Both the position numbers and the translations under genes were made by a program. Shown here piece by piece: positions 1 through 64,000 of a stretch of DNA of 64,000 nt. Source of the stretch: Nitrosospira sp. (lineage in GTDB: Bacteria; Pseudomonadota; Gammaproteobacteria; Burkholderiales; Nitrosomonadaceae); contig JACDGV010000011.1 of NCBI GenBank assembly GCA_013821425.1, positions 1 through 64,000 on the forward strand. Direction: 5' to 3'. The notes below the pieces were generated by a model. That model saw only the letters and a list, made by a program, of their open reading frames with translations, ran no database searches and was not told where the DNA came from. How positions within the stretch are numbered: position 1 is the first letter of the stretch; the number at the start of each line of letters is the position of its first letter.

Positions 1-55
1 TTTCTCCTTCACGCAAAATCCCAATAACCTGCTCTTCGCTAAATCGCTTCTTCAT
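1..55 (-). mobile_element. IS3-family transposase OrfA, first 18 codons only (runs off window)
   Basis: Reading the complement from 55 downward gives a Met start followed by KKRFSEEQVIGILREGE, the typical opening of the helix-turn-helix OrfA protein of IS3/IS911-like elements. A GGAGG ribosome-binding site lies 5 bases ahead of the ATG (complement of 62-66). Only the 5' end is inside the window, so integrity of the element cannot be judged. The end of the IS must lie within a few tens of bases of position 66, so the next gene starts at or inside the IS flank. Confidence 0.8.
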
Positions 56-65
56 ATTCGCCTCC

Positions 66-806
66 ATGTCAAAAATTAACATGAAGACTCACTCAAGGGG
101 TGGCTACAAAATTCCTGGCAGGTCACCCGCCTCTGCATTCGCCCTGATAATTGGCCTGTCTGCGCCCCTGGCTCACTCCGCACTATTCACGATCAATGGG
201 CTGCTTACGGGAGATATCAGGCCGAACAATCCTGACAATTTATTCATGAATGTATCGATAACAGGAGATACCGATTCAAATGTTGCGTTCTGGACCATCG
301 ATATAAATTCGCCAGCACATCCGGACGTCAAGTTGGACGAGTTTTATTTCAACATGAGCGGCTTAGCCAGCGATTACACCTTCAGCAATTTTAGTCCGGC
401 AGATTGGAACGTACAGTCACCAGCAACGGTTCAAGGAGCTGGTGGAGCCACCTTTATGTTCGAAAGTCTGGATCCTGCTGGCCCTCCTAACGCAGCTGAC
501 GTCACTAACACCCAGAACCTGACCTTCATGATGACCTACGCAGGCGGTAACTTTACTACAGGGTTATTCACCAATGCACCCATAGCCTTGGCTAACGATG
601 CCGGCACGGGTCAGTTGGGGGCGCACCTACAAAGTCTCACCACCGCAGGAAATTGCGGAACCTCTACCAATTGCTCGGACAGCGGTTTCGCATTTGGTGG
701 TTACGATCCCGGCACCCCGCCAGAACAAATTTCGGAACCAGTAACGCTTGCACTCCTTGGTCTCGGGCTGTTAGGTATCGCTGCCACCCGCAGACGTAAA
801 AAATAG
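66..806 (+). CDS. PEP-CTERM sorting domain protein
   Basis: Exported protein of up to 246 residues. A hydrophobic signal segment (about residues 22-40, ending in AHSA) precedes a Ser/Asn/Gly-rich secreted domain of unknown function. The C-terminus has the PEP-CTERM layout: a short SEPVT motif, a hydrophobic helix (ALLGLGLLGIAA) and a basic tail (TRRRKK). Such tails are recognised by exosortase and tie proteins to the exopolysaccharide-producing cell surface; this is family knowledge. Two in-frame ATGs are possible, 66 and 81. The one at 66 overlaps the ribosome-binding site of the divergent IS transposase, so 81 may be the native start, or the IS may have replaced the original 5' end. A strong terminator follows directly. 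No exosortase gene is in the window. Confidence 0.85.
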   Translation: MSKINMKTHSRGGYKIPGRSPASAFALIIGLSAPLAHSALFTINGLLTGDIRPNNPDNLFMNVSITGDTDSNVAFWTIDINSPAHPDVKLDEFYFNMSGLASDYTFSNFSPADWNVQSPATVQGAGGATFMFESLDPAGPPNAADVTNTQNLTFMMTYAGGNFTTGLFTNAPIALANDAGTGQLGAHLQSLTTAGNCGTSTNCSDSGFAFGGYDPGTPPEQISEPVTLALLGLGLLGIAATRRRKK

Positions 807-830
807 TCTAATTCTGCTGGCAATATACAG

Positions 831-851
831 ACCCGCTTCGGCGGGTTTGTT
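831..851 (+). terminator. Rho-independent terminator after the PEP-CTERM gene
   Basis: A perfect 6-bp stem ACCCGC/GCGGGT closed by a stable TTCG tetraloop, followed by TTGTTATT, lies 25 bases after the stop codon. Confidence 0.8.
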
Positions 852-980
852 ATTGGTGAACGCAATGGAAACACTCCATGAGATATCATGTTTATGATCC
901 AACTAACCGGGCCTCGGCGCATCAATGCTCTTATCATTATCATAATGGGTTGCATAACATGTCACGTCAATTAAACAAAT

Positions 981-1211
981 GGGTAAAAGCTATTAAGCAG
1001 CATCTTATCTGATCCTTTGTCCGCCTGCTATTGTACTTTGGTCCAATTCAAAATAACGGGTAAAAGCAATTAAACAGCATCTTATCTGATCCTTTGTCCG
1101 CCTGCTATTGTACTTTGGTCCAATTCGAAATAACGGGCAAAAGCTAATTAAGCAGCATCTTATATACTCTTTTATCGCGCGGCCATTGTACTTTGGTCCA
1201 ATAGAAAACAA
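981..1211. repeat. Three tandem copies of a 77-bp repeat
   Basis: Units start at 981, 1058 and 1135, each opening with GGG(T/C)AAAAGC. The first two are nearly identical; the third has diverged in its middle. All keep the block TTGTACTTTGGTCCAAT near the end. The array sits between a terminator and a c-di-GMP riboswitch, i.e. in the promoter zone of the protease gene at 1461, so repeated regulator-binding sites are a reasonable guess. Short ORFs crossing it are repeat artefacts. Confidence 0.85.
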
Positions 1212-1250
1212 GCGTCATTCCGTTACAATCGAGCTGCAATTTTAATCTGA

Positions 1251-1338
1251 AAAGGGCATACCTCGCGAAAGCGGGGGACGCAAAGTCATCGGTCTACCGG
1301 GCAAACGCCCCAGGACGGCAGGACTGCCAGGTGACGCC
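1251..1338 (+). promoter_or_regulatory. Cyclic-di-GMP-I (GEMM-I) riboswitch
   Basis: The region has the GEMM-I layout: GGGCATA, a first helix capped by a GAAA tetraloop (CGC-GAAA-GCG), the invariant joining sequence GGGACGCAAAG, a GG-TCTA segment, then a second helix ending in the receptor-like block GGACGGCAGGACTGCC. These conserved blocks form the c-di-GMP pocket in this class. It lies in the 5' leader of the secreted subtilase gene starting at 1461, about 120 bases upstream of the start codon. The output is probably translational (see the hairpin at 1425-1452). Recognised from sequence and spacing; a covariance-model search was not possible. Confidence 0.88.
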
Positions 1339-1424
1339 GCTCTTCATCATTCCTCATTGAGTGCGGCAAGTCAAACGTTTTAGTCGGGATTGGTTATTCC
1401 GGCGGCGTTGTTCAGACTTATCCC

Positions 1425-1452
1425 GGCGGTTCCGCCTCCTATTACGAGGAGG
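1425..1452 (+). promoter_or_regulatory. Mutually exclusive hairpins over the protease ribosome-binding site
   Basis: CCTCCT (1435-1440) pairs perfectly with the Shine-Dalgarno sequence AGGAGG (1447-1452) across a 6-base loop and would hide it. An alternative hairpin, GGCG (1425-1428) with CGCC (1433-1436), uses two of the same C residues, so both cannot form at once. This is the arrangement expected of an expression platform for the riboswitch about 90 bases upstream. Which state c-di-GMP favours cannot be read from the sequence. Confidence 0.6.
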
Positions 1453-1460
1453 AACTGAAA

Positions 1461-3344
1461 ATGAATACCAACAATCAGCCATTTCCGGCTGGAAGCTCAG
1501 GGGATTCAGCTAAAGAAATCACCCGTTCGACTACTCGCGGCGTAAGCCGTATATTTTCCCTGCCGCGCTGTATAGCTGCGGCCATCCTTACATGTTCCGT
1601 GGGTCTGGCGCCATCCATTTCCAACGCTGAGCCGCGAGCAGGAAAAGGAAGCGGAGGTAATGGCCCAGAGGCTTTTGCGAAGGGGCGGATTCTGGTGATG
1701 CCGCGCGCGGGACTTCCCGAAAAGGAGCTTGGGAAGATTCTCAATGCTTACGGCGGCAAGGGCAGGAAGATGGGCCAGAGCGATTTATACATTGTGGACC
1801 TGCCGCCCAATGCTTCGGAAAAGGCCATCGCCGCCCAACTGGCCCGCCATCCTGAACTCAAATCGGTGGAACTCGACCAAATGGTTCCACCCAACATGAT
1901 ACCAAACGATCCGTACTACGGCAGCGCGTGGCATTTGCCCAAGATTGGTGCGTCGTCAGCCTGGGACATTTCCGAGGGAGCTGGGGTCACCATTGCCATT
2001 CTGGACTCGGGGGTCGATAGTGCTCACCTTGACCTGACGGGCCGTATGGTGACGGGTTGGAATTTTTACGACAATAACTCTAATACTTCGGACGTTTATG
2101 GTCACGGCACCTCTGTTGCAGGCGCAGCGGCGGCGGCCAGCAATAACAGCATGGGCGTCGCCTCGGTCGCGGGTCAGGCGAAAATCATGCCCCTTCGCAT
2201 CACCGACCTCAACGGGCAGGGATATTACAGCATGATCGCGCAAGCCATCATTTATGCTGCCGATCATGGTGCGCGGGTCGCGAATGCCAGCTTTCGCGGG
2301 CTTCCGAGCAGCCTGACTGTGCAGAACGCTGCCCAGTACATGAAGAACAAGGGCGGTCTTGTCATTGTGAGTGCCGGTAACACCGGAATCCAGGAAAACT
2401 ACCCTCAAACCACGACCATGATTCCGGTCTCTGCGACGGGTAGCAATGACGTCAAGACGAGCTGGTCGAGCTATGGCAGTTACATCGCGATGGCTGCGCC
2501 TGGGGCCGGAATCTGGACTACAGCTCGGGGAGGCGGCTACGGTTCGGTCTCCGGCACGTCGTTTTCCAGCCCAGTCACTGCGGGCGTTGTCGCACTCATG
2601 ATGGCCGCAAAGCCAGCGCTACCCAATACCCAGATAGAAAGCCTGCTCTATTCCACCGCGGTCGATCTAGGGGTTGCCGGCCGGGATGCCTATTACGGCC
2701 ATGGGCGCGTGGATGCGGGGCGCGCCTTGCAGGCTGCCGTTGCGGCCACTTCAACTGCCGACACCCAGGCTCCGTCGGTTTCCGTCTCCACCCCCATTGC
2801 CGGAGCAACCGTGAGTGGACTGGTTAGCGTGAACGTATCGGCGACAGATAATGTCGGCGTGACCCGCGTTGAGCTGAAGGTGAACAACACGACGGTGGCT
2901 ATTGATAGTAGTGCACCGTTCGCATTCGCTTGGGATTCGGCAGGGATGCCCAACGGTATGGCAAACTTGGTTGCCTATGCGTTCGATGCGGCCGGTAACT
3001 CGAAGGCTTCGGCCGCCGTGGGGGTAAACGTGGCGAATGGAACTGTTACGGTTCCCTCGGACACGACGTCACCGGTTGTAAAAATTATTAATCCGGTTGC
3101 CGGCAGTGTCTCGGGAAATAACGTGCCTATCAGCTTGAACGCAACTGATGATAGTGGCGCCCCGGGCATTACCCAGCGGCTCTATATCGATGGAGTGCTG
3201 AAGGCGACGGGAACCGGAAGCACGCTTGGCTATAACTGGAATATTCGCAAAATCGCGGCTGGAACTCATGTTATCCACGCAACGGTGACGGATGCAGCCG
3301 GCAACGCTTCGTCCACTTCCGTGAACGTGACGTTGATCAAGTAG
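1461..3344 (+). CDS. Secreted S8-family subtilisin-like serine protease with Ig-like domains
   Basis: 627 residues. A long N-terminal signal region (hydrophobic core about 30-52) is followed by an I9-type propeptide (about 68-140) and a subtilase domain with the full catalytic triad: Asp182 in AILDSGVD, His215 in YGHGTS, and Ser367 in GTSFSSP. Two bacterial Ig-like repeats follow (about 437-525 and 535-627), each starting with a D-x-x-(A/S)P motif. No PEP-CTERM or autotransporter tail is present, so it is probably released or held by the Ig-like domains. The AGGAGG site at 1447-1452 fixes the start. The gene stands alone behind a c-di-GMP riboswitch, which suggests a role in the switch between attached and motile life; that role is inference. 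Substrate unknown. Confidence 0.92.
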   Translation: MNTNNQPFPAGSSGDSAKEITRSTTRGVSRIFSLPRCIAAAILTCSVGLAPSISNAEPRAGKGSGGNGPEAFAKGRILVMPRAGLPEKELGKILNAYGGKGRKMGQSDLYIVDLPPNASEKAIAAQLARHPELKSVELDQMVPPNMIPNDPYYGSAWHLPKIGASSAWDISEGAGVTIAILDSGVDSAHLDLTGRMVTGWNFYDNNSNTSDVYGHGTSVAGAAAAASNNSMGVASVAGQAKIMPLRITDLNGQGYYSMIAQAIIYAADHGARVANASFRGLPSSLTVQNAAQYMKNKGGLVIVSAGNTGIQENYPQTTTMIPVSATGSNDVKTSWSSYGSYIAMAAPGAGIWTTARGGGYGSVSGTSFSSPVTAGVVALMMAAKPALPNTQIESLLYSTAVDLGVAGRDAYYGHGRVDAGRALQAAVAATSTADTQAPSVSVSTPIAGATVSGLVSVNVSATDNVGVTRVELKVNNTTVAIDSSAPFAFAWDSAGMPNGMANLVAYAFDAAGNSKASAAVGVNVANGTVTVPSDTTSPVVKIINPVAGSVSGNNVPISLNATDDSGAPGITQRLYIDGVLKATGTGSTLGYNWNIRKIAAGTHVIHATVTDAAGNASSTSVNVTLIK

Positions 3345-3397
3345 CTGAAAAGACCTTAAGAACTTGACTACGAAGCCGGACCAGGTACGACATTCGC

Positions 3398-3419
3398 ACC
3401 CGGTCGGGTTTTAGTTTGT
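3398..3419 (+). terminator. Possible Rho-independent terminator after the subtilase gene
   Basis: A short ACCC-GGTC-GGGT hairpin followed by TTTAGTTTG, 54 bases after the stop codon and between convergent genes. The stem is short, so confidence is modest. Confidence 0.4.
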
Positions 3420-3473
3420 TCCAGGTTTAACATACGCCCTTGAACCTTGCGGACGATTTCCGGAAAATGCATC

Positions 3474-4289
3474 TCAGCGGCGCGTGGCTTTGTAGAGTGG
3501 CATGACGATGGGCAAAAGCGATTCGACCTGCTGAACCCGCGTGGAGTCCGCGGGATGGCTGCTGAGGAATTCGGGCATCTGGCCTCCACTCTTGGCACTC
3601 ATCATTTTTTGCCATAACGTAACTCCGGCACGCGGGTTGTAGCCCGCACGTGCGGTCAGTTCTAGCCCGATACGGTCAGCCTCCGCCTCATCGGTACGGC
3701 TGAAATGGGTTGCGAGCAGAGTTTCGTAACCGATACCCGCAAGAGTGGTGGCGTTCTGACTAAGGCCAAACACTGCGGCACCTAGCCCGAGGGCCGTTTG
3801 CGCCGCGATCGCCTGCGATACCTGTTCCCGTGAATGCTCGCGCAGGGCATGGGCAACTTCATGCCCCATCACAACTGCGATTTCCTCATCGGTGAGTTTA
3901 AGCCGGTTGATCAGACCGGAATAAAACATAATTTTGCCGCCGGGCATGCAGAAGGCATTAAGCTCGTCGCTGTCGATCACATTGACTTCCCAGTTCCAGC
4001 CAGGCGCATCGCTGCGGAATACGGCGGTTTGAGGCTCAATGCGGCGGGCTATTGCCTGAACCCGTTGCAACAGCTTCTGATCCTTGTTCAGGGCGCCTTT
4101 CTGTATCGCCTCCGACTTCAGCTTGTTGTACCCCAGTGCGGCTGTTTGTTCGAGCTGCTCCGACGATATGAGCATCAGCTGAGAGCGGTCAGCGCCGACC
4201 GCGCCGCCTTCGGTGGTCGTTGCACATCCGGCTAGCACTGCCAACCCAAAACCAATTGTTGCTGCGGCCAGAAGTCGAAAAATGGACAT
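3474..4289 (-). CDS. M48-family metalloprotease, outer-membrane-type lipoprotein
   Basis: 271 residues. The signal peptide ends in a lipobox LAGC with Cys22 as the lipidation site. The zinc motif HEVAH is at 143-147 and the third ligand probably lies in the EADRIGLEL segment near residue 206. This is the layout of periplasmic M48 proteases of the LoiP/BepA group, which help outer-membrane quality control; there is no C-terminal TPR, so it is nearer LoiP (YggG). A GAGGAA ribosome-binding site lies just before the ATG. Convergent with the subtilase gene; no operon partner. Confidence 0.9.
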   Translation of the reverse strand: MSIFRLLAAATIGFGLAVLAGCATTTEGGAVGADRSQLMLISSEQLEQTAALGYNKLKSEAIQKGALNKDQKLLQRVQAIARRIEPQTAVFRSDAPGWNWEVNVIDSDELNAFCMPGGKIMFYSGLINRLKLTDEEIAVVMGHEVAHALREHSREQVSQAIAAQTALGLGAAVFGLSQNATTLAGIGYETLLATHFSRTDEAEADRIGLELTARAGYNPRAGVTLWQKMMSAKSGGQMPEFLSSHPADSTRVQQVESLLPIVMPLYKATRR

Positions 4290-4334
4290 GATTTCCTCTA
4301 TTAAGGGTTTCTTGAGATATTTCTTCGCGGATTC

Positions 4335-4833
4335 TCAGGATTTTCGGTGTCGAACAAGAGCTAGGGCAAGAGCAGCTGCCGCTAGCAATGCAAGCGTTCC
4401 TGGCTCGTAAACCTGGAAAGCGCGAAAGTTAAGCGCCTCGACGGCATCGAGTGTATAGGCTTCCGGCCACCCTTGCGCACTGTTTCCCGCAGCGGTGATC
4501 CTCAGGTAACTGATCGCGCCAAGTCCTGTACCAGAGATGTCTGCATCAGTAATGCAGGGGGATTCAGGCGAGCATGTCACTATGCCGAGGTCCCCGACGA
4601 AGAACAGGGCATTGGTAAAATTTGATCCGTCAGCGCTGATGTCCAGACTAAAGCCGTCCTGGAAGCTGAAAGTATCGTAAAGCCTGAGATCGGGGCCGGC
4701 ACCATCAACAACCTCGCCGGTAGTGAAGCGTAAAACTGATCACGGAGTCAGCCAGGGGCAGGGCATGCAATGCAGGTGATATGAGGAGAACTGCCGCCAG
4801 TCCGAGCGAAAGGCATTTCTTTTTCATGGGCAT
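4335..4833 (-). pseudogene. PEP-CTERM protein gene with a frameshift
   Basis: From the ATG at 4833 (AAGGA site upstream) the product opens MPMKKKCLSLGLAAVLLISP, a signal peptide, but the frame stops after about 43 codons. Reading continues one base out of phase with VLRFTTGEVVDGAGPDLRLY and on to a PEP-CTERM tail: VYEPGT, hydrophobic ALLAAAALALALV, basic RHRKS, stop at 4335. Both halves fit one protein of about 165 residues, so a single-base indel near 4735-4745 (at a TTTT run on the coding strand) separates them. It may be a true null allele or a sequencing error. The middle part resembles the acidic 'GAGPDL' domain common in short PEP-CTERM proteins. Confidence 0.75.
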
Positions 4834-4854
4834 GTTATCCTTGCGGTATCCTTG

Positions 4855-5346
4855 TTAAACCACTTCCGCTTTCTCCAGCATTACGTTCTCAAGCGGCACG
4901 TTCTGATGACCGCTTCTATTGCCGGTTTTCACCTTCCTGATCGTGTCCACTACATCCATGCCTTCCACGACCTTGCCAAACACGCAGTAGCCGAACCCCT
5001 GGGATGTCGGTGAACTGTAATTGAGAAAATCGTTGTCGGCGACATTGATAAAAAATTGCGCCGTGGCGGAGTGCGGGTCAGCTGTGCGGGCCATGGCGAC
5101 GGTATATTCGTCATTTCTGAGCCCGTTCCCGGCCTCATTCTGAATAGGAGCGCGGCTCTGTTTTTGTACCATTCCCGGCTCAAAGCCGCCACCCTGGATC
5201 ATGAAGCCGTCAATGACGCGATGAAATATCGTATTGTCGTAATGCCCGCTGTTCACATAGTCCACGAAGTTCTGGGCAGTTAACGGCGCCTTTTCGTTAT
5301 CGAGTTCAAGTGTAATGTCTCCATAGTTGGTGCGTAATCTGATCAT
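4855..5346 (-). CDS. ppiB: Cytoplasmic cyclophilin-type peptidyl-prolyl isomerase
   Basis: 163 residues without a signal peptide, so cytoplasmic. Cyclophilin landmarks are all present: [13 protein letters not shown] with the catalytic Arg, the ATAQFFIN segment and the [15 protein letters not shown] strand. It catalyses cis-trans isomerisation of X-Pro bonds during protein folding. It lies 9 bases downstream of a second, exported cyclophilin gene (5356-5961) on the same strand; the two are clearly homologous and probably arose by tandem duplication and share a transcript. Confidence 0.95.
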
Positions 5347-5355
5347 GTCTACCCC

Positions 5356-5961
5356 CTATTTTGTGGATGGATCGGACGCCAGAAGCGATTTATCTGTAAT
5401 GACCGTGACTTCCTCAATTATTACAGCTCTTTTGGGGACGTCACTGGAGAAGGGCCCGGAAGGACCAGTGGGCGTGCCGGCGATCCTGTTGACCACGTCC
5501 ATTCCGCTAACGACTTTTCCGAATACGGTATAGCCATATCCTTGTGCCGTAGGCGCCGTATGGTTAAGAAACACGTTATCGGCGGCGTTGATAAAAAATT
5601 GGGCCGTGGCCGAGTGTGGATCGGGGGTACGGGCCATTGCAACAGTTCCGGTCTCATTTCTGAGGCCATTTGCTGCTTCATTCTGAACGGGCTGCCGTGT
5701 GGGCTTCTGCTTCAGGCTTTGGTCGAATCCCCCGCCCTGGATCATGAAGCCAGGAATGACGCGGTGGAACACGGTGCCTGTGTAGTATCCGTCCTTCACA
5801 TAACGTAAAAAATTATCCACCGTCTTGGGCGCTTTATCGGGATAAAGCTCCACTACCACATTACCGAAATTAGTCCGTATTTCAATTTGTGGATTAGCTG
5901 CATAACTTGCCATGCTGGAAAGAAGTGCGAGAGTAGCGACGTAAAGTTTTGAAGTATGCAT
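5356..5961 (-). CDS. Periplasmic cyclophilin-type peptidyl-prolyl isomerase
   Basis: 201 residues. It opens with a signal peptide (MHTSKLYVATLALLSSMASYA, cleavage near residue 21), then a full cyclophilin domain with [25 protein letters not shown] and GYTVFGKVVSGMDVV, and a short polar tail. The product should act in the periplasm, like PpiA. First gene of a two-gene unit with the cytoplasmic paralogue at 4855-5346. Confidence 0.93.
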   Translation of the reverse strand: MHTSKLYVATLALLSSMASYAANPQIEIRTNFGNVVVELYPDKAPKTVDNFLRYVKDGYYTGTVFHRVIPGFMIQGGGFDQSLKQKPTRQPVQNEAANGLRNETGTVAMARTPDPHSATAQFFINAADNVFLNHTAPTAQGYGYTVFGKVVSGMDVVNRIAGTPTGPSGPFSSDVPKRAVIIEEVTVITDKSLLASDPSTK

Positions 5962-6147
5962 GAGCTAGCCGAAAGTTGGGAAGGGTTGGTAGGAAGATAA
6001 TTTATCGCTAAGGGGATTAGGTTTAAGAGTCCAGAGCTCGAAATCCTTCGAATAAAGTCTTTCGTGCGAGTCCTTGGAGGGTACGGTTGTCAAATGAACT
6101 GGAGATCCTGATTATTTAGGATTCATGGATCAACTTGGCCTCGTCGA

Positions 6148-7386
6148 TTAAGCCGTGCTTTCGTAAATAATTTTCCAGGACCCATTCCCGGGCTCCTTCA
6201 TCCAGTATTGGCGCTTTTTCATCCTGTTCGATAGGTTGTTGCTCGCATACTCCTGATGGAAAACCACTACCGCCAGGTCGTCTCTTCCGGGATACAAAAA
6301 CATGCCAACATTGCTGATCCCCACTTTTATCCATCTCTTGGCAGCATTGACTTGCCGTTTATGCCTCGACCACTGTTCCAGATTCTGCTTGCCACTCGAA
6401 AAATCACGTCCATAGTTCCCTAGATAGGCTTCGATATTCCCGCTTTCCCAATCACGCCGCCAGTTTTCCAGATGCTGAGCCAGTTTGTCGCGCAGCACCA
6501 TGGTGTCGCCCGGCCTTACCCATTCGATTTCATTACTGATGATGACGGGTGTTATACCGACTTGCAGCTTTGTACTGATGCGGTCCAGATCCTGATTGGA
6601 GAGTACTACGCAACCGTCGCTGGCGCGGGGCGCGCGGCTGTATGTATCGGAAGGCGTGCCGTGGACCCAGATCCCATAACCGCTACGGCCGTGACGCTTG
6701 TCCCATTCGTTGGGATAGTTAATGGGGAATGCCTTTCCTCCGTAAAAATCGGTAAGCTGCTCCCGAGGCAGGCTGGCGGTGACGAAATATACCCCGAGGG
6801 GTGTTTTCTTATCGCCCTCCTTTAATTTTTGGGGGCCATTTTTGCCCGTGCTGATATAGTAATCGGCAAGATAGCGGGGCTGATTACCCACATTCTGGTA
6901 TAGGTAGAGCCGGGATCTGGCAGTGTCCGCGATAACCGCATATTTCTGGTCGGGCTGCATTTGCAGGAGATATTTTGGCGTTTTATCAAGCGGCGCCGGT
7001 TCCCGGTGGCGCTGCACTCTTACTCTTGCTTCCTCGCGAAAATCGGCAATGTGCTGCTGCGAGAATCCTGCGGTTTCCCCCATGTCGCTGATTGGACGGG
7101 TGCGAGCAAGCAATAGATCACCTTTAATCAGATGGGCAAGGCGGAAATTGGGGCTGGCCTGAAGCAGTTGTTCGATTCCATTCAAGGCCGAATCCATCCG
7201 CCGCTCGGCGATCTCCTGCAAGCTCTTGATGAGCATTATTTCTGGTCCGGTTGCGGACAGTTCTGGCAAGGATGGAAGATCACTTGCCTTTGCAGTGGGT
7301 ACGATCGGACAGAAAGCCGTCACTGCGGCTGTTATCATCGTAAACAACAGTCGACGCAGGCTGAACATGCCGCTAGGTGATTTCAT
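6148..7386 (-). CDS. L,D-transpeptidase (YkuD domain) with a C-terminal NTF2-like domain
   Basis: About 412 residues from the ATG at 7386, which forms an ATGA overlap with the stop of the TPR gene upstream; a longer start at 7416 would overlap that gene by 34 bases and lacks the clean signal peptide starting [12 protein letters not shown]. The YkuD domain (about 135-285) shows the strand YAVIADTARSRLYLY, the motif WVHGTP and the catalytic SDGC motif. The family cross-links meso-DAP residues in peptidoglycan or attaches lipoproteins to it. The last 100 residues resemble the SnoaL/NTF2-like tail of the neighbouring TPR protein. The overlap and shared tail suggest the two proteins are co-translated and work together in the cell wall. 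Confidence 0.9.
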   Translation of the reverse strand: MKSPSGMFSLRRLLFTMITAAVTAFCPIVPTAKASDLPSLPELSATGPEIMLIKSLQEIAERRMDSALNGIEQLLQASPNFRLAHLIKGDLLLARTRPISDMGETAGFSQQHIADFREEARVRVQRHREPAPLDKTPKYLLQMQPDQKYAVIADTARSRLYLYQNVGNQPRYLADYYISTGKNGPQKLKEGDKKTPLGVYFVTASLPREQLTDFYGGKAFPINYPNEWDKRHGRSGYGIWVHGTPSDTYSRAPRASDGCVVLSNQDLDRISTKLQVGITPVIISNEIEWVRPGDTMVLRDKLAQHLENWRRDWESGNIEAYLGNYGRDFSSGKQNLEQWSRHKRQVNAAKRWIKVGISNVGMFLYPGRDDLAVVVFHQEYASNNLSNRMKKRQYWMKEPGNGSWKIIYESTA

Positions 7387-8438
7387 CGTCCCACCTGTTC
7401 CTGCTGGATGAGCCATTTTTCCCCTGACCTGATCATTTCAAGGGTTTTGTTCGCCGTGCTTTTGAGTGCGTCAGATTGATATGATTGCTGGAAACTTACT
7501 CTGGCACGGGCCTTATCCGTAAAGCTCACTTTGGGATTGGCAACGTCGACCTGAATGGATTTTGGTTTGGTAATGCGCTCCCGGCGGGTTTTTTCCCACG
7601 CCGCGCGCGAGACCCCGCCGGAGGCCCGGAAATCCCTTGCATAAAACTCCAGATATGCCGCAACATCCTTATCCGACCAGGCTTTTGCCCACGCATCCAC
7701 GGTTTTGATTATTTCGGAGGAATCATCGGAAACAGCAGGTTTTTCAGGTAAGGGTTTTTCGGCAGGCCTGGCTTTCTGGGTCGATGGCTTTTCGGCCTGC
7801 TCTGTTTTTTCGGTCGTCTTCTGCACCGTTTTATCCGAAGGCTTCTCCGAAGGCGCGGGCAAAACGGTTGCTATGGCAGGAGACGCGGATGTCGGCTGAA
7901 TTCCCCACGGTCTACTCGCAAACAAATCCTTGACCATGGCGAGCTTGGTCTGCGCACCTGCATTGCGATTGTCCAGCTGGAGTGCCTTGCCATACGCCTG
8001 GCTTGCCATCTTCGCATAGATATCGCCCAGATTCTCATGCGCCGTAGAATAGCTTGGGTGAGTTCGTATCGCCGCTTCAAGGGCGGCTTTGGCCTTGTCG
8101 TACTGGCCCTGACTGGCGTAAAGCACAGCGAGATTATTGTATGGCTCCGGCAGGCCCGGGTAGTCTTCCGACAATGTAGAAAACATCCTGATGGCGTCCG
8201 CGGTCTTCTTTTGCTCCGTCAGAATCAGTCCCTTGTTGAAGCGCATTTGCGCATCTTTCGGGTTGCGAGCGAGATAGGCGTCGGCTTGCTCCAGCGCTTT
8301 TGCCAGATTGCCGTGTTTGTAAAGTTTCGCGACTTCCTCGTTTTCATCCGCAAATACCGCAGGACTTGCGAGTGGGAGCAAAGCGGCGGCGCAAACCGCA
8401 ATGGACATATTTATCCGGCGAAAATCGAGCTTTTTCAT
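7383..8438 (-). CDS. Exported TPR protein with a C-terminal NTF2-like domain
   Basis: 351 residues. A signal peptide (about 1-30, ending VFADEN) is followed by four TPR-like helical pairs (about 33-175), a Lys/Glu/Pro-rich linker with repeated 'EKP' (about 190-240) and an NTF2-like domain (about 243-351) matching the tail of the L,D-transpeptidase that overlaps its stop codon by 4 bases. TPRs mediate protein contacts, so it may organise the transpeptidase in the periplasm. Divergent from cysS across about 100 bases that must hold both promoters. Confidence 0.85.
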
Positions 8439-8542
8439 TGTGCTATACTTCTCCGGTTTTGTTGATCGGTCTCTGGAATCTTCCAGATTCTACCAAGAAG
8501 CCTGTTCAATTCACAATCTCCCCGAATCGTCAGAATTGCCAA

Positions 8543-9925
8543 ATGCTCAGAATCCATAACTCGCTCGCCAGGGAAAAGCAGGACTTTGCTCCCCTTATTC
8601 CCGGAAAGGTGAAAATATATGTCTGTGGCATGACTGTCTATGATTATTGCCATCTTGGCCACGCCCGTATGATGGTGGTTTTCGACATGGTGCAGCGATG
8701 GTTTCGGACAAGCGGTTTCGATGTCACTTATGTTCGCAATATAACCGATATCGACGACAAAATTATCAGGCGTGCGCAAGAAAATAGCGAGCCCATCGAA
8801 ACACTGACGGCCCGCTTCATCCAGGCGATGGAGGAAGATGCTGCCGCGCTTGGCGTAGAGCCGCTTTCATGCGAGCCGCGAGCCACGCATCACGTGGAGA
8901 ATATGGTTGCCATGATCCGGGTGCTGGTAGAAAAAAAATTTGCCTATGCCGCATCCAACGGCGACGTGTATTTTGCAGTCCACAGCTTTCCGGGCTACGG
9001 AAAACTTTCCGGCAAATCGCTCGAGGATTTGCGTGCAGGGGAGCGAGTGACCATCGATCCCTATAAAAAAGATCCGCTGGATTTTGTGTTATGGAAGGCG
9101 GCGAAACCGGGTGAACCCCGATGGGACTCGCCTTGGGGAAAGGGCCGCCCCGGCTGGCATATCGAGTGCTCGGCGATGAGCGAGCATTATCTGGGCGATC
9201 ATTTCGATATACATGGCGGTGGACAGGACTTGCAGTTTCCGCATCATGAAAACGAGATTGCGCAAAGCGAAGGGGCGCATGGCCATCCCTTCGTCAATTA
9301 TTGGATGCATAACGGCTTCGTGCGCGTCAATGACGAAAAGATGTCGAAGTCACTGGGTAATTTTTTTACCGTGCGCGACATTCTTGGCCGTTACCAGCCC
9401 GAAGTGGTGCGCTTTTTCATCCTGCGCGCGCATTACCGCAGCCCGCTCAATTATTCGGATCAGCACCTGGAAGATGCCAAACGTGCGCTGGACCGGCTTT
9501 ACACCGCGCTAAGGGGCCGTGAAGCCCCCGGAGCGTCTGCGGAGATAGACTGGGATGAGCTTCATGCCACTCGTTTCAGGGAAGCCATGAATGATGATTT
9601 CAACACTTCCGATGCCGTCGCAGTGCTGTTTGACCTTGCAAATGAGGCGAACAGGACCGCATCGTCAAAGGATATCGCTTCAATGAAAGCGCTGGGGAGG
9701 GTTCTGGGATTGTTGCAGCAGGATCCGCAGGAATATTTTCAGGACCCTCGGGGTGAGGGAGTGGCAGCCTTCACGCAGGAACGCATTGAGCAGATGATCC
9801 AGCGGCGTCTCATTGCCCGCACAAATAGAAATTACAGTGAAGCAGACGGCATCCGCAAGGAGTTGCTGGATGCCGGCGTTATTCTTGAGGATAGCGCCAC
9901 TGGCACCGCTTGGCGGCGGGGGTAG
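8543..9925 (+). CDS. cysS: Cysteinyl-tRNA synthetase
   Basis: 460 residues, the usual family length, from the ATG at 8543; the open frame extends further upstream into the TPR gene, but that part does not resemble CysRS. Class I signatures: HLGH at 37-40 (HIGH motif), KMSKS at 266-270, and zinc ligands including Cys28 (VCGMTVYD), the Cys in WHIECSAM and the His residues in FPHHENE. It charges tRNA-Cys in the cytoplasm. The C-terminal anticodon-binding region is intact. A good phylogenetic marker for placing the organism. Confidence 0.97.
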
Positions 9926-10347
9926 GCGTTTGCGCCACGGGAGATTATGAGCCGGATCAAGGGGTGCGCATCGAGCAGGCTGTTCCTCACTGAAGAAGAG
10001 GCATGGGGGAAAATATTTCTGGCGAGGGGTTACTTTGTGCCATGGTCAGGTAAATAACAGAAGAGATGACCAACCGGCTTTGGAGTGCCACTTGCGCCGA
10101 GACTACACCCTGATTTTCAAGATGGAACCCGATTAGCCTGCGTTGCTCAGACGCCGTGTATGCGGACTTCAGTGCGCGATCCTCAACCCACCGCTAACCC
10201 ACTGCTAACCCGCCGGTTGTTAGCCGATGATGGTTGAGTTGGGGCTAACGACACTTGAAAGCTCGGGCTGGGATTATGCCGAGCAAGCACTGTAAAAGCC
10301 GATATTCAAGCCCATCGAAGTGGGTTACTGTTCCGGTCTCCATGCTT
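9926..10347. other. Intergenic stretch without a recognisable gene
   Basis: About 420 bases after cysS. No convincing coding frame was seen. Around 10190-10255 there is an irregular cluster of GCTAACCC/GTTAGCC elements in both orientations (AACCCACCGCTAACCCACTGCTAACCC-type), a local repeat of unknown meaning. Confidence 0.5.
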
Positions 10348-10620
10348 TTATTGTGGATCTTTCCTGCTTCGGTTCGCGGAAAAAAAAATTCTTTTCTCCT
10401 CACCCGTGTCCCGAAAATCGATGAGCCCCTCGTGGACAAGATCATCCAAAGCTTTCTGTATCGCGTCTTTTGTAGTTTTATAACGCTGACTACAAAGCCA
10501 CCATTCCAGTATTCCATCCACTGTATCGGCGGCGGCGGGATGAGCCCGCAGGTACTCGATAATTTCTTCTCTGGGATCTTGCGGGGTGAAATCTGGAACC
10601 GTATCACGGTCTGAAACCAT
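10348..10620 (-). CDS. Small hypothetical protein, possibly winged-helix
   Basis: 90 residues. The sequence has protein-like composition and a helix-rich pattern: EEIIEYLRAHPAAADTVDGI, a WWL segment, then DAIQKALDDLVHEGLIDFRD followed by a basic, hydrophobic hairpin (KRIFF). The order helix, helix, helix, beta-hairpin resembles small winged-helix DNA-binding or dissociation-control domains, but no family can be named. Overlapping frames on the other strand look like shadows. Confidence 0.55.
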   Translation of the reverse strand: MVSDRDTVPDFTPQDPREEIIEYLRAHPAAADTVDGILEWWLCSQRYKTTKDAIQKALDDLVHEGLIDFRDTGEEKRIFFSANRSRKDPQ

Positions 10621-10873
10621 CTTTGCTTAGGTCCGGTTAAAAAGTAGGTCAGGGAGTCAGTTACCCGGAGCTGATGTAATCTCCAGCTAAACTCGACTGG
10701 ATAGATTATAAGCAAGATTTATGCCATTCTTTAATTGATTAGAAAAACCCGGACAGTAAGTACGGGTTGGATGCTTGTACATGTCCAGGATTTCTCTTAC
10801 CGTTCAACTAGAAAATCATGTGAGTTGGGGGAGAATAACTGGGGGAGAAATAACCCATAGTGGGTTGGAATAA

Positions 10874-11944
10874 TCACATGTCGCGGCCAGTAATGCCGTG
10901 TTTCTTTAGAAGCTTTCCAAGGGCTCGTCTTTCCTTTCCGGCCAGTCGGGCTGCTTGGCTGACATTACCTCGAGCCCGCTCCATTAATTGGCTGAGATAC
11001 TGACGTTCGAACTGTTCCAGCACAGCAGATTTTGCGGACGAGTAGGTTCGGTTCCCAAATTCGCCCAAAGGCCCTTCAGTTGTGGGCAGGCACCCACTGG
11101 CGCAAACAGGAGAAGCAAGGCGAAGTGTCGCATCGTCGCACATTACCGTTTCTCTATAGACAAGCCCCTCCAGCTCCCGCACGTTGCCCGGCCATGCGTA
11201 GCTTCGGAACCAACTACAACTGCCCCGATCAATTTCTTGCGGGTTGGACGGGAATTGCGCCTTGCAGCGAGCGAAGAAAAAGTTCGCCAATAGCATTGCG
11301 TCGTTTTCCCGGTCACGAAGGGGCGGTAATTTCATGCCAAGAATTCGGAGCCGGTATAATAAGTCGCAGCGAAAGGCTCGGGATGCAACAAGATCATCCA
11401 CAAGGCCATTTGTGGCGGCAATCACTCTTACATCAACTTTCCTTTCCACGCGAGCGCCAATTGGGCGATAGCTGCCATCCTGAAGGAAGCGTAACAATGC
11501 CACCTGTGCTCTGGGTGTAAGCGAGTCAACCTCATCGAGAAATAGCGTGCCGCCAGCAGCCGTTTCCACGAGCCCGGGCTGGTCGGTCCGGGCATCGGTA
11601 AATGCGCCTTTCACGTGACCAAACAGCTCGCTCTCGATCAGGTTATCCGGAAAAGCGCCACAGTTCAGTGGCACAAAAGCCTGTCCACGCCGTACACCAC
11701 GATAATGTATTGCACGGGCAACCATTTCTTTTCCCGTTCCCGTTTCTCCTTCCAAAAGAACGGGTGCGTTGACTTTGGAAAGTTTATCGACAAGAAGAAG
11801 CATTCGCTTGAATGCGGAAGAGTTTCCAAGCAGCGTAAAACTATCTGTCTCTCTGTCAAGGGCGGTGGCTGCATTTGGGGAAGTTACCCAGGGCCGCGGC
11901 TTGGCTTTGGACGGATCAAAGGTGTCGAGTTCCTGTTGATTCAT
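10874..11944 (-). CDS. Sigma-54-dependent transcriptional activator without a receiver domain
   Basis: 356 residues: a short N-terminus, a sigma-54 activator AAA+ domain, and a C-terminal Fis-type helix-turn-helix (about 320-356, GNVSQAARLAGKERR). Walker A GETGTGKE is at 66-73 and Walker B GTLFLDEVD at 132-140. The sigma-54 contact loop, normally GAFTGA, reads GAFTDA at 113-118; this substitution occurs in some functional activators but can weaken activation. With no receiver or GAF domain, activity is probably controlled by a partner protein or by expression level. It heads an island of eCIS-type genes on the same strand, and a candidate sigma-54 promoter precedes the eCIS train at 59.4 kb, so it is a likely eCIS regulator (inference). 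Confidence 0.9.
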   Translation of the reverse strand: MNQQELDTFDPSKAKPRPWVTSPNAATALDRETDSFTLLGNSSAFKRMLLLVDKLSKVNAPVLLEGETGTGKEMVARAIHYRGVRRGQAFVPLNCGAFPDNLIESELFGHVKGAFTDARTDQPGLVETAAGGTLFLDEVDSLTPRAQVALLRFLQDGSYRPIGARVERKVDVRVIAATNGLVDDLVASRAFRCDLLYRLRILGMKLPPLRDRENDAMLLANFFFARCKAQFPSNPQEIDRGSCSWFRSYAWPGNVRELEGLVYRETVMCDDATLRLASPVCASGCLPTTEGPLGEFGNRTYSSAKSAVLEQFERQYLSQLMERARGNVSQAARLAGKERRALGKLLKKHGITGRDM

Positions 11945-12137
11945 TTTTCTCCCTTGAAGCGATGTTCGGGAACCTTACTACTTATCTGATCAGCAGCCCT
12001 GGCTCCTCTTCATCTCCCATATCGAATAACGTATAGAAGACTTTAATAAGGACGAAGAAGAGAATGGAATGGGAATAAATTGCCGTCTGTTCGATAGCGT
12101 ACCAATCAAGAAGGAAGGCAGGAGCCATGACTCAACC

Positions 12138-12527
12138 TTAAGGGATGAGCTCGGTGAATTGTCCGGGCACGGTGACCTGGATGATGCCGCCCCACATACA
12201 GTTAAGCGTACAGGTGTTATCCAGCGACGGCTGATTACCAAGCAATACCGTTGTTGCCCCGGGCACCCATGGGCTGACGGTGACCGGGATGCAGGGCTGC
12301 GGTGTTAGCACGCCCAGCGCAGCGGAAGTTGCGGCAGCCACCGCTGGATTGGTTAGACTCATGCACATTGCGAATGGCATGACATTTACCATGGGTTTAT
12401 GATCCATGATTGTTGCGGCGGGCTGACTGCTCGTCATGACCCTATTCACGGGCAATACGGTGAGCTGACTGGGCGCTACGCCAAAACTGCATGTCAATAA
12501 AGCACCATTACATACATGTTGTGGCAT
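12138..12527 (-). CDS. DUF4280 (PAAR-like) spike-tip protein
   Basis: 129 residues starting MPQHVCNGALLTCSFGVAPS, the typical opening of DUF4280, a PAAR-like family whose members cap the spike of contractile injection systems and can carry effectors. Six Cys residues are spread along the protein (including CNG, TCSFG, LNCMWGG), typical of the family. It is preceded by GGAG. The main eCIS train at 32-59 kb has no PAAR gene, so this stand-alone gene may supply the tip. No extra toxin domain is attached. Confidence 0.85.
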   Translation of the reverse strand: MPQHVCNGALLTCSFGVAPSQLTVLPVNRVMTSSQPAATIMDHKPMVNVMPFAMCMSLTNPAVAAATSAALGVLTPQPCIPVTVSPWVPGATTVLLGNQPSLDNTCTLNCMWGGIIQVTVPGQFTELIP

Positions 12528-12641
12528 CTCAATTACTCCAATTCTGTTTGATAGGGGAAGGGCTCCCCATTCTGCAAACGGGACCTCGACATACGAAAAG
12601 GATGGCTGCTCAGTTTTATTTATTCTTTTTTTTTCGGTTCC

Positions 12642-13322
12642 CTATTCCCTAAATGAAACTGAAATGTTCTGAACTTTCAATATCCGGCTTTGAAGGCCAT
12701 TTTTGGTTTTCTCAACCCCACCGATCGAAAAAAGCACCTCTAGCTGATACATTCCTTGAAGGATGTCTTCAATTTTCCCGGTTTGCTGGTTTAAATATTT
12801 GGAGATTCCCAAGAAATAGCTTTGCTCGTCGCCATTCTTGAAAGTAAGAGTGGACGCGGCAACCTGCTCATGAATAGGCAGGGTTTCTCCATTTTTTTTA
12901 TTCCAAGAATATTAAAATTAAAATCAGTGTTTGCGCTGATCGGTCCCTGGCGATTAATCAAAGGGATTGGCGGTTTTCCTCCCTTAAGTTGCTGCGTCTT
13001 GTCGCTTCCGGTCAAAATATACTGTAAAGAGTAGAGCGGATTGTGAATTTCTATGCTATTGCCGGCGCCTTCATATTGCAAGCTGAGTTCGAAGTTAATC
13101 CCGCCATTTAATGGAGATTGTTTCTCCGCGATGGTTAGCATCGCCGAAAACGCAATAATATCCCCTAAACCATCAACTTTTTTTAATATCATAAAAATCC
13201 ATTATTTTTACGCTTGCGTTATTCATTTTTTGAGATTTGGCCTCATGGGGATCTTCCGCGGCGGCCGATTGAATTATTAGTAGCAAGAGCAGTAGCTTTA
13301 TTACCCGGAACGTTTTCTTCAT
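12642..13322 (-). pseudogene. Exported protein gene interrupted by two compensating frameshifts
   Basis: The frame from the ATG at 13322 encodes a clear signal peptide (MKKTFRVIKLLLLLLIIQSA) and stops at a TGA shortly after an A7 run near 13170-13180. Coding continues in another frame (VDGLGDIIAFSAMLTIAEKQ onward) until an A8 run at 12892-12899, after which the first frame resumes (KNGETLPIHEQVAASTLTFK to the TAG at 12642). Joined, these give about 226 residues of plausible, beta-rich exported protein with no family I recognise. The first break needs one A fewer, the second one A more. Possible causes: homopolymer sequencing errors, true decay, or slippage on A7/A8. It lies between the DUF4280 gene and a DUF4157 remnant. 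Confidence 0.7.
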
Positions 13323-13339
13323 CAGGCAAAGGTTAAGGA

Positions 13340-13765
13340 TTAAGGACAGAGCGGAGGGCAGGCAGGCCAGCCACTAGCCCTTGCGTGCCAGCAAATTCGC
13401 CTTCTCATCGGATCCACTATGGCATGTTCCTCCGTGTCCGTCGCGCCTCCTGCGGCATGATCAGCAGCAACCAGTACCAGTATCTGGGTAAGCCAATTAG
13501 CTTGAGCGGCGGTGAGAGCAGCAGTAAATGCGCGCCGAGTGTTAACTTGCGCTGAAGGCTGATTATTTTTCCTTGCGCAGTGAGGTGCCTGGTACGGATC
13601 AATTGGGGCACCCGGTGGTTGCCCAACGTGTGTTGCAGCTGGAGAATAGGCGAAGGGAGCCGGCCTTGAGAGGGGGGGTGCGGAAGACGGAAAGTCCGTC
13701 TTGCTCAGGACTCGACGTTGATTTGCTTTTTCTTGCGACCTTGCAATTCGTTGCTGAGACATCAT
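13340..13765 (-). pseudogene. Decayed DUF4157-type effector remnant
   Basis: Starts behind GGAGG with MMSQQRIARSQEKANQRR, like the start of the DUF4157 protein at 37983 (MSQQPKTESPEKAKQR). In a second frame (about 13500-13660) it reads LQHTLGNHRVPQLIRTRHLT followed by LQRKLTLGA, the shared leader of the DUF4157 proteins in this window. After that the sequence diverges, with no zinc motif HELTH and no downstream domains. At least one frameshift and a large deletion separate it from a working gene. Confidence 0.75.
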
Positions 13766-13845
13766 TGCACCTCCAATGGCACAATTTCTTTTAGTATCTC
13801 ACGACACACCTGTTCCCGTTTCGTCGCCCTTGTCATATGGATTTT

Positions 13846-15801
13846 CTAGCATCTTTCGCAGTTGCCCGGTTCCCCGAGCGATTTGCCGCTCGCGTAGTTT
13901 TTGCAGTTGTGACAGTGTGAAAATTTCTGGTTGTAGGCCTTGCCATCGCAATCCCGTCCAGACCAGCATCGGCGCTTGACAAGTATCTCGCCTTCTTCGC
14001 CTTCTTCGTCCGGGACAGCTGGCACCGGACGCTCTTGCCACGTCAAGCTGTATTGGGCGGCGGCGTGCGCCCAGTTGACGTCCCCATCTGTTCCCCAGAA
14101 TTCGTTTTCAATATCTGCTGCCAGCTCGATATAGGCGACCAGATAGACATCCACGCTCTTCCAGTCACTTCCCCCAGCTACGTCGTGATTGAAAGGCATT
14201 GACTCACTTAAGGTAGCCAATTCGCCTTCATCGGTTTTAGTAAGCGGAATGTTCACGTCAACTGTCGCGTCACCCACAGGGAGGGACACATCGACCTCGC
14301 CAATCGACGACTTTTTGGCCTCGCTCCGTCCGCCATCGTGAATGGGGGGGAAGAGAGATTTCTGTTTTGGCTCCAGGTCAGCTAACGTTCGCACAGCGAT
14401 GTTTCCCGCTATTGCCGCCCCGGCTTGGCCGTAGTGCAGATCATCGGCCTCAGCCCCGCCAAAGATGCTGGCACCACCCCTGAGGGTAAGCAAATTGTTA
14501 TCGGCTCCGGTATGGACGAACGTATATCGTGTATCACGGCGCATCACCAGATGGGCATTGCCGCCATAGATTTGCCAGAATCCCGCTTTCTGCCAGGCAC
14601 TGGCTTTGCCGTAAACACCGGTTGGGCCCGGGACTGCCATGGTGCTTCCATTTTCGCGTGTACGGTCTCCAATAATGGGTTTAGTATTCGATACGGTTTC
14701 CGTAAGCGCCCATGCTCTCTGGACAACCGGCGCGCCGGTTCGCCCAATGATGTTTGGACTGCCTAGCGAACGTTGCACCGAATTTCCGTCATTGCCGGAG
14801 CCTGTGCTTGGTTTAGCCTGGAGGCGTCCTGCCAAAGCTTGGTCTTCGTCTTTTTTATCCTTTCTCCCTTCGCACGCGGTACAGGCGCGGTGAATGGAAG
14901 GGCCGGCATGGCCTGAAGATGAGCTATTCAGCCTTTTCGCCTGCAACGGGGCGCTTCCCGTCTGCTGCACGACATGGGTGAGTTCGTGCGCGGTAAGGGC
15001 AAGATCGGTCGGGCTGCTGTCCGCCCCATAGTAGATATCGGAGCCATGGGTGAAGGCCTTGGCGCCCACATCGCGGTTCATCTGGATGGATTCGCTTCCC
15101 GTATGCATCCGGACATGACTGAATTCCATTCCAAACCGCGGCTCCATGTAGGCAAGCACCGGCTCCGGCAGGGGGCTGCCGCCGCCTTTGCTCCGGTCGA
15201 GCCGGGGTTCGACCTCATCGCCAGCCTCGAAGCTCTCCATCCCCGGCCCAGCATTTTTGGCCTGAATGGGTTTCTTCTCTTCTTCATCCATCTCCGGCTG
15301 CCGTTGCAGACCCATCTCTGTTCCTCCCCGCTTTGCCTGCACGGGTGCTTCCTGCTCTTCCGGCTCCTCGGTACTCTCCATCTGGCGCTGCGTAGCGGGT
15401 GTGGTCGAAAAGGGCGTGATCGAAGCGGAAAGGGGTGTGAGGGGCATCGTCTGGAGGGTCTTATCCTTGTCCTCGTCTTGGGAAGCCAATGATTCCGTTG
15501 CATTGGATGCAGTCGCGTCAGGCATGCTCATCACTTCTCCGGAGACACGGTCCGCTTCCTGCTCGTAGGCATTATTCGCGGCGCCGACCACAAGCTTGGG
15601 CTGAACCTTGGTCAGCCTGCCCTGGGGAGTGAGGCGCTTTGACTGGATCAACTGCGCAACACGCCGGTTGCCCAACGTTCGTTGCAGTTGGAGGAGGGGG
15701 GGAGGCAGGCTGGAGTTTCTTGGGGGAAAACGGGATACGGCAGGACGGGGAGCAGGAGTTAATACCCGCTCGGTCGAAGCTCTGAGAAATTGCTGGGCCA
15801 T
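13846..15801 (-). CDS. DUF4157-domain eCIS cargo protein with a Cys-rich C-terminus
   Basis: 651 residues from the ATG at 15801, chosen for its GGGGAGG ribosome-binding site. Order: leader with LQLQRTLGNRRVAQLIQ and YEQEADRV (about 30-100), acidic linker, DUF4157 domain (about 208-285) with the zincin motif HELTH at 272-276, a second linker with CTACEG, then an unrecognised domain (about 370-600). The last 40 residues carry six Cys in a C-x5-C ... C-x2-C ... C-x2-C pattern, probably a metal site. DUF4157 proteins are known associates of eCIS loci and are thought to be loaded cargo or its processing module. The Cys-rich tail occupies the usual toxin position, but no toxin family is recognised. 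No immunity gene is obvious. Confidence 0.85.
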   Translation of the reverse strand: MAQQFLRASTERVLTPAPRPAVSRFPPRNSSLPPPLLQLQRTLGNRRVAQLIQSKRLTPQGRLTKVQPKLVVGAANNAYEQEADRVSGEVMSMPDATASNATESLASQDEDKDKTLQTMPLTPLSASITPFSTTPATQRQMESTEEPEEQEAPVQAKRGGTEMGLQRQPEMDEEEKKPIQAKNAGPGMESFEAGDEVEPRLDRSKGGGSPLPEPVLAYMEPRFGMEFSHVRMHTGSESIQMNRDVGAKAFTHGSDIYYGADSSPTDLALTAHELTHVVQQTGSAPLQAKRLNSSSSGHAGPSIHRACTACEGRKDKKDEDQALAGRLQAKPSTGSGNDGNSVQRSLGSPNIIGRTGAPVVQRAWALTETVSNTKPIIGDRTRENGSTMAVPGPTGVYGKASAWQKAGFWQIYGGNAHLVMRRDTRYTFVHTGADNNLLTLRGGASIFGGAEADDLHYGQAGAAIAGNIAVRTLADLEPKQKSLFPPIHDGGRSEAKKSSIGEVDVSLPVGDATVDVNIPLTKTDEGELATLSESMPFNHDVAGGSDWKSVDVYLVAYIELAADIENEFWGTDGDVNWAHAAAQYSLTWQERPVPAVPDEEGEEGEILVKRRCWSGRDCDGKAYNQKFSHCHNCKNYASGKSLGEPGNCERC

Positions 15802-16130
15802 GATCAATCCTCCCCGACTTACTCGCGTTACCAAGCAGGCACGATAAAAATTCTACTCCCTTCTGGCCTTGCCATTACTCTTTTCTTACCCGCTCTTGCG
15901 GCCACCTACTCAATTATAGGCGTTAAAATTCCTGCATCAGTACATTTTAACCGGAGCGTTCCGTGGATTTCCGTTAATTTGACACTGAATTGAAAACCTC
16001 TCCTAAATATGAAGTGTGCGGGTAGCGTGCCGTTTGACTACCCGTTACCTTACTTCTAATGGCGCTAGGCAAACGACTTCAACCGCCGAACCACTGGATG
16101 TCTCTCGACGTAGCGTCAGGAAAAGCGGCG

Positions 16131-17456
16131 TCAAAAGCCTTTACTGATTTTTTCTTCCCATTCGGCTTGTTTCTTTTCGATAACCCCGTGCTTTGTTTCC
16201 TTGTCGTACTGGGCTTGATTTTTGCTCATCGATTTTCTGTGGGCAGCATACATCTTTTTTAGCTTCGCAAGTTCGCTCGCAAGTACGCTCTTTGCCTTTG
16301 CTTTTGCAGCCGCTTCGCCGCAGCCGTCAACCTCCGCAGGGAAGGTGCCCATGAGGTTTCGAAGATTGCTCTGGGCCTTTTGAGCCATAGCTTCGGTCAG
16401 GTCAAAGTGCGTCTGTTCGTGTTTTAGGAGATCGTCGCTGCTTGCTTGCAAAAGGTCTGCTGCACAGCTGTCAATAAACGTTGTGCTGCAGTCCCCGCGT
16501 TTTGCCACCGCAACCGACGCGCCACCGGAACTCGCTTCCCACTCCATCTTATCTTTTAATAGCTTTTCCAGTTCAGGGGCAAGGACAGTCTTGCACTCGG
16601 CTTTAGACTTGGCTGTGGCCGATTCCGCGTCGACGGTTTGTGAAACCTCGGTCTCTGCCATGGAAGAGGCGATGCAACCCGGCAACAAGATGCTCGTGCA
16701 TTCCTTGGCAGTATTAGCCTGAATTTCGGAATCGCCAATTTCAATGGTAAAGTTTGCATCTCCCCTTTTAAACGCTGCCTTGCATTCTGCAACAAGAGGA
16801 GTGCAGCGCATGGTGGCTTCCTTTTTGGTTTTATCGAATGTATTGTCACAACTTGCTCTGCTTTGAAAGACTGTCTTTTTGGCCTTCGCGATCTGCTTGT
16901 CGAAAGCTTTTTTTGCATTTGGGTGCCCATTCCTTCTCGCACTTTGCGCGTCTTGCTGCCTCGTCAGTCGTCCACGGCTTATGCCACGATTTATTCTGAT
17001 CCATGAACGACTTCACTTCTAATTTGCCGGAGTCGACGGTGATGTCGACAGTGAATCGGGTAGTTCCTTGCCTTTTACCCTGCAGGGTTCACCTGTATCG
17101 ACCGCTGCGTTTTTGGGTACCAAGGCGCAAAGTGCTGGATCTTCAAGATCCGAATAGGTTGCCGCCTCATATTTCGCTTTTTTAGGCACCTTGCCCTTGA
17201 AGTCCTCCCAGACGAGGGAGCCGTGAGGAATTTTATCGCGCTGAACAAAAGGGGTGATTACGCGTGCCCCTATCGCTTGAGGATTGGCTCGTGCAGGCAA
17301 ATCATCAGGATTTAGCGATATCCGCAGGCCATAGTGTTCCTGAAGGCATTGATCTGCTCGGTGCCCTACAGGTGCACTCGTGCTCACAGCCAACAGCATC
17401 CAGTTCTGTAATCTTCCCTCGCGCAGAAATGGCCCAACAGCAGATTGCGCATGCAT
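16131..17456 (-). pseudogene. DUF922-type zinc metalloprotease gene, multiply frameshifted
   Basis: Three frames join into one protein. The first contains SLVWEDFKGKVPKKAKYEAA, the usual opening of DUF922 domains, and breaks near 17065. The second reads TRFTVDITVDSGKLEVKSFM and breaks at an A7 run near 16911-16917. The third runs AFDKQIAKAKKTVFQ to the TAA at 16131 and holds the zinc motif HEQTHFD followed by the typical TEAMAQKAQ helix. DUF922 proteins are predicted secreted zinc proteases. Many Cys residues (about 12) in the last frame suggest disulfides. Its position beside the DUF4157 gene suggests a former or current cargo. Either the gene is dead or the assembly has two indels here. The exact start is unclear. 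Confidence 0.7.
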
Positions 17457-17934
17457 ATGTTCGAAATCCCATATTCAAGGCCAACGGCATTGAGCACCGG
17501 ACAATCTTGGCGAAAGTCTACTGCAACCGCTTATGTTCCGCGTTGGCGCTCTTCCCGCTAGGACAAGTCTGACCCACTGTGGGAAATTTTTTACCCACCC
17601 AAGATAAGAAATAAGAACCTGATTCTACATAATTAAACTGCTCCTGTTCCAGTATCGATGACTTTAAATGTATATTTCCACGCCCCCCGCTTACACTGTA
17701 TGGGAAATGTAACTCATTGATTCCCAAAGTTGTTATTTAATCCGAAACCGGCATGAATATTGCATTCGTGAAAGATCAAGATTGATATTGAGACCACGTT
17801 CGCGCTGCCTCTTACAATACAGAGCATAGATTTGGATAAGCTGGTTGAGTAGCGCAGAGCAACTCCTAGACGTGGAAGCCGAGGATTAAGTTATTTACCT
17901 CAAGAAACACTAGGCGACGCAAGGGATAACCGGT
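17457..17934. other. Intergenic stretch between the DUF922 remnant and tpsB
   Basis: About 480 bases. A 69-codon frame on the minus strand (17518-17727) has no recognisable features. The stretch probably holds the promoter of the divergent two-partner secretion operon, but I could not identify -35/-10 boxes with confidence. Confidence 0.4.
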
Positions 17935-19869
17935 ATGAACAGAAAGCCGACTGGCTCCGGGCAACTTTCGGGCATGCGTGCGATGGTGGCGGTCAGAGTT
18001 CTCCATCGATCAGCCCAGGCGCAAGACGACTTGATCCGATCCAGAATCGTCCAAAATGACTCATCCCCCAACGGCCTCACCCTCACGCCGTTTGTACAAA
18101 CATCAGCAGGGAACAAAGAGGAAACGAGTAAGGAAAGGACTGCGGTTCAGTCAAGATTTTTAGCCGGCACAGTAACCTCTGTGGTAGGTGGCGCCCGAGC
18201 TATGCGTTGCACCAGCGGCTGGGTAAAAAGTTCAGCCGTGGCCTTTTGGCTCTCGCTGTTTCTAGGTGCAATACGGCCAAGTTGCGTGGGGGCACAAGAG
18301 CAAGTTATTCCACCCGCGTCATCCTCTCAAGTACAACATTTTCCCGTAAAAAAAATACAGGTCGAAGGCAATACCTTGCTTCCCGATCGCGAGCTTGCGG
18401 CACTGATGTCGCATCTTGTTGGGGAGAACAAAACCCTGGGCGACCTCCAGCAAGGCGCCGCGGCGATACAACAAGCCTATCGCAAGGCCGGCTACGGGGG
18501 GGTGATCGCCTTTGTCCCGGAGCAGGAATTGAGCAGTGGCGATATTGTCATCCAGGTAGTGGAGGGCAAGATCGCCAAGATTGAGATTACGGACAATCAG
18601 CTTTATGACGAGACGAACATTCGATACAGCTTGCCGCATATACGAGACGGTGAGACCCCGAACATACGAGGTCTAGACCGGGATATACAGTTGGCGAACG
18701 AAAACCCGGGGAAAGATCTGCGAGTTACGCTTGCCGCCGGTGAAAAACCGGGTGAGATCGATGCAAAGGTCAAAGTAGCAGAGGAGAAATCCATTCGGCT
18801 TCTCCTCGGGCTTGACAGTTCGGGCACCCTTGGAACAAACCGCTTTCGCACCAATATCGGAATTCAGCATTCCAACTTGTGGAATCGCGATCACATCGGT
18901 ACGTTCCAGTTTCAGACCTCGCCCGTCGAACCGAGCAAAGTTCATGTCTTCAGCGTAGGTTACCGGATACCGTTTTACGGCAACTCCGCCGCTCTGGACA
19001 TGTTCTTCGCGCATTCCAATATCAGCAGTGTGTCGGCAACCACCCCTGCTGGCCCGCTTGGTTTTACCGGGAGCGGCGATGTGGGCGGATTCCGGCTTCA
19101 CCGGTACCTTTCCCGCATGGGTGACTACGATCATCGGGTGACATTTGGCTGGGATTGGCGCCACTATAACAACAATTGCTCGCTCGGCGCCTTCGGGTCG
19201 GCGGGGTGCGGCACGGCAGGGGCAGACGTGACGATTCTTCCTCTCAGTTTAGGTTACACCGGCGATTCGCAGGGCCCTAACCTTTCATGGGGATTTAACG
19301 TGACGGCCTCCGGCAATCCCGGGGGCAGCAGCAACCAGGAGTTCAACGCCGCGAGATTTGGAGCCGAAAGAAATTACACCGTCTACCGTTTTGCTGGATT
19401 TACCAACGTTGCGCTCCCAGCAGCTTTTTCCCTGACCGCGCGCATTGCCGCGCAATACAGCCCGGATGCGCTAGTTCCCGGCGAACAGCTAGGAATCGGG
19501 GGTGCAGGTAGCGCGCTTGGCGGGATTATAAGCGTGCGGGGCTATCGTGAAAGGGAGGTCGTTGGCGATTATGGCTCGTTCCTCAATCTGGAGGCTCTCG
19601 GCCCCGATGTCGGCAGGTACATCAATCTCTGGGGGGTTCACCTGCGGCCACTCGTATTCTTCGACGTCGGCTGGGTGGGAAACAACCATCATACACGCTG
19701 CATGATCAATGATACCTCCTGCACGCTGGCGGGAGTTGGGGGAGGCATACGCCTGGGTTACGGAAAACGTTTCTCCGCGCGACTGGATATGGGGCAGGCG
19801 CTCCTGGATGGCAATCAGACGACTGCAAACAGTTCCCGCGGCCACATGGTCGTGAATTTTTCTTTCTGA
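17935..19869 (+). CDS. Two-partner secretion outer-membrane transporter (TpsB, ShlB/FhaC/HecB family)
   Basis: Up to 644 residues. The start is uncertain: the ATG at 18202 gives a protein beginning MRCTSGWVKSSAVAFWLSL with a normal signal peptide, about 555 residues, typical of TpsB; the extra 89 residues from 17935 look non-homologous. A POTRA-type pair (about 115-260) includes KKIQVEGNTLLPDREL and VIQVVEGKIAKIEI; the rest is a 16-strand-type beta-barrel ending in a C-terminal Phe (VVNFSF). The VRGYRE motif of the family is present. It secretes the TpsA protein encoded 7 bases downstream across the outer membrane. Confidence 0.92.
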   Translation: MNRKPTGSGQLSGMRAMVAVRVLHRSAQAQDDLIRSRIVQNDSSPNGLTLTPFVQTSAGNKEETSKERTAVQSRFLAGTVTSVVGGARAMRCTSGWVKSSAVAFWLSLFLGAIRPSCVGAQEQVIPPASSSQVQHFPVKKIQVEGNTLLPDRELAALMSHLVGENKTLGDLQQGAAAIQQAYRKAGYGGVIAFVPEQELSSGDIVIQVVEGKIAKIEITDNQLYDETNIRYSLPHIRDGETPNIRGLDRDIQLANENPGKDLRVTLAAGEKPGEIDAKVKVAEEKSIRLLLGLDSSGTLGTNRFRTNIGIQHSNLWNRDHIGTFQFQTSPVEPSKVHVFSVGYRIPFYGNSAALDMFFAHSNISSVSATTPAGPLGFTGSGDVGGFRLHRYLSRMGDYDHRVTFGWDWRHYNNNCSLGAFGSAGCGTAGADVTILPLSLGYTGDSQGPNLSWGFNVTASGNPGGSSNQEFNAARFGAERNYTVYRFAGFTNVALPAAFSLTARIAAQYSPDALVPGEQLGIGGAGSALGGIISVRGYREREVVGDYGSFLNLEALGPDVGRYINLWGVHLRPLVFFDVGWVGNNHHTRCMINDTSCTLAGVGGGIRLGYGKRFSARLDMGQALLDGNQTTANSSRGHMVVNFSF

Positions 19870-19876
19870 GGCGAAC

Positions 19877-22800
19877 ATGGGCAACGCATTGCAAAACATA
19901 AGTCCTTTCTCCCACGTCAGTAAGACCTTCGCGCGCCTCTTTGCCGGCGATACGTGCAAGCGGTACCCGGTATTACGGCAATCCATTCTCTTGATGGGTG
20001 CCTCACTGTTTTTATCATCCGTCCTGGCTCATGCCGACGTGCCCGCCCATTTGCCAACCGACCCGACGGTTGAGCACGGCACCGCCGTTATTCATACCGT
20101 TGGCGACCAGATGACGGTAACAAGTAGCCCAAACGCCATCCTCAACTGGCAGGATTTTTCCATCGGCAGTCATCAGGACGTGTATTTTGAGCAAAACGAC
20201 ATAACCAGCCAGGTGCTGAATCGCGTCACGGGAACCGAGCCCTCGCAGATTCTGGGCAGCCTGGGCAGCAATGGGGGCGTATGGCTGATCAATCCTCACG
20301 GCATATTGTTCGGTCCGACTGCCACTGTTAACGTGGCCGGGCTTGTTGCTTCGACGCTCGATATCTCCAATCTCGATTTTCTTGCCGGGAAATATAACTT
20401 TGTTAACGGTGGCAACGGCAAGGAGCAAGTGACAAATCAGGGGGAGGTGCGCACCTCTTTCGGTGGCCGCGTATGGTTACTGGGTGGACAGGTGCGGAAC
20501 GAAGGCACGATTCAAAGTCCCGGCGGCAATATCGCGCTTGCTGCCGGCAAAAGCCTCGAACTCATCGATTCCGGCGCCCCGAACGTGATTGTGCGTATAG
20601 CCGCGCCGGAGAACCAGATAACCAACCTTGGGAGCCTGGTGGCGGCAAGTGGCGGCAGCGTGGATTTGCACGGCAGCATCGTAAATCAGGAAGGTATCGC
20701 ACGCGCCAATAGTGTAGGTGCTGATGCGACCGGGCGTATTGTACTCAAAGCGAGCCAGGACCTCACTCTGGCAGAGAACAGCGTGACGCAAGCGCACGGC
20801 GGCGAGGTGACAATGGCGGCGGCAACCACTACTTATCTGGCTGGCCTTGTCGATGTCTCCAGGCAACAGGGGGCGGCGGGCAACATCCTACTTAACACTA
20901 GCAAGCTGGAAGGTGTGGCAGGCAGCAGCTTAAATGCAAGCGGCGAGGAGGGGGGGCATATACGGATCGAGGGCAGCGGATTGGTGGACTTTTCCACGAA
21001 ATTGTCAGCAATTGGCGGTTTGAAGGGTGGCATGATTGAAGTCACGGGCGATCAGGTGTATCTGCGCAATGCAGACGTTGACGCTTCCGGCGGTATGCAA
21101 GGCGGAACGGTTCACGTGGGGGGTGGGTGGCAAGGTGGGGGAAATTTGCCGCACGCGCGGCAGGTACTTATCAATACAGGCAGTGAAGTGAAGGCGGACG
21201 GAAACGGTAGCGCGAGTGGCAGTGCCAAGGGCGGCGAGATCGCGGTCTGGTCCACTCTGAGCAGCCAGCACTATGGCCTATTGCAGGCGCGCGATGGGGG
21301 AAGAATCGAGCTATCCTCGCGAGGCACTTTTAGTACTCAGGGCGATATACAGGCGGGAGTAGGCGGGACCTTGCTGTTCGATCCGAAGAATATCAACATC
21401 AGGAACGAAATCCCACCCCAAATAAACGTTTCGCCGGCCGCGGCAAGTCTTCCAGGTATACCAGCGTCATTATTTGGTGAGGATGAAGGCTCTGATACGA
21501 CAATTTTTGCATCAACGATCACCGGGTTATTAAGTGAAGGAACCGCAGTTATCCTGCAAGCAAATAATGACATTCTAGTCACTGCGAATATTATTGTCCC
21601 TAGCACAGAAAACGTAGGAAACCTAACTCTGCAGGCAGGGCGAAGCATCAATCTTAATAGAAATATTACCTACAACAGCGATGGTTCTATAGCGGGGAGA
21701 AATGCTCTCCAGATTAACACCGCCAACCAAAATCTGACGATAGTGGCGGGGGATGCCGGCGCCGTTGCAGGTAATAGGGATGACGGTTTGGCAAGGCTTG
21801 ACATATTTCCAGAGGCTAGCTTGAATGTTGGCACAGGAACTGCAGTTTTAGTAGCGCGGGATGGTGTTGTTTCCAACAGCGGCTCCATTCAAACATCCGG
21901 CGCCGGCCGCTGGCTGATCTATGCGAGAGACCCAGATAGCAGCACAGAGGGTTTTTCCAGCTTCAGCTATAGCAAGCACTATAATCAGCAATTTCTCGGA
22001 GTGGGCAGCGAAACCCCTTCGTATGCCAGAAGCGCCACCAGCGGCAACTGGTTCCTTTATAGCGTGGCACCCATTATTTCTGTGGCGCCCAGTAGTCAGA
22101 CCATGACTTACGGCAGTTCAACTCCTACTACTTTTACGCCTACCTTGAGCGGGTTTATTGATGGGGACACGGCTAATTCGTTACAAGGGGATGCAGATTC
22201 TCCCACTTTTGCCGTTAGCGGCACTCCGGCCTGGGCTGTTGCCGGCCCGAATTCCTCCTCAGGCAATCTGACTGCGGGTGGGCATAACGTGGCTTACACT
22301 GGTGGGCTAACCAGCGATCGCGGGTATCAGTTTGCGGACAATACGAGCATTAGCAATGAACTAACAGTGAGCAGGGCGCCGGTTTTTCCTACCGGGATAA
22401 CCGCGGGTGACAAGATTTACGATGCGACTACCGCGGTGACATTGTCTGGCGGTTTCCTCTCTGGCGTGGTTCCAAGGGACGTTGTCTCATTGTCAGGTGC
22501 AACTGCAGCTTTCAACGACAAAAATGTCGGGAACGATAAGCCCATCAACCTCTCGGCCATCTCCTTCACGGGCGCTGACGCAGGTAATTATGTGGCCGCG
22601 GACCTTCCTGGCGGCCTCGGCAGCAATGGAAATACCGGAGGAGGGCCTCTAACCGCAAGCATTACTTCTGCCGAACTCACCTATCTTGCTGACCAGGCTT
22701 TTCGATTGACGGGGGCGCTGATACAACCTCCTCCTCTCGCTGGTAGAGTTACGGGTTTTATCGGTACGGATAACCAGTTAGACGACACTACTGGGAGTTT

Positions 22801-24088
22801 GTTCTGGGCAACCCCGGCCACCGCCGCTTCGCCCGCAGGAGTATATCCCATTGACGGAACCGGCCTTACAGCGCTTAATTACACCTTCCAGCAAGCTCCC
22901 AGCAACGCTACAGCGCTTACAATTTCTAGCAGAGGATTTGAAAACGATAACCCAACAAGCACCAACCGCGCCATGGCTGGCGCTTTGCCGCTATATGATC
23001 CGGATATCCGTTGCAGGGTCAACGACAGGGCCTCCTTGCCCGATCCCGATTTCGGCATAGTAAGCTTGGCGAGCATGAGCCGAGAGGAGATGCAACAGCT
23101 TGTCGTGGACCGGAAGGAACGCAAGCGTGGGGTCTTTGCTGATGCACTATGTACGCTTGAAGGATATCCAAGCTACGCAGATGTGCCTTCCTGCCGGAGC
23201 TTGGCTGAAGCAGATTCCGGCCAATGTAAGGTTACCAATGCTCAGATCGAGGAATATCTGTCCAGAAAGGAGGCCTTAGCGGAACCACAGCTGCCGCAGG
23301 GTAGAACTACCGAAGCGGCGCCACAGGCTACGAAGCGGAAAGGGGTTACCCGACTCCCGCAAATCGAGCGCAAGTTCACCGTGCTTTTCGGAATCGACCA
23401 ATACTCTGACCCGGCCATTCCAGCGTTGGAGAATGCAATATCCGATGCAGAGGTGGTGGGAACATTGCTTGCCAGCGAGCTGGGCTACGAAGTACGTGTG
23501 GCCAGGAATGCGACGAAAGCAGAAATCGTTCGGGCCATGAACCGGCTTGCGCTGGAAATGCGACCCAACGATAGCGTGGCCATCTACTATGCCGGGCACG
23601 GCTATCTTGACGAGAAAACGGGAAGCGGCTACTGGATTCCAGCAGACGCATCGACAACCGACCCAAGAAGCTGGATATCGAATACTGACATTTCGAGAAT
23701 GTTGTCGCTCATCCGCTCCAATCAGGTGATGATGATTTCCGATAGCTGTTATTCCGGAGCCTTTGCAAAAGAGCAGAATGTATCGTTGGAGGGCAAGTTG
23801 AACCCCGATGAAGTCTTGGTCAAGCGCTCGGTAGTCGTCATGTCGTCTGGAGGCGATGAGCCCGTTGCGGACAGCGGCAGGGAGAACCACTCCATCTTTG
23901 CCTGGTATCTGATGGAAGCCCTGCGCAATGTCGACAATTGGGAGCCTGGAACCAATCTCTTCCAACAAGTTCAGCGCGAGGTCAGGAAGGCGTTTCCGCA
24001 AACGCCGCAATACGGCGGTGTTAAATCAGCAGGGAATGAGGAGGGAACTGATCACCTGTTTGAGTTCAGAGAATTGCAGGCGCGATGA
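19877..24088 (+). CDS. TpsA exoprotein (FHA-like) fused to a C-terminal caspase-like (C14) protease
   Basis: 1403 residues. The long signal peptide ends near residue 53 (VLAHADV). The TPS domain (about 60-300) has the conserved VWLINPHGILFG motif and directs export through the TpsB encoded just upstream. A beta-helical adhesin-like region follows, then an MBG-type repeat (about 735-830, TMTYGSSTPT) and a YDG-type repeat (about 840-915, GDKIYDATT). The C-terminus (about 1170-1395) is a caspase-fold peptidase with the catalytic pair His1241 (YYAGHGYLD) and Cys1291 (SDSCYSGAF), 50 residues apart as usual. So a secreted filament appears to carry an intact-looking cysteine protease. Substrate and whether it cleaves itself are unknown. 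The GAGG of the upstream stop region serves as ribosome-binding site. Confidence 0.9.
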   Translation: MGNALQNISPFSHVSKTFARLFAGDTCKRYPVLRQSILLMGASLFLSSVLAHADVPAHLPTDPTVEHGTAVIHTVGDQMTVTSSPNAILNWQDFSIGSHQDVYFEQNDITSQVLNRVTGTEPSQILGSLGSNGGVWLINPHGILFGPTATVNVAGLVASTLDISNLDFLAGKYNFVNGGNGKEQVTNQGEVRTSFGGRVWLLGGQVRNEGTIQSPGGNIALAAGKSLELIDSGAPNVIVRIAAPENQITNLGSLVAASGGSVDLHGSIVNQEGIARANSVGADATGRIVLKASQDLTLAENSVTQAHGGEVTMAAATTTYLAGLVDVSRQQGAAGNILLNTSKLEGVAGSSLNASGEEGGHIRIEGSGLVDFSTKLSAIGGLKGGMIEVTGDQVYLRNADVDASGGMQGGTVHVGGGWQGGGNLPHARQVLINTGSEVKADGNGSASGSAKGGEIAVWSTLSSQHYGLLQARDGGRIELSSRGTFSTQGDIQAGVGGTLLFDPKNINIRNEIPPQINVSPAAASLPGIPASLFGEDEGSDTTIFASTITGLLSEGTAVILQANNDILVTANIIVPSTENVGNLTLQAGRSINLNRNITYNSDGSIAGRNALQINTANQNLTIVAGDAGAVAGNRDDGLARLDIFPEASLNVGTGTAVLVARDGVVSNSGSIQTSGAGRWLIYARDPDSSTEGFSSFSYSKHYNQQFLGVGSETPSYARSATSGNWFLYSVAPIISVAPSSQTMTYGSSTPTTFTPTLSGFIDGDTANSLQGDADSPTFAVSGTPAWAVAGPNSSSGNLTAGGHNVAYTGGLTSDRGYQFADNTSISNELTVSRAPVFPTGITAGDKIYDATTAVTLSGGFLSGVVPRDVVSLSGATAAFNDKNVGNDKPINLSAISFTGADAGNYVAADLPGGLGSNGNTGGGPLTASITSAELTYLADQAFRLTGALIQPPPLAGRVTGFIGTDNQLDDTTGSLFWATPATAASPAGVYPIDGTGLTALNYTFQQAPSNATALTISSRGFENDNPTSTNRAMAGALPLYDPDIRCRVNDRASLPDPDFGIVSLASMSREEMQQLVVDRKERKRGVFADALCTLEGYPSYADVPSCRSLAEADSGQCKVTNAQIEEYLSRKEALAEPQLPQGRTTEAAPQATKRKGVTRLPQIERKFTVLFGIDQYSDPAIPALENAISDAEVVGTLLASELGYEVRVARNATKAEIVRAMNRLALEMRPNDSVAIYYAGHGYLDEKTGSGYWIPADASTTDPRSWISNTDISRMLSLIRSNQVMMISDSCYSGAFAKEQNVSLEGKLNPDEVLVKRSVVVMSSGGDEPVADSGRENHSIFAWYLMEALRNVDNWEPGTNLFQQVQREVRKAFPQTPQYGGVKSAGNEEGTDHLFEFRELQAR

Positions 24089-24201
24089 TAAACAAGGCAG
24101 CAAAGCAGTAGTAGCGCACTCCTCATCCTGGTGCATGGTACCAATGCTGAAAGAGATTTAGACAAGGCATGCGCGCAATTACAACTCAAACAACTCAACG
24201 A

Positions 24202-24224
24202 CGAGAAGAAAATATTTTTTCTCG
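24202..24224. terminator. Possible bidirectional terminator between convergent genes
   Basis: CGAGAA at 24202-24207 pairs with TTCTCG at 24219-24224 around an A/T-rich core that can extend the stem. It lies between the ends of the tpsA-like gene and the lipoprotein gene on the other strand. The T-tract is short, so this is tentative. Confidence 0.35.
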
Positions 24225-24313
24225 ATTTCTTGTCCGTAGGTAACATCCGCTTGGCTGCTTACTTTTATCTTGTAAAAAACGTAACCAAAATACTTCTGTG
24301 CAATAAAGCATAC

Positions 24314-25102
24314 TTACTCTGCAGCAGAGGCACTCCACGCCTTTTGTAATTCTGCGAACGCAATCTTCACAAAACCGTAGCTGTCTTCAACAGAAAGGGC
24401 GCTATTGAGCAATAACAGAGCAAGTTGCTCCAGCTTCTGCGTGCCGTGGAATTCCGATTTGATAATTTCTGTTTTGTAGGAGCGAACCACTTCCTGGATC
24501 GCTTTCTCGTGCATTTTAGACAAATCGATAAAAAGAATATCTGCAATCTGCCCGGGCCGTCCGTGTCTTATGGGCTGATAAAGCGTAATCAGATATGGAC
24601 CAGGATTATCGAATTTACCCGGGAAAGCGGTCGATAAAGCGGTGAGCAGTTCCATGGATAGCTTGTCGTTGGGAGAAGTTGGATTCTGCCCTTCACGTGC
24701 TGAGACCGGTATGAGGAATAAATTAAGCAGGGATTTATCTGCCATCATCGTACTATTTTTCGCAGTCGAAGACGTTACCGCGGTGATCAGGGTGTTATAA
24801 CGGTGCCAAGTCGCCTTGTGAGACTTGTCTCTACCGATAAGAACATATGTATAAGTGGCGTATCCTTCTTCCTCCTCCCCATAGCTTGGTAAGGTAGCCC
24901 ATACGTGGGCGGTGGGGAAGGATCGCGTTCTAACAGGAAAGCCGCGGGTCCTCGGGATTTCCCTTGTTCCCGGCTTTGACGCTTGCTCTTGCTTTTCGAC
25001 CCCCGTTTTTTGTTGGGTGGTGCTACATGAGGAGAGAGCGAGTGCGAGCAATACAATTATCCCGGGACCAAATAAAGTTAAGTGGCTAACTCTGGTTCGC
25101 AT
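24314..25102 (-). CDS. Hypothetical lipoprotein
   Basis: 262 residues. The signal peptide ends in a lipobox-like LSSC (Cys near 26). A basic Thr/Arg-rich linker leads to a folded domain (about 65-262) with motifs YATYTYVLIGR and GPYLITLYQP, not matching a family I can name. The N-terminus overlaps by 17 bases the end of a small membrane protein gene on the same strand, suggesting co-translation. The content of the block (caspase-type exoprotein, lipoprotein, OmpA-like, kinase with DUF4384) suggests a cell-envelope role. Confidence 0.7.
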   Translation of the reverse strand: MRTRVSHLTLFGPGIIVLLALALSSCSTTQQKTGVEKQEQASKPGTREIPRTRGFPVRTRSFPTAHVWATLPSYGEEEEGYATYTYVLIGRDKSHKATWHRYNTLITAVTSSTAKNSTMMADKSLLNLFLIPVSAREGQNPTSPNDKLSMELLTALSTAFPGKFDNPGPYLITLYQPIRHGRPGQIADILFIDLSKMHEKAIQEVVRSYKTEIIKSEFHGTQKLEQLALLLLNSALSVEDSYGFVKIAFAELQKAWSASAAE

Positions 25103-25301
25103 GGTCGGGGGCGCGCTTGGGGCGAAAACATTTGCTCATCAGGACATCGATCAGGGTGGCTGCCCCCCACGCAATAAATGCAATAACGAGGGGAATGTCA
25201 GCCACAGAGGCTTCAGGAAACACCCACTTGAATGAAAACGCCAGAAGAACAATATTTGCTATTGTTAGCCAGCATGTCCGGCGGTTAGGCAGATTCGGCA
25301 T
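25086..25301 (-). CDS. Small two-helix membrane protein
   Basis: 71 residues with two predicted membrane helices (CWLTIANIVLLAFSFKW and DIPLVIAFIAWGAATLIDVL), short polar ends and a basic C-terminus. A GAGGGAG site precedes the ATG. It overlaps the start of the lipoprotein gene by 17 bases. No family recognised. Confidence 0.65.
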   Translation of the reverse strand: MPNLPNRRTCWLTIANIVLLAFSFKWVFPEASVADIPLVIAFIAWGAATLIDVLMSKCFRPKRAPDHANQS

Positions 25302-25487
25302 TTTATTCTCCCTCGTGTCAAGCTACTGATTACATAGAGAAAGTTTACTTAAGGACGGTGCGATGCCGCACATAGTGCGAAGGAACTATCCATTACTATA
25401 TTAGCACACGCAATGTCAATTGCTGGTTAAGAAAGATTGACCCAGGGGAACCATTGTGCACTGGGCTAACCGATACTGGAGGTGTCT

Positions 25488-26018
25488 GTGAAAATAGCGG
25501 TATTTGCTTTGATGACTTTGGGTGGCTTTACGATTCCTTTGGCAGCGGGGCAGCCAGAGGTGCTTCAAGGGTCCGGGATCAATGAGGAAGCATTGCGTAA
25601 TGCGCTTGTCCCAAAAGATGGTATTCGTACTAGAAGTTTCATGCCTACTTCGAATCAACCTTGCCCGGAAGAAATAGCGATTGCAAATATTTTGATTACC
25701 TTTCCTACAGGCTCGGCTGATCTGACCCCACTCGGGCAGGAGCAAGCCGATATGATCGCCAATGTTTTAAAAGAGGACGCGCTAAAGAACTGCTCTTTCA
25801 CAATAGAGGGCCATGCAGATCCGCGCGGAGGGGCGGAATTCAACAGATGGCTATCGGAAGCGCGGGCGCGAGCGCTCGTGGAACATCTCAGGAAGTATAT
25901 TGGCGTAGAGAGGTTGACTGCGGTCGGCAAGGGAGCTCAGGAGCTTTGGAATAAACTAGACCCGACCCACCCTAACAACCGCCGTGTAACGGTAGTGAGA
26001 AAATCCAGGCAGGAATAG
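25488..26018 (+). CDS. OmpA-family peptidoglycan-binding protein
   Basis: About 176 residues. The GTG at 25488 is favoured because GGAGG sits 5 bases upstream; a GTG at 25482 would add two residues. A signal peptide (VKIAVFALMTLGGFTIPLAA) precedes a linker and an OmpA C-terminal domain (about 70-170) with IEGHADPRGGAEFNRWLSEA and NNRRVTVV, the peptidoglycan-binding signature. There is no N-terminal beta-barrel or lipobox, so it is probably periplasmic. Its end lies 29 bases from the convergent kinase gene. Confidence 0.88.
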   Translation: MKIAVFALMTLGGFTIPLAAGQPEVLQGSGINEEALRNALVPKDGIRTRSFMPTSNQPCPEEIAIANILITFPTGSADLTPLGQEQADMIANVLKEDALKNCSFTIEGHADPRGGAEFNRWLSEARARALVEHLRKYIGVERLTAVGKGAQELWNKLDPTHPNNRRVTVVRKSRQE

Positions 26019-26047
26019 CGTCCATCCCGTCGTCTAGAAAAATCACC

Positions 26048-27751
26048 TCAGTAGATTTCCTCTATAGAGAATACGGCAGCTCCGTAACAGAGGGCAGGGG
26101 TCGAGCCAGAGCAAACGCCTTTACCAATGAATAACGGCGTGGGATCGGTGAGAATTTGAAACCATAGCTCCCGATTCTGTGGCGCCGCCTGATCCAGTGT
26201 TGAATCTGCAAGGGGATTGACGGGTTCCAAACCGGCGATCGAAAGGTTTCGTGGTTGATCGGAAACAATCACAGCTAAATGATTCGTACCCGGCGGTCCT
26301 TGCGCAATCATTTCCCATTTCGGCAGCTCTAGTTGTTCTCCTGCTTCAACGTAGTTTTGCTTGTCTGGAGCGTTGGGAACAAGGAGAAAGAAGTCTGAAT
26401 TATTTGTTCCCAACATCAGTACATAAGCATAGCCTGGCTTTGCAGAACGAATACTAAAGCGAAGGGGGTCTTTACCAATACGTGCCTGTGCTTTATCAGT
26501 AGAAACGGTCAAGGCATGGTTGCGATTGCGCCCTTCAAATATTTCGTCCAGTGCCTTTAATGGACCATACTCTTTTTCGGCATGTCGAAGGGTGCCAGGC
26601 AGTTGACCAGAAGTTATAGCGATCGGTACGGTCGAGTCGGCAATTGGCTCTTCACGCGCGAGAAAAATCCCCAGTCCGAGGACCGCCACGACCACAATGC
26701 TCGCGCCCAGAAAGAGGCCTCTAGCCCGCTTTGTTGAAGCGACCGATTCGATGGGTGGTGGCGAAGTAGTCGATGGTTGACCCTTCAATCCAAGCCGCGC
26801 ACGAAATTCTTCAGTATTCTGCGGCCGATTTTCGGGCCTTACCGCAAGCGCCGAATCAATCGCTTTAAGGAATTCATTGCTGTATCGCCCCTTGCCAGTT
26901 TTAGTCAGAGGCTCCTGCGAATCAGATATTATACGGGCGACGGATGGAAGGGGCGCCTCGCGCTCGATTGCATAATATATTACCCCTCCGAGTGCGTAGA
27001 TATCGGTCCACGTTCCTTGTTTCATTGTATGGTCATTCGCATACTGCTCCACCGGCGCGTAGCCCGGCTTGAGAATTACGGTAAGAGATTGCGTCTTATC
27101 ACTGATTACTCGTCGCGCTGCCCCGAAATCCAGCAGAAGAGGACGGCAATCAGGAAGAATTAATATATTGTCCGGCGCGATATCGCGATGAAGGCAGCCG
27201 CCTGCATGGACGACTGCCAATGCTTCGAGCAGTTGCGCTAACAGCCACTTTAACCACCCCTCATCGGGGGTTTCACTCATGAGGCTCAGTTTTTCCTCTA
27301 GTGTTACCCCTTCGTAAAAAGGCATGGCCATATACGCGGTCCCATTACTCTCCCAAAAGCGGTACACCTTCAAGAGGGAAGGGTGATCGAAGTGGGCGAG
27401 GAGCCGCGCTTCCTTTACAAAGCTGCTCAGGCCTACTTGAAATGTTTCCGCGTATCGGGTGGATTTCACTATTACTGTCGTATCCTCACTTCTTGTAGCG
27501 AGGGAAACAGGCATATATTCCTTGACTGCAACCTCGCGATGAAGTGAGTGGTCGTATGCGAGATAAACGATCCCGAAGCCGCCTTCACCAATAAAGCCTA
27601 CGATTTCGAATTCCTGCAATTGGGTCCCAAGAGGCAGCACGTTCTGACTCATCGGTTTCCCGTTCTGTCCGGTCGGCACCGACTCTGGCGGTAGTAGTTT
27701 GGTCTTCCTGGCGGGAGAGCCCTTATGAGACGGCGGCAGAGCGCTATTCAT
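26048..27751 (-). CDS. Transmembrane Ser/Thr protein kinase with a DUF4384 domain
   Basis: 567 residues. Hanks-type kinase domain (about 48-310): glycine loop GEGGFGIV, invariant Lys in VAVKEY, catalytic loop LHRDIAPDN and metal-binding DFG in LLLDFGAAR. The catalytic loop has Ala where most kinases have Lys (HRDxKxxN), a variant seen in a bacterial subgroup. A membrane helix (about 343-366, LFLGASIVVVAVLGLGIFLA) leads to a periplasmic DUF4384 domain (about 430-520). DUF4384 is often encoded near bacterial caspase proteins and envelope factors, matching the caspase-bearing TpsA nearby. Alternative start at MSQNVLPLG, 33 codons in. Confidence 0.88.
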   Translation of the reverse strand: MNSALPPSHKGSPARKTKLLPPESVPTGQNGKPMSQNVLPLGTQLQEFEIVGFIGEGGFGIVYLAYDHSLHREVAVKEYMPVSLATRSEDTTVIVKSTRYAETFQVGLSSFVKEARLLAHFDHPSLLKVYRFWESNGTAYMAMPFYEGVTLEEKLSLMSETPDEGWLKWLLAQLLEALAVVHAGGCLHRDIAPDNILILPDCRPLLLDFGAARRVISDKTQSLTVILKPGYAPVEQYANDHTMKQGTWTDIYALGGVIYYAIEREAPLPSVARIISDSQEPLTKTGKGRYSNEFLKAIDSALAVRPENRPQNTEEFRARLGLKGQPSTTSPPPIESVASTKRARGLFLGASIVVVAVLGLGIFLAREEPIADSTVPIAITSGQLPGTLRHAEKEYGPLKALDEIFEGRNRNHALTVSTDKAQARIGKDPLRFSIRSAKPGYAYVLMLGTNNSDFFLLVPNAPDKQNYVEAGEQLELPKWEMIAQGPPGTNHLAVIVSDQPRNLSIAGLEPVNPLADSTLDQAAPQNRELWFQILTDPTPLFIGKGVCSGSTPALCYGAAVFSIEEIY

Positions 27752-27762
27752 GTGGATTTAAC

Positions 27763-27992
27763 TTTTATCACGCGAAGGTAATCACGAACGCCTCGGATTC
27801 TTTCTTATCGCTACAACAACGCAGCATGAAAACGCGCTGTTGGAGGTGGCCAGGCGGTCGAAAGGCCAAGTTAATCCTACCCCAAAACTATTCCGGGAGT
27901 TTGCCGCGTCGGATGATTCACCTCTGGAACTCCAAATCAGACAAGCGTTAAAAGGAACCACACTGATGCGCGGGCACAATCCATACGTGTAG
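27763..27992 (+). pseudogene. Possible orphan gene fragment
   Basis: An open frame without ATG reads REGNHERLGFFLIATTTQHE and continues with well-formed protein-like sequence (LLEVARRSKGQV, ALKGTTLMRGHNPYV) to a TAG at 27990-27992. An in-frame TAA lies at its upstream end, so it looks like the 3' remnant of a lost gene. No family recognised. The following 28000-28341 holds nothing I can identify. Confidence 0.35.
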
Positions 27993-28341
27993 ATGGCTTA
28001 ACGGTTCGTAACCTAGTTTTCCCTCATTAGTACGCTTGCCTGCCCCACGTTTCTAAATAGTGACGCTAGTTAATTTCGCTTCTTTAGATGCATTGGGGGG
28101 AATTTTTACAAACACGACGCAAACTTATCGACCAACTACAAGTATAGATAAATAAGAACCGCACTTCAGTCAATGGTGAGTTCCCGTCGCATTTTTCTTT
28201 GAAGCTCGGCCAAGGTGTACCTTAGTCCAATTGGCGCCAGGATCAGGCCGCGTAGAATCTTTGATAGAAAGCACGGCGAATAGCTAATTCAGCCGCTTGA
28301 TGAGATGAATTCAGAGCGAAGTACGATGAAGGATAAATTAA

Positions 28342-28698
28342 ATGTGTGATTCCGTCCAAGAACAATACAAGGGCAGACCATCAAAATGGCTTCTACATCT
28401 TTGGGGAGGTCTTTGCCTAAATTCTTTTGGGGAAGCGAGCGGACTAAGCAAGCTGATCATCCAAATATTTTTCCTCGAAGATAGTGCGTCAGCGACTACA
28501 TCCACACTTTTAGCAGGGACGCTTACGGCGCTGCTAATAACCCTTGGTTATCTTTCTTCTACTCAGTTGTTATCGGTAATTGAGAACTCGAAATTTGATA
28601 CAAGACACAAGAAATCAGTCATTTTCTCCCTACCTTTTGTTTATTTCATGGCTATTTTCCCCCTCTCGATGTCCTTATCGTTATGTATCGATTTGTAA
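28342..28698 (+). CDS. Hypothetical membrane protein
   Basis: 118 residues with two clear hydrophobic segments (ATTSTLLAGTLTALLITLGYL and SVIFSLPFVYFMAIFPLSMS) joined by a short polar loop with DTRHKK. AAGGA lies about 10 bases before the ATG. No family recognised. The region is AT-rich compared with its neighbours, consistent with acquired DNA. Confidence 0.45.
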   Translation: MCDSVQEQYKGRPSKWLLHLWGGLCLNSFGEASGLSKLIIQIFFLEDSASATTSTLLAGTLTALLITLGYLSSTQLLSVIENSKFDTRHKKSVIFSLPFVYFMAIFPLSMSLSLCIDL

Positions 28699-28826
28699 TT
28701 CGTAATGATAGTCTATCGAAGCTGGGAGCAAAACAATCGGCTAGTCTTCGTTAACATGCTCAGACGGCCTCTTGAAATGAAAGAATTTACTTAATAACAC
28801 ATCAGCTAGCGCCGCCATGTTGGAGA

Positions 28827-29099
28827 CTAAATCTGTTTAGGCGAACCGGTGGTTGAGGTGGTTTGGGTGAAGGGGTAACAAGAGAAGCGGCCAGATTCTA
28901 GTTTTGAATCCGCCCCCGGCAGAATTGGGGGAGGCCAATTGGCCGGGATTCGGCTTTTGTAGCACTGCTCCGAAAGGTGAGCATCAGGGAAATCATCAGA
29001 TGCTTTTGCTGCTTCATCTATTCCTTCTATATATAAATGCTCAGCAAAATACCCGAAGGCCCAGTTATCGGTGCTCATAATGCTAAAATACTGACTCAC
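28827..29099 (-). CDS. Hypothetical protein, doubtful
   Basis: 90 codons. The first half (STDNWAFGYFAEHLYIEG) looks protein-like and acidic; the second half is Pro/Ser/Thr-rich without pattern and may be read-through after a frameshift. No family and no clear ribosome-binding site. May be a fragment. Confidence 0.3.
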   Translation of the reverse strand: MSQYFSIMSTDNWAFGYFAEHLYIEGIDEAAKASDDFPDAHLSEQCYKSRIPANWPPPILPGADSKLESGRFSCYPFTQTTSTTGSPKQI

Positions 29100-29169
29100 C
29101 AGCCGCCATGAGATTAGGATTACTCACGACGGGCAATGGTTGTGCATTCCCGTACCGCTCCTTCTGGTA

Positions 29170-29892
29170 TCAAGGCATTCGATAAAAGAACACGCAGTGG
29201 GCAGGGTCGAAATAGGCTTCGTGACTCCGTAATTCTCCTCTACCGCGTATCATGAAAGCAGGAGTTTCGTTTTCGTGACGCGCGATCCGTTCATTCGTCA
29301 ACTCGGGAAAACGGTCTCTTTTGATGTCACGCAGGCCTGGGAAATCCAAGAGGTAAGTGTTTCCAGATTTTGTTTTTAGGCTATAAACATCGCTTCCGTC
29401 CTCTGCCCATCCGGGTTTTCCAATCAGTTCTAGCGGCACCGATGTTTTTGAAGGTGTAATTCCTTTAAGCGGTGGGATTATCCAGACAAGAGTTGGTGCT
29501 CCAGGTAGTTCAATGTACCTAATAGCGCTTGCCCCCGGCTGGAATCCATCCAGTTCGCTCAGCCGATTAACATAGGCAGTTTTCAGGCAAGCATTATCGT
29601 TGCAAACATTACGCACGGACTTTAGCCATCGCAACTGGTCGTTCTTGAGACAGGCTTTGCTTTCTTCTAATTCGCCTGAGGCAATCAGGTAATAGCGGGC
29701 AAGATCGGTATCGAGCTGGGATAACTCCGGGTTAGCGCAAATCATCTTCTCTATGAGCGTGACAGCTTTGGCGCAGTCAAAACCAGCGGCAGGCGCCAAG
29801 CCTGCATAGAGAATCAAGCCAAGAGCAGCAAAAAGAGGAGATTGCGCCTTCTTTTTCCACCCCCCCGTGAACGCTCCCAAGCGTTTGAACAT
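29170..29892 (-). CDS. Exported protein with an LprI-like N-terminal domain
   Basis: 240 residues. A signal peptide with a twin-basic start (cleavage about residue 36, APAAG) precedes an LprI/DUF1311-type domain (about 38-118): FDCAKAVTLIEKMICANPEL, SQLDTDLARYY, then CLK and VCNDNACLK. The family's four conserved Cys are present, expected to form disulfides in the periplasm. Members are linked to lysozyme inhibition in mycobacteria, but most are unassigned. The remaining 120 residues are an unrecognised beta-rich domain. Confidence 0.75.
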   Translation of the reverse strand: MFKRLGAFTGGWKKKAQSPLFAALGLILYAGLAPAAGFDCAKAVTLIEKMICANPELSQLDTDLARYYLIASGELEESKACLKNDQLRWLKSVRNVCNDNACLKTAYVNRLSELDGFQPGASAIRYIELPGAPTLVWIIPPLKGITPSKTSVPLELIGKPGWAEDGSDVYSLKTKSGNTYLLDFPGLRDIKRDRFPELTNERIARHENETPAFMIRGRGELRSHEAYFDPAHCVFFYRMP

Positions 29893-30102
29893 TTAAGGGT
29901 GCTCTACAAATTCGACAAGCTCAACCGCTGGCCTCAAGAGGTCTACTGACAGCCTCGGAAGCCGCCCCAGCGATATGGTTAAACTCGCGTCCGTTGAACC
30001 CCCCGCACTTCTTGGCACTTTCACGGGTGAATGCTCATTGAATTCTTTTGCTTTAAGCACGTTTTCATAGTTCCGGTAGACCTCGAGGAGTGAATGTTCC
30101 GA

Positions 30103-30374
30103 TTATGTCCCTGCTGAAACACATGCATCGGCATCCCGTCTGATAAAAGCATCAGTAACCTGATAATACCAGGGGATGCCAAACTTCAAACCCTTGAAAC
30201 GTTTAAAACCCTTGTCTGTCGTTATCCACTCGCAATTCCATTCCATGGCTAAGGCCGCATGATAAGCATCGGGAATATCATTTTCTTTGGCGTTAGCTTG
30301 CTCCGATAGGCCAAATGATCAGGGGTATCCCCTCTATGCGCATAAACCAGTACATTGACATCCATTAAAAACAT
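30103..30374 (-). pseudogene. PIN-domain (VapC-type) toxin, internally deleted
   Basis: The N-terminus MFLMDVNVLVYAHRGDTPDH is a PIN-domain start with the first catalytic Asp. After about 27 codons the frame changes and the sequence jumps to the PIN C-terminal half: ENDIPDAYHAALAMEWNCEW with the DAYHAA acidic motif and ITTDKGFKRFKGL, ending at 30103. About 50 residues of the middle are missing, so the RNase is inactive. Its ATG overlaps the stop of the antitoxin fragment. Confidence 0.75.
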
Positions 30375-30481
30375 TAATGATCATCCATAATGTCGTTCAA
30401 ACTGCGTGCGTTATCCGGATCAACACCTGGTTTTAGGCCTGCCCCTGAGAAAGTTTCCAATTGTACCGGCTCCGATTCCAT
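30374..30481 (-). pseudogene. C-terminal fragment of a VapB-type antitoxin
   Basis: 35 codons (MESEPVQLETFSGAGLKPGV onward, ending MDDH) overlap the toxin start as TAATG. Only the toxin-binding tail is left; the DNA-binding N-terminus has been lost. The break point lies 20 bases from the RAYT stop codon, so the RAYT element probably caused the truncation. Confidence 0.6.
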
Positions 30482-30500
30482 GCTATGGCGTGAAAGGAAT

Positions 30501-31352
30501 TCATCGCACGCCCTTGATCACCTTGCTTACCGTCGAATAATGAATTCCGATCTGCCCGGCAATTGCAGCCATGGAATAGCCGAATTCAAGATGAGCCTTG
30601 CGAATCACTGCATCGCGTATTCCTTTGTCCGCTTTTGTCTCCGCAGGAAAAATAATGTTGAGCTCAGGGCGGTGCGCCAGGCGCTGAGCTTTAGGGAATT
30701 CCTTAAGATCGCCTTTTTTCTCAATGAGCGGCAACAGGCTTTCCACAAAACCGTCGGCACCCAGCAGCACCTGTCCCTTTAAAGCAACCCACGGCGAGGG
30801 TAGGTCGCATCCTTCCGCCACGAATTGCGCATACTTGATCCGGGCGGCCGCGCGATTTTGTCCAAATTGGCTCAATAGCCAATCGGCATAAAGCCATTGT
30901 GGCGTGACTATTGCACCTATCATGGCTGGATAGCTGCTCCACCCATGCTCTGCAGGATCTTGTACCATCTTCGCCCGCACAGGGTTCAGCACCACGTAGC
31001 GGCAGAGCTCCAGCAGATAGCTCTCGCGCTCCACCAGAATAGCTTTGAAGCGCCCCTGAAAAACATGGCCAATGCGCCCGTGGCGGCGATTAAATCGCTG
31101 GGTATAAATTCCATTCAGTTGGCGCATCCCAGCAGAAAGATTGCCTTTTGGCGTCTCGATCAGCAAATGGTAGTGATTGTCCATTAGGCAATAGGCGTGG
31201 CAGAGCCAGCCAAACCGCGCCACGCATTCCGCCAGCACATCCAGGAACAAGCTTCGACCCTCATCATCAAGAAAGATTGCCGCCCGTGCATTGCCACGCG
31301 CCGCCACATGATAAATGGCACCGGCAAATTCTAGTCGTAGCGGTCGGCTCAT
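30501..31352 (-). mobile_element. REP-associated tyrosine transposase (RAYT, Y1/IS200-like)
   Basis: 283 residues. The N-terminal Y1 transposase domain (about 5-150) shows YHVAARGNAR, the HUH-type metal motif NHYHLLIETP and a GRFKAILV segment near the nucleophile region. The C-terminus (about 225-283) is a DnaA-type helix-turn-helix tail (GYSMAAIAGQIGIHYSTVSK). RAYTs nick single-stranded REP palindromes and spread them. REP-like palindromes occur at its 5' flank and 0.7-0.9 kb further along. Appears intact. Confidence 0.88.
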
Positions 31353-31380
31353 GGCTGAAATGTAGCGCGATACGCCGTTA

Positions 31381-31396
31381 GGTCAATACTTGACCC
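31381..31396. repeat. REP-like palindrome, copy 1
   Basis: GGTCAATACTTGACC is a palindrome directly upstream of the RAYT start, followed by CTGTTCTT. It resembles two other copies at 32099 and 32297 with the shared form GTCAAGAC(C/T)TGACCC. Confidence 0.6.
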
Positions 31397-31445
31397 TGTT
31401 CTTCTGTTTTTCAGAAACGATAACCAGCCTTTCAGGCTTTCGTTT

Positions 31446-31652
31446 TCAATTCATTCCCTCAATCAATGCTATATCTTTACGTAGCAAATCATTGACAATC
31501 TCATTAACCTCAACGCCTTTGGCTTTGGCTTTGATGGAGAGGTAATTCAGAACGTCGGGATCAAGATACATCGGTAGGTTTAATTGAGTATCAGGTTGAT
31601 AAAATTTACCGCGCGAACCTTTGGAAAAATCATATTCTTCGTTCATCAGCAT
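31446..31652 (-). CDS. brnA: BrnA-family antitoxin
   Basis: 68 residues. A short N-terminal toxin-wrapping part (FSKGSRGKFYQPDTQLNLP) precedes a ribbon-helix-helix domain (MYLDPDVLNYLSIKAKAKGV, NEIVNDLLRKDI). BrnA neutralises the BrnT RNase and represses the operon. It overlaps the toxin gene by 7 bases, with the toxin encoded first, as is normal for brnTA. Confidence 0.88.
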   Translation of the reverse strand: MLMNEEYDFSKGSRGKFYQPDTQLNLPMYLDPDVLNYLSIKAKAKGVEVNEIVNDLLRKDIALIEGMN

Positions 31653-31936
31653 TCCTCATATTGACGTTGTTCACGCATAGTCGCTTTTCGGGCAGAGATA
31701 ACGCGAATCGTGGCGCTATCTTCATGCTCCTTAAAAGGGTGTATCACAACGAGCATGGTCCCATCGTTCGTTTTACCGAGTGTCACCCCATGTTCCTCGG
31801 CCTCACTGTGCTCACTGTCTAAAATTACCATCTGTAACGGATCAAGAAAAATCCTGGTAGCCTGCTCGAAGCTGACACCGTGCTTATTAATATTGGTTGT
31901 AGCCTTATTGAAATCCCACTCGAAATTATAGCGCAT
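31646..31936 (-). CDS. brnT: BrnT-family ribonuclease toxin
   Basis: 96 residues, the usual length. Family motifs: FEWDFNKATTNINKHGVSFE, ATRIFLDP and the C-terminal VISARKATMREQRQYEE with the catalytic Arg/His-type residues. It is a RelE-fold RNase that arrests translation. Intact partner of the BrnA gene 7 bases overlapping downstream. Confidence 0.92.
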   Translation of the reverse strand: MRYNFEWDFNKATTNINKHGVSFEQATRIFLDPLQMVILDSEHSEAEEHGVTLGKTNDGTMLVVIHPFKEHEDSATIRVISARKATMREQRQYEEC

Positions 31937-32098
31937 CCTATCTCCCTTACGGACTCGAGCACAATCGTCTATCGAGTCGAAACCGGCGATTGTCTATCAT
32001 GGACAATTTCTATCAAGCTCAGGGATATACAGCCAAGGTGTAGCGTACTCTAGCGTAAAGTGCAAGTCATGAGCGAAGTGTAGCGTAGCAACCAGTTA

Positions 32099-32115
32099 TG
32101 TCAAGACCTGACCCC
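32099..32115. repeat. REP-like palindrome, copy 2
   Basis: TGTCAAGACCTGACCCC, an imperfect palindrome (GTCA...TGAC), within the 388-base gap between brnT and the next gene. The gap also holds several short GTGTAGCGTA repeats (about 32037-32092) and no gene. Confidence 0.6.
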
Positions 32116-32296
32116 TTTATTGTGTTGCTGTTATTAGGTGTTTAGCCCTTGGGGAAGCCGTGAACAAGCCGAAATTTGGAGGTTTCATACGGAATGGGAA
32201 ACAGCAACTGGGCAGTTAGTGGCAGGAATGATGTTTAGAATCGTCTACATTTCTATGGGATAAGGCAAGCAGGAGAAACATTTATCGGGTTCCCTA

Positions 32297-32312
32297 TGTC
32301 AAGACTTGACCC
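32297..32312. repeat. REP-like palindrome, copy 3
   Basis: TGTCAAGACTTGACCC, with the perfect core GTCAAG-A-CTTGAC, just beyond the 3' end of the gene at 32325. Same family as the copies at 31381 and 32099. Confidence 0.6.
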
Positions 32313-32324
32313 TTTTCTTTCCTG

Positions 32325-32981
32325 CTATTCTCCGTCATTTTGCTTGCGCGAATGCCTGAAGGACTTCGATAAATCATGCAATCTATCGGGAAGAGTGTCC
32401 GCTTGATTGCTGACCGAAAGACCGTGCTCACGCAGAGTTTCGAGTATGGATTTGAATTGTGTACGGGCTGCTTGCAAATCCTCGGGCGATTGGGAGGTTG
32501 CATTTGAGAGGATCGCGGTAATATCGGCACCTATTTTTTGCATCCCTCGGATCACCACTTCAGGGTCGCTTCGCAGCGAAACAGCAGGCTCATGCACTAG
32601 AGCTGAAAAGAGTGACAGTGCTGCTTCAATCTCGTTTGACTCACGCAAACGCTGAGCGGAGGTCGCTGCGGGGTCGACAGATTCTTTTGATTTAGCAGCA
32701 GCAGGCTTGCCTTCAAGTGTTTGTTTGAGGGAATCCAGAAATCCACTCTTCGCCTTTTCCAGAACGTGCTCAAACTGGGAATCCAGCCATGCCTTGGCTT
32801 CCTCACCGGCGATCTCGAAGCGAATAATGGCGTCCAACTCAATCTGCTTTTGCCGACTTAAGCCGCCACGGATGATAAAATCACCAATGGGCATACTGTG
32901 TTCCCTTGGGATAAGGAAATAGCGCGACCGAGCGAGATCAGACCAAAGGACCTTGTCGTCATCTTTCTCCATAATTGCCAT
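32325..32981 (-). CDS. Hypothetical protein downstream of the deaminase-type cargo gene
   Basis: 218 residues, soluble, highly charged and helical: no signal or membrane segment. The first 70 residues are compact (WSDLARSRYFLIPREHSM, GDFIIRGGLS); the rest is Ala/Glu/Ser-rich helix. No family recognised. It lies 88 bases after the 1637-residue cargo protein on the same strand at the very end of the eCIS train, so it is a candidate immunity or loading protein by position only. Confidence 0.6.
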   Translation of the reverse strand: MAIMEKDDDKVLWSDLARSRYFLIPREHSMPIGDFIIRGGLSRQKQIELDAIIRFEIAGEEAKAWLDSQFEHVLEKAKSGFLDSLKQTLEGKPAAAKSKESVDPAATSAQRLRESNEIEAALSLFSALVHEPAVSLRSDPEVVIRGMQKIGADITAILSNATSQSPEDLQAARTQFKSILETLREHGLSVSNQADTLPDRLHDLSKSFRHSRKQNDGE

Positions 32982-33069
32982 TTCCTCGCAATAAAGGTTG
33001 AGATACCGGGAAATACCGACTGCGCGAGTAGCCGGTAGGAATGAATCTCTGAATAAAGCTTAATGTAAT

Positions 33070-36000
33070 TTAACAGTGTATCGTCCCTTCGATCACAACG
33101 ACTGCTTGGCTCAATGGTCGCCGGCCGGTTTTCTCCGCTACCACATTTCCCGGTGAATTTTCCGGGTTAGGGAGCGCTGCTGTTGGAGCATGAATCGTCC
33201 AGCCTGCTCGAGCAAGATCTTGGATTGTGTTCCATGTCGTGCGATCTTCTCGCAAGAACTTTTCCTCATCACCATATAGCCGAGTCCAATAAATCTCTGC
33301 TCGCCTTAGCACTACCTGGCCGGTTCCACGTTGGGCTGCGCAAATCTGCCTGAGCATCCCAACGAGCGCATCCGAGCAACTCGAGCATGCACTGTAGTTA
33401 AAATTCCGCATCTCGATCGACTCTATATATTTTAAGGCCTCCTTGGCAAGCTCGGACTCGAATACTGCTGTTGTATGCGCTTCCGCATGGCTACCCCCCG
33501 TTTTTCTCGTTGGACTGCTGTTCCATGTCAGCAATTGGATTTCATTTTCCTGTACATTCACTACCCCTCCGCCCGTTGGAATAGTGGGATCAAGCCCACC
33601 CGAGGGAAGCTCTCTCGGGAGGATGCTGGAGAGATTGGTGATAGGGTGATTTGAAACGAGGTGAAGGCGAGTTGCCGATTGCACTGTGCGTCCCGGCGGA
33701 GCACGTCCTCGTCCCAGCGTCCTTCTCAACTCGCCCAGTGGAAAGTACTCATCGTTCGCGCGAAAGCTGACGAGGATGCTCTCATCGGATTGCGATTGCG
33801 TCCGTATGTCGTCGGCACCACGCGCGACGATCCTGCGCTTTACACGCTCAGTAGCGGCAGGAACCTGATTTAGCGGCAGACCTGCCGCCACCTCCTCAGC
33901 CATCATTTGAGAAGCCGCCACTTTCAGTTGCTCAGGATTAGAGTCAACGAAGGTCTCCTCAAAAACCTCGCACAATGGTTCCAGAATCTCAGCCAAGCTT
34001 TGTTCGACCGCTTCCGTCTCCTCGTCTGCTTGAGTAAATTCTTGACCTGCTTGCGGATCATTAGGTTCACGCTCCGCTTGTTCTTTTTCCTGCACGGCTT
34101 CTTGGGCATCTCGCTGCGTATTGCCAAGCGCTTGACGAGCAGAAGTAAGCAAACGCTGTGCTTCGGTGCGCCTCTCCTCAGGAACCGCTTCCAATCTTTC
34201 CTGCCAGTCATCAAGCTTAGCTGTAACCTCTTCCGGGGAACTTGCCATCATGACCTTGGCTGAAGTACCTTGGACATTGATCCAAAGCCGGTGGCTTTCC
34301 CCCGCCGCGCTAAAGCTGATTGTTTTGCCCACTTCGCTATCGCCTTCCTGTCGTTGATCGTTCTCCTCGCCTTGCTCTCCCCCAATCCCAAGTGTCCGCA
34401 GCAATCCTCGCGCCCGTTCCGCGAGCCATCCGATGACCTGGTCCAGAATGCCTTCTATCCAATTCTGCATACCTTCGATCGTTTCCTTGATCTTGTTGGG
34501 GAGATCACCGAGGCCGATATAATCGGCAAGAAAATCGATCACCGGTCCAATTAAACGGGACAGGGCGGTTTCAACTGCATTGGCCATTGGGCCAATATTG
34601 CCTGCCACAAGGTTGGCAATACCACCCACTACAGTCTCAACAAGAGTGAAGATGCGGGCCGCGTTCTCGAAAATCCACTTGAGGACGCGATAGACCGCCT
34701 CGAGCGCCTGAAGAATGGCTCCAGCGGGGTTAAACAGGGCAATGATCCGGACTGACACCTGTGTAATGAGGGCTTCCACCAGGAAACTCTTGGCTGCTTC
34801 CAAAACCTGATCCAGAATCTGCCGCGGATCGAGCCGATCCTTGATCATTTCAAAGATGCCCTGCGGGCCTTGTTCAATCAGGCTCGACACCAGTTCGTAG
34901 GCGCGTTCGATCAAGGCTACATTTTCTTCTCCGATATGCTTCGCCAGGAGACGCCTGATACGGGTCCAGGTGATACCCATCAGTTCCAGGAAGAAGGAAA
35001 TGATGCTCTTGAGCGAAAAATCCGGGGGAATAGTTATACCGGCAGCCGCCAATCCAGCTGTTAACCAATCGAGAAGCCCTCCGATTAAGTGCGTTCCAAC
35101 ATTGCTAAAGAATTGCTGAAACCCCTGGCCAAGTGCGGTCAGCAGGTGGCCGGCAAACCCTACGGGATCTTCGGCAATATCGCTAATGACAGACTGGATG
35201 CGTGCTACAAGTGCCCAGAAGGATGCGGGGGGGATACCCAGGAGTTCGAGTAAACCCTCGATGATGAACTTCGCAGGGTCTTCCACGAAACGACCGACGG
35301 CATCGACAATACGGCCGATGATGCCCCCCGCCGCTTGTCGCAGAGAGTAAATCTGTTCACGCACTTCTTGTACCGATTGCGCTGCCCGGTTGGCCATATC
35401 CCGGTTAAAGTCATCCCGAGTCTGGATCGCCCGATCGTGCAAGCTATCGAGCTGTTCCCCAAATCGTGCCTGCTCTCCAGCCGCCCATTCCTGAAGTTCA
35501 GCGGGTAAATTGGAGAACAGTTCGCCAATATCGGTCCGGGCATCTTCTATCAAGCCCTCGCAGGTCACAATGACGCCGTTGACATTACTGGAGATTTCCC
35601 GGATCAGGTCACATACGCCGTCCCCAAACTCGTGTTCGGCGGCTTCGTACTCGTCCGTGACCCAGTCCGGCAGACCGGTAACGTACTCCACAACTTCAAG
35701 GACGGCGCCTTTTGCGCCGGAATAACGCTCGTCGATCCACTCTTTGACCCGATGCAATCGTTGCTTGAAGCGCTCGGAAAGGACGGCTACTCCCGTTTCC
35801 CATTGAGACATGGCGGTGCGTGACAGAGGCTCTAGCAGATCATTGACCTGCGTCTGTGCCGCATTGAAAATTCCCTGAGCCTCGGCACCAATTCGGGCCC
35901 GCATCTGTTCCTCGGATCCAACCATGTTTTGTTGGCCCGCCCCTATTTGGCCGATCGTGCTTGCGCGTGCCGACGCAAGCGCTTCTAATGCCCTTTGCTG

Positions 36001-37983
36001 CAACCCGATCATGTCCGTGCCGGCTCGGTCGCGAGCCGCCATTTGTTCCGCCATCACCTCGGCAGGATCGCGTTCCGCCACACTTTCCAGTTCACCTTGT
36101 GCAGCCTGCGCTTCAGCAATGGGACCACTTTGCACCAACTGTGCGGGCTCTGAGTTCATCCCGGAATCTTGCATACGTTGCTGATTCGCTTGCACGTCGG
36201 CATCAAGGGAGATGTTTTCTTCGGGGACGGGCTCTGGAACCGCAGTCTCGGCATTGATAGGTGGTGCTGCTACCTTTGCTGCGGGTGGTTCTATTTCCTG
36301 GGCTTCTCTAGTTGTCTGGCCCTCTGGAGGCATTTCCAACTGATCGTAGCTGGACTGCACCCGAGTCGTGTCACTTTCAATCGCATCATTTAGCTGCTCA
36401 CCTGACTGTCTGGCCATTTCTTCAGGATCAGCCTCAACCAGAGCCTCTTCATCTGGGGGACGCTTATTGCGAATGACTTCGCGAATTCGCTCACAAAGAT
36501 CTTCTATTTCAGGGCTTGGAGGCTCGCGTTGCTCCAGCGCAGCAACGAGATTTCCTGCTGCACGGGCGTCTACTTCGGCTTCAGGCTCCTCCACAGCTTC
36601 TCTCGCTTCAGCAGCTGTGGTTTCCGCAGGCGGAAGATCTGTTTCCGTTGCGGTTGCTTCCTCGGCATTGTCTTGTACCTGGTGCAAACGTGAGCGGTCA
36701 TCTTCTGAAATATCTGACGAGGGCTCAGGCAACAGGAGCTGGGGGCCGCCGGTATCAGTTACTCTGCTGCTTGGTCCCGCGGGAAAGGCTCCCGCTCCGG
36801 TTTCAGATTCACGTCCTGAAGGCCGTGTTTGAGGAGTGGCGGTACGCGGGGAAGAAGGCGTGCCAGTCTCATCGGAAGCAGGGGAAACAGCAGCGTGCGT
36901 TGGGGGTTGAGCTGCTGTAGGTAATGCATTAGAGCCGGGTTGAGGTGTAACGGCCTCAGACGGACGCCTGCTTGCTGGCCTTGCGTATCGCTGAAGGGAA
37001 GAGCTGGAAATGGATTTCTTTTCTTCCCTATTAGCTGTCGCGTCCCCCGTGGGGCTTAATCGAGCCGGCAAGTCTATATTGATTGAGTGAGGGGCACGCT
37101 TCGGTTGTAATGGCATGCCTCCCGTCTGCTGAACGACATGCGTCAATTCATGCGCCGTAAGCTCCAAATTAGTAGGACTACTTCCCGCACCAAAGTAAAC
37201 ATCAGAGCCATGAGTAAAGGCCTGGGCACCAACGTCCCGATTCATCTTGATAGCATCGCTGCCGGTGTGGACGCGCACATGACTGAAATCCACCCCAAAC
37301 CTTGGTTCCATATAGGAACGCACGGGATCAGGTAACGGGCTACCTCCACCCTTGCTCCGACCGAGACGGGACTCAACATCATCCCCAGCCTCAAAACTGC
37401 CGTTTATTGAGTCGCCGGATTTGGCCTGGATCGGTTCTGTTTCTTCTTCGTCGCTGGTTGTTTGTCTTTGAAAGGGAAGTGCGGCGGACTTATTGAAGAA
37501 CTTCGCCTGAAGTAACTCGTCTTTGTCCTCTTCCCTGTCGTGGTCTTCTTCTTTCTCTGCCCCTTGTTCCATTTCCCGCTGTACGAACGGCGTGATTGAG
37601 GCAGCAAGAGGCAGGGGCTTACTTTGCACAAGATGGGCCTGGTTCGGCTCTCCTTCTACTGCACGCGATTGCTGGACAGAGGCCAGCGCCACTGAATCGG
37701 GCATGCTCACCACTTGCCGAGCGACGCGGTCTGCTTCCTGCTCGTATTGATCATCCGCAGCCCCAACGGTCAGTTTTGGCTGAAGACCGATAATCTTGCC
37801 CTCAGGCGTGAGGTGTTTGGCTTGAATCAGCTGCGCTACGCGTCGATTGCCTAAGGTACGCTGCAATTGAAGGATGGGATTAGGTCCGCCCTGAAATGAC
37901 CGGGTGGACTCGGGACGAGGCTCACGGCGCTCGATTCGCTGCTTTGCTTTCTCTGGTGACTCTGTTTTCGGCTGCTGAGACAC
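33070..37983 (-). CDS. Giant DUF4157 eCIS cargo protein with a C-terminal deaminase-like toxin domain
   Basis: 1637 residues. Leader (about 36-95: LQRTLGNRRVAQLIQAK, YEQEADRVA), acidic linker, DUF4157 domain (about 215-290) with zincin motif HELTH at 278-282, a long Pro/Glu/Ala-rich disordered part (about 300-640), then a long helical, partly hydrophobic central region (about 640-1240: e.g. GLLDWLTAGLAAAGITI, LVETVVGGIANLVAG) that could help cross membranes. The last about 150 residues hold His1499-Ala-Glu1501 and Cys1533-x-x-Cys1536, the zinc-site signature H-x-E ... C-x-x-C of nucleic-acid/nucleotide deaminases, as in bacterial polymorphic-toxin deaminases. The target base is unknown. It starts 15 bases after the leader-only gene, inside the eCIS train. 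Confidence 0.85.
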   Translation of the reverse strand: MSQQPKTESPEKAKQRIERREPRPESTRSFQGGPNPILQLQRTLGNRRVAQLIQAKHLTPEGKIIGLQPKLTVGAADDQYEQEADRVARQVVSMPDSVALASVQQSRAVEGEPNQAHLVQSKPLPLAASITPFVQREMEQGAEKEEDHDREEDKDELLQAKFFNKSAALPFQRQTTSDEEETEPIQAKSGDSINGSFEAGDDVESRLGRSKGGGSPLPDPVRSYMEPRFGVDFSHVRVHTGSDAIKMNRDVGAQAFTHGSDVYFGAGSSPTNLELTAHELTHVVQQTGGMPLQPKRAPHSINIDLPARLSPTGDATANREEKKSISSSSLQRYARPASRRPSEAVTPQPGSNALPTAAQPPTHAAVSPASDETGTPSSPRTATPQTRPSGRESETGAGAFPAGPSSRVTDTGGPQLLLPEPSSDISEDDRSRLHQVQDNAEEATATETDLPPAETTAAEAREAVEEPEAEVDARAAGNLVAALEQREPPSPEIEDLCERIREVIRNKRPPDEEALVEADPEEMARQSGEQLNDAIESDTTRVQSSYDQLEMPPEGQTTREAQEIEPPAAKVAAPPINAETAVPEPVPEENISLDADVQANQQRMQDSGMNSEPAQLVQSGPIAEAQAAQGELESVAERDPAEVMAEQMAARDRAGTDMIGLQQRALEALASARASTIGQIGAGQQNMVGSEEQMRARIGAEAQGIFNAAQTQVNDLLEPLSRTAMSQWETGVAVLSERFKQRLHRVKEWIDERYSGAKGAVLEVVEYVTGLPDWVTDEYEAAEHEFGDGVCDLIREISSNVNGVIVTCEGLIEDARTDIGELFSNLPAELQEWAAGEQARFGEQLDSLHDRAIQTRDDFNRDMANRAAQSVQEVREQIYSLRQAAGGIIGRIVDAVGRFVEDPAKFIIEGLLELLGIPPASFWALVARIQSVISDIAEDPVGFAGHLLTALGQGFQQFFSNVGTHLIGGLLDWLTAGLAAAGITIPPDFSLKSIISFFLELMGITWTRIRRLLAKHIGEENVALIERAYELVSSLIEQGPQGIFEMIKDRLDPRQILDQVLEAAKSFLVEALITQVSVRIIALFNPAGAILQALEAVYRVLKWIFENAARIFTLVETVVGGIANLVAGNIGPMANAVETALSRLIGPVIDFLADYIGLGDLPNKIKETIEGMQNWIEGILDQVIGWLAERARGLLRTLGIGGEQGEENDQRQEGDSEVGKTISFSAAGESHRLWINVQGTSAKVMMASSPEEVTAKLDDWQERLEAVPEERRTEAQRLLTSARQALGNTQRDAQEAVQEKEQAEREPNDPQAGQEFTQADEETEAVEQSLAEILEPLCEVFEETFVDSNPEQLKVAASQMMAEEVAAGLPLNQVPAATERVKRRIVARGADDIRTQSQSDESILVSFRANDEYFPLGELRRTLGRGRAPPGRTVQSATRLHLVSNHPITNLSSILPRELPSGGLDPTIPTGGGVVNVQENEIQLLTWNSSPTRKTGGSHAEAHTTAVFESELAKEALKYIESIEMRNFNYSACSSCSDALVGMLRQICAAQRGTGQVVLRRAEIYWTRLYGDEEKFLREDRTTWNTIQDLARAGWTIHAPTAALPNPENSPGNVVAEKTGRRPLSQAVVVIEGTIHC

Positions 37984-37998
37984 GAGCGTCTTTTAAAA

Positions 37999-38614
37999 CT
38001 ACTGCTCGTTGGGATCTGATGCAGATTTTTCTTCCTTGCCTGCATAGCACGTGGCGCAGGTTCGCTGAAGTGAGGGACGTGGGCTAGATGCTGCCGACTC
38101 GTCATCTTCCTCGACGGATTGCCGCAGAAGAGAGCCGTTGCTCGTCTCGACTACAGGCTTCGCTTGAACAGTCATCTCTTTCTCTTCTGATTCTTGGTTG
38201 ATTTCTATTTGCCGTTGGGCAAACGGGGTGATTGAGATGGCCAGAGGCTTAGATTGCAACGCCTCATTCTTGTCTTCTTCTGGTGAAATCGCTCGTTGCG
38301 CTGTCGCTGTATTCGAAGACACCGCGTCGGGCATGCTAATTACTTGGCAGGCTACCTGATCGGCTTCCTGCTCATATTGATCGTCCACAGCCCCAACGGT
38401 GAGCTTGGGCTGAAGGCGGACAATCTTGCCCTCCGGCGTGAGGCGCTTGGCTTGAATTAACTCTGCTACACGGCGGTTGCCCAATGCGCGTTGTAAGTGG
38501 AAGATAGGAGAAGGGGAACCCTCGTGAGAGAAACGGGCAGGAACTGGGGATGACCTGCCGCGCGCGATTTGCTGATTTATTCTCTCGGACGGATCGGTAA
38601 AAAATTGCTGGGCC
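37999..38614 (-). CDS. Leader-only DUF4157-type protein lacking the zincin domain
   Basis: 204 residues from the ATG at 38614, preceded by GGAGGG. It matches the N-terminus of the other DUF4157 proteins (MAQQFFTDPSERINQQ, LQRALGNRRVAELIQAKRLT, DQYEQEADQVACQV, SMPDA) and the acidic linker up to a CATCYAG motif, then stops where the DUF4157 zinc domain would begin. The next gene starts 15 bases later. It may be a truncated cargo gene or a free-standing copy of the loading leader. A longer frame to 38838 lacks homology and overlaps the FHA remnant. Confidence 0.75.
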
Positions 38615-38644
38615 ATAACTGTTCCCTCCCTCCGTGCAATGGCG

Positions 38645-39618
38645 TTAGGCAGTGTGGTATAACACCCTGGATTTAAGGCTCGTCTTTTTCCCCCAGGCGG
38701 TTTGGGCTCCCGCAAATTCAGCAAATCGCTGGGATCCCGCACTGTATATGATGGAGCAATGCCGACGGCTGACATCGCTGTTGTCGCTAAACATGAGACG
38801 TCCCTCTCCGCCTGAGGTGCGGCCCAAGACCAATCCACCGGCTGGAATAGGAATCGATGCTCCGGTATATTCTCCGCTGATCCCTTTGATGACTGGTCCC
38901 TGCTTTACAGGGCTGGATGCAGCTGGTTGATAGGATTTACTAGAGCTAGGTCGCAACCCATTCGCCTGACCGGATATCTTGGCGTGTTGACCGCGGCGCA
39001 AAAAAAGCAAACCTAACACTAATGCGAGTCCGGCTGTGCCCGCCCCGGTCCAGACCAGGGTGGAGTTCTTGTCGATCCATGTCCGCGGTTTATCTACTAT
39101 GCGTGGCAGTGGCAGCCCGAGGTCTTTTAACACAGGGATAACCACAGCAATATCCTGCGCCCAGCCGATTCCTGATGCTTGTGTCGAAACAAAGCTGTTG
39201 ATGCCAAGTACTTCTCCATATTGGTTGTAGAGCGGGCCACCGGAATTACCTGCGCTGATCGCCGCATCTGTCTCAATAACAGCGACGCCCTTCCACCCCT
39301 TTCCCTTTGCTGTCTCGGTGACGTCTGGCGATTCCCCGCCTAACTTGCTCACGATGCCCTTTTTCAGCGTCGGGACATATCTTGTCGAGGTCACGCATTT
39401 CCAGATGCTCCGGGAAATTCTGCCGAATAGACGTTGTCATTGATCAGAGCCGAGCTACTTGTGGCAAAGGTAACGCTCGGTCTCTCCGCGAGCGGCCGAA
39501 CAAGTTTCAGGATAGCCACATCCATGCCGGTTTCGCGCGCCCTTTCGTCGCTCTTTGATGATGTCCATACGATATTGGATACATCCACCCTGATCGGGGA
39601 CTGCCCCTCCTTGCCCAC
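38645..39618 (-). pseudogene. Truncated, frameshifted trypsin-like protease with FHA domain
   Basis: Two frames. The first (39391-39618) holds the Asp part of a serine protease (GMDVAILKLVRPL) and ends in PGASGNA at a TGA. The second starts at once from a GTG at 39394 with VPTLKKGIVSKLGG and contains the nucleophile motif AAISAGNSGGPLYN, a membrane helix (VWTGAGTAGLALVLGLLFL) and most of an FHA domain (VLGRTSGG, SDVSRRHCSI). One missing base explains the break. The N-terminal part with the catalytic His is absent, replaced by the end of the AAA+ gene, and the FHA end is degenerate. So it cannot be an active protease. Confidence 0.75.
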
Positions 39619-39636
39619 GTATATGATTGCCAGCTT

Positions 39637-41859
39637 TTATTCAATGTTAGAAAAACCAGCCTTCGCTTGGGCAATCGTAACCACATCTTTGGTCTGCGCT
39701 CCAAAATCGCTTTCCGAAACCAGCTTGCCCATTTTCTGATACTCGCGCTGAGTCGCCCGAACGAGATGCCTCATACCTACTACACCGGTGTCGTCCGCTG
39801 CCAGAAACGCCGCCGAGAGAGCGATGTTGCGTATGTTGCCGCCTGTCACCTGGAAACGCCTTGCCAGAAATTCCAGATCCAGGTTTGGATCGCGGGGCAT
39901 GGCTTCAGGCCATACGTTCTCCCATATCCGCAGCCGGTCCTCTTCATTGGGGAATGGGAATTCAACAGTGAAATGCAGGCGCCGGACGAAAGCCTCATCC
40001 ATGTTCTTGCGAAAGTTGCTCGCCAGGATGACAATGCCTTCGTGTTCTTCCATGCGCTGGAGCAAATAGCCTGTCTCGATGTTGGCGTAGCGGTCATGGG
40101 AATCCTTGACTTCACTGCGTTTCCCGAACAATGCATCGGCTTCGTCAAAGAATAGAATGGCGTTCGAGGTCTCCGCTTCGTCGAAAATACGGGAAAGGTT
40201 CTTTTCCGTCTCCCCGATGTATTTGCTGACGACATTTGAGAGGTCGATCTTGTAGAGATCCAGGCCCAGTTCTCCGGCGATTATGTCGGCTGACATGGTC
40301 TTGCCCGTGCCAGACGGGCCGGCGAACAGCACGCACAGGCCTTTTCCCATTGCGAGCTTTATATCAAATCCCCATTCGGTATAAATCCGATCGCGATATT
40401 TGACATGGTTGCAAATTTCCCGCAGCTGCTCGGTTCGATCCAGCGGTAAGATAATGTCATTCCAACGGTATTTCAGGGCAATTTTATGGGCCAGCGAGGA
40501 TAGCTTCTGGTTTGAATGAATGCGGCAGGCCTCATAAAGCTCGCGCATAGTGATATGCTGCGAGCCGGGATCGTGCCATCGAGCCAGATTCTTCGCGGTA
40601 GAGGTCGCGTTGTGGATTTGGCTGCGGGAAAACTTGAATTTTACGGCAAGCTCGGCAATATCTGTTGGTTCGATTGCTGCCTGGTATTCTTCAAGCGCGG
40701 TGAGCCAGGTCTGCGTGCGGTGGAGGAAGCTCGGCCGTGGGAGCGTAACCGTAAAATAAGTCATGCCCCGCAGGGAATGGGTCGCCTCAAGAGCAATCTC
40801 GCCATCCAGAAACTCCATGGAGCAGCCGTGTTTCAGGCTCTGGATGAAAATAATGAGCATGCCTCGGCGTTGTTCAGTATGCAGCGCCTCGACACCTTTC
40901 CAGAACAGCGCGGCATGCTGCAGGCGGGCCTCGCGATGGATTAACGTCAGCGCCTTGCTGAGCCCGGCTTCGGGTTCTGCCGCGAGCCGTTCCAGATCAA
41001 TTATTAGCAGCCGCTGCTTTCGGTGGCGGCACACTGCTTGCGCTACGCTCTGCTTGTCGGTAACGGAAGGGCCTTTCAGGTGAACGACAACAGTCCGCGG
41101 ATCGGGCGTGCCGATTGCGAGGCGTATTAACCCCTGTTTGATCTCGTCATCCAGGGGGAGCTGTTCCAGGCCGGGGCTCTCAATCTCCAACTCGGTAAAC
41201 GCGCGGATGCGCTCATCCGGCCCTTCCGCGCCAAGCAGATACTGGACAATGCGATCATCAACTTTGACAAATCGCGAGAGAAGAGGGCAGGGGAGATGGG
41301 GGGGCTCTTCGAAAAGTTCGATAAGCCGAAACTGTAACAGCGGGGCTTCTGGCGAGAAGCGCTGCCTCGCTGCCACACTGGATTCCAGGGAGGGCGCAAG
41401 CAGGTTCAGCAGAAGCTCGACGCTCGGTTTCTTCTTGTTGAGGTCGTCCTGAAGGTAGGCATAGAGTTTTTCATAGCGTAGATCCAACTCCGAAGTCATG
41501 CACACCAGTAGAGTGTCGATATCAAGCCGGGTCAGTTCAAAAAGCTCCTGGAGGCGTTCAAGCCGGAGTTCAGCTCCCAGGCTCGGGCTTTTTTTCCTGC
41601 GCTCCTGCAACTGTGCTTCAAGCTGGTCAAGTTTCGCTGCCAGCTCAGCCGGAACCTCGGGGTTCGATGCGAGCCACTGTGGCACCCCCATTGGCTTGCG
41701 CAATAACGCATCCACTTCCTGCTCGGAAATATATAAGCCGCGAAATTGCTCATCTTCTGCCCGAAGCATGCTTCGCCTGACCATCTGCAGCCGGATCAGC
41801 AGATCGATACGCTCCATCTCGGCGAGAAGGTGTGCCATGGAGTCGGTAAGCGCTTGCAT
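39637..41859 (-). CDS. eCIS AAA+ ATPase (Afp15/Pvc15-like)
   Basis: 740 residues from the ATG at 41859 (MQALTDSMAHLLAEMER); a start at 41937 would overlap the upstream gene by 40 bases. The N-terminal about 480 residues are helical and family-specific. The C-terminal AAA+ module has Walker A GPSGTGKT at 514-521, pore-type loop YIGETEKNL, Walker B ILFFDEADALF and the sensor ASNFRKNMDEAFVRR. In the antifeeding prophage and PVC systems this ATPase is needed for assembly or loading of the particle. It follows the structural genes, as in other eCIS loci. Confidence 0.92.
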   Translation of the reverse strand: MQALTDSMAHLLAEMERIDLLIRLQMVRRSMLRAEDEQFRGLYISEQEVDALLRKPMGVPQWLASNPEVPAELAAKLDQLEAQLQERRKKSPSLGAELRLERLQELFELTRLDIDTLLVCMTSELDLRYEKLYAYLQDDLNKKKPSVELLLNLLAPSLESSVAARQRFSPEAPLLQFRLIELFEEPPHLPCPLLSRFVKVDDRIVQYLLGAEGPDERIRAFTELEIESPGLEQLPLDDEIKQGLIRLAIGTPDPRTVVVHLKGPSVTDKQSVAQAVCRHRKQRLLIIDLERLAAEPEAGLSKALTLIHREARLQHAALFWKGVEALHTEQRRGMLIIFIQSLKHGCSMEFLDGEIALEATHSLRGMTYFTVTLPRPSFLHRTQTWLTALEEYQAAIEPTDIAELAVKFKFSRSQIHNATSTAKNLARWHDPGSQHITMRELYEACRIHSNQKLSSLAHKIALKYRWNDIILPLDRTEQLREICNHVKYRDRIYTEWGFDIKLAMGKGLCVLFAGPSGTGKTMSADIIAGELGLDLYKIDLSNVVSKYIGETEKNLSRIFDEAETSNAILFFDEADALFGKRSEVKDSHDRYANIETGYLLQRMEEHEGIVILASNFRKNMDEAFVRRLHFTVEFPFPNEEDRLRIWENVWPEAMPRDPNLDLEFLARRFQVTGGNIRNIALSAAFLAADDTGVVGMRHLVRATQREYQKMGKLVSESDFGAQTKDVVTIAQAKAGFSNIE

Positions 41860-41897
41860 GATTCGTCCTGGTCGATTTTCCCGGCTTGAAACGGCAA

Positions 41898-42875
41898 TTA
41901 GTGGGATATCTCCACCGCTATCAGGGAGACACTGCAATAGCCTGTGCTCCTGATTTCCACGGATAGCGTGCTGGATTCGGCGTCAAGATGCCCTTCGGCT
42001 ATCTCATACGTCTGGTCGTATGGGCCACCCGATATTTCCTGTGTTAGCAGTTTATCGGCATCCTCTTTGCCGACGTGCTTTTTGCCGGCAGGATTCCAGC
42101 CCCCCCTGATCAATGCGAGCGTGACCTTCTTGTCATTGGCCTCCCCCGCGATGCGCAGACGATGAACCCGCGTTACACCCGGCGGGAGCGAAATGGCCAT
42201 GGTTCCCCCCGCACCCTTGGTGTTGGGCGTTCCGTCGTCGTTCTTCTTGTGCGATCTTGCTTCCGTAGTACCCACCCGGAAGGGGGGCTGAGCGTTTTCC
42301 TGGTCGTGCGGAATCTGGATCGGGCGAAACGGTACCCGCAGCCACCCCTTGCGCAAGCTGGGAGCCAGTATTTCCGCATTCACCGAACCGGGCGAAAGGG
42401 GAGTATGCAATTGACGCCGGCTGGCGGTGCTGATCGATTCCGGTTTAAGTTTTCCCCGGCTGTCGAGCTGTACTGTTGCAAGGGTCACCGCGGCTTCTTC
42501 CGTCCCTGTGGAGGCGGCTAAAATTCCATAGCACTCAATCCGAGGGCGGTCTTTGGAAGGTTGCTCGGTTTCGTAGCTCGCCGTGATTTGCAGCAGTGAG
42601 GAAGGTGGGAAGGCCGATAATTCGAGTGTTTCCGCTTGACCGATGGCGATTGCGCGGCCCTTGCCGTCAACGGCAAAGCCGGGGCCTATGCTCAGCGATG
42701 AATCCCCCGCCGCGGTTACCTCAAGCCCGCGCACGACTCCCCAGCCGTGCAGGTTCAGGTTGTGGCGCGCAAGTTCACCGATATGATATTTCTGTTCATC
42801 GATAAAGTCGTCTTTGAGCAGCAATTGTCCCTGGAAATATGCGGGCTTTTTGCCGATAAGTTGTTTTTTACGCAT
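41898..42875 (-). CDS. eCIS-associated 'GQLL' protein, possible baseplate or fibre component
   Basis: 325 residues. The N-terminus (YFQGQLLLKDDFIDEQKYHI, HNLNLHGWGVVRGLEV) matches a family common in eCIS and related tail-like loci, with a conserved first 60 residues and a variable beta-rich remainder. Its precise role is not established; attachment to the baseplate or fibre is likely from position between tail protein I and the ATPase. The start ATG follows the stop of the 45-residue ORF without a gap, with GGGAG as ribosome-binding site. Confidence 0.75.
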   Translation of the reverse strand: MRKKQLIGKKPAYFQGQLLLKDDFIDEQKYHIGELARHNLNLHGWGVVRGLEVTAAGDSSLSIGPGFAVDGKGRAIAIGQAETLELSAFPPSSLLQITASYETEQPSKDRPRIECYGILAASTGTEEAAVTLATVQLDSRGKLKPESISTASRRQLHTPLSPGSVNAEILAPSLRKGWLRVPFRPIQIPHDQENAQPPFRVGTTEARSHKKNDDGTPNTKGAGGTMAISLPPGVTRVHRLRIAGEANDKKVTLALIRGGWNPAGKKHVGKEDADKLLTQEISGGPYDQTYEIAEGHLDAESSTLSVEIRSTGYCSVSLIAVEISH

Positions 42876-43013
42876 TTAGATTCTCCCTTGCGGGTATTTT
42901 TCCCGATCCAGCATCATTTTCATCCTCATCATTCCTTTAGAAGCGGCTCTGCCAGGGATCGGCAGATAGCCTCGCGTGGTAATTAACGCGACGTCAAACT
43001 GTATATCTGCCAT
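42876..43013 (-). CDS. Small 45-residue protein in the eCIS train
   Basis: Starts MADIQFDVALITTRGYLPIP and ends in a basic Met-rich tail (MMRMKMMLDREKYPQGRI). It has a good GGGAG ribosome-binding site, begins 20 bases inside the end of the tail-I gene, and its TAA abuts the ATG of the next gene. This tight two-sided coupling supports a real gene despite the length. No family recognised. Confidence 0.65.
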   Translation of the reverse strand: MADIQFDVALITTRGYLPIPGRAASKGMMRMKMMLDREKYPQGRI

Positions 43014-43671
43014 TTTGCTCCCGTGCGGAAAAATCCAAACGCAGGTCATAGCCCGTATGCGCGGGCTTGGCAAAATCGATGATAGCGCGGACCCGTTGCT
43101 CGAACTCCCGGTGGGATTCGGTGACTCTCGATCCGAAGCTCTGACGTTGCACTTCAATACTGATGCGGAACCAGAACGGTCGCTCATCCCCGAAAAGCGT
43201 GTCCTCGCCAACTTTGGCCTGCCCGATGATGAATCCAAGTATGGGATTATCGTCAATATCGACGTCCAGGATTTCTGGAAAACAGAGTTCCAGCAATTGT
43301 TCAAGATATGCGCGCGTTCCTCGTTTCTGGTAAAGCGGAGCGATCCCGGAAATGATGACCCTGAGCTGTTCCGCCGTAAATAGCGCGTGAGGCTTGAATG
43401 CGACCCAGGTTGCGAGCCACGGCAAAAAACGATCGGGTGCCCTGGCATGCTCATCCAGTTTTATATGTTCGCCGATATGGCCAACCCCCGATGGCGAGAA
43501 AAAGCTGGGGATGGCCTCGATTTGCTGTTCGATCCCTGGAGAGTCCGGTGTGTCATTCCGGAAAAGCACTTCCTCGAACACGCCGAGGAGGCACTGAAGA
43601 TGCCCTGAGGTGTCTCCAGCGCGATAAATCGCCGGCAAACTTTCCAGCAGGCGGGCGCCAGGCTCACTCAT
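42994..43671 (-). CDS. eCIS phage-tail protein I-like baseplate component
   Basis: 225 residues. It shows the tail-protein-I pattern: LLESLPAIYR start, FLPWLATWVAF, then QLRVIISGIAPLYQKRGTRA and a C-terminal strand with FEQRVRAIIDFAKPAHTGYD. In contractile tails this protein links the baseplate wedge to fibres. Overlaps the end of the J-like gene by 8 bases; part of the co-translated baseplate block. Confidence 0.88.
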   Translation of the reverse strand: MSEPGARLLESLPAIYRAGDTSGHLQCLLGVFEEVLFRNDTPDSPGIEQQIEAIPSFFSPSGVGHIGEHIKLDEHARAPDRFLPWLATWVAFKPHALFTAEQLRVIISGIAPLYQKRGTRAYLEQLLELCFPEILDVDIDDNPILGFIIGQAKVGEDTLFGDERPFWFRISIEVQRQSFGSRVTESHREFEQRVRAIIDFAKPAHTGYDLRLDFSAREQNGRYTV

Positions 43672-44863
43672 TGGGCGCCTCGTTTGGCCGCTCGTTGCCA
43701 GATACGATGTATTCTTCCGCGAGGTTCATCCGCAAAAGTTCCCAAGGTTTCAAGAGTACGGAAACCAGTCTCCCCTCGGCGTTGCACAGCAACCGATCTG
43801 GCCCAAGGATGCGAGATCCGCCGAGGAGCGTATCTACCCCGACAGTCGAACGGACCCCGATCTGGACGCCCAGGGCGAATTCGGGAAGGGGGAGATCCTC
43901 CTCGCGCGTGCTTATCTGGAGAATAGCCGTATCCTCGACATAGTCCACGCCCGCGGTGTCATCGATAGCTTCGATCAGTTCGGATATTCTCAGGGCTCTG
44001 CCAAAGGGCCAGCCTTCGCCCGATGGACCCTGGCCTGGCTCCGAGCCGAATCGTTGTTTCAATATATCTCCCAAACCCTTCGACAATTCGCCTTTCGATT
44101 GGCCAGGTTTTGCTGCAAGTTTTACGCGTATAGCCACATTAAGGTAGACAGGTGCTACGACGTGTACACGAGTGGTAAGCAGGCACCGGTTTGTCAGATC
44201 GTCTTTTATTTTTTTTCGGAGGTTTTCCGCTTCATCATCGGACACATTACCGTTTGGCACGACAACGACGCTTACATGAGCGCGGTCACTTGGGGGCGCA
44301 ATTGTAGTGCGAGCCGTTTCGAGATTAATGGAAGGTACAGCCTGCGTCCGAACGGCCAAGCTGTATCCGCTGTATTGGCGCGCAGCCTCGCGCGCAAATC
44401 GCTCGAAATCCTCGGTAGTGACCGCGCATTCGTTGCGTGTGAGTTCTCCGACCACGTACTTGATCGCCTTATCCAAATGGCCGGGGCTTGCTTGAATAAC
44501 CGCACAGTCAATTTCTTTTCCCAAATCGGCTGGGCAGTTTTCGGTGATCGTCTTCCATCCTTCCCACCCCGTACCCATCAATAATTTCAGAAACTCGATC
44601 TTGCTATCGGGAGTCAACCCTTCCCATTTTGGGCCTCCCAGCAATTTTAGAAACTGCAGCTGGCTTGCGGGCGTAACGCGGCCCAAGCGGTAGACGAGTA
44701 TCTCGGTAAAGTAGGCCAGGAGTTCTATAAGCGTGATGCCGGGATCGGACGGATTATGGTTTGTCCATTCCGGCGCAAGTGTCGGCAACAGGGTAACGGC
44801 TTCTCCCACGAGATCGTCGAACGTCCGGTCATCAAGACTCGGTATCGGCACGCTCATGCTCAT
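43664..44863 (-). CDS. eCIS baseplate J-like protein (smaller)
   Basis: 399 residues from the ATG at 44863 (GGAGAG upstream; MSMSVPIPSLDD). The upstream extension to 44998 lacks family features. The N-terminus with FDDLVGEAVTLLPTLAPEWT and NPSDPGITLIELLAYFTEIL is typical of baseplate assembly J / gp6-type wedge proteins, as is the C-terminal VDYVEDTAI region. Lies 88 bases after the larger J-like gene and before tail protein I. Confidence 0.88.
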   Translation of the reverse strand: MSMSVPIPSLDDRTFDDLVGEAVTLLPTLAPEWTNHNPSDPGITLIELLAYFTEILVYRLGRVTPASQLQFLKLLGGPKWEGLTPDSKIEFLKLLMGTGWEGWKTITENCPADLGKEIDCAVIQASPGHLDKAIKYVVGELTRNECAVTTEDFERFAREAARQYSGYSLAVRTQAVPSINLETARTTIAPPSDRAHVSVVVVPNGNVSDDEAENLRKKIKDDLTNRCLLTTRVHVVAPVYLNVAIRVKLAAKPGQSKGELSKGLGDILKQRFGSEPGQGPSGEGWPFGRALRISELIEAIDDTAGVDYVEDTAILQISTREEDLPLPEFALGVQIGVRSTVGVDTLLGGSRILGPDRLLCNAEGRLVSVLLKPWELLRMNLAEEYIVSGNERPNEAPNE

Positions 44864-44951
44864 GGGAACTCTCCATGGGGAGTGCGTTCCGACTGACGCG
44901 ATAGCGCGCCAAGCGCACTTCGACTCATGCACAAGCGTTCGGCGCCTGAGG

Positions 44952-47900
44952 CTAGACGTGTCGACATAAATGAATCTCGTGCGTGCCGGAACAAACAAGA
45001 AAGTTTTGCGCGGACAATAATCCAGGACGATCTTCTACGCTATGCAGTTCTAAACTACGGATGTGATCTAATCCTTCTATGGCGCCGAGCAAAGGGTAAA
45101 TATCGGATGTATGAGGCACATCGCCGAATCGCCAGCCCTGCCCGTCCACTCCACCGGTAACCGGATGGAGAAAACGGTCTAGCTGTTTTTCGCATTCAGC
45201 CAGCGTGCCTGCCATTGAATAATCCGTACCCCACACGATTTCCGCGACCACGCATATGCTGACGTATTCCGGTTCAAGTACGATCAGATCTACTCCGATC
45301 GGGCGCCGGTCGTCAAGAAATAACCTGACATTTTTTAGCAGTTCGAGCGAAGGGCGAGGCCGGCGCTCGACGCTATGAGGTACGACAATTACGCTGACCA
45401 CCCCGGGTTCCGTTTTATCTTCGCGTGGATCGCGAAGCAGATCACGGGCTGAGGCACAAGCCGCTCGGGCAACCTCGGGCGATGCCTTGCGCGCCAGTTC
45501 TGCATAGTCATCCATCGAAATTGCCCGCCCGCGGTGCCGGAGCCAGGCGGTGGCTCCACGGCTGAGCGAATCAGGGCTCTCCTGGTCCTGCCCACCCCTC
45601 GCGGGCTCCAGATTCCTTGCCGAGTCCACATAAGGTATCGTCGTTCGCAACTGTGCAACTTTTCCTGCCGGCAGGTTACCGCGTCGGCCTCCTCCGGTAT
45701 GGTATTCGTGCAACCGGAGGTTATTGGCCCCCGCCGGAGGAATGGCACCATTTTTGCCGTCCCCGAATGAGATGCGGCCAGTGAGGCGGTCGAGGATATA
45801 GTGACGTGAATGCGAATCAGAAGTGGAAAAATCCTCGACCTCGGACCAGGGAATCCATACTTCGTTGACGATTTTGGCCATCCTGATGAGCTCGAACTCA
45901 TACCCTGTTTCCTCGCTTCGCTCTGTTCCTGCTTGCTTGCGAGCCTGGCCGCCACGTTCGCGTACTTCCACCTCCATTTTGCCAATTATGGGCTTGTACA
46001 GTGTGTTAAATGCCTGGTTGGCCCGGCCGTTGCTCGATCCAAGAAGTTCATTCCGCAGTCGAAGCGTTTGCGAGCCGAAGACGGTATTGAGTAGCAGCCG
46101 TTGAGGATAGAGGGGCTGATCTTCTGGCGTCTCGATATCCCAGAGGATGCGAAGCCAAAAAAAGTGGTGCGCCACGTCGAGGCTCGAGCCAATCCATTTG
46201 GAAATGTCATCGGGTAGCTGAACCTCGATGATGCCGGGATCACGCAGTCCCTGCGTCGAATCGCTGACATTGCACTCATGCCACCCGCACGCTGTGCGCG
46301 CTTGCCACCGTGGCGTTGCGGCTGCTTGCATACGCGTATTCGGGCCGACCCCGCGCTGCCGGCCGGCATCGAATGGCACGGCATAAAAACTGATCGTCCG
46401 GCCTGCCAGTTGCGCGTTGGTTTGCGGATTCTGAACTTTCAGGCTCAGGTAAAGCATCACGCCTTTTTCCTTGGGCGAGGGAAAGGGATTAAATGACAGG
46501 GCCAGCGCGGGATCGACTTTGTTGTACTCAAAATTGCTTTCGACGATGAGGTAACGGGGCTTTGCCGGGCCAAACGTCGCAACGGAATTGATCTGCATTG
46601 TCGCGATAGAGGGTGGATTGACCGCATGAATATCGCCAGGTCGCGGGGGAATGCCATCCGCCATATAGTGGCCGCCAGTCAGCCGCGCACGCACCCAGTG
46701 ACCTTCCCTTCCATTGATCGTTGTCAGTACCGGATCGCGCGGCGTGATTAATTCGATCTCTCCGTCCTGTGTCAGCGAGCGTGTGCCATCCACGCAGTCC
46801 AATTCTACCCATCCACTCGCGGTGTGACTTTCCCAGCGCAGCTTCGGAGAGCCTTTTCTGCTTACCGCCGGAATCGGCGAATCAACGGCTCCCGTCGGGT
46901 TCGTCAGCTTAATGTCGATAACAACTCTTGTGCCGGGGTTGGCGAAGCTTTCCGATAGGATATAAAAGACTTCCCCAAAGCGGGGCCGTTCTCCAAGCGG
47001 GTAGAAGTCACGGCTTATATCCAGCGGAACGCCGCCTTGATATGCTCCGGCGGCTTGGACAGCGTTGAGAGTGCTATACCCCGTTATGGCGACGCCCGTA
47101 ATTGATGCCGGATGCTTCTTCGCCTCGTTGGGCAGAGGCTGCGCGAGGTTACTCGGACGCAGGCGGCACGTTAGCCACGGCACCGTTTCATCGAGAATTG
47201 TAAAGCTTGGCCATTTTTCCGGTGGAATAAAGACGAGTTCACCGCTTTGGGTCAGGCCCTCGCTGGTATCTGATTCTGGTTGTAGCAAAACAAAACCTTT
47301 TTCAGACTCATACCCCCATTCGATCCCTTGCTCAGGGGTTATGGCAGAATCATGATCCAATTCAAATTCGAGTTTTAACCGGGTGACCTTGGGGAAACCG
47401 ATGATATCTGGTGCTCCGATATGCATCGCCCGAACCAGCGGGCCGGCATCAGAGAGGAGAGAAGGTTTGGTGAAGCCCGACGCCGACTCCACAGACACCA
47501 TGCTGCTGACATTGGCTTGGACCAGACGTCGTGGGTCTACTGCCACTGCGTGTTCGGGCTCTGCCTGCACAAGCGGCAAATCCCTTTCGCTTTCAAATAT
47601 TACCGCTTGGCCTCCGTCTTCTGCCGGGGCTGTAACCTGTGTATATTTGGGCACGACTGCGCTAAAGATCTGTTGCGACTTTACTGTTTTGAAGGAGAGT
47701 GGCACCCTCGCTGGAGTAGCCGGGGCCGGCCGGGCGCCTAACATACTCAGGTAAGCGCCGCGGTGACTATCCGGAATCCGATTAAGGCGATGGGTCAATA
47801 TCTCGCAGTAACGTGCAAAAACATTTACCAGCGCATCTTTGAGGGAATCAGTGCCGGCAGGGGCAAAACCGTGCTCGTCCAATTTGCGCGATACGTGAGC

Positions 47901-47960
47901 GGCAATTTCGGTCTCCGAGAGAAGTTTCTCGCATACCAAGGGGGGCTTCGAAATACTCAT
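44952..47960 (-). CDS. eCIS large baseplate J-like protein (Afp11-like)
   Basis: 1002 residues. N-terminus with DALVNVFARYCEILTHRLNR and a J-like organisation; central beta-rich domains; C-terminal part with GRISFGDGKNGAIPPAGANN, the TAWLRHRGRAISMDDYAELA segment and VSVIVVPH, all characteristic of the long baseplate wedge proteins of eCIS. Start overlaps the stop of the gp25 gene by 4 bases. The length is near that of Afp11 and Pvc11. Confidence 0.9.
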   Translation of the reverse strand: MSISKPPLVCEKLLSETEIAAHVSRKLDEHGFAPAGTDSLKDALVNVFARYCEILTHRLNRIPDSHRGAYLSMLGARPAPATPARVPLSFKTVKSQQIFSAVVPKYTQVTAPAEDGGQAVIFESERDLPLVQAEPEHAVAVDPRRLVQANVSSMVSVESASGFTKPSLLSDAGPLVRAMHIGAPDIIGFPKVTRLKLEFELDHDSAITPEQGIEWGYESEKGFVLLQPESDTSEGLTQSGELVFIPPEKWPSFTILDETVPWLTCRLRPSNLAQPLPNEAKKHPASITGVAITGYSTLNAVQAAGAYQGGVPLDISRDFYPLGERPRFGEVFYILSESFANPGTRVVIDIKLTNPTGAVDSPIPAVSRKGSPKLRWESHTASGWVELDCVDGTRSLTQDGEIELITPRDPVLTTINGREGHWVRARLTGGHYMADGIPPRPGDIHAVNPPSIATMQINSVATFGPAKPRYLIVESNFEYNKVDPALALSFNPFPSPKEKGVMLYLSLKVQNPQTNAQLAGRTISFYAVPFDAGRQRGVGPNTRMQAAATPRWQARTACGWHECNVSDSTQGLRDPGIIEVQLPDDISKWIGSSLDVAHHFFWLRILWDIETPEDQPLYPQRLLLNTVFGSQTLRLRNELLGSSNGRANQAFNTLYKPIIGKMEVEVRERGGQARKQAGTERSEETGYEFELIRMAKIVNEVWIPWSEVEDFSTSDSHSRHYILDRLTGRISFGDGKNGAIPPAGANNLRLHEYHTGGGRRGNLPAGKVAQLRTTIPYVDSARNLEPARGGQDQESPDSLSRGATAWLRHRGRAISMDDYAELARKASPEVARAACASARDLLRDPREDKTEPGVVSVIVVPHSVERRPRPSLELLKNVRLFLDDRRPIGVDLIVLEPEYVSICVVAEIVWGTDYSMAGTLAECEKQLDRFLHPVTGGVDGQGWRFGDVPHTSDIYPLLGAIEGLDHIRSLELHSVEDRPGLLSAQNFLVCSGTHEIHLCRHV

Positions 47961-48373
47961 GTAAGCGGTCTATCGAGGTAGAAGGGATAAACGAGGTTGA
48001 AGCGGCTGTCGGTTGTGCGAACTCGATAATCGATAAAAATCAATAATTGCTCACCCCGGGCTCCACCGGAGGATGTTTCTACGCCAAGCACTTCTATTCT
48101 GGGTTCCCAATTTTTTAGTGCCTCGCTCACCTCGAACTGGACTAAAGCATGTGTTGTACTGTTGTTCACAGCGAATACCAGTTCGCTGAGTCCGGTACCG
48201 AAGGTGGGCCGCATGGCTCTCTCGCCTTTGGCGGTCGATAATATGATCAGGATGGATTGCCGGACGCTTTCCTCATACTCGGCAACAGAAAAACGATTTG
48301 ATTCTCCGGTTGGTGACCCGTCGGCCGCCACTACGGGGAATCCCCAACCGACGCCAAGAATGGGTATTCGCAT
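47957..48373 (-). CDS. eCIS gp25-like baseplate protein
   Basis: 138 residues. GPW/gp25 signature: a C-terminal-strand segment and RQSILIILSTAKGERAMRPT followed by FGTGLSELVFAVNN, the EPR-like core that clamps the sheath to the baseplate. Overlaps the next gene by 4 bases. Confidence 0.92.
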   Translation of the reverse strand: MRIPILGVGWGFPVVAADGSPTGESNRFSVAEYEESVRQSILIILSTAKGERAMRPTFGTGLSELVFAVNNSTTHALVQFEVSEALKNWEPRIEVLGVETSSGGARGEQLLIFIDYRVRTTDSRFNLVYPFYLDRPLT

Positions 48374-48438
48374 AATTTTGCCTCGCTGACCTTTTTCCGA
48401 TGCTCAACTATCGAAACGTGTGGAATCCATCTTTTGTA

Positions 48439-49086
48439 TCAATTTATATTAACCAATGCACCCTTGATATTGGTCTGTGCATTTGCTTCGATCTTGATTT
48501 GCGAGTTGGCTGTGATATCTACATTGGCCCGGGATTTCAGTTCGATGCCCACGGCGCTCAAGGTGATTTTTCCGCTTTGAGACGTTATTGAGATGTCTCC
48601 TGCTGCCTCGATCAAGATCTTGTTTCCCGAGGTCTCGATTGTTATTTTGTTATTGCCAGTCTTATCGATGATCTCAATACTCTCCGATCCCGAGCGATCG
48701 CAAAGACGGATGACATGGCCGCTGCGCGACTTGATGCCACGGTTATTATTTGCCCCATCCGAGTTGTTTTCATGCGCCTGATCTTTGCCGTTCCATAGAG
48801 AACCCACCACATACGGATGTTCGATACTGCCATGCTCGAAGGCGACCAGGACTTCGTCATCTACCTCGGGCAAAAAGTATATGCCGCGGCCATTGCCGGC
48901 CATGGGAGTCGCCACGCGTGCCCAGTTGCTGTCCTCATCTGGACTCAACCAGGGAAAGCGTACCTTGACTCGATGCATGTTATCCGGATCCTGATTGTTT
49001 GTTACGATGCCAACCACAATCCCATAACATTTGCTATCCGTATTTTGATAGGCGAGCAAACCGCCCAGTATGTCTGCATGGTTCAT
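48439..49086 (-). CDS. eCIS spike protein (gpV / gp5-VgrG-like)
   Basis: 215 residues. An OB-fold domain (about 20-105: GIVVGIVTNNQDPDNMHRVK, RVKVRFPWLS, GIYFLPEVDDEVLVAFEHG) is followed by a repetitive beta-prism needle (about 125-215) with alternating I/K/T repeats such as ITIETSGNKILIEAAGDISI. It forms the trimeric spike under the tube. It overlaps the hub gene by 4 bases. No PAAR gene follows in the train; see DUF4280 at 12138. Confidence 0.92.
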   Translation of the reverse strand: MNHADILGGLLAYQNTDSKCYGIVVGIVTNNQDPDNMHRVKVRFPWLSPDEDSNWARVATPMAGNGRGIYFLPEVDDEVLVAFEHGSIEHPYVVGSLWNGKDQAHENNSDGANNNRGIKSRSGHVIRLCDRSGSESIEIIDKTGNNKITIETSGNKILIEAAGDISITSQSGKITLSAVGIELKSRANVDITANSQIKIEANAQTNIKGALVNIN

Positions 49087-50156
49087 GTTGCATTTCTCCG
49101 TGCAAAAATGGCCGTGCGGTACCCCTTACTCATTGAAAAGCGATGATCAGCGGAACAGACGTAATAGGGACCGCTGAACCGAACCCCAATTCCTTCGACA
49201 TTGACCACCGTTCCAGCCCGTAAGCGTGGGTCGCCGATGCATAATCCTTCGGCTCTAATGTAGTCAAGTGCTACCTCAGAGAGTGCCTGCTTCGCCAGTT
49301 GATCCGCCTCGTCCTGACTTTGCACGGGCATGGTGACTCGGGTACCTCCGGTACCTGAAAAACGTTCACGAACATTTGCGGGGCCTGAAACCGTTCCTCC
49401 CATCTTTCGGGGTTCTTCCCCGGCGGACGAACGTGCAACGATTTCTTTCTTTTCTTTTGGGTTCCAGCCGCGTACGGTGAATTCTTCTATTTGACTCATT
49501 GTTGTCATTCGTGGGCGGAATTCAAGCAATTCAATATCTCTTCTCAATGTAAGCGTGGCTTCTTCCTGGATCTTGCGGGGACGGAACAGGAGCGTGCGAT
49601 CATTTATGACCAGCTCGTATCCAATAAGACGGGCGCGTCCGATCAGGAAATCGTAATCGGTCTGGTTGTGTTGCAACACATACGGCAACACAACTCCGGT
49701 GTCTTCCGTTTCAGCCTGTAACGTTGCTTGCGTCGCCAATTGGTTTGCTATGGCGCTGTCCTTCAGATTGGTGTATGACCTGGTTTTTCGTTGCCGCATC
49801 AACCTGTGCCGCCGGTCATACCCTCGCACGGTAAGAATAGGTGTACGTCCTTCAGGAAAGTATGGCTCAAGTGCGGTGATCTCCCCACTAAAAAGTGTTT
49901 CAAGATGATTGTGATATCCCATAGTAATTTTGACCGGGTTGCCTTCCTGAAATAGCTCGTCGTCTATCCACTTTACTTTCGATTCCGCCGAATTCCATGC
50001 GGAAATCGAGAGTGCAAACATGCTCATGGCATCCACATCATCAAGCACCTGAAGGGAGATCAGATCAGCGGTAATTGCATCAATCGATTTCTCGGAACCG
50101 TTGATATGGACGCCGAATTCCGGTGTGAGTGTTTCGAATTCGTCTCTGGCGGTCAT
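49083..50156 (-). CDS. eCIS hub protein (phage late control D / gp27-like)
   Basis: 357 residues from the ATG at 50156 (MTARDEFETLTPEFGVHING), 16 bases after the LysM gene; the longer frame to 50255 would overlap that gene. Features of the gpD family: EGNPVKITMGYHNHLETLFS, ILTVRGYDRRHRLMRQRKTR, NQTDYDFLIGRARLIGYELV. It forms the hub ring joining the spike and inner tube. Confidence 0.9.
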   Translation of the reverse strand: MTARDEFETLTPEFGVHINGSEKSIDAITADLISLQVLDDVDAMSMFALSISAWNSAESKVKWIDDELFQEGNPVKITMGYHNHLETLFSGEITALEPYFPEGRTPILTVRGYDRRHRLMRQRKTRSYTNLKDSAIANQLATQATLQAETEDTGVVLPYVLQHNQTDYDFLIGRARLIGYELVINDRTLLFRPRKIQEEATLTLRRDIELLEFRPRMTTMSQIEEFTVRGWNPKEKKEIVARSSAGEEPRKMGGTVSGPANVRERFSGTGGTRVTMPVQSQDEADQLAKQALSEVALDYIRAEGLCIGDPRLRAGTVVNVEGIGVRFSGPYYVCSADHRFSMSKGYRTAIFARRNAT

Positions 50157-50172
50157 CGCAATGTTTACCTTT

Positions 50173-50901
50173 TCACGCGTTGCGAATAGCAGGCAATACG
50201 AGCACGGCACCCGGATTAAGGTCCGCCGGATTGTCGATGCCATTAGCCAAAGCAATGGGCCGCCACTTGCCAGGGTCGCCGTATTCGTGCATTGCTATGG
50301 AGGCCAGTGTCTGGCCGCGCTTAACCACCCACACCTTGGCGACATCGGCCGACATTAAATTTTGATCTTTCAGGTCCTGTGTATTTGGTGTCCACGCTTT
50401 GAATGTACAAGTTGCGGTAGCGCGGACCGGGGTGCCGTTCTCCAAAAAAAGATTGAACTGCAAAGCCAGGTTTTCCAATACACCTTGAAAAAACCCCTTC
50501 ATGTTCCCCATTTTGCCCCATGTGAGCCTACATACCGGGGGTCGATGCTTGGTATCTATGACGTGAGTTAGCTTAATCAGCCTGTCCGTAACCTCACGTA
50601 CGCTCTTCTTTTCTTCACGTGGACGGTCGTTATCATACGAATCCAGGAACAATTCGACATTAAGTGTGCTAGGTTCGATGGCGCCAGCATGATGGAGCTC
50701 TGGGGAATCACGTTTTGTTACTCCCTGAGGCGGCCATGCAACGGTGCGTGTTACTGTCAAACGGTTGGGATTGAACATCTTCACACCGTTATTTTTGAAG
50801 TCGCTACTGCAGATAATTTTGTTGTCGAAATTAGTAGGATTGAACTGAGGAAGCCCGGCGCCTGGTTCTTCAGCCAGAATCTCCAGTTGTGCTACATCCA
50901 T
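50173..50901 (-). CDS. eCIS LysM-type tail protein (Afp7/gp53-like)
   Basis: 242 residues. An N-terminal domain (about 1-185: SELHH-like loop, VELFLDSYDNDRP, CRLTWGKMGNMKGFF) typical of Afp7 is followed by a C-terminal LysM domain (about 190-238, WVVKRGQTLASIAMHEYGDP). In tail-like machines the LysM part is a structural joint between baseplate and tube rather than a wall binder. Overlaps the preceding gene by 10 bases. Confidence 0.88.
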   Translation of the reverse strand: MDVAQLEILAEEPGAGLPQFNPTNFDNKIICSSDFKNNGVKMFNPNRLTVTRTVAWPPQGVTKRDSPELHHAGAIEPSTLNVELFLDSYDNDRPREEKKSVREVTDRLIKLTHVIDTKHRPPVCRLTWGKMGNMKGFFQGVLENLALQFNLFLENGTPVRATATCTFKAWTPNTQDLKDQNLMSADVAKVWVVKRGQTLASIAMHEYGDPGKWRPIALANGIDNPADLNPGAVLVLPAIRNA

Positions 50902-53705
50902 TTTGTCAGTCCTCGTCTTTCCTGCTCAATCACAAGCTGCTCTGCCATAATCCGCCAGGTTTGCTCAGCGATTTCCTCTGGATCAATTACTCCTGAATCG
51001 GGCTTGGCAGCAGATCCCATTTGATCAGGCGAGCCTCGTGTATTGGCTTGGGCTGACTCTTCATTCGACGGCGATACCAAGCCATAATGTTCCTGGGGAG
51101 GAGCCGGATGAGGGATAATGTTGCTTGCTTTATCCGGATTACGCATGAGCTTGTTCTCCGCACGCCGCACGATTGCAAGTGGCCGCTCGCTATTTCCTTG
51201 TACCCCAGGACTATGCTGCGCTGTTAACCCATGAACAGGAGCAATGGCAAATCGGTAGATGGACGCATGAGCTTCAGCGGTTTTTGCGATGTTCGAATTA
51301 CTTAGGCTCATGCGTGCAGTTTCGGCCGGCAGTGTAGGCGCCCGCATAGTTTGCCTCGACACTGCATAGGGTAATCTCATAGGCATCAAACCCGGACCAG
51401 CGTGTAAACGCTGAATCATGGTCCGGGAGACTGAAGCGGTGGGGGACACATTTAAGATTGTGGGGAGCAGACGGGCCGCGGGTTTGAGGAGGACAGCTAC
51501 AGCGTGAGGGGCGTTTTTTTTTGGCTGAAAATCCGTCGGTGTTATGGAAGTTGCTCCCTGGCTACCATCGATAACGTCCCGGCTGTTCGTGGTAGTTATT
51601 TGTTCGTTGGAATTGCTGATGATGTTAGCTAGTGAAAAGTCTGTTGACGGAGTTTGACCTGCTTTCCGCAAGATATAAGGAGCACTCGGTCCCGTATGGT
51701 ATCTACCTGGCGTTGCTGCGCCGGAGCCTGCAATAGCGTCGCGCCAAAGGTGTAACGTCCCGGAACGGTTTTGACCGCCTACGACGCGCGGGGCGTAAGT
51801 TCCTGATGCCACCGCTTCTAATTGTCTGCGCAATATGGGTCTTGATGGATGAATAGTCCGATGAAATGGTAGAGGCGCAGGTAGCAGCAGTGCTGATTCA
51901 TTAGACTCCGTGGCATAATGCCGCGTGCTGAACCTCTCGATAGGCGGACGGGTTGATATTGCATTACGATGCACGGCTAAGGGATCTGTTTTGTCTGGTA
52001 AGCGTTGCACGGCGGGTTGACTCACTGTGACATAAGTACGAAGTCCTGATTCCAAGTCGTGCATATTATGTGCGGACCCCGACCCCAACTCGGCATCGGG
52101 GATAGTGTGGTTTGCAGGCGATGAAATGCGCTTCGCTATAACAGCGGATGCCAAACCATTCCTTGTGCCAGCAGTGCGCTGTACGAATGTTTCACGTAAT
52201 CCCAGGGCTCCATGGCATAGTCGCGCCGATTGCCCATGAGTTTGCTTCCGTTGAAGCGACTGCTGCCGAGGTAATGCAGGGGGCGGAAGGAAATCGCCTG
52301 CAGTGCCAGGAAGGGAATGAGAAGCGGGCAACGCCGATCCTGTCGTGAGAGAAAGCGCTGCCCGATGAAGCGGTATATTCCCTGGCAAATCCTGAGCGCC
52401 GGCCCCGCTGCCAGTGGCAGGCAAATATTGTGTTGAGCGACGCAACACATGACCTATAAGGGTTGGAGAGGCTGGAACACTATTGCCGGTCTGGGGGTTC
52501 CCTGCTGGAGAAAGGCTAAGGAGCCCTGGGCTTTGCGATTCAGGCGCAGCATCTGGTGTTAATCGAGACCCAGCCAGAATATGGATCGGGACTTGCCGGG
52601 GCGCAGCCTTCCTTTCAGAAAGATTGCGGTGTACGGGACTTCTTCTAATCGTCTCCGAGATCGCGGGCAGGCCTGCCGGACGCAGCTCTGGATGTAAGGA
52701 TTTTTCCGCCTGGCCTGAGCCGAGGGCTTGCGATTGTCTTAGAAGGACCATTGAACTCGGGGTTGCTGGGCCTTGCGTTAAGGGGACATGCTGATAAATC
52801 TGTAAGTCAGCTGGGTGCTGAGATACAACTAGTGCCGTACGAGCCAACACGCTCCTTGAAGTAACGCCTGATAAGGATGGCTTCCCTCTGCCTACATGTA
52901 TCGGATCCGCGGTGGGAAGTAGTAGGGGTGGCGCTGCCCCGGTGGATAATGACGCTCGAGCGAGTGAGGTGGCATGAGCAAACGGCCGGGAGGGGTCGAG
53001 AAGCGTTATCTTCCCTGCAATTTGCTTCAAAGACCTGATAGGTGATGGCTCATATTCGTGTGCCGGTCCGGAAACCCCGCGGGTGGATGCTAATCGGCGG
53101 ATGGAGCCATACTCTGGAGCAATGGCAAGCGAAAGACCGAGCTCTTTGCGGGACGTCAGCTTGGGGCCACCTTTATCTGGCGAGCTATTTCCGCCGATCA
53201 GGCTACCTGAGGCGGGCACGTCGGGCGCGACAATTGATCGCCTGAGAGGAAAGGGAGAGTCTCCCTTTCCGAGCGGCACTTTCCTGGACAGCATGGAACG
53301 GGTAGCTTCGCCAATAGGTGCAGTCGATAGCGCGCCGGGACCAAAGCTTCCCACGGTCCTCCGAGCCACCACATCGTCCGAGCGTGAGTGCCGTGTGGGC
53401 AGAAGCTCGGGCAAGTCATGCTTCGTCGCTACGCTCCTGTAGCGTTGCCTTCCATATTGACTGGGCGCAAAAACAAATCCGATGGTATTGGCTCGGGACC
53501 CGCCTTGATTGACTCGACGGCCAATCATGCCATTTGCAAATGATGAGTGGCGGTTGTATATCGTCAGCAAACCATTTTGCCTTCGGTGCATAACCTGATT
53601 GCTCGTGGAAAGATTGGCGCTAGTATGACTTTCCCATGTCCTGAAGCCGAGTGATCCGGGATTTCTCCAGGAATTGTTCTGCTCAGGTGTTGGCGAATCT
53701 TGCAT
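50892..53705 (-). CDS. Large disordered eCIS protein of unknown role
   Basis: 937 residues dominated by Ser, Pro, Arg, Thr, Gly and Ala, with short motifs such as LPxxR and few long helices, so mostly disordered. The C-terminal 40 residues are different: an acidic amphipathic helix (IDPEEIAEQTWRIMAEQLVI) ending ERRGLTKWM, a tail also seen in shorter proteins at this position of other eCIS loci. It lies between the tube gene and the LysM gene, where phages encode the tape measure. No typical tape-measure gene (Afp14-like) was found elsewhere in the train. Base composition matches its neighbours. Confidence 0.7.
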   Translation of the reverse strand: MQDSPTPEQNNSWRNPGSLGFRTWESHTSANLSTSNQVMHRRQNGLLTIYNRHSSFANGMIGRRVNQGGSRANTIGFVFAPSQYGRQRYRSVATKHDLPELLPTRHSRSDDVVARRTVGSFGPGALSTAPIGEATRSMLSRKVPLGKGDSPFPLRRSIVAPDVPASGSLIGGNSSPDKGGPKLTSRKELGLSLAIAPEYGSIRRLASTRGVSGPAHEYEPSPIRSLKQIAGKITLLDPSRPFAHATSLARASLSTGAAPPLLLPTADPIHVGRGKPSLSGVTSRSVLARTALVVSQHPADLQIYQHVPLTQGPATPSSMVLLRQSQALGSGQAEKSLHPELRPAGLPAISETIRRSPVHRNLSERKAAPRQVPIHILAGSRLTPDAAPESQSPGLLSLSPAGNPQTGNSVPASPTLIGHVLRRSTQYLPATGSGAGAQDLPGNIPLHRAALSLTTGSALPASHSLPGTAGDFLPPPALPRQQSLQRKQTHGQSARLCHGALGLRETFVQRTAGTRNGLASAVIAKRISSPANHTIPDAELGSGSAHNMHDLESGLRTYVTVSQPAVQRLPDKTDPLAVHRNAISTRPPIERFSTRHYATESNESALLLPAPLPFHRTIHPSRPILRRQLEAVASGTYAPRVVGGQNRSGTLHLWRDAIAGSGAATPGRYHTGPSAPYILRKAGQTPSTDFSLANIISNSNEQITTTNSRDVIDGSQGATSITPTDFQPKKNAPHAVAVLLKPAARLLPTILNVSPTASVSRTMIQRLHAGPGLMPMRLPYAVSRQTMRAPTLPAETARMSLSNSNIAKTAEAHASIYRFAIAPVHGLTAQHSPGVQGNSERPLAIVRRAENKLMRNPDKASNIIPHPAPPQEHYGLVSPSNEESAQANTRGSPDQMGSAAKPDSGVIDPEEIAEQTWRIMAEQLVIEQERRGLTKWM

Positions 53706-53744
53706 ATCGTCTTAATGAGTTTATTTCAGATTATGATGCGATCT

Positions 53745-54179
53745 TTATAAAGCAAAATACCCACGGTGCACTAATTCAAGCGATTCGAACGCGACTGCCG
53801 AGTTACTCGCACGCAAATCGGGACCAGTCCATTTTACTGGGCAGGCGTCCTTAAAACCCCAGGTCATCAAGTCGCCGCCATTTTCGTCCTTAAGCTTGAT
53901 TGTGATGTTCTTGCGTTTAATCTCTCCCTGCGAGACTGATCGGTACCAGGTCCAGAGAAAAGTTATATTGCCCAAGCCACGCTTCAGCACGAGGCGGGAG
54001 GGAAACTTTGAGGGGCCGGGCAGCTGATGTTCATAATTGTTGATGCCACCCACGCGTAAAGTCTGAACCTCGGTTTCGAATACCAGGCCGGAAACTTCAT
54101 TAAATCCCCCCACTGTAGTTTCGCCTGTAACTTCGATGGAGAAGCGGAAACTCCCATAAGGATCAGGTAGCCTGCTCAT
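53745..54179 (-). CDS. eCIS inner tube protein, second copy
   Basis: 144 residues from the ATG at 54179, with AGGTGG 6 bases upstream. Tube/gp19-like features: MSRLPDPYGSFRFSIEVTGE, GGFNEVSGLVFETEV, LVLKRGLGNITFLWTWYRSV, VKWTGPDLRASNSAVAFESL. Tubes stack as hexamers to form the inner channel. Paralogue of the protein at 54729-55175; the second type (Afp5-like) usually sits at the baseplate end. Confidence 0.92.
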   Translation of the reverse strand: MSRLPDPYGSFRFSIEVTGETTVGGFNEVSGLVFETEVQTLRVGGINNYEHQLPGPSKFPSRLVLKRGLGNITFLWTWYRSVSQGEIKRKNITIKLKDENGGDLMTWGFKDACPVKWTGPDLRASNSAVAFESLELVHRGYFAL

Positions 54180-54409
54180 AGTTGCCACCTATAGTCGTCA
54201 TCATTTTCTTTCGCCTCGTTCAGGCGCTCATTAATTTTCGCGATTTCCTGGATCCACAGTTGCCGCTCCATATGGTTCAGATCCATCAAATCTGAATAAG
54301 ACCAGTGGAAGTGATAAGCAATGTAGGCTACCTCCTCAAATATTTTTTCTGAGGGGTAGCCTAATGCTCCCCCGACCGTTCGACCTCGGCTTGAAAATTC
54401 GCGTTGCAT
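54176..54409 (-). CDS. DUF6760-like small eCIS protein
   Basis: 77 residues. The core GYPSEKIFEEVAYIAYHFHW and LMDLNHMERQLWIQEIAKIN match small proteins found between tube genes in eCIS loci (DUF6760-like); function unknown, perhaps a tail assembly factor. It overlaps the upstream gene by about 49 bases if the ATG at 54409 is used; the conserved part starts at about residue 16, so the true start may be later. It overlaps the tube gene by 4 bases. Confidence 0.8.
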   Translation of the reverse strand: MQREFSSRGRTVGGALGYPSEKIFEEVAYIAYHFHWSYSDLMDLNHMERQLWIQEIAKINERLNEAKENDDDYRWQL

Positions 54410-54732
54410 TCAGGACAGGTCGCATCAATCCGGTTATGTCCGCTGGAGTTGATGCGGCGGTACATTTCTTCAAGATATGCAAAGTCCGCCGCAAACAATT
54501 GCTCGATGACTCCGGAATTTATTTGTGGCAGGTTCCCCAATCGGGTCACGACCCGCGACAAAAGCAGGATCGCCAGATATCCTGGATTGGACTGAACGCG
54601 TACGTCCTTCATTGGCGCGATCTCATCTTTTGCTGTCGCGAGCCTCATTACGCCTTCCTTGTGGATGTCTCCCTCGGAGTCTACGTAACCGTGTGGAAGG
54701 GAGAAATTAAATTCTGTTTGCAAGCTCATCAT
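54361..54732 (-). CDS. eCIS tail assembly protein with a C-terminal CxxC motif
   Basis: 123 residues. MMSLQTEFNFSLPHGYVDSE, TAKDEIAPMKDVRVQSNPGY and VVTRLGNLPQINSGVIEQLF are typical of the small assembly protein encoded between tube and DUF6760-like genes. The C-terminus carries TCPECNANF, half a zinc ribbon. Probably a non-structural assembly factor like the tail assembly chaperones of phages. Overlaps the tube gene by 4 bases. Confidence 0.82.
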   Translation of the reverse strand: MMSLQTEFNFSLPHGYVDSEGDIHKEGVMRLATAKDEIAPMKDVRVQSNPGYLAILLLSRVVTRLGNLPQINSGVIEQLFAADFAYLEEMYRRINSSGHNRIDATCPECNANFQAEVERSGEH

Positions 54733-55175
54733 TTCTCTCTTAGACAGCCTTCATGCGCAAGCTCAAGCGTATCTATTGCCACCTCATTAGCTGTCGCATT
54801 GAATGTCGGTCCGGTCCACTTGGTTGGCCAAGCATCGGTGATATTCCACCGCGCGGCATCGTTACCCTCAATGTCCATGAGGATAATTGAGATATCCTTT
54901 CTGGCATCTTTTTGTTTTCCGTCCACTATGTCCTTGCGCCATTTCCACAGGCTTATGTCGTCCGTAACACCTTGCTTTAGGGTAATATTCGAGTATTTAT
55001 TCAAGCCTGACAGCTTGTGCGTCGTTGTGGCGCCCTTCTGGTTGCCCTCCCGATAATCTATAGGATCTGTTGATGAATCCAGTCCAGATACTTCACGAAA
55101 CCCGGCTTTATCATCACCACCGATCTCGACCCGAAACCTGAATCCTCGATAAGGATCTTTGCGTGCCATGCTCAT
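54729..55175 (-). CDS. eCIS inner tube protein, first copy (Afp1-like)
   Basis: 148 residues. Tube fold markers: DPYRGFRFRVEIGGDDKAGF, REVSGLDSSTDPIDYREGNQ, SNITLKQGVTDDISLWKWRK, PTKWTGPTFNATANEVAIDT. Directly downstream of the sheath genes, so probably the major tube protein. Confidence 0.93.
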   Translation of the reverse strand: MSMARKDPYRGFRFRVEIGGDDKAGFREVSGLDSSTDPIDYREGNQKGATTTHKLSGLNKYSNITLKQGVTDDISLWKWRKDIVDGKQKDARKDISIILMDIEGNDAARWNITDAWPTKWTGPTFNATANEVAIDTLELAHEGCLREK

Positions 55176-55192
55176 TACCTCCTAAATTATCG

Positions 55193-56527
55193 TCAGACGT
55201 TCAACCCAGTCACAGAAAGCATGCTGGCTCTTTGGGTAATACGAACAACAATGAACTCCGTGGGGACAGTCGGCGCCAAGCCGACCTCGGCGATCACCTT
55301 GCCGGCGTCCCGTGTCTCTAGAGTGTTGGTCTCGGCGTCGCATTTCACATAAAACGCCTGCACCGGACTGCTCCCTTTTAATGCTCCCTGATCGAACAGG
55401 CTCCGGCAGTAGTCAGTTAAACGTTCTCGGACACGTTCCCACAGGCTTGGGTTATTTATCTCATAAACCAGATCATGCATGTTCTGCCTGATCCATCTTG
55501 TAAGCGTAAGGAACAGTCGCCGCACATTGACATATGACCAATCTGGTTGACCGCTCAAGGTTCTCGCTCCCCAGACGCGAATACCGCGACCGGGAAGGGT
55601 GCGCAAACAGTTAACACCGTCCTTATTAAGAAAGCTTTGCTCTTTATCACTCAAATCCATTGCCAACCTGATGACTCCTTCAAGAAGTTCGTTGGCCGGA
55701 GCCTTATGTACCCCGCTCGTTGCGTCGGTTCGAGAATAAATGCCCGCAATGTGACCGCAGGGGGGAATCGGCTTAGTAACGAGGGAATCCTTGAACCACA
55801 TTGTAGAATCAGTGTTATGTGCGGTTTCGCACGGCGTCTTTATGTGAGGCCCAATATGGGGATCACCGGCAGGAAAAGATTCATCAACATGGATCCAGGG
55901 AAAATATAGTGCGCCATGTTCCGGCGGAAGGTCCTGCCAATGCTTGACAGCTTGTTCCACTCTTCGCATATCCGCTGAACTGGCACCCTCGTAACTTTCG
56001 AACCCATCCAGAATAGCGAAGCGATCGCCCATTCTGTGGCAATGCTCCAATACGGCCGATTGAATTTTTACAATAGCGTCTCGCCCAGTTTCCTGGATAA
56101 CACGTGACATTGCGTCCGGTACACAGACGAGGTCGATATTTTCGATATCGTCGAGCACACCCCCAGGTTCGAAACTCCATGCCAACGCCGAACCCATATC
56201 TGATGAGTCAGGGTTTTTCGACTTGCTTTGGACAGGCGCTACAGCACAGGACTCGCCACCGTTTTCGAAAAACCCCCGCACCGCGTAGCTCAGGTAACCA
56301 TCGGGAGAGGACTCATACCATTGCTCAAATTGTTGCCAACGGTCGAGATAACGGATTCCGGACATGCAATCGCTGCTATTCCTTTGTATTGCTCGGGCAA
56401 ACCCGACGAAAAGGGGGACGCCGGTACGAAACGCCGGTTGTGTGGGCGTTTCCCGCCGCGTTTCATAGTACACCCCAGGCGTACCGTAGCTGGGGTGTAC
56501 GCCGAAGTTAGAAGTTCGGATTTCCAC
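55193..56527 (-). CDS. eCIS tail sheath protein, shorter copy
   Basis: 444 residues. Starts with HPSYGTPGVYYETRR and has the conserved sheath C-terminal domain (AGIYSRTDATSGVHKAPANE, LPGRGIRVWGARTLSG, VKCDAETNTLETRDAGKVIA). The sheath contracts to drive the tube. Paralogue of the 540-residue sheath upstream by 31 bases. In Afp/PVC several sheath types build the base and body of the tail. Confidence 0.93.
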   Translation of the reverse strand: MEIRTSNFGVHPSYGTPGVYYETRRETPTQPAFRTGVPLFVGFARAIQRNSSDCMSGIRYLDRWQQFEQWYESSPDGYLSYAVRGFFENGGESCAVAPVQSKSKNPDSSDMGSALAWSFEPGGVLDDIENIDLVCVPDAMSRVIQETGRDAIVKIQSAVLEHCHRMGDRFAILDGFESYEGASSADMRRVEQAVKHWQDLPPEHGALYFPWIHVDESFPAGDPHIGPHIKTPCETAHNTDSTMWFKDSLVTKPIPPCGHIAGIYSRTDATSGVHKAPANELLEGVIRLAMDLSDKEQSFLNKDGVNCLRTLPGRGIRVWGARTLSGQPDWSYVNVRRLFLTLTRWIRQNMHDLVYEINNPSLWERVRERLTDYCRSLFDQGALKGSSPVQAFYVKCDAETNTLETRDAGKVIAEVGLAPTVPTEFIVVRITQRASMLSVTGLNV

Positions 56528-56558
56528 TAGCGTCCTGGATGTCTAAAAAACAGAGGGA

Positions 56559-58181
56559 TCAGGGCTTTTCCAATCCGGTTGACTGCGAAATACGAAAAAT
56601 CACGAATTCTGCCGGCCTCACAATGGCCACCCCAATCTCGGTGATAACTTGACCCAAGTCACGGACCTCAGGCGGGTTGAGTTCGGCATCGCATTTCACA
56701 TAGAATGCCTCTTCAGGGGTTAACCCGAAAAGAGCACCGCTACGCCAAATATTCATTAGGAACGATGTAATGTTCAGGCGGATCTTGTCCCATAAGGCTG
56801 GATCATTTGGTTCAAACACAATCCATTGCGTGCCCTCATCTATCGACTCTTGCAGGAAAAGGAAGAAGCGGCGGACATTAATGTACTTCCATTCGCCATT
56901 GCGGTCTCCGCCGATTGTTCGCGCGCCCCATACGGTGACCGCTCCGTTTATAGTGCGAATGGCATTGACGCCTTGAGGATTGAGTATTTCCTGCTTTGGC
57001 TTGCTGACATAGTACTTGACGCCGATTGCGCCGCGAATGACACAGTTGGCTGGTGCCTTGTGCACCCCTCGCTGTTCATCGGTACGGGCATAAACTCCGG
57101 CCATATGTCCGCTTGGCGCGACGCAGGTTCTTCCTCGATATTTTATTTCGACAAGCCGCGCCGGGTCGCTATCCTGTATCAGTTTCGCCGGGTCTACTAC
57201 TTCTATGTGCGGAAAATAGAAGGCCGCATTCTTGCTTGGGCGAGGAATGGTATCTTTATTGCCCTCATCGTCGGTATGCTTAAGTTTTTGGGTATCAAAG
57301 CTATTCGGATCATTCGGGTCTGGTAGCAATTTCCGACTATCCAGAATCGCGAATACATTTTGGCGATTCTCGTCCTCGCTGTAGTCCATGAGCGCGTTCC
57401 ATGTGCCCGCATTTTGCGTAAGTCCTGGTGCGCTAATCAGCGCCACATCATCAATAGACTCGAAATTCCTCAATGCCATATTAAGTTCGGCATCCGATCT
57501 AACGCGAGCAACGAAACAACGGGTTCCTCCATTTTTAAAGAACCCGTAGACCGCATGAGTCAGGGCGTGATGTCCTGGATACATCGGTCTTGAAGCTTCC
57601 GCTCCGAACCTGAAGGCAGAAAATGACCCAAAACGGTTTGTGTATTCGGTAAAGTTCGTGCAGAACTTGGTATCTCCGGGGGCCACTTCAACGTTGAATA
57701 CTTTGAGGTAGTAAGGATGTTCCTTTGGCGCGGGCTGTCCCTCCGGTGGTTCCAGCCAGCCGCGGTCCACCTCTCCTGCATAGTCGGTGAAATCCTCGGT
57801 GTCCACAGGCGTCGGCGCGTTGGCTGTGGCAACAGCGGCTCTTGCTCTATCCAGTTCTCTTTCCTTGTCCGTTATCTGTTTTCTGGGTGTTCCTTCTGTA
57901 TTTTTTAGCGCTGTCAATTCCCCGTCCAGCCTCGCCACTGCGGCATCCAGGCTTTCACCGCCGGCCGCCGCTGCCGCTGGGACGGCACCCTCAGGTTGTA
58001 TTCCCAAGGCGGCGCGAGCTGCGACCGGGTCGTAATTATCGTTTGATACAGGATAATAAATGGTATCTGGAATGATACCGATAAATGCCGCAGTATTGGT
58101 TCCGACACCTGCGATCGGTTGCCGGGCGGAAGGTATCTCTTCCACATAAACACCCGGAGCATGATATGTAAGTCTTGCCAT
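56559..58181 (-). CDS. eCIS tail sheath protein, longer copy
   Basis: 540 residues. N-terminus TYHAPGVYVEEIPSARQPIA is the classic sheath start; the C-terminal domain shows HMAGVYARTDEQRGVHKAPA, TINGAVTVWGARTIGGD and FYVKCDAELNPPEVRDLGQV. Between residues about 70 and 125 it carries a coiled-coil-like insert (ARLDGELTALKN, TDKERELDRARAAVATA) that the shorter copy lacks; this probably faces the outside of the tube. Confidence 0.94.
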   Translation of the reverse strand: MARLTYHAPGVYVEEIPSARQPIAGVGTNTAAFIGIIPDTIYYPVSNDNYDPVAARAALGIQPEGAVPAAAAAGGESLDAAVARLDGELTALKNTEGTPRKQITDKERELDRARAAVATANAPTPVDTEDFTDYAGEVDRGWLEPPEGQPAPKEHPYYLKVFNVEVAPGDTKFCTNFTEYTNRFGSFSAFRFGAEASRPMYPGHHALTHAVYGFFKNGGTRCFVARVRSDAELNMALRNFESIDDVALISAPGLTQNAGTWNALMDYSEDENRQNVFAILDSRKLLPDPNDPNSFDTQKLKHTDDEGNKDTIPRPSKNAAFYFPHIEVVDPAKLIQDSDPARLVEIKYRGRTCVAPSGHMAGVYARTDEQRGVHKAPANCVIRGAIGVKYYVSKPKQEILNPQGVNAIRTINGAVTVWGARTIGGDRNGEWKYINVRRFFLFLQESIDEGTQWIVFEPNDPALWDKIRLNITSFLMNIWRSGALFGLTPEEAFYVKCDAELNPPEVRDLGQVITEIGVAIVRPAEFVIFRISQSTGLEKP

Positions 58182-58308
58182 TGCGCATCCCCTTCTCGTT
58201 GTTGATCGTAAATTGTTTCAGTAAAGCGAGACCGCCTTAAGGAAACCTAAATTGTCATCCCCCAAACTGTCATCCACTTTTAAGCCTCAAAATTCACGAG
58301 GTATGACC

Positions 58309-58725
58309 TTACTTCTTCAGCACAATCTCGATCCGATACCCGTCTTCAGTTCCTCGATCTTTCATCCGCTTTTTCATAGCGATCTCAGCGACAGAAATCA
58401 GTTTTTCGGTTCGTAATCCAGATCGCTTCTCCACAGCAGTCAGGGAGTATTGCCCACCGGGGCAGTCGAGGAAGAAAAATGTGCCATCTGGGCGTGACTC
58501 TGTCTGCTTGAAGGTATCAACAACCTCTATTCCCGGTTCCCGCTGAACTTTCGCCGGACCTCTTTGAACGCGTTTCGCGCGAATTTCAGGTTGGGATGCA
58601 GATTGTTTTCCAAGCGGAGATATGCTGAGGTGTATGCCGGGCATCGGGTTATGAGTCGCGTCCAACACTCGGCCGCATATACTGATGTGGTGCCGCATCA
58701 CTTCCCACTCGGTCCATGTTGTCAT
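58309..58725 (-). CDS. Small protein with a carboxypeptidase-regulatory-like domain
   Basis: 138 residues. A single beta-sandwich of the carboxypeptidase-regulatory type: ISICGRVLDATHNPMPGIHL near the start and RPDGTFFFLDCPGGQYSLTA near the end, with a Lys/Arg-rich linker (about 45-68). Such domains occur next to DUF4255 in eCIS loci; the role is unclear, perhaps surface decoration. Overlaps the DUF4255 gene by 4 bases. Confidence 0.75.
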   Translation of the reverse strand: MTTWTEWEVMRHHISICGRVLDATHNPMPGIHLSISPLGKQSASQPEIRAKRVQRGPAKVQREPGIEVVDTFKQTESRPDGTFFFLDCPGGQYSLTAVEKRSGLRTEKLISVAEIAMKKRMKDRGTEDGYRIEIVLKK

Positions 58726-59321
58726 GAGCCGGCTCCGACCTGCATTTGAAACTTGAGCACTTTTTCGGTGACCAGACCGACTGTTTCAGGCTTGGAGACG
58801 TCCACTGCCAGCGTGACGGTATAATTCAGCGCGGCCTTGGGCTTTCCCCCCAGCGCCTGCCAAAATTCGCCGAGGCTCTGCAATCGCCCCGGCTGAAGCG
58901 TGGTGACGGGTAGCGGCAGATCCTGCGACATCAAATCCCCTTGCAAGGTATCTTCCGGAATGGTGCGGTAGCGCAGCAGTGCCCGAATCACTTCTCCCAA
59001 CAGGCGGTGCTCGTCCTCGGATGGATCGGCTACGCTCTGACTGGGCCATGCCGTGATCAGGTATGAAATGTCTATGCGTACAGGCGCTACCGTTTTGGTG
59101 GCAGTTCCATCCGGGTTCCGCTCGATATAAATTTCATTGCTCCGAAGGTCCAGATTCTCCCGGATATCGTATAGAAACAGATCAATGGCCGGCAAGGTTA
59201 CCGAGGGTGGCGGAAATTGGTCATCCGGAGCGCTGAAACTCACCTGTACCTGGTCCGCCAATCCTTTTGGGAGCTCGCGCTTCAATAACACTGAGAGTGT
59301 CTCGTCCAGGTCATTAATCAT
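58722..59321 (-). CDS. DUF4255 / Pvc16-like tail cap protein
   Basis: 199 residues. Motifs LDETLSVLLKRELPKG, PAIDLFLYDIRENLDLRSNE and RIDISYLITAWPSQS with a C-terminal AALNYTVTLAVDVS strand are those of the DUF4255 family, whose Afp16/Pvc16 members terminate the tail and set its length. It is the first gene of the eCIS train; the candidate sigma-54 promoter lies about 120 bases upstream. Confidence 0.93.
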   Translation of the reverse strand: MINDLDETLSVLLKRELPKGLADQVQVSFSAPDDQFPPPSVTLPAIDLFLYDIRENLDLRSNEIYIERNPDGTATKTVAPVRIDISYLITAWPSQSVADPSEDEHRLLGEVIRALLRYRTIPEDTLQGDLMSQDLPLPVTTLQPGRLQSLGEFWQALGGKPKAALNYTVTLAVDVSKPETVGLVTEKVLKFQMQVGAGS

Positions 59322-59439
59322 GACTGCTATCGGTTTCTCACAACCCGAAAAATAAGTTTTGTTGTGTCATGCTCACCACCTGACATTCGCCGTGTTGCTA
59401 AATTAGCCGGAATCAGTTCTCGTGTAGACCTCCCTCCAC

Positions 59440-59454
59440 GCAATATCCATGCCC
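59440..59454 (-). promoter_or_regulatory. Candidate sigma-54 (-24/-12) promoter of the eCIS train
   Basis: On the minus strand GGGCATGGATATTGC has GG and GC separated by exactly 10 bases, and matches the consensus TGGCACG-N4-TTGC with two differences outside the invariant GG and GC. It lies about 120 bases upstream of the first eCIS gene. A sigma-54 activator is encoded at 10874-11944. Short matches occur by chance, so this needs experimental support. Confidence 0.5.
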
Positions 59455-59591
59455 ATCATGAAAAGGAAAAAAAGGCCAAGATATCAAGGTGCTATAACTG
59501 AAGCTCCATTCCTGGCATGGGTACCAATTTATTTTAAAGGCGAGAAAACAACCTGCCTAGAAAGTAATTACTGTAAATTCAATAACTTGCA

Positions 59592-59626
59592 CACATGGGT
59601 TGAAACCTACCCATATGGGTCGAACC
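59592..59626. promoter_or_regulatory. Palindromic operator-like site upstream of the eCIS promoter
   Basis: ACCCATATGGGT at 59609-59620 is a perfect 12-base palindrome. An adjoining half-site CATGGGTTGAAACC repeats in the same orientation as ATATGGGTCGAACC, 20 bases apart. It lies about 155 bases upstream of the candidate sigma-54 promoter, a normal distance for activator binding, and also lies between the eCIS train and the divergent VWA-FHA gene, so it could serve either. Confidence 0.5.
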
Positions 59627-59954
59627 TGCGTATTCTTCCTTTGCGAAACCATGTGGCGGAGTTTTCTTCTCTACTCCTGCAAAATAGAAAGGGTTAAAGA
59701 AAGGAATTATTCTCGTCCCAGGTGTCCTGACATATGTTGATAACTACTTGCCGCAGTGGCGAAACTTGCATAAGAGAACCGCTGTGTGGTTGGAGCAGGT
59801 GAAACCGATGGCTGTGAATCGTCGAGGTGGACTTTTGCCATCGTACCGGCATGAAGCTTGCTTGGTTTTCTGTGTCGATGCACCGGATGGGTGTGGGCCG
59901 CATGGGTGCCGTATTGAGTGTCACGAGCTTAAAGTACAAAGGGGACCGAAACCA

Positions 59955-61559
59955 ATGAGGCGATTCGAACCAGGATTCCTGGCCCGAGAAAGTTCTTTCC
60001 CGCAATCCGAGCGGCGACTTACCCGTGCCTCTTACCCGGTTATGCTCGGTCTGGTAGTGGCGACGGCTATCCTCATGACGAGCCAGATCTGTTACGCAGA
60101 TAAACTAAAACTTCTTTCGGTTCAGGAAAAAGCCCCGGGCACTGTTACCGCTACCATCGCCGTTTTTGCCGGAGATACTCCCAATGCAGCTGATTTTCGG
60201 CTTCGCTTTGACGAAAAGACCGCAATACCGGCGAAAGAGGTGAAGGTGGTGGCACCGGCCGAGCTTGAGACCTCGGTTATTCTCGGTGTCGATCAAAGCG
60301 GTTCGATGGGGGTGGACAACATCAAGGATATAAGAGACGCGCTGACACGGGCGCTATCGAAGCCCGCAGCGCAATTGAACGTGGCACTTTGGGTTTTCGA
60401 TACGGAGGTAAAAAAAATCCACGGTTTTTCTCCGAATACCGCGGAGCTGGCGAAAAGCGTGGGCGAAATTGGCATCAGGTCTGCTCGGGATGGTAAAACA
60501 AAACTCCATGACGCGATTGCGCTAGGGCTATCCGAGTTGCGTAATCATGAGGCAAAGGGCCCGAAACGGCTTATCCTGATAACGGATGGGATTGACGATG
60601 GCAGCAGTATTACTGAGCAGGTGGTTATCACGGAAGCTAATGCGAAAGGCGTTGCTATCAGCGCAATTGGGTTTGGAAAGGTTTCGGCCGCAGGTTCAGA
60701 GTTGCTTGTCCGGTTAGCGGAAAATACGGGAGGGCATTTTGTTCCTGCAAAAGGTTCCGTGCAGCTTTCAAGCGAACTTAATAAGTTGTTGAATCTTCCA
60801 CCTCCGCGCGTATTCGATGTGTTGTTCAATTATGAAACAGCGGGTAAAGGAGAGCTGAGTCATTCCACAAAGCTGGAATTTACGCGAGCTGGGCAACCCC
60901 CCCTCATCCAGATTATCGAGCAGGGTATTTCAGCTTTGAGTATGGGCCGTCCATCAGAACCAGTCAAACCACTCGCAAGCGACAAGCAGGGCATCGACTA
61001 CCGGATTTTGCTGGGGGTCGTAGCGGGTTTAATCGCGATTCTTGCCGCATATATGCTAAGCAGGAAGAAATCCGCCGAACCAGCGCCACCGCCGCCTCCG
61101 CCAGAAGTTTCGCGAACACGCGCAGCTGCCGAGGCCGCCCGGCCGTTAACCGGAAGGCGAGCGCAGACAATGGTAAGCGCCAGATTTCCACCGCCTGGCG
61201 GGGGGCAGCCGGCGGCGTACCTGAATTGCATCAGTGGCAATGCCAAGGGACGCCAATTTCCCATCGAGCAATCCTTTTGCCGTATCGGCTCAAGCAGCGA
61301 GAACGAATTGCAGCTAAGCGATGACTACGTATCGCAGCAGCATGCTTCTATCAGATATGATTCAGGGGCTCTTTATCTTAGCGATAACGGATCTCGGAAC
61401 GGTACGTTTCTCAACGATATACGTCTGCATGAGACCTCAATGACGCTTTCTCCCGGTGATGAAATTCGCACAGGAAGAACAACTTTCAAGCTTGTGGCGA
61501 CAAGAGGTAGCCCCTCACCGGGGGGAGACGGAAATTGGAAAGAACAGCACGTTCCGTGA
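59955..61559 (+). CDS. VWA-FHA membrane protein
   Basis: 534 residues from the ATG at 59955, behind GGGGA; the frame to 59748 adds 69 residues without homology. A signal segment (VMLGLVVATAILMTSQICYA) precedes a von Willebrand A domain (about 105-285) with the MIDAS motif DQSGSMG from Asp113 and LILITDGIDDG. A membrane helix (about 355-377) and a Pro-rich stretch lead to a cytoplasmic FHA domain (about 425-520) with RIGSSSENELQLSDDYVSQQ and GSRNGTFLN. FHA reads phosphothreonine, so it links a periplasmic VWA module to the kinase/phosphatase genes downstream. Confidence 0.9.
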   Translation: MRRFEPGFLARESSFPQSERRLTRASYPVMLGLVVATAILMTSQICYADKLKLLSVQEKAPGTVTATIAVFAGDTPNAADFRLRFDEKTAIPAKEVKVVAPAELETSVILGVDQSGSMGVDNIKDIRDALTRALSKPAAQLNVALWVFDTEVKKIHGFSPNTAELAKSVGEIGIRSARDGKTKLHDAIALGLSELRNHEAKGPKRLILITDGIDDGSSITEQVVITEANAKGVAISAIGFGKVSAAGSELLVRLAENTGGHFVPAKGSVQLSSELNKLLNLPPPRVFDVLFNYETAGKGELSHSTKLEFTRAGQPPLIQIIEQGISALSMGRPSEPVKPLASDKQGIDYRILLGVVAGLIAILAAYMLSRKKSAEPAPPPPPPEVSRTRAAAEAARPLTGRRAQTMVSARFPPPGGGQPAAYLNCISGNAKGRQFPIEQSFCRIGSSSENELQLSDDYVSQQHASIRYDSGALYLSDNGSRNGTFLNDIRLHETSMTLSPGDEIRTGRTTFKLVATRGSPSPGGDGNWKEQHVP

Positions 61560-61565
61560 TCTTGA

Positions 61566-62498
61566 TTGCTGGAAGAATGTGATGGAAGAAAACCTGGAAT
61601 TCAATCTGTGAAGGGGCCAAGCTCAAATCCGTTGTCTGTGGGAGCGCGCTCCGAAACGGGTTATGTCCGGAATGAAAATCAGGATAGGATGAGCGGCGTG
61701 CGAGCTCCGCTAGGGGACGTGTATATCGTATCTGACGGCATGGGGGGTCATCAGGGGGGTGCACTTGCAGCCGAGCTGACAGTCGAAACGCTGGGTCGTA
61801 ATTTATTGGGGGTTGAGTCTGGTGAATCTGCCAGGGCGGAATTCGAGCTGGCTTTCGAGAACGCAAACAGGACTGTTTATGAAAGAGGGCATTCCGGCGA
61901 TACGGAAACTCAGGGCATGGGCGCAACAGCCGTCGTGCTGCTTGTGGCTGGATCACAGGCCATGGTTGCACACGTAGGCGATAGCCGGGCATATCTGTTC
62001 AGGCAGGGAGAACTGCGCAGGTTGACCAAAGACCATAGCCGCGTACAACGCATGGTGGACGCGGGCATTCTGACAGATGCCGAAGCTGCGTCACATCCTG
62101 CTTCAAATCTATTGGAAAGGGCGATTGGCGTTTCGCCGGACGTCGCGGCGGATGTTTCTTCCTGGTTCGAGTTGGATGATGGAGATCAGATTCTACTTTG
62201 CTCTGATGGGCTTCATGGTTATGTTTCTGATGGTGAGATTGGCGCTATCCTTAATAACAGGATCGCGCCGCAGGAGTTGGCGCATCAGCTTGTAGACCTC
62301 GCTTTGCAGAAAGGGGGTGAAGACAATATCACGGTGCAGCTAGTAGGGTACCATCATTCCGGCTGTGGGGGATGCATACCTGCCATGAGTCGATCTACGC
62401 TCATCTCGACTCTCCTGTGTATCTCCGCTACAACCGCATTTGTCGCCAACCATGCGCCGCTTCTGGCTCTCGGTAATGTTTTTAGAGACCATCTATAG
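61566..62498 (+). CDS. PP2C-family Ser/Thr protein phosphatase
   Basis: Up to 310 residues from a TTG at 61566; the ribosome-binding site is unclear and a GTG at 61608 is an alternative. Motifs: VRNENQDR, YIVSDGMGGHQGG, GMGATAVVLL, HVGDSRAYLFR, CSDGLHGYVSDGEI and GGEDNITVQLV, with the metal-binding Asp residues. The family removes phosphate from Ser/Thr. A C-terminal tail of about 45 residues adds a CGGC motif and a hydrophobic helix (STLISTLLCISATTAFVA), suggesting membrane attachment. Operates in the same unit as the FHA proteins and kinase. Confidence 0.9.
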   Translation: MLEECDGRKPGIQSVKGPSSNPLSVGARSETGYVRNENQDRMSGVRAPLGDVYIVSDGMGGHQGGALAAELTVETLGRNLLGVESGESARAEFELAFENANRTVYERGHSGDTETQGMGATAVVLLVAGSQAMVAHVGDSRAYLFRQGELRRLTKDHSRVQRMVDAGILTDAEAASHPASNLLERAIGVSPDVAADVSSWFELDDGDQILLCSDGLHGYVSDGEIGAILNNRIAPQELAHQLVDLALQKGGEDNITVQLVGYHHSGCGGCIPAMSRSTLISTLLCISATTAFVANHAPLLALGNVFRDHL

Positions 62499-62571
62499 GG
62501 TTTAAGCCGATGAGCAAGCACGACGAGTAGTAAAGCATAACCGCAATTTTGATTACAGATTCGAGAGGTTA

Positions 62572-63327
62572 ATGACAATGAGCGACAAGTCGAAGCCAGG
62601 CGGAGTTTCGAAATGGTGGAAGCAGGTTGTCGGAGGAACTACATCTGATGCTCTCACCCGTTACTGCGACAAGGGGCATCCCATGGATCCAAATTGGTCG
62701 GTTTGTGCCTATTGCGACGCCGAAAGCCGTGCTAACCAGAAAACCGCAACCCCGAATACCGCCGAGTCAGATGACTTTGAATCAAACGAAAACATGCAAA
62801 GGAGCAAATTCATGGAGAGAGGAACAACAAAGATAGACTCGGGACTGCCAGATGAGCCCAGAGGCACGACCAAAATCGACACGGGTACCGATACCGATAC
62901 GCCACAAAGGAAGAAGTCCGGAACTCAGGAGCGAAAAATCACAGGAGTGCTGGTTACGTTTTCATGGAGGTTCCAAGGTGAGTTATTCGTGCTCTATGAA
63001 GGTCGTAATGTGATCGGTTCAGCGGCATCAAGCGATATACAGATTACTACTGATCCAGGCATGTCGGGCGAACATGCTGTCATCCTCTGCCGCGCCGGAA
63101 GGGACGAGCTGCACGATCTGCTCAGCACGAATGGCACTTTCCTGAACGAGAAATATGTGGCAAGGGATGGTGCGGATCTAGTTGACGGCGGGAGTATCAA
63201 AACCGGGGGAACGGTATTCGAGTTCAGGAAGATAACGAGCGGCGGTGATAAAGTCATCCGCCGCGAACGGCAGGAATATGAAGAGGGCCATTCTCGAAGC
63301 AGGGGTCCCGGTGAAACCGCTATCTAG
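62572..63327 (+). CDS. Zinc-ribbon and FHA-domain protein
   Basis: 251 residues. The N-terminus carries CDKGHPMDPNWSVCAYC, a zinc-ribbon. A linker (about 65-125) contains two near-identical RGTTKID blocks with Thr residues suited to phosphorylation (ERGTTKID, PRGTTKID), then an FHA domain (about 125-225, NVIGSAASSDIQI, SGEHAVI, STNGTFLNE). It may be a kinase substrate that binds its own or partner phosphothreonines. Placed between phosphatase and kinase genes. Confidence 0.85.
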   Translation: MTMSDKSKPGGVSKWWKQVVGGTTSDALTRYCDKGHPMDPNWSVCAYCDAESRANQKTATPNTAESDDFESNENMQRSKFMERGTTKIDSGLPDEPRGTTKIDTGTDTDTPQRKKSGTQERKITGVLVTFSWRFQGELFVLYEGRNVIGSAASSDIQITTDPGMSGEHAVILCRAGRDELHDLLSTNGTFLNEKYVARDGADLVDGGSIKTGGTVFEFRKITSGGDKVIRRERQEYEEGHSRSRGPGETAI

Positions 63328-63396
63328 CCGGCAACGGGGCGCTATCAAAAGCAAATTGAGCGGCGCCCCTGCTGCTCTATCGGTTCCTGATCCTAC

Positions 63397-64000
63397 ATGA
63401 GTTTGGAGATGAACCGGTCTGGATATCGCCATACCGGGCGCCTGGCTTTATCGAAAGGACAGGCCTGCGGAAGATATGTGCTGGAGCAAGTGCTTGGCAA
63501 CGGCGGAATGGGTGTTGTCTGGAAAGCCTGGGATCCCAAAGCGAAGCGGCATGTTGCCCTGAAAGTCGTCGCCGAAGGTCTTCTTGCAGAGCCGGGTATC
63601 GGGGCCCGCTTTCAGGACGAAGTAAGACGTCACGCACGTTTAAACCATCCCCGCATTGTCGCGTTACTCGACACCTTTTCACTTCATGACCAGCAGTGCA
63701 TGGTGATGAGCCTAATACAGGGCGAATCTCTCGAAACACTTTTGGAACGTAGCCCCCATCATAGCCTGCCGCTGGATGTTGCCCTGCAAATTATGACCGA
63801 TGTGCTGGCCGCTCTTGATTACGCCCATCGTCACGGCATATTGCACCGGGACGTCAAACCCCCCAATATCCTGTTGGATTCAGCGCAACACGCCTATCTG
63901 GCCGATTTTGGAATCTCGCTGGCTATCGGCGAAGCGCGGCTTACCCGAGCCGGGGTGGCAGTAGGAACAGCTGAATACATGAGTCCGGAACAGATTCGCA
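63397..64000 (+). CDS. Ser/Thr protein kinase, 5' part (runs off window)
   Basis: 201 codons from the ATG at 63397, no stop before the window end. Kinase motifs: LEQVLGNGGMGVVWKAWD, VALKVV with the ATP-binding Lys, LHRDVKPPNILL, ADFGISLA and GTAEYMSPEQI. Unlike the kinase at 26048 it has the canonical HRDxKxxN loop. Closes the VWA-FHA, PP2C, FHA, kinase set. Confidence 0.92.
   Translation, partial: MSLEMNRSGYRHTGRLALSKGQACGRYVLEQVLGNGGMGVVWKAWDPKAKRHVALKVVAEGLLAEPGIGARFQDEVRRHARLNHPRIVALLDTFSLHDQQCMVMSLIQGESLETLLERSPHHSLPLDVALQIMTDVLAALDYAHRHGILHRDVKPPNILLDSAQHAYLADFGISLAIGEARLTRAGVAVGTAEYMSPEQIR

Follow-up and report, generated by a model that had tools for sequence, protein, structure and literature searches.

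Surface export through a TpsB transporter is established for TPS proteins. To our knowledge, most orthocaspases have no defined compartment, partners or likely substrate, and contact sensing and the firing decision remain open for contractile injection systems in most species. The locus described here lies in a 64,000-nucleotide stretch of Nitrosospira DNA, analysed as a whole and called the window below, and encodes a TpsA protein with a C-terminal caspase. With HMW1, HxuA and CdrA of type Vb secretion this protein shares a TPS domain, a TpsB partner and a proposed disulfide-based retention of its C-terminal part, but the periplasmic C-terminal part of those proteins is small, whereas in the window protein the cysteine pair is followed by an entire caspase domain. 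A disulfide plug has precedent in TpsA proteins (excerpts of PMC5422565).

With bacterial orthocaspases and metacaspases the window protein has in common a His-Cys dyad, an Asp-Ser-Cys motif and profile matches to metacaspase-4 and MALT1; it differs from them by its fusion to a TPS filament, and the main text of the 2012 metacaspase survey (PMC3501461) contains neither the string 'hemagglutin' nor 'haemagg'. Polymorphic toxins with caspase domains are likewise exported proteins with a C-terminal caspase, but the Tox-Caspase routes listed in the excerpted text of PMC3482391 do not include T5SS, and the window protein differs from these toxins in its conserved C-terminus, with no pretoxin domain found. 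The PpkA, PppA and Fha pathway, including TssW-PpkA-Fha of Acidovorax citrulli, likewise has the membrane kinase, PP2C and FHA protein seen in the T6SS cluster of relatives of the window, and likewise an outer-membrane-side partner. In the relatives, however, that partner is a TPS-caspase filament and the kinase has a DUF4384 domain; the T6SS clusters of G012, G021 and G005 (G-numbers are genome labels, G000 being the genome of the window) manage without the DUF4384 kinase, unlike the PpkA pathway. No TPS-caspase-kinase module was found in titles and abstract starts of the open-licence PMC literature, among the matches listed.

Proteins annotated as 'filamentous hemagglutinin N-terminal domain-containing protein' on Azospirillum plasmids are likewise TPS-annotated with a C-terminal caspase, which is 45-47% identical, but unlike the window protein they have no cysteine pair; in the four records, whose gene table is incomplete, nothing within 15 kb is annotated as a TpsB, a kinase or a T6SS gene. 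A contig scan for the TPS part also matched two Okeania loci.

A TPS exoprotein fused to a complete caspase domain

That a TPS exoprotein is fused here to a complete caspase domain is confirmed, and the fusion is conserved. According to the ORF listing and translation, the gene is a single uninterrupted frame at positions 19877-24088 (+) with zero internal stops, encoding 1403 residues whose domains were assigned with Pfam and NCBIfam. Its N-terminus is an extended hydrophobic leader, judged by eye, and surface export is predicted. The TPS secretion domain (residues 75-284; 20099-20728, +) was detected as Pfam PF05860 (E 2.1e-27), matches the PDB chain 2odl_A, 'Adhesin' (E 2.1e-46), and corresponds to NCBIfam TIGR01901, filamentous haemagglutinin N-terminal domain (E 4.7e-23). 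Pfam also detects a YDG domain (residues 835-908, E 6e-18) and two stretches of MBG_2 (the best at 934-1010, E 1.4e-12), together at 22379-22906 (+); the earlier note had read these repeats as a long display, and both domains are there, but the Pfam-detected part amounts to merely about 180 residues. The caspase domain (Peptidase_C14, Pfam E 4.6e-24) spans residues 1166-1379 (23372-24013, +) and is also seen in alignments and in PDB profile matches to MALT1 and metacaspase-4. The protein has two class features of TpsA, an N-terminal TPS domain and a TpsB/FhaC partner (ShlB and POTRA_2) encoded alongside, and one of C14, a p20-type domain whose His-Cys dyad is conserved.

The dyad, located from the alignments, consists of His1241 (codon 23597-23599, +) and Cys1291 (codon 23747-23749, +). 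Both residues are identical in 6/6 sequences of alignment A1 and intact in all 30 labels of a wider C14 alignment, which has 31 rows because the G055 label covers two proteins, the second being displayed there and the family member of G055 being included in A1. The intact dyad within one frame, as the earlier note had described it, and the conservation it had proposed to check are therefore both borne out. Asp1289, two residues ahead of Cys1291, belongs to an Asp-Ser-Cys motif that aligns with metacaspase-4, and it is conserved across the wider C14 alignment; we take this Asp to have a role in the choice of Arg/Lys.

Sixteen fused TPS-caspase proteins were compared, with lengths from 1269 to 2340 residues, and the C-terminus of the window protein is 50-60% identical to those of the four other fused A1 sequences. 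A separate frame for the C-terminal part, a possibility raised by the earlier note, is found only in the more distant G055, G218 and G740 (stand-alone linker and caspase of 349, 441 and 351 residues). The caspase tree, in which neither G048 nor the second protein of G055 was used, can be reconciled with vertical descent inside the family. In the genome of the window the TpsA-caspase is the sole C14 match at E <= 0.001. An AlphaFold2 run without alignment gave a pLDDT of 37.5.

The linker carries a cysteine pair, Cys1106-X10-Cys1117 (23192-23227, +; alignments and cysteine lists), which is a proposed disulfide plug. The pair is kept in 6/6 A1 sequences and, in the wider C14 alignment, in the linker-caspase rows, while six other C14 rows miss it; in the G337b row the second Cys position is gapped, with a Cys seen nearby. 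The pair and the catalytic Cys make up all cysteines of the protein in 9 of the 16 fused relatives, and 7/16, the window protein among them, have further cysteines. The pair is similar to the disulfide plug known from HMW1-type filaments; by analogy, it would keep the caspase periplasmic, in one compartment with the OmpA-like protein and the kinase domain described below, although it sits ~290 residues ahead of the C-terminus and not at the extreme end, where HMW1/HxuA-type anchors have it.

Genomic neighborhood

The partner transporter lies directly upstream, as the earlier note had stated: TpsB (17935-19869, +; Pfam POTRA_2 and ShlB) stops 7 bases short of where TpsA starts. Its own true start is perhaps at 18202, judging the signal peptide by eye. 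Downstream follow a putative lipoprotein of 262 residues (24314-25102, -; an ORF with no Pfam match), which is only a candidate partner, and an OmpA-like peptidoglycan-binding protein (25482-26018, +; Pfam) with an apparent signal peptide, by eye. An OmpA-like gene is also found near the TpsA-caspase in G014, G024, G036, G362, G459, G485, G487, G456, G500 and G051. Next is a Ser/Thr protein kinase (26048-27751, -; Pfam) with one TM segment, by eye, and a presumably periplasmic DUF4384 domain (about 26252-26479, -; Pfam), a domain known in orthocaspases and alongside kinase domains (excerpts of PMC8283722 and PMC6426788). Further on, Pfam identifies an eCIS with sheath, tube, baseplate J, Pvc16, an AAA ATPase and an eCIS_core DUF4157 protein (33070-59321, -). 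Some other labels within it (LysM, Afp11 and similar) are those we presume to apply. It is adjoined by a VWA-FHA protein, a PP2C phosphatase, a second FHA protein and another kinase (59748-64000, +), the last of which exits the window. Reference proteins for the neighborhoods were first named by eye, and Pfam then confirmed the T6SS, FHA, PP2C, kinase, OmpA and main eCIS parts.

Among 125 family genomes, 13 match the linker and caspase at >400 bits (G434 and the second hits of G362 and G474, at 175-190 bits, are not counted as TpsA-caspase) and 9 match the C-terminal half of the kinase. All 9 are among the 13 with the caspase (Fisher p 4.7e-11 with genomes treated as independent, an independence that p values overstate because family genomes are related). 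VipB is present in 12 genomes: the 7 of these that carry TpsA-caspase also carry the kinase, which is missing from the other 5. The caspase genomes without a kinase match (4/13) are G036, G450, G456 and G487. Just a C-terminal piece is seen in G456 and G487 (frames of 357 and 784 residues), and G036 keeps an open frame of 1280 residues, indicating that the protein does something without the kinase.

The TpsA-caspase gene lies inside a T6SS cluster in the family genomes G014, G024, G362, G485 and G500 and in G051 of another family. These clusters also hold a membrane kinase, a PP2C and a T6SS-type FHA protein, a combination not found in the genome of the window, in which there is no VipB and no T6SS_FHA_C match; the window itself has no T6SS. 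Five family T6SS genomes carry no module. Between a 371-aa gene and TssJ, G012 and G021 have the same genes of at least 100 aa as G014, minus TpsB, TpsA-caspase, OmpA and kinase, and the four absent genes fall at two separate sites; the G005 cluster is missing these four and three more. In G012, a further frame of 203 aa overlaps tss genes of the cluster.

Proposed function of the caspase filament

The filament-caspase travels with a transporter, a wall-binding protein and a kinase, often in a contractile cluster, which suggests a surface signalling or release device. Three things that the earlier note had missed, namely the kinase and OmpA partners, the location beside or within contractile injection systems and the cysteine pair, argue for a caspase that is periplasmic and regulatory. 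Our main reading, to which we give a probability of about 0.42, is a four-gene surface module (TpsB, TpsA-caspase, OmpA-like protein, DUF4384 kinase), observed as such in its architecture, conservation, gene linkage and co-occurrence, in which a periplasmic caspase would be tied to an outside filament and work with the kinase. As to topology, TpsB would export the TPS/filament part to the surface until the Cys-X10-Cys loop, as a disulfide plug like those of HMW1 and HxuA, halts translocation and holds the caspase on the periplasmic side. When the filament is touched or pulled, the caspase there might then be changed or freed. As to proteolysis and substrate, it would act after Arg/Lys on a partner in the periplasm, for which the DUF4384 domain of the kinase or the OmpA-like protein is the likeliest candidate; cleavage after positive residues is an orthocaspase habit (excerpts of PMC6426788).

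The direction of signalling would be inward, the kinase phosphorylating a regulator of FHA type through which a contractile injection system is controlled, as PpkA-Fha control of T6SS is known elsewhere (excerpts of PMC12607579). This fuller, caspase-built outside-in route, in which a stimulus on the plug-held filament makes the caspase act on its dedicated DUF4384 kinase and so arms the injection system, we regard as doubtful; the system armed would be the T6SS in relatives and perhaps the neighbouring eCIS in the window. An outside filament with a membrane caspase and a kinase that matches it in distribution would make a contact sensor that is concrete and open to testing, and the model, if true, would say where a bacterial caspase works, with which partners and on what probable substrate.

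Alternatively, the periplasmic caspase could cut its own linker and shed the filament, as LapG does with CdrA but in cis, with the kinase regulating shedding and not being the target of the caspase. The plug-like pair immediately ahead of the caspase would suit such shedding, and where linker and caspase meet there is a basic, LPQIERK-like stretch, a possible Arg/Lys self-cleavage site. CdrA/LapG offers a precedent (excerpts of PMC5422565), and caspases have been considered possible self-processing domains in large surface proteins (excerpts of PMC3482391). Self-release needs neither kinase nor T6SS, fitting G036 and G337, but on its own it leaves both the restriction of the DUF4384 kinase to caspase genomes and the T6SS-cluster placement unexplained, and we consider it rather unlikely.

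Still less likely is an effector role, in which the protein would be exported in full, caspase included, to cleave proteins belonging to neighbours, prey or a host. Large proteins are exported by the TPS route, the adjoining injection systems are weapons, some polymorphic toxin systems have C-terminal caspases as their predicted toxins (excerpts of PMC3482391), and the 2012 survey placed 30/671 metacaspase sequences as extracellular (excerpts of PMC3501461). Against this, a VENN/DUF637 pretoxin domain is absent (Pfam, E up to 1), the C-terminus is conserved, the plug-like cysteine pair is present, no immunity-like partner was noticed among the neighbours (outside any dedicated search), and the T5SS row in the excerpted PMC3482391 gives HINT as sole protease. 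The earlier note had suggested cleavage of host or prey proteins, or activity inside a neighbour that has taken the protein up; this accordingly found no support, and the interpretation given in the note as a whole is partly supported. A CdiA-like CDI toxin was rejected on the missing pretoxin domain and the conserved, not variable, C-terminus. We also set aside anti-phage defence: PADLOC matched the caspase weakly, the OmpA protein weakly to ZorB and gave, for the kinase domain alone, strong matches to the defence kinases mad6 and PD-T4-6, which probably reflect general kinase similarity.

Finally, it is quite improbable that TpsB and TpsA-caspase merely happen to lie at a variable position in T6SS and eCIS loci, linkage having no functional meaning: the caspase tree allows vertical descent in the family, the distant fusions show no linkage in the stretches examined and eCIS is not enriched, but the two separate T6SS-cluster sites change together, the same genes are retained in the window and in G474 where VipB is gone, and other TPS genes of the same genomes lie away from injection systems. 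No such kinase or T6SS genes were found in the examined stretches of G337, G250, G625 and the four Azospirillum plasmid records. The genome of the window keeps TpsB, TpsA-caspase, the OmpA-like protein and the kinase; G474 has kinase, OmpA and PP2C together, with no T6SS gene in 20,000 of the 48,656 bases around them, and TpsB/TpsA on another contig. Nine other TPS genes of the same 15 genomes are on a different contig from injection systems or at least 660 kb away, by coordinates (chromosomal adjacency of contigs is not decidable, and the eCIS search excluded G051 and G337). In hand-entered counts from author-chosen genomes, TpsA-caspase is near an injection system in 8/10 cases and other TPS genes in 0/9, with G459 scored non-adjacent as its contig ends. 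These nine genes and the collinear clusters without the four module genes weaken coincidence as an account of the T6SS setting. An eCIS as constant partner was rejected because it is not enriched with TpsA-caspase (7/13 vs 42/112, p 0.2). Among the seven genomes with both, TpsA contigs of 12 and 8 kb leave adjacency undecidable in G459 and G476; the two loci are apart by coordinates in G014, G024 and G487 and adjoin in G000 and G036.

Architecture and catalytic residues of the TpsA-caspase

The TpsA-caspase is encoded by a single frame at 19877-24088 (+), which spans 1403 aa and contains no internal stops. Pfam assigns to it a TPS domain (residues 75-284, E 2.1e-27), a YDG domain (835-908), MBG_2 in two stretches (the better at 934-1010) and a Peptidase_C14 domain (1166-1379, E 4.6e-24), and the gene directly upstream (17935-19869) is TpsB by Pfam, so that both the fusion and the neighboring transporter proposed in the earlier note are confirmed. 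The TPS part resembles solved adhesins (PDB 2odl_A, E 2.1e-46), the PDB profile matches of the caspase domain are MALT1 and metacaspase-4, and this protein is the only one in the window genome with a C14 match (E 0.001 or better). The caspase-tailed filament is real and conserved, and is of more interest than first noted, given its linked kinase and its T6SS/eCIS surroundings described below.

The catalytic residues said to be intact, His1241 and Cys1291, are, together with Asp1289, identical in all six sequences of A1 (an alignment of linker and caspase from five fused proteins and one separate form, also used as a search profile) and across all 30 labels of a wider caspase alignment, whose 31 rows include two proteins under the label G055. 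Since the three residues are kept in all relatives aligned, the caspase looks active.

Distribution and phylogeny

All counts of relatives include the window genome. The linker and caspase used as query matched 14 of 61 genomes (E 0.001), and profile A1 at E 1e-30 matched 17 of 399 genomes in the order (Burkholderiales), 14 of 125 in the family (Nitrosomonadaceae) and 39 of 369 in the class; class-level matches mostly reach only 109-211 bits, and these are probably ordinary C14 proteins. Thirteen family genomes exceed 400 bits; the fourteenth match, in G434 (184 bits), was left out. The earlier note would count it against the fusion if relatives carried the C-terminal part in a separate frame. 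In G055 (349 aa), G218 (441 aa) and G740 (351 aa), more distant relatives, it is a stand-alone protein. In eight of the 13 family genomes PF05860 lies in the same open frame as the caspase, as it does in 10 of the 15 genomes scanned for TPS domains. Three others (G450, G474, G476) align with the window protein in its N-terminal part, and in G456 and G487 the C-terminal frame alone was found, so these two copies may be cut or broken.

In a tree of 29 caspase modules the 13 family sequences form one group (support 93/95) and the separate forms group together (99/98), a topology that fits vertical descent and repeated loss inside the family. Next to each of the separate caspases of G218 and G740 lies a gene for a small putative lipoprotein, similar-looking by eye (L072 16586-17437, L088 4584-5477), perhaps a different caspase-lipoprotein pair. 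The C-terminal query has 48 matching plasmid records, and in four of the best 10, all from Azospirillum, the match is carried by a protein annotated as filamentous haemagglutinin. Annotated TpsB, kinase and T6SS genes are absent within 15 kb in the incomplete gene table of these four records (L114-L117), where the TPS-caspase gene sits between ParA and homogentisate dioxygenase genes.

Genomic neighborhoods

The TpsB/TpsA-caspase pair is located inside a T6SS cluster, or at its end, in five family genomes (G014, G024, G362, G485, G500) and in G051, from another family of the order; these clusters also encode an FHA protein, PP2C, an OmpA-like protein and a DUF4384-bearing kinase. The T6SS of G459 is on a different contig, ending at the kinase, with the gene order of G362. 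G476 encodes FHA-PP2C-OmpA-kinase-TagF-TssM-TssL-TssK-TssJ on one contig and TpsB/TpsA on a second; a third carries a divergent T6SS, to which the VipB of G476, the T6SS marker, belongs. Neither VipB nor T6SS_FHA_C has a match in the window genome; this genome retains TpsB, the TpsA-caspase, the OmpA-like protein (25482-26018) and the DUF4384 kinase (26048-27751), and an eCIS starts 9 kb downstream. In G036, which lacks VipB, an eCIS lies 4 kb upstream, and the OmpA gene is present together with a fragment of PP2C. In G450, G456 and G487 VipB is absent, and the 12, 40 and 24 kb examined there contain no T6SS genes. Outside the family, neither T6SS nor such a kinase occurs in the stretches examined from G337, G250 and G625, and in G410 and G241 the contig stops at the caspase locus; VipB is located elsewhere in the genomes of G250 and G410.

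The window eCIS occupies 33070-59321, with a DUF4280 protein at 12138-12527 and two eCIS_core (DUF4157) proteins, one of which (13846-15834) lies across the TpsB/TpsA pair from the eCIS. Beside it, 59748-64000 encodes a VWA-FHA protein, PP2C, a second FHA protein and a kinase, possibly a phosphorylation switch of the eCIS itself. Several family relatives encode a large protein directly 3' of the TpsA-caspase (L061 8278-9882, L077 7328-9211, L025 8264-11290), which in L025 carries RTX and Big_5 domains.

A co-varying four-gene set

From a 371-aa gene to TssJ, two genomes of the window's genus (G012, G021) have the same genes of at least 100 aa as G014 minus four, which are absent at two sites: TpsB/TpsA-caspase at one, and OmpA with the DUF4384 kinase at the other. 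G012 has one additional 203-aa frame, overlapping tss genes, and G005 lacks the four genes and three others. In G477, a family T6SS genome without the TpsA-caspase, the OmpA gene is likewise missing between PP2C and TagF.

A profile of the C-terminal half of the kinase, which was made from six such kinases and would miss distant ones, gave nine matches in the 125 family genomes (E 1e-12), all inside the 13 caspase genomes and none in the other 112. Co-occurrence of kinase and TpsA-caspase has a Fisher p of 4.7e-11; VipB accompanies the kinase in 7 of 9 genomes (p 3.3e-7) and the TpsA-caspase in 7 of 13 (p 1.4e-5), and eCIS accompanies the TpsA-caspase in 7 of 13 (p 0.2), p values that are just a guide because genomes are not independent. 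As a control in 15 hand-chosen genomes, nine non-caspase TPS genes lie away from injection systems by coordinate, while 8 of 10 caspase TPS genes adjoin them. The four-gene set is supported by this computed evidence; its working we infer.

A study of polymorphic toxins gives HINT as the T5SS protease and T2SS, T6SS, T7SS and PVC as Tox-Caspase routes (PMC3482391). The main text of a 2012 metacaspase survey (PMC3501461), in which 30 of 671 sequences count as extracellular, contains neither of the strings 'hemagglutin' and 'haemagg'. Among the open-licence PMC papers listed by literature searches, none describes a TPS-caspase-kinase module in its title or abstract opening.

Proposed periplasmic retention and mechanism

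The window linker contains Cys1106-X10-Cys1117. This pair is present in 6/6 A1 sequences, the separate form included, and in the linker+caspase rows of the wider alignment, where G337b is gapped at the second position yet has another cysteine close by; it is absent from rows G117, G362x, G059, G058, G022 and G048 and from the Azospirillum TPS-caspase proteins. Spacing differs in G337 (1503/1510) and G250 (1793/1803). Nine of 16 fused proteins have no cysteines besides the pair and the catalytic one, two (G014, G476) have extra ones confined to the first 40 residues, and the other five have further cysteines (in the window protein at 27, 1046 and 1092). In HMW1 and HxuA a disulfide loop locks the C-terminus inside the TpsB pore, and CdrA has a periplasmic tail under LapG control (PMC5422565). 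The pair in the window linker, as a putative disulfide loop, resembles that of HMW1 and HxuA, and by this analogy the caspase should stay in the periplasm.

We favor a contact- or tension-dependent signal running from filament to caspase, kinase and injection system. The TPS part would exit via TpsB, while the cysteine loop and the caspase would stay behind in the periplasm, where the OmpA-like protein and the kinase DUF4384 domain presumably lie too. Of 316 accessory-domain counts in cyanobacterial orthocaspases, 23 are DUF4384 (PMC8283722), and this domain frequently accompanies N-terminal kinase domains (PMC6426788), which makes a caspase-DUF4384 relation plausible. T6SS assembly in A. citrulli is promoted by the kinase PpkA, which phosphorylates Fha (PMC12607579). 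This plausible link, this precedent and the presumed shared compartment are why we prefer the signaling reading. Its last step, from kinase to injection system, is a guess in the window, since the only FHA proteins found there lie beyond the eCIS as seen from the four genes. The strongest rival is that the caspase acts in cis as a shedding protease; G036, which keeps an open TpsA-caspase frame and has no kinase match, favors some role of the protein independent of the kinase.

A short basic, RTRSF-like stretch occurs N-terminal to the OmpA domain in most OmpA-like partners, in the window and in relatives, and also in a 262-aa putative lipoprotein of the window; it is possibly an Arg-specific cleavage site, or merely a common motif.
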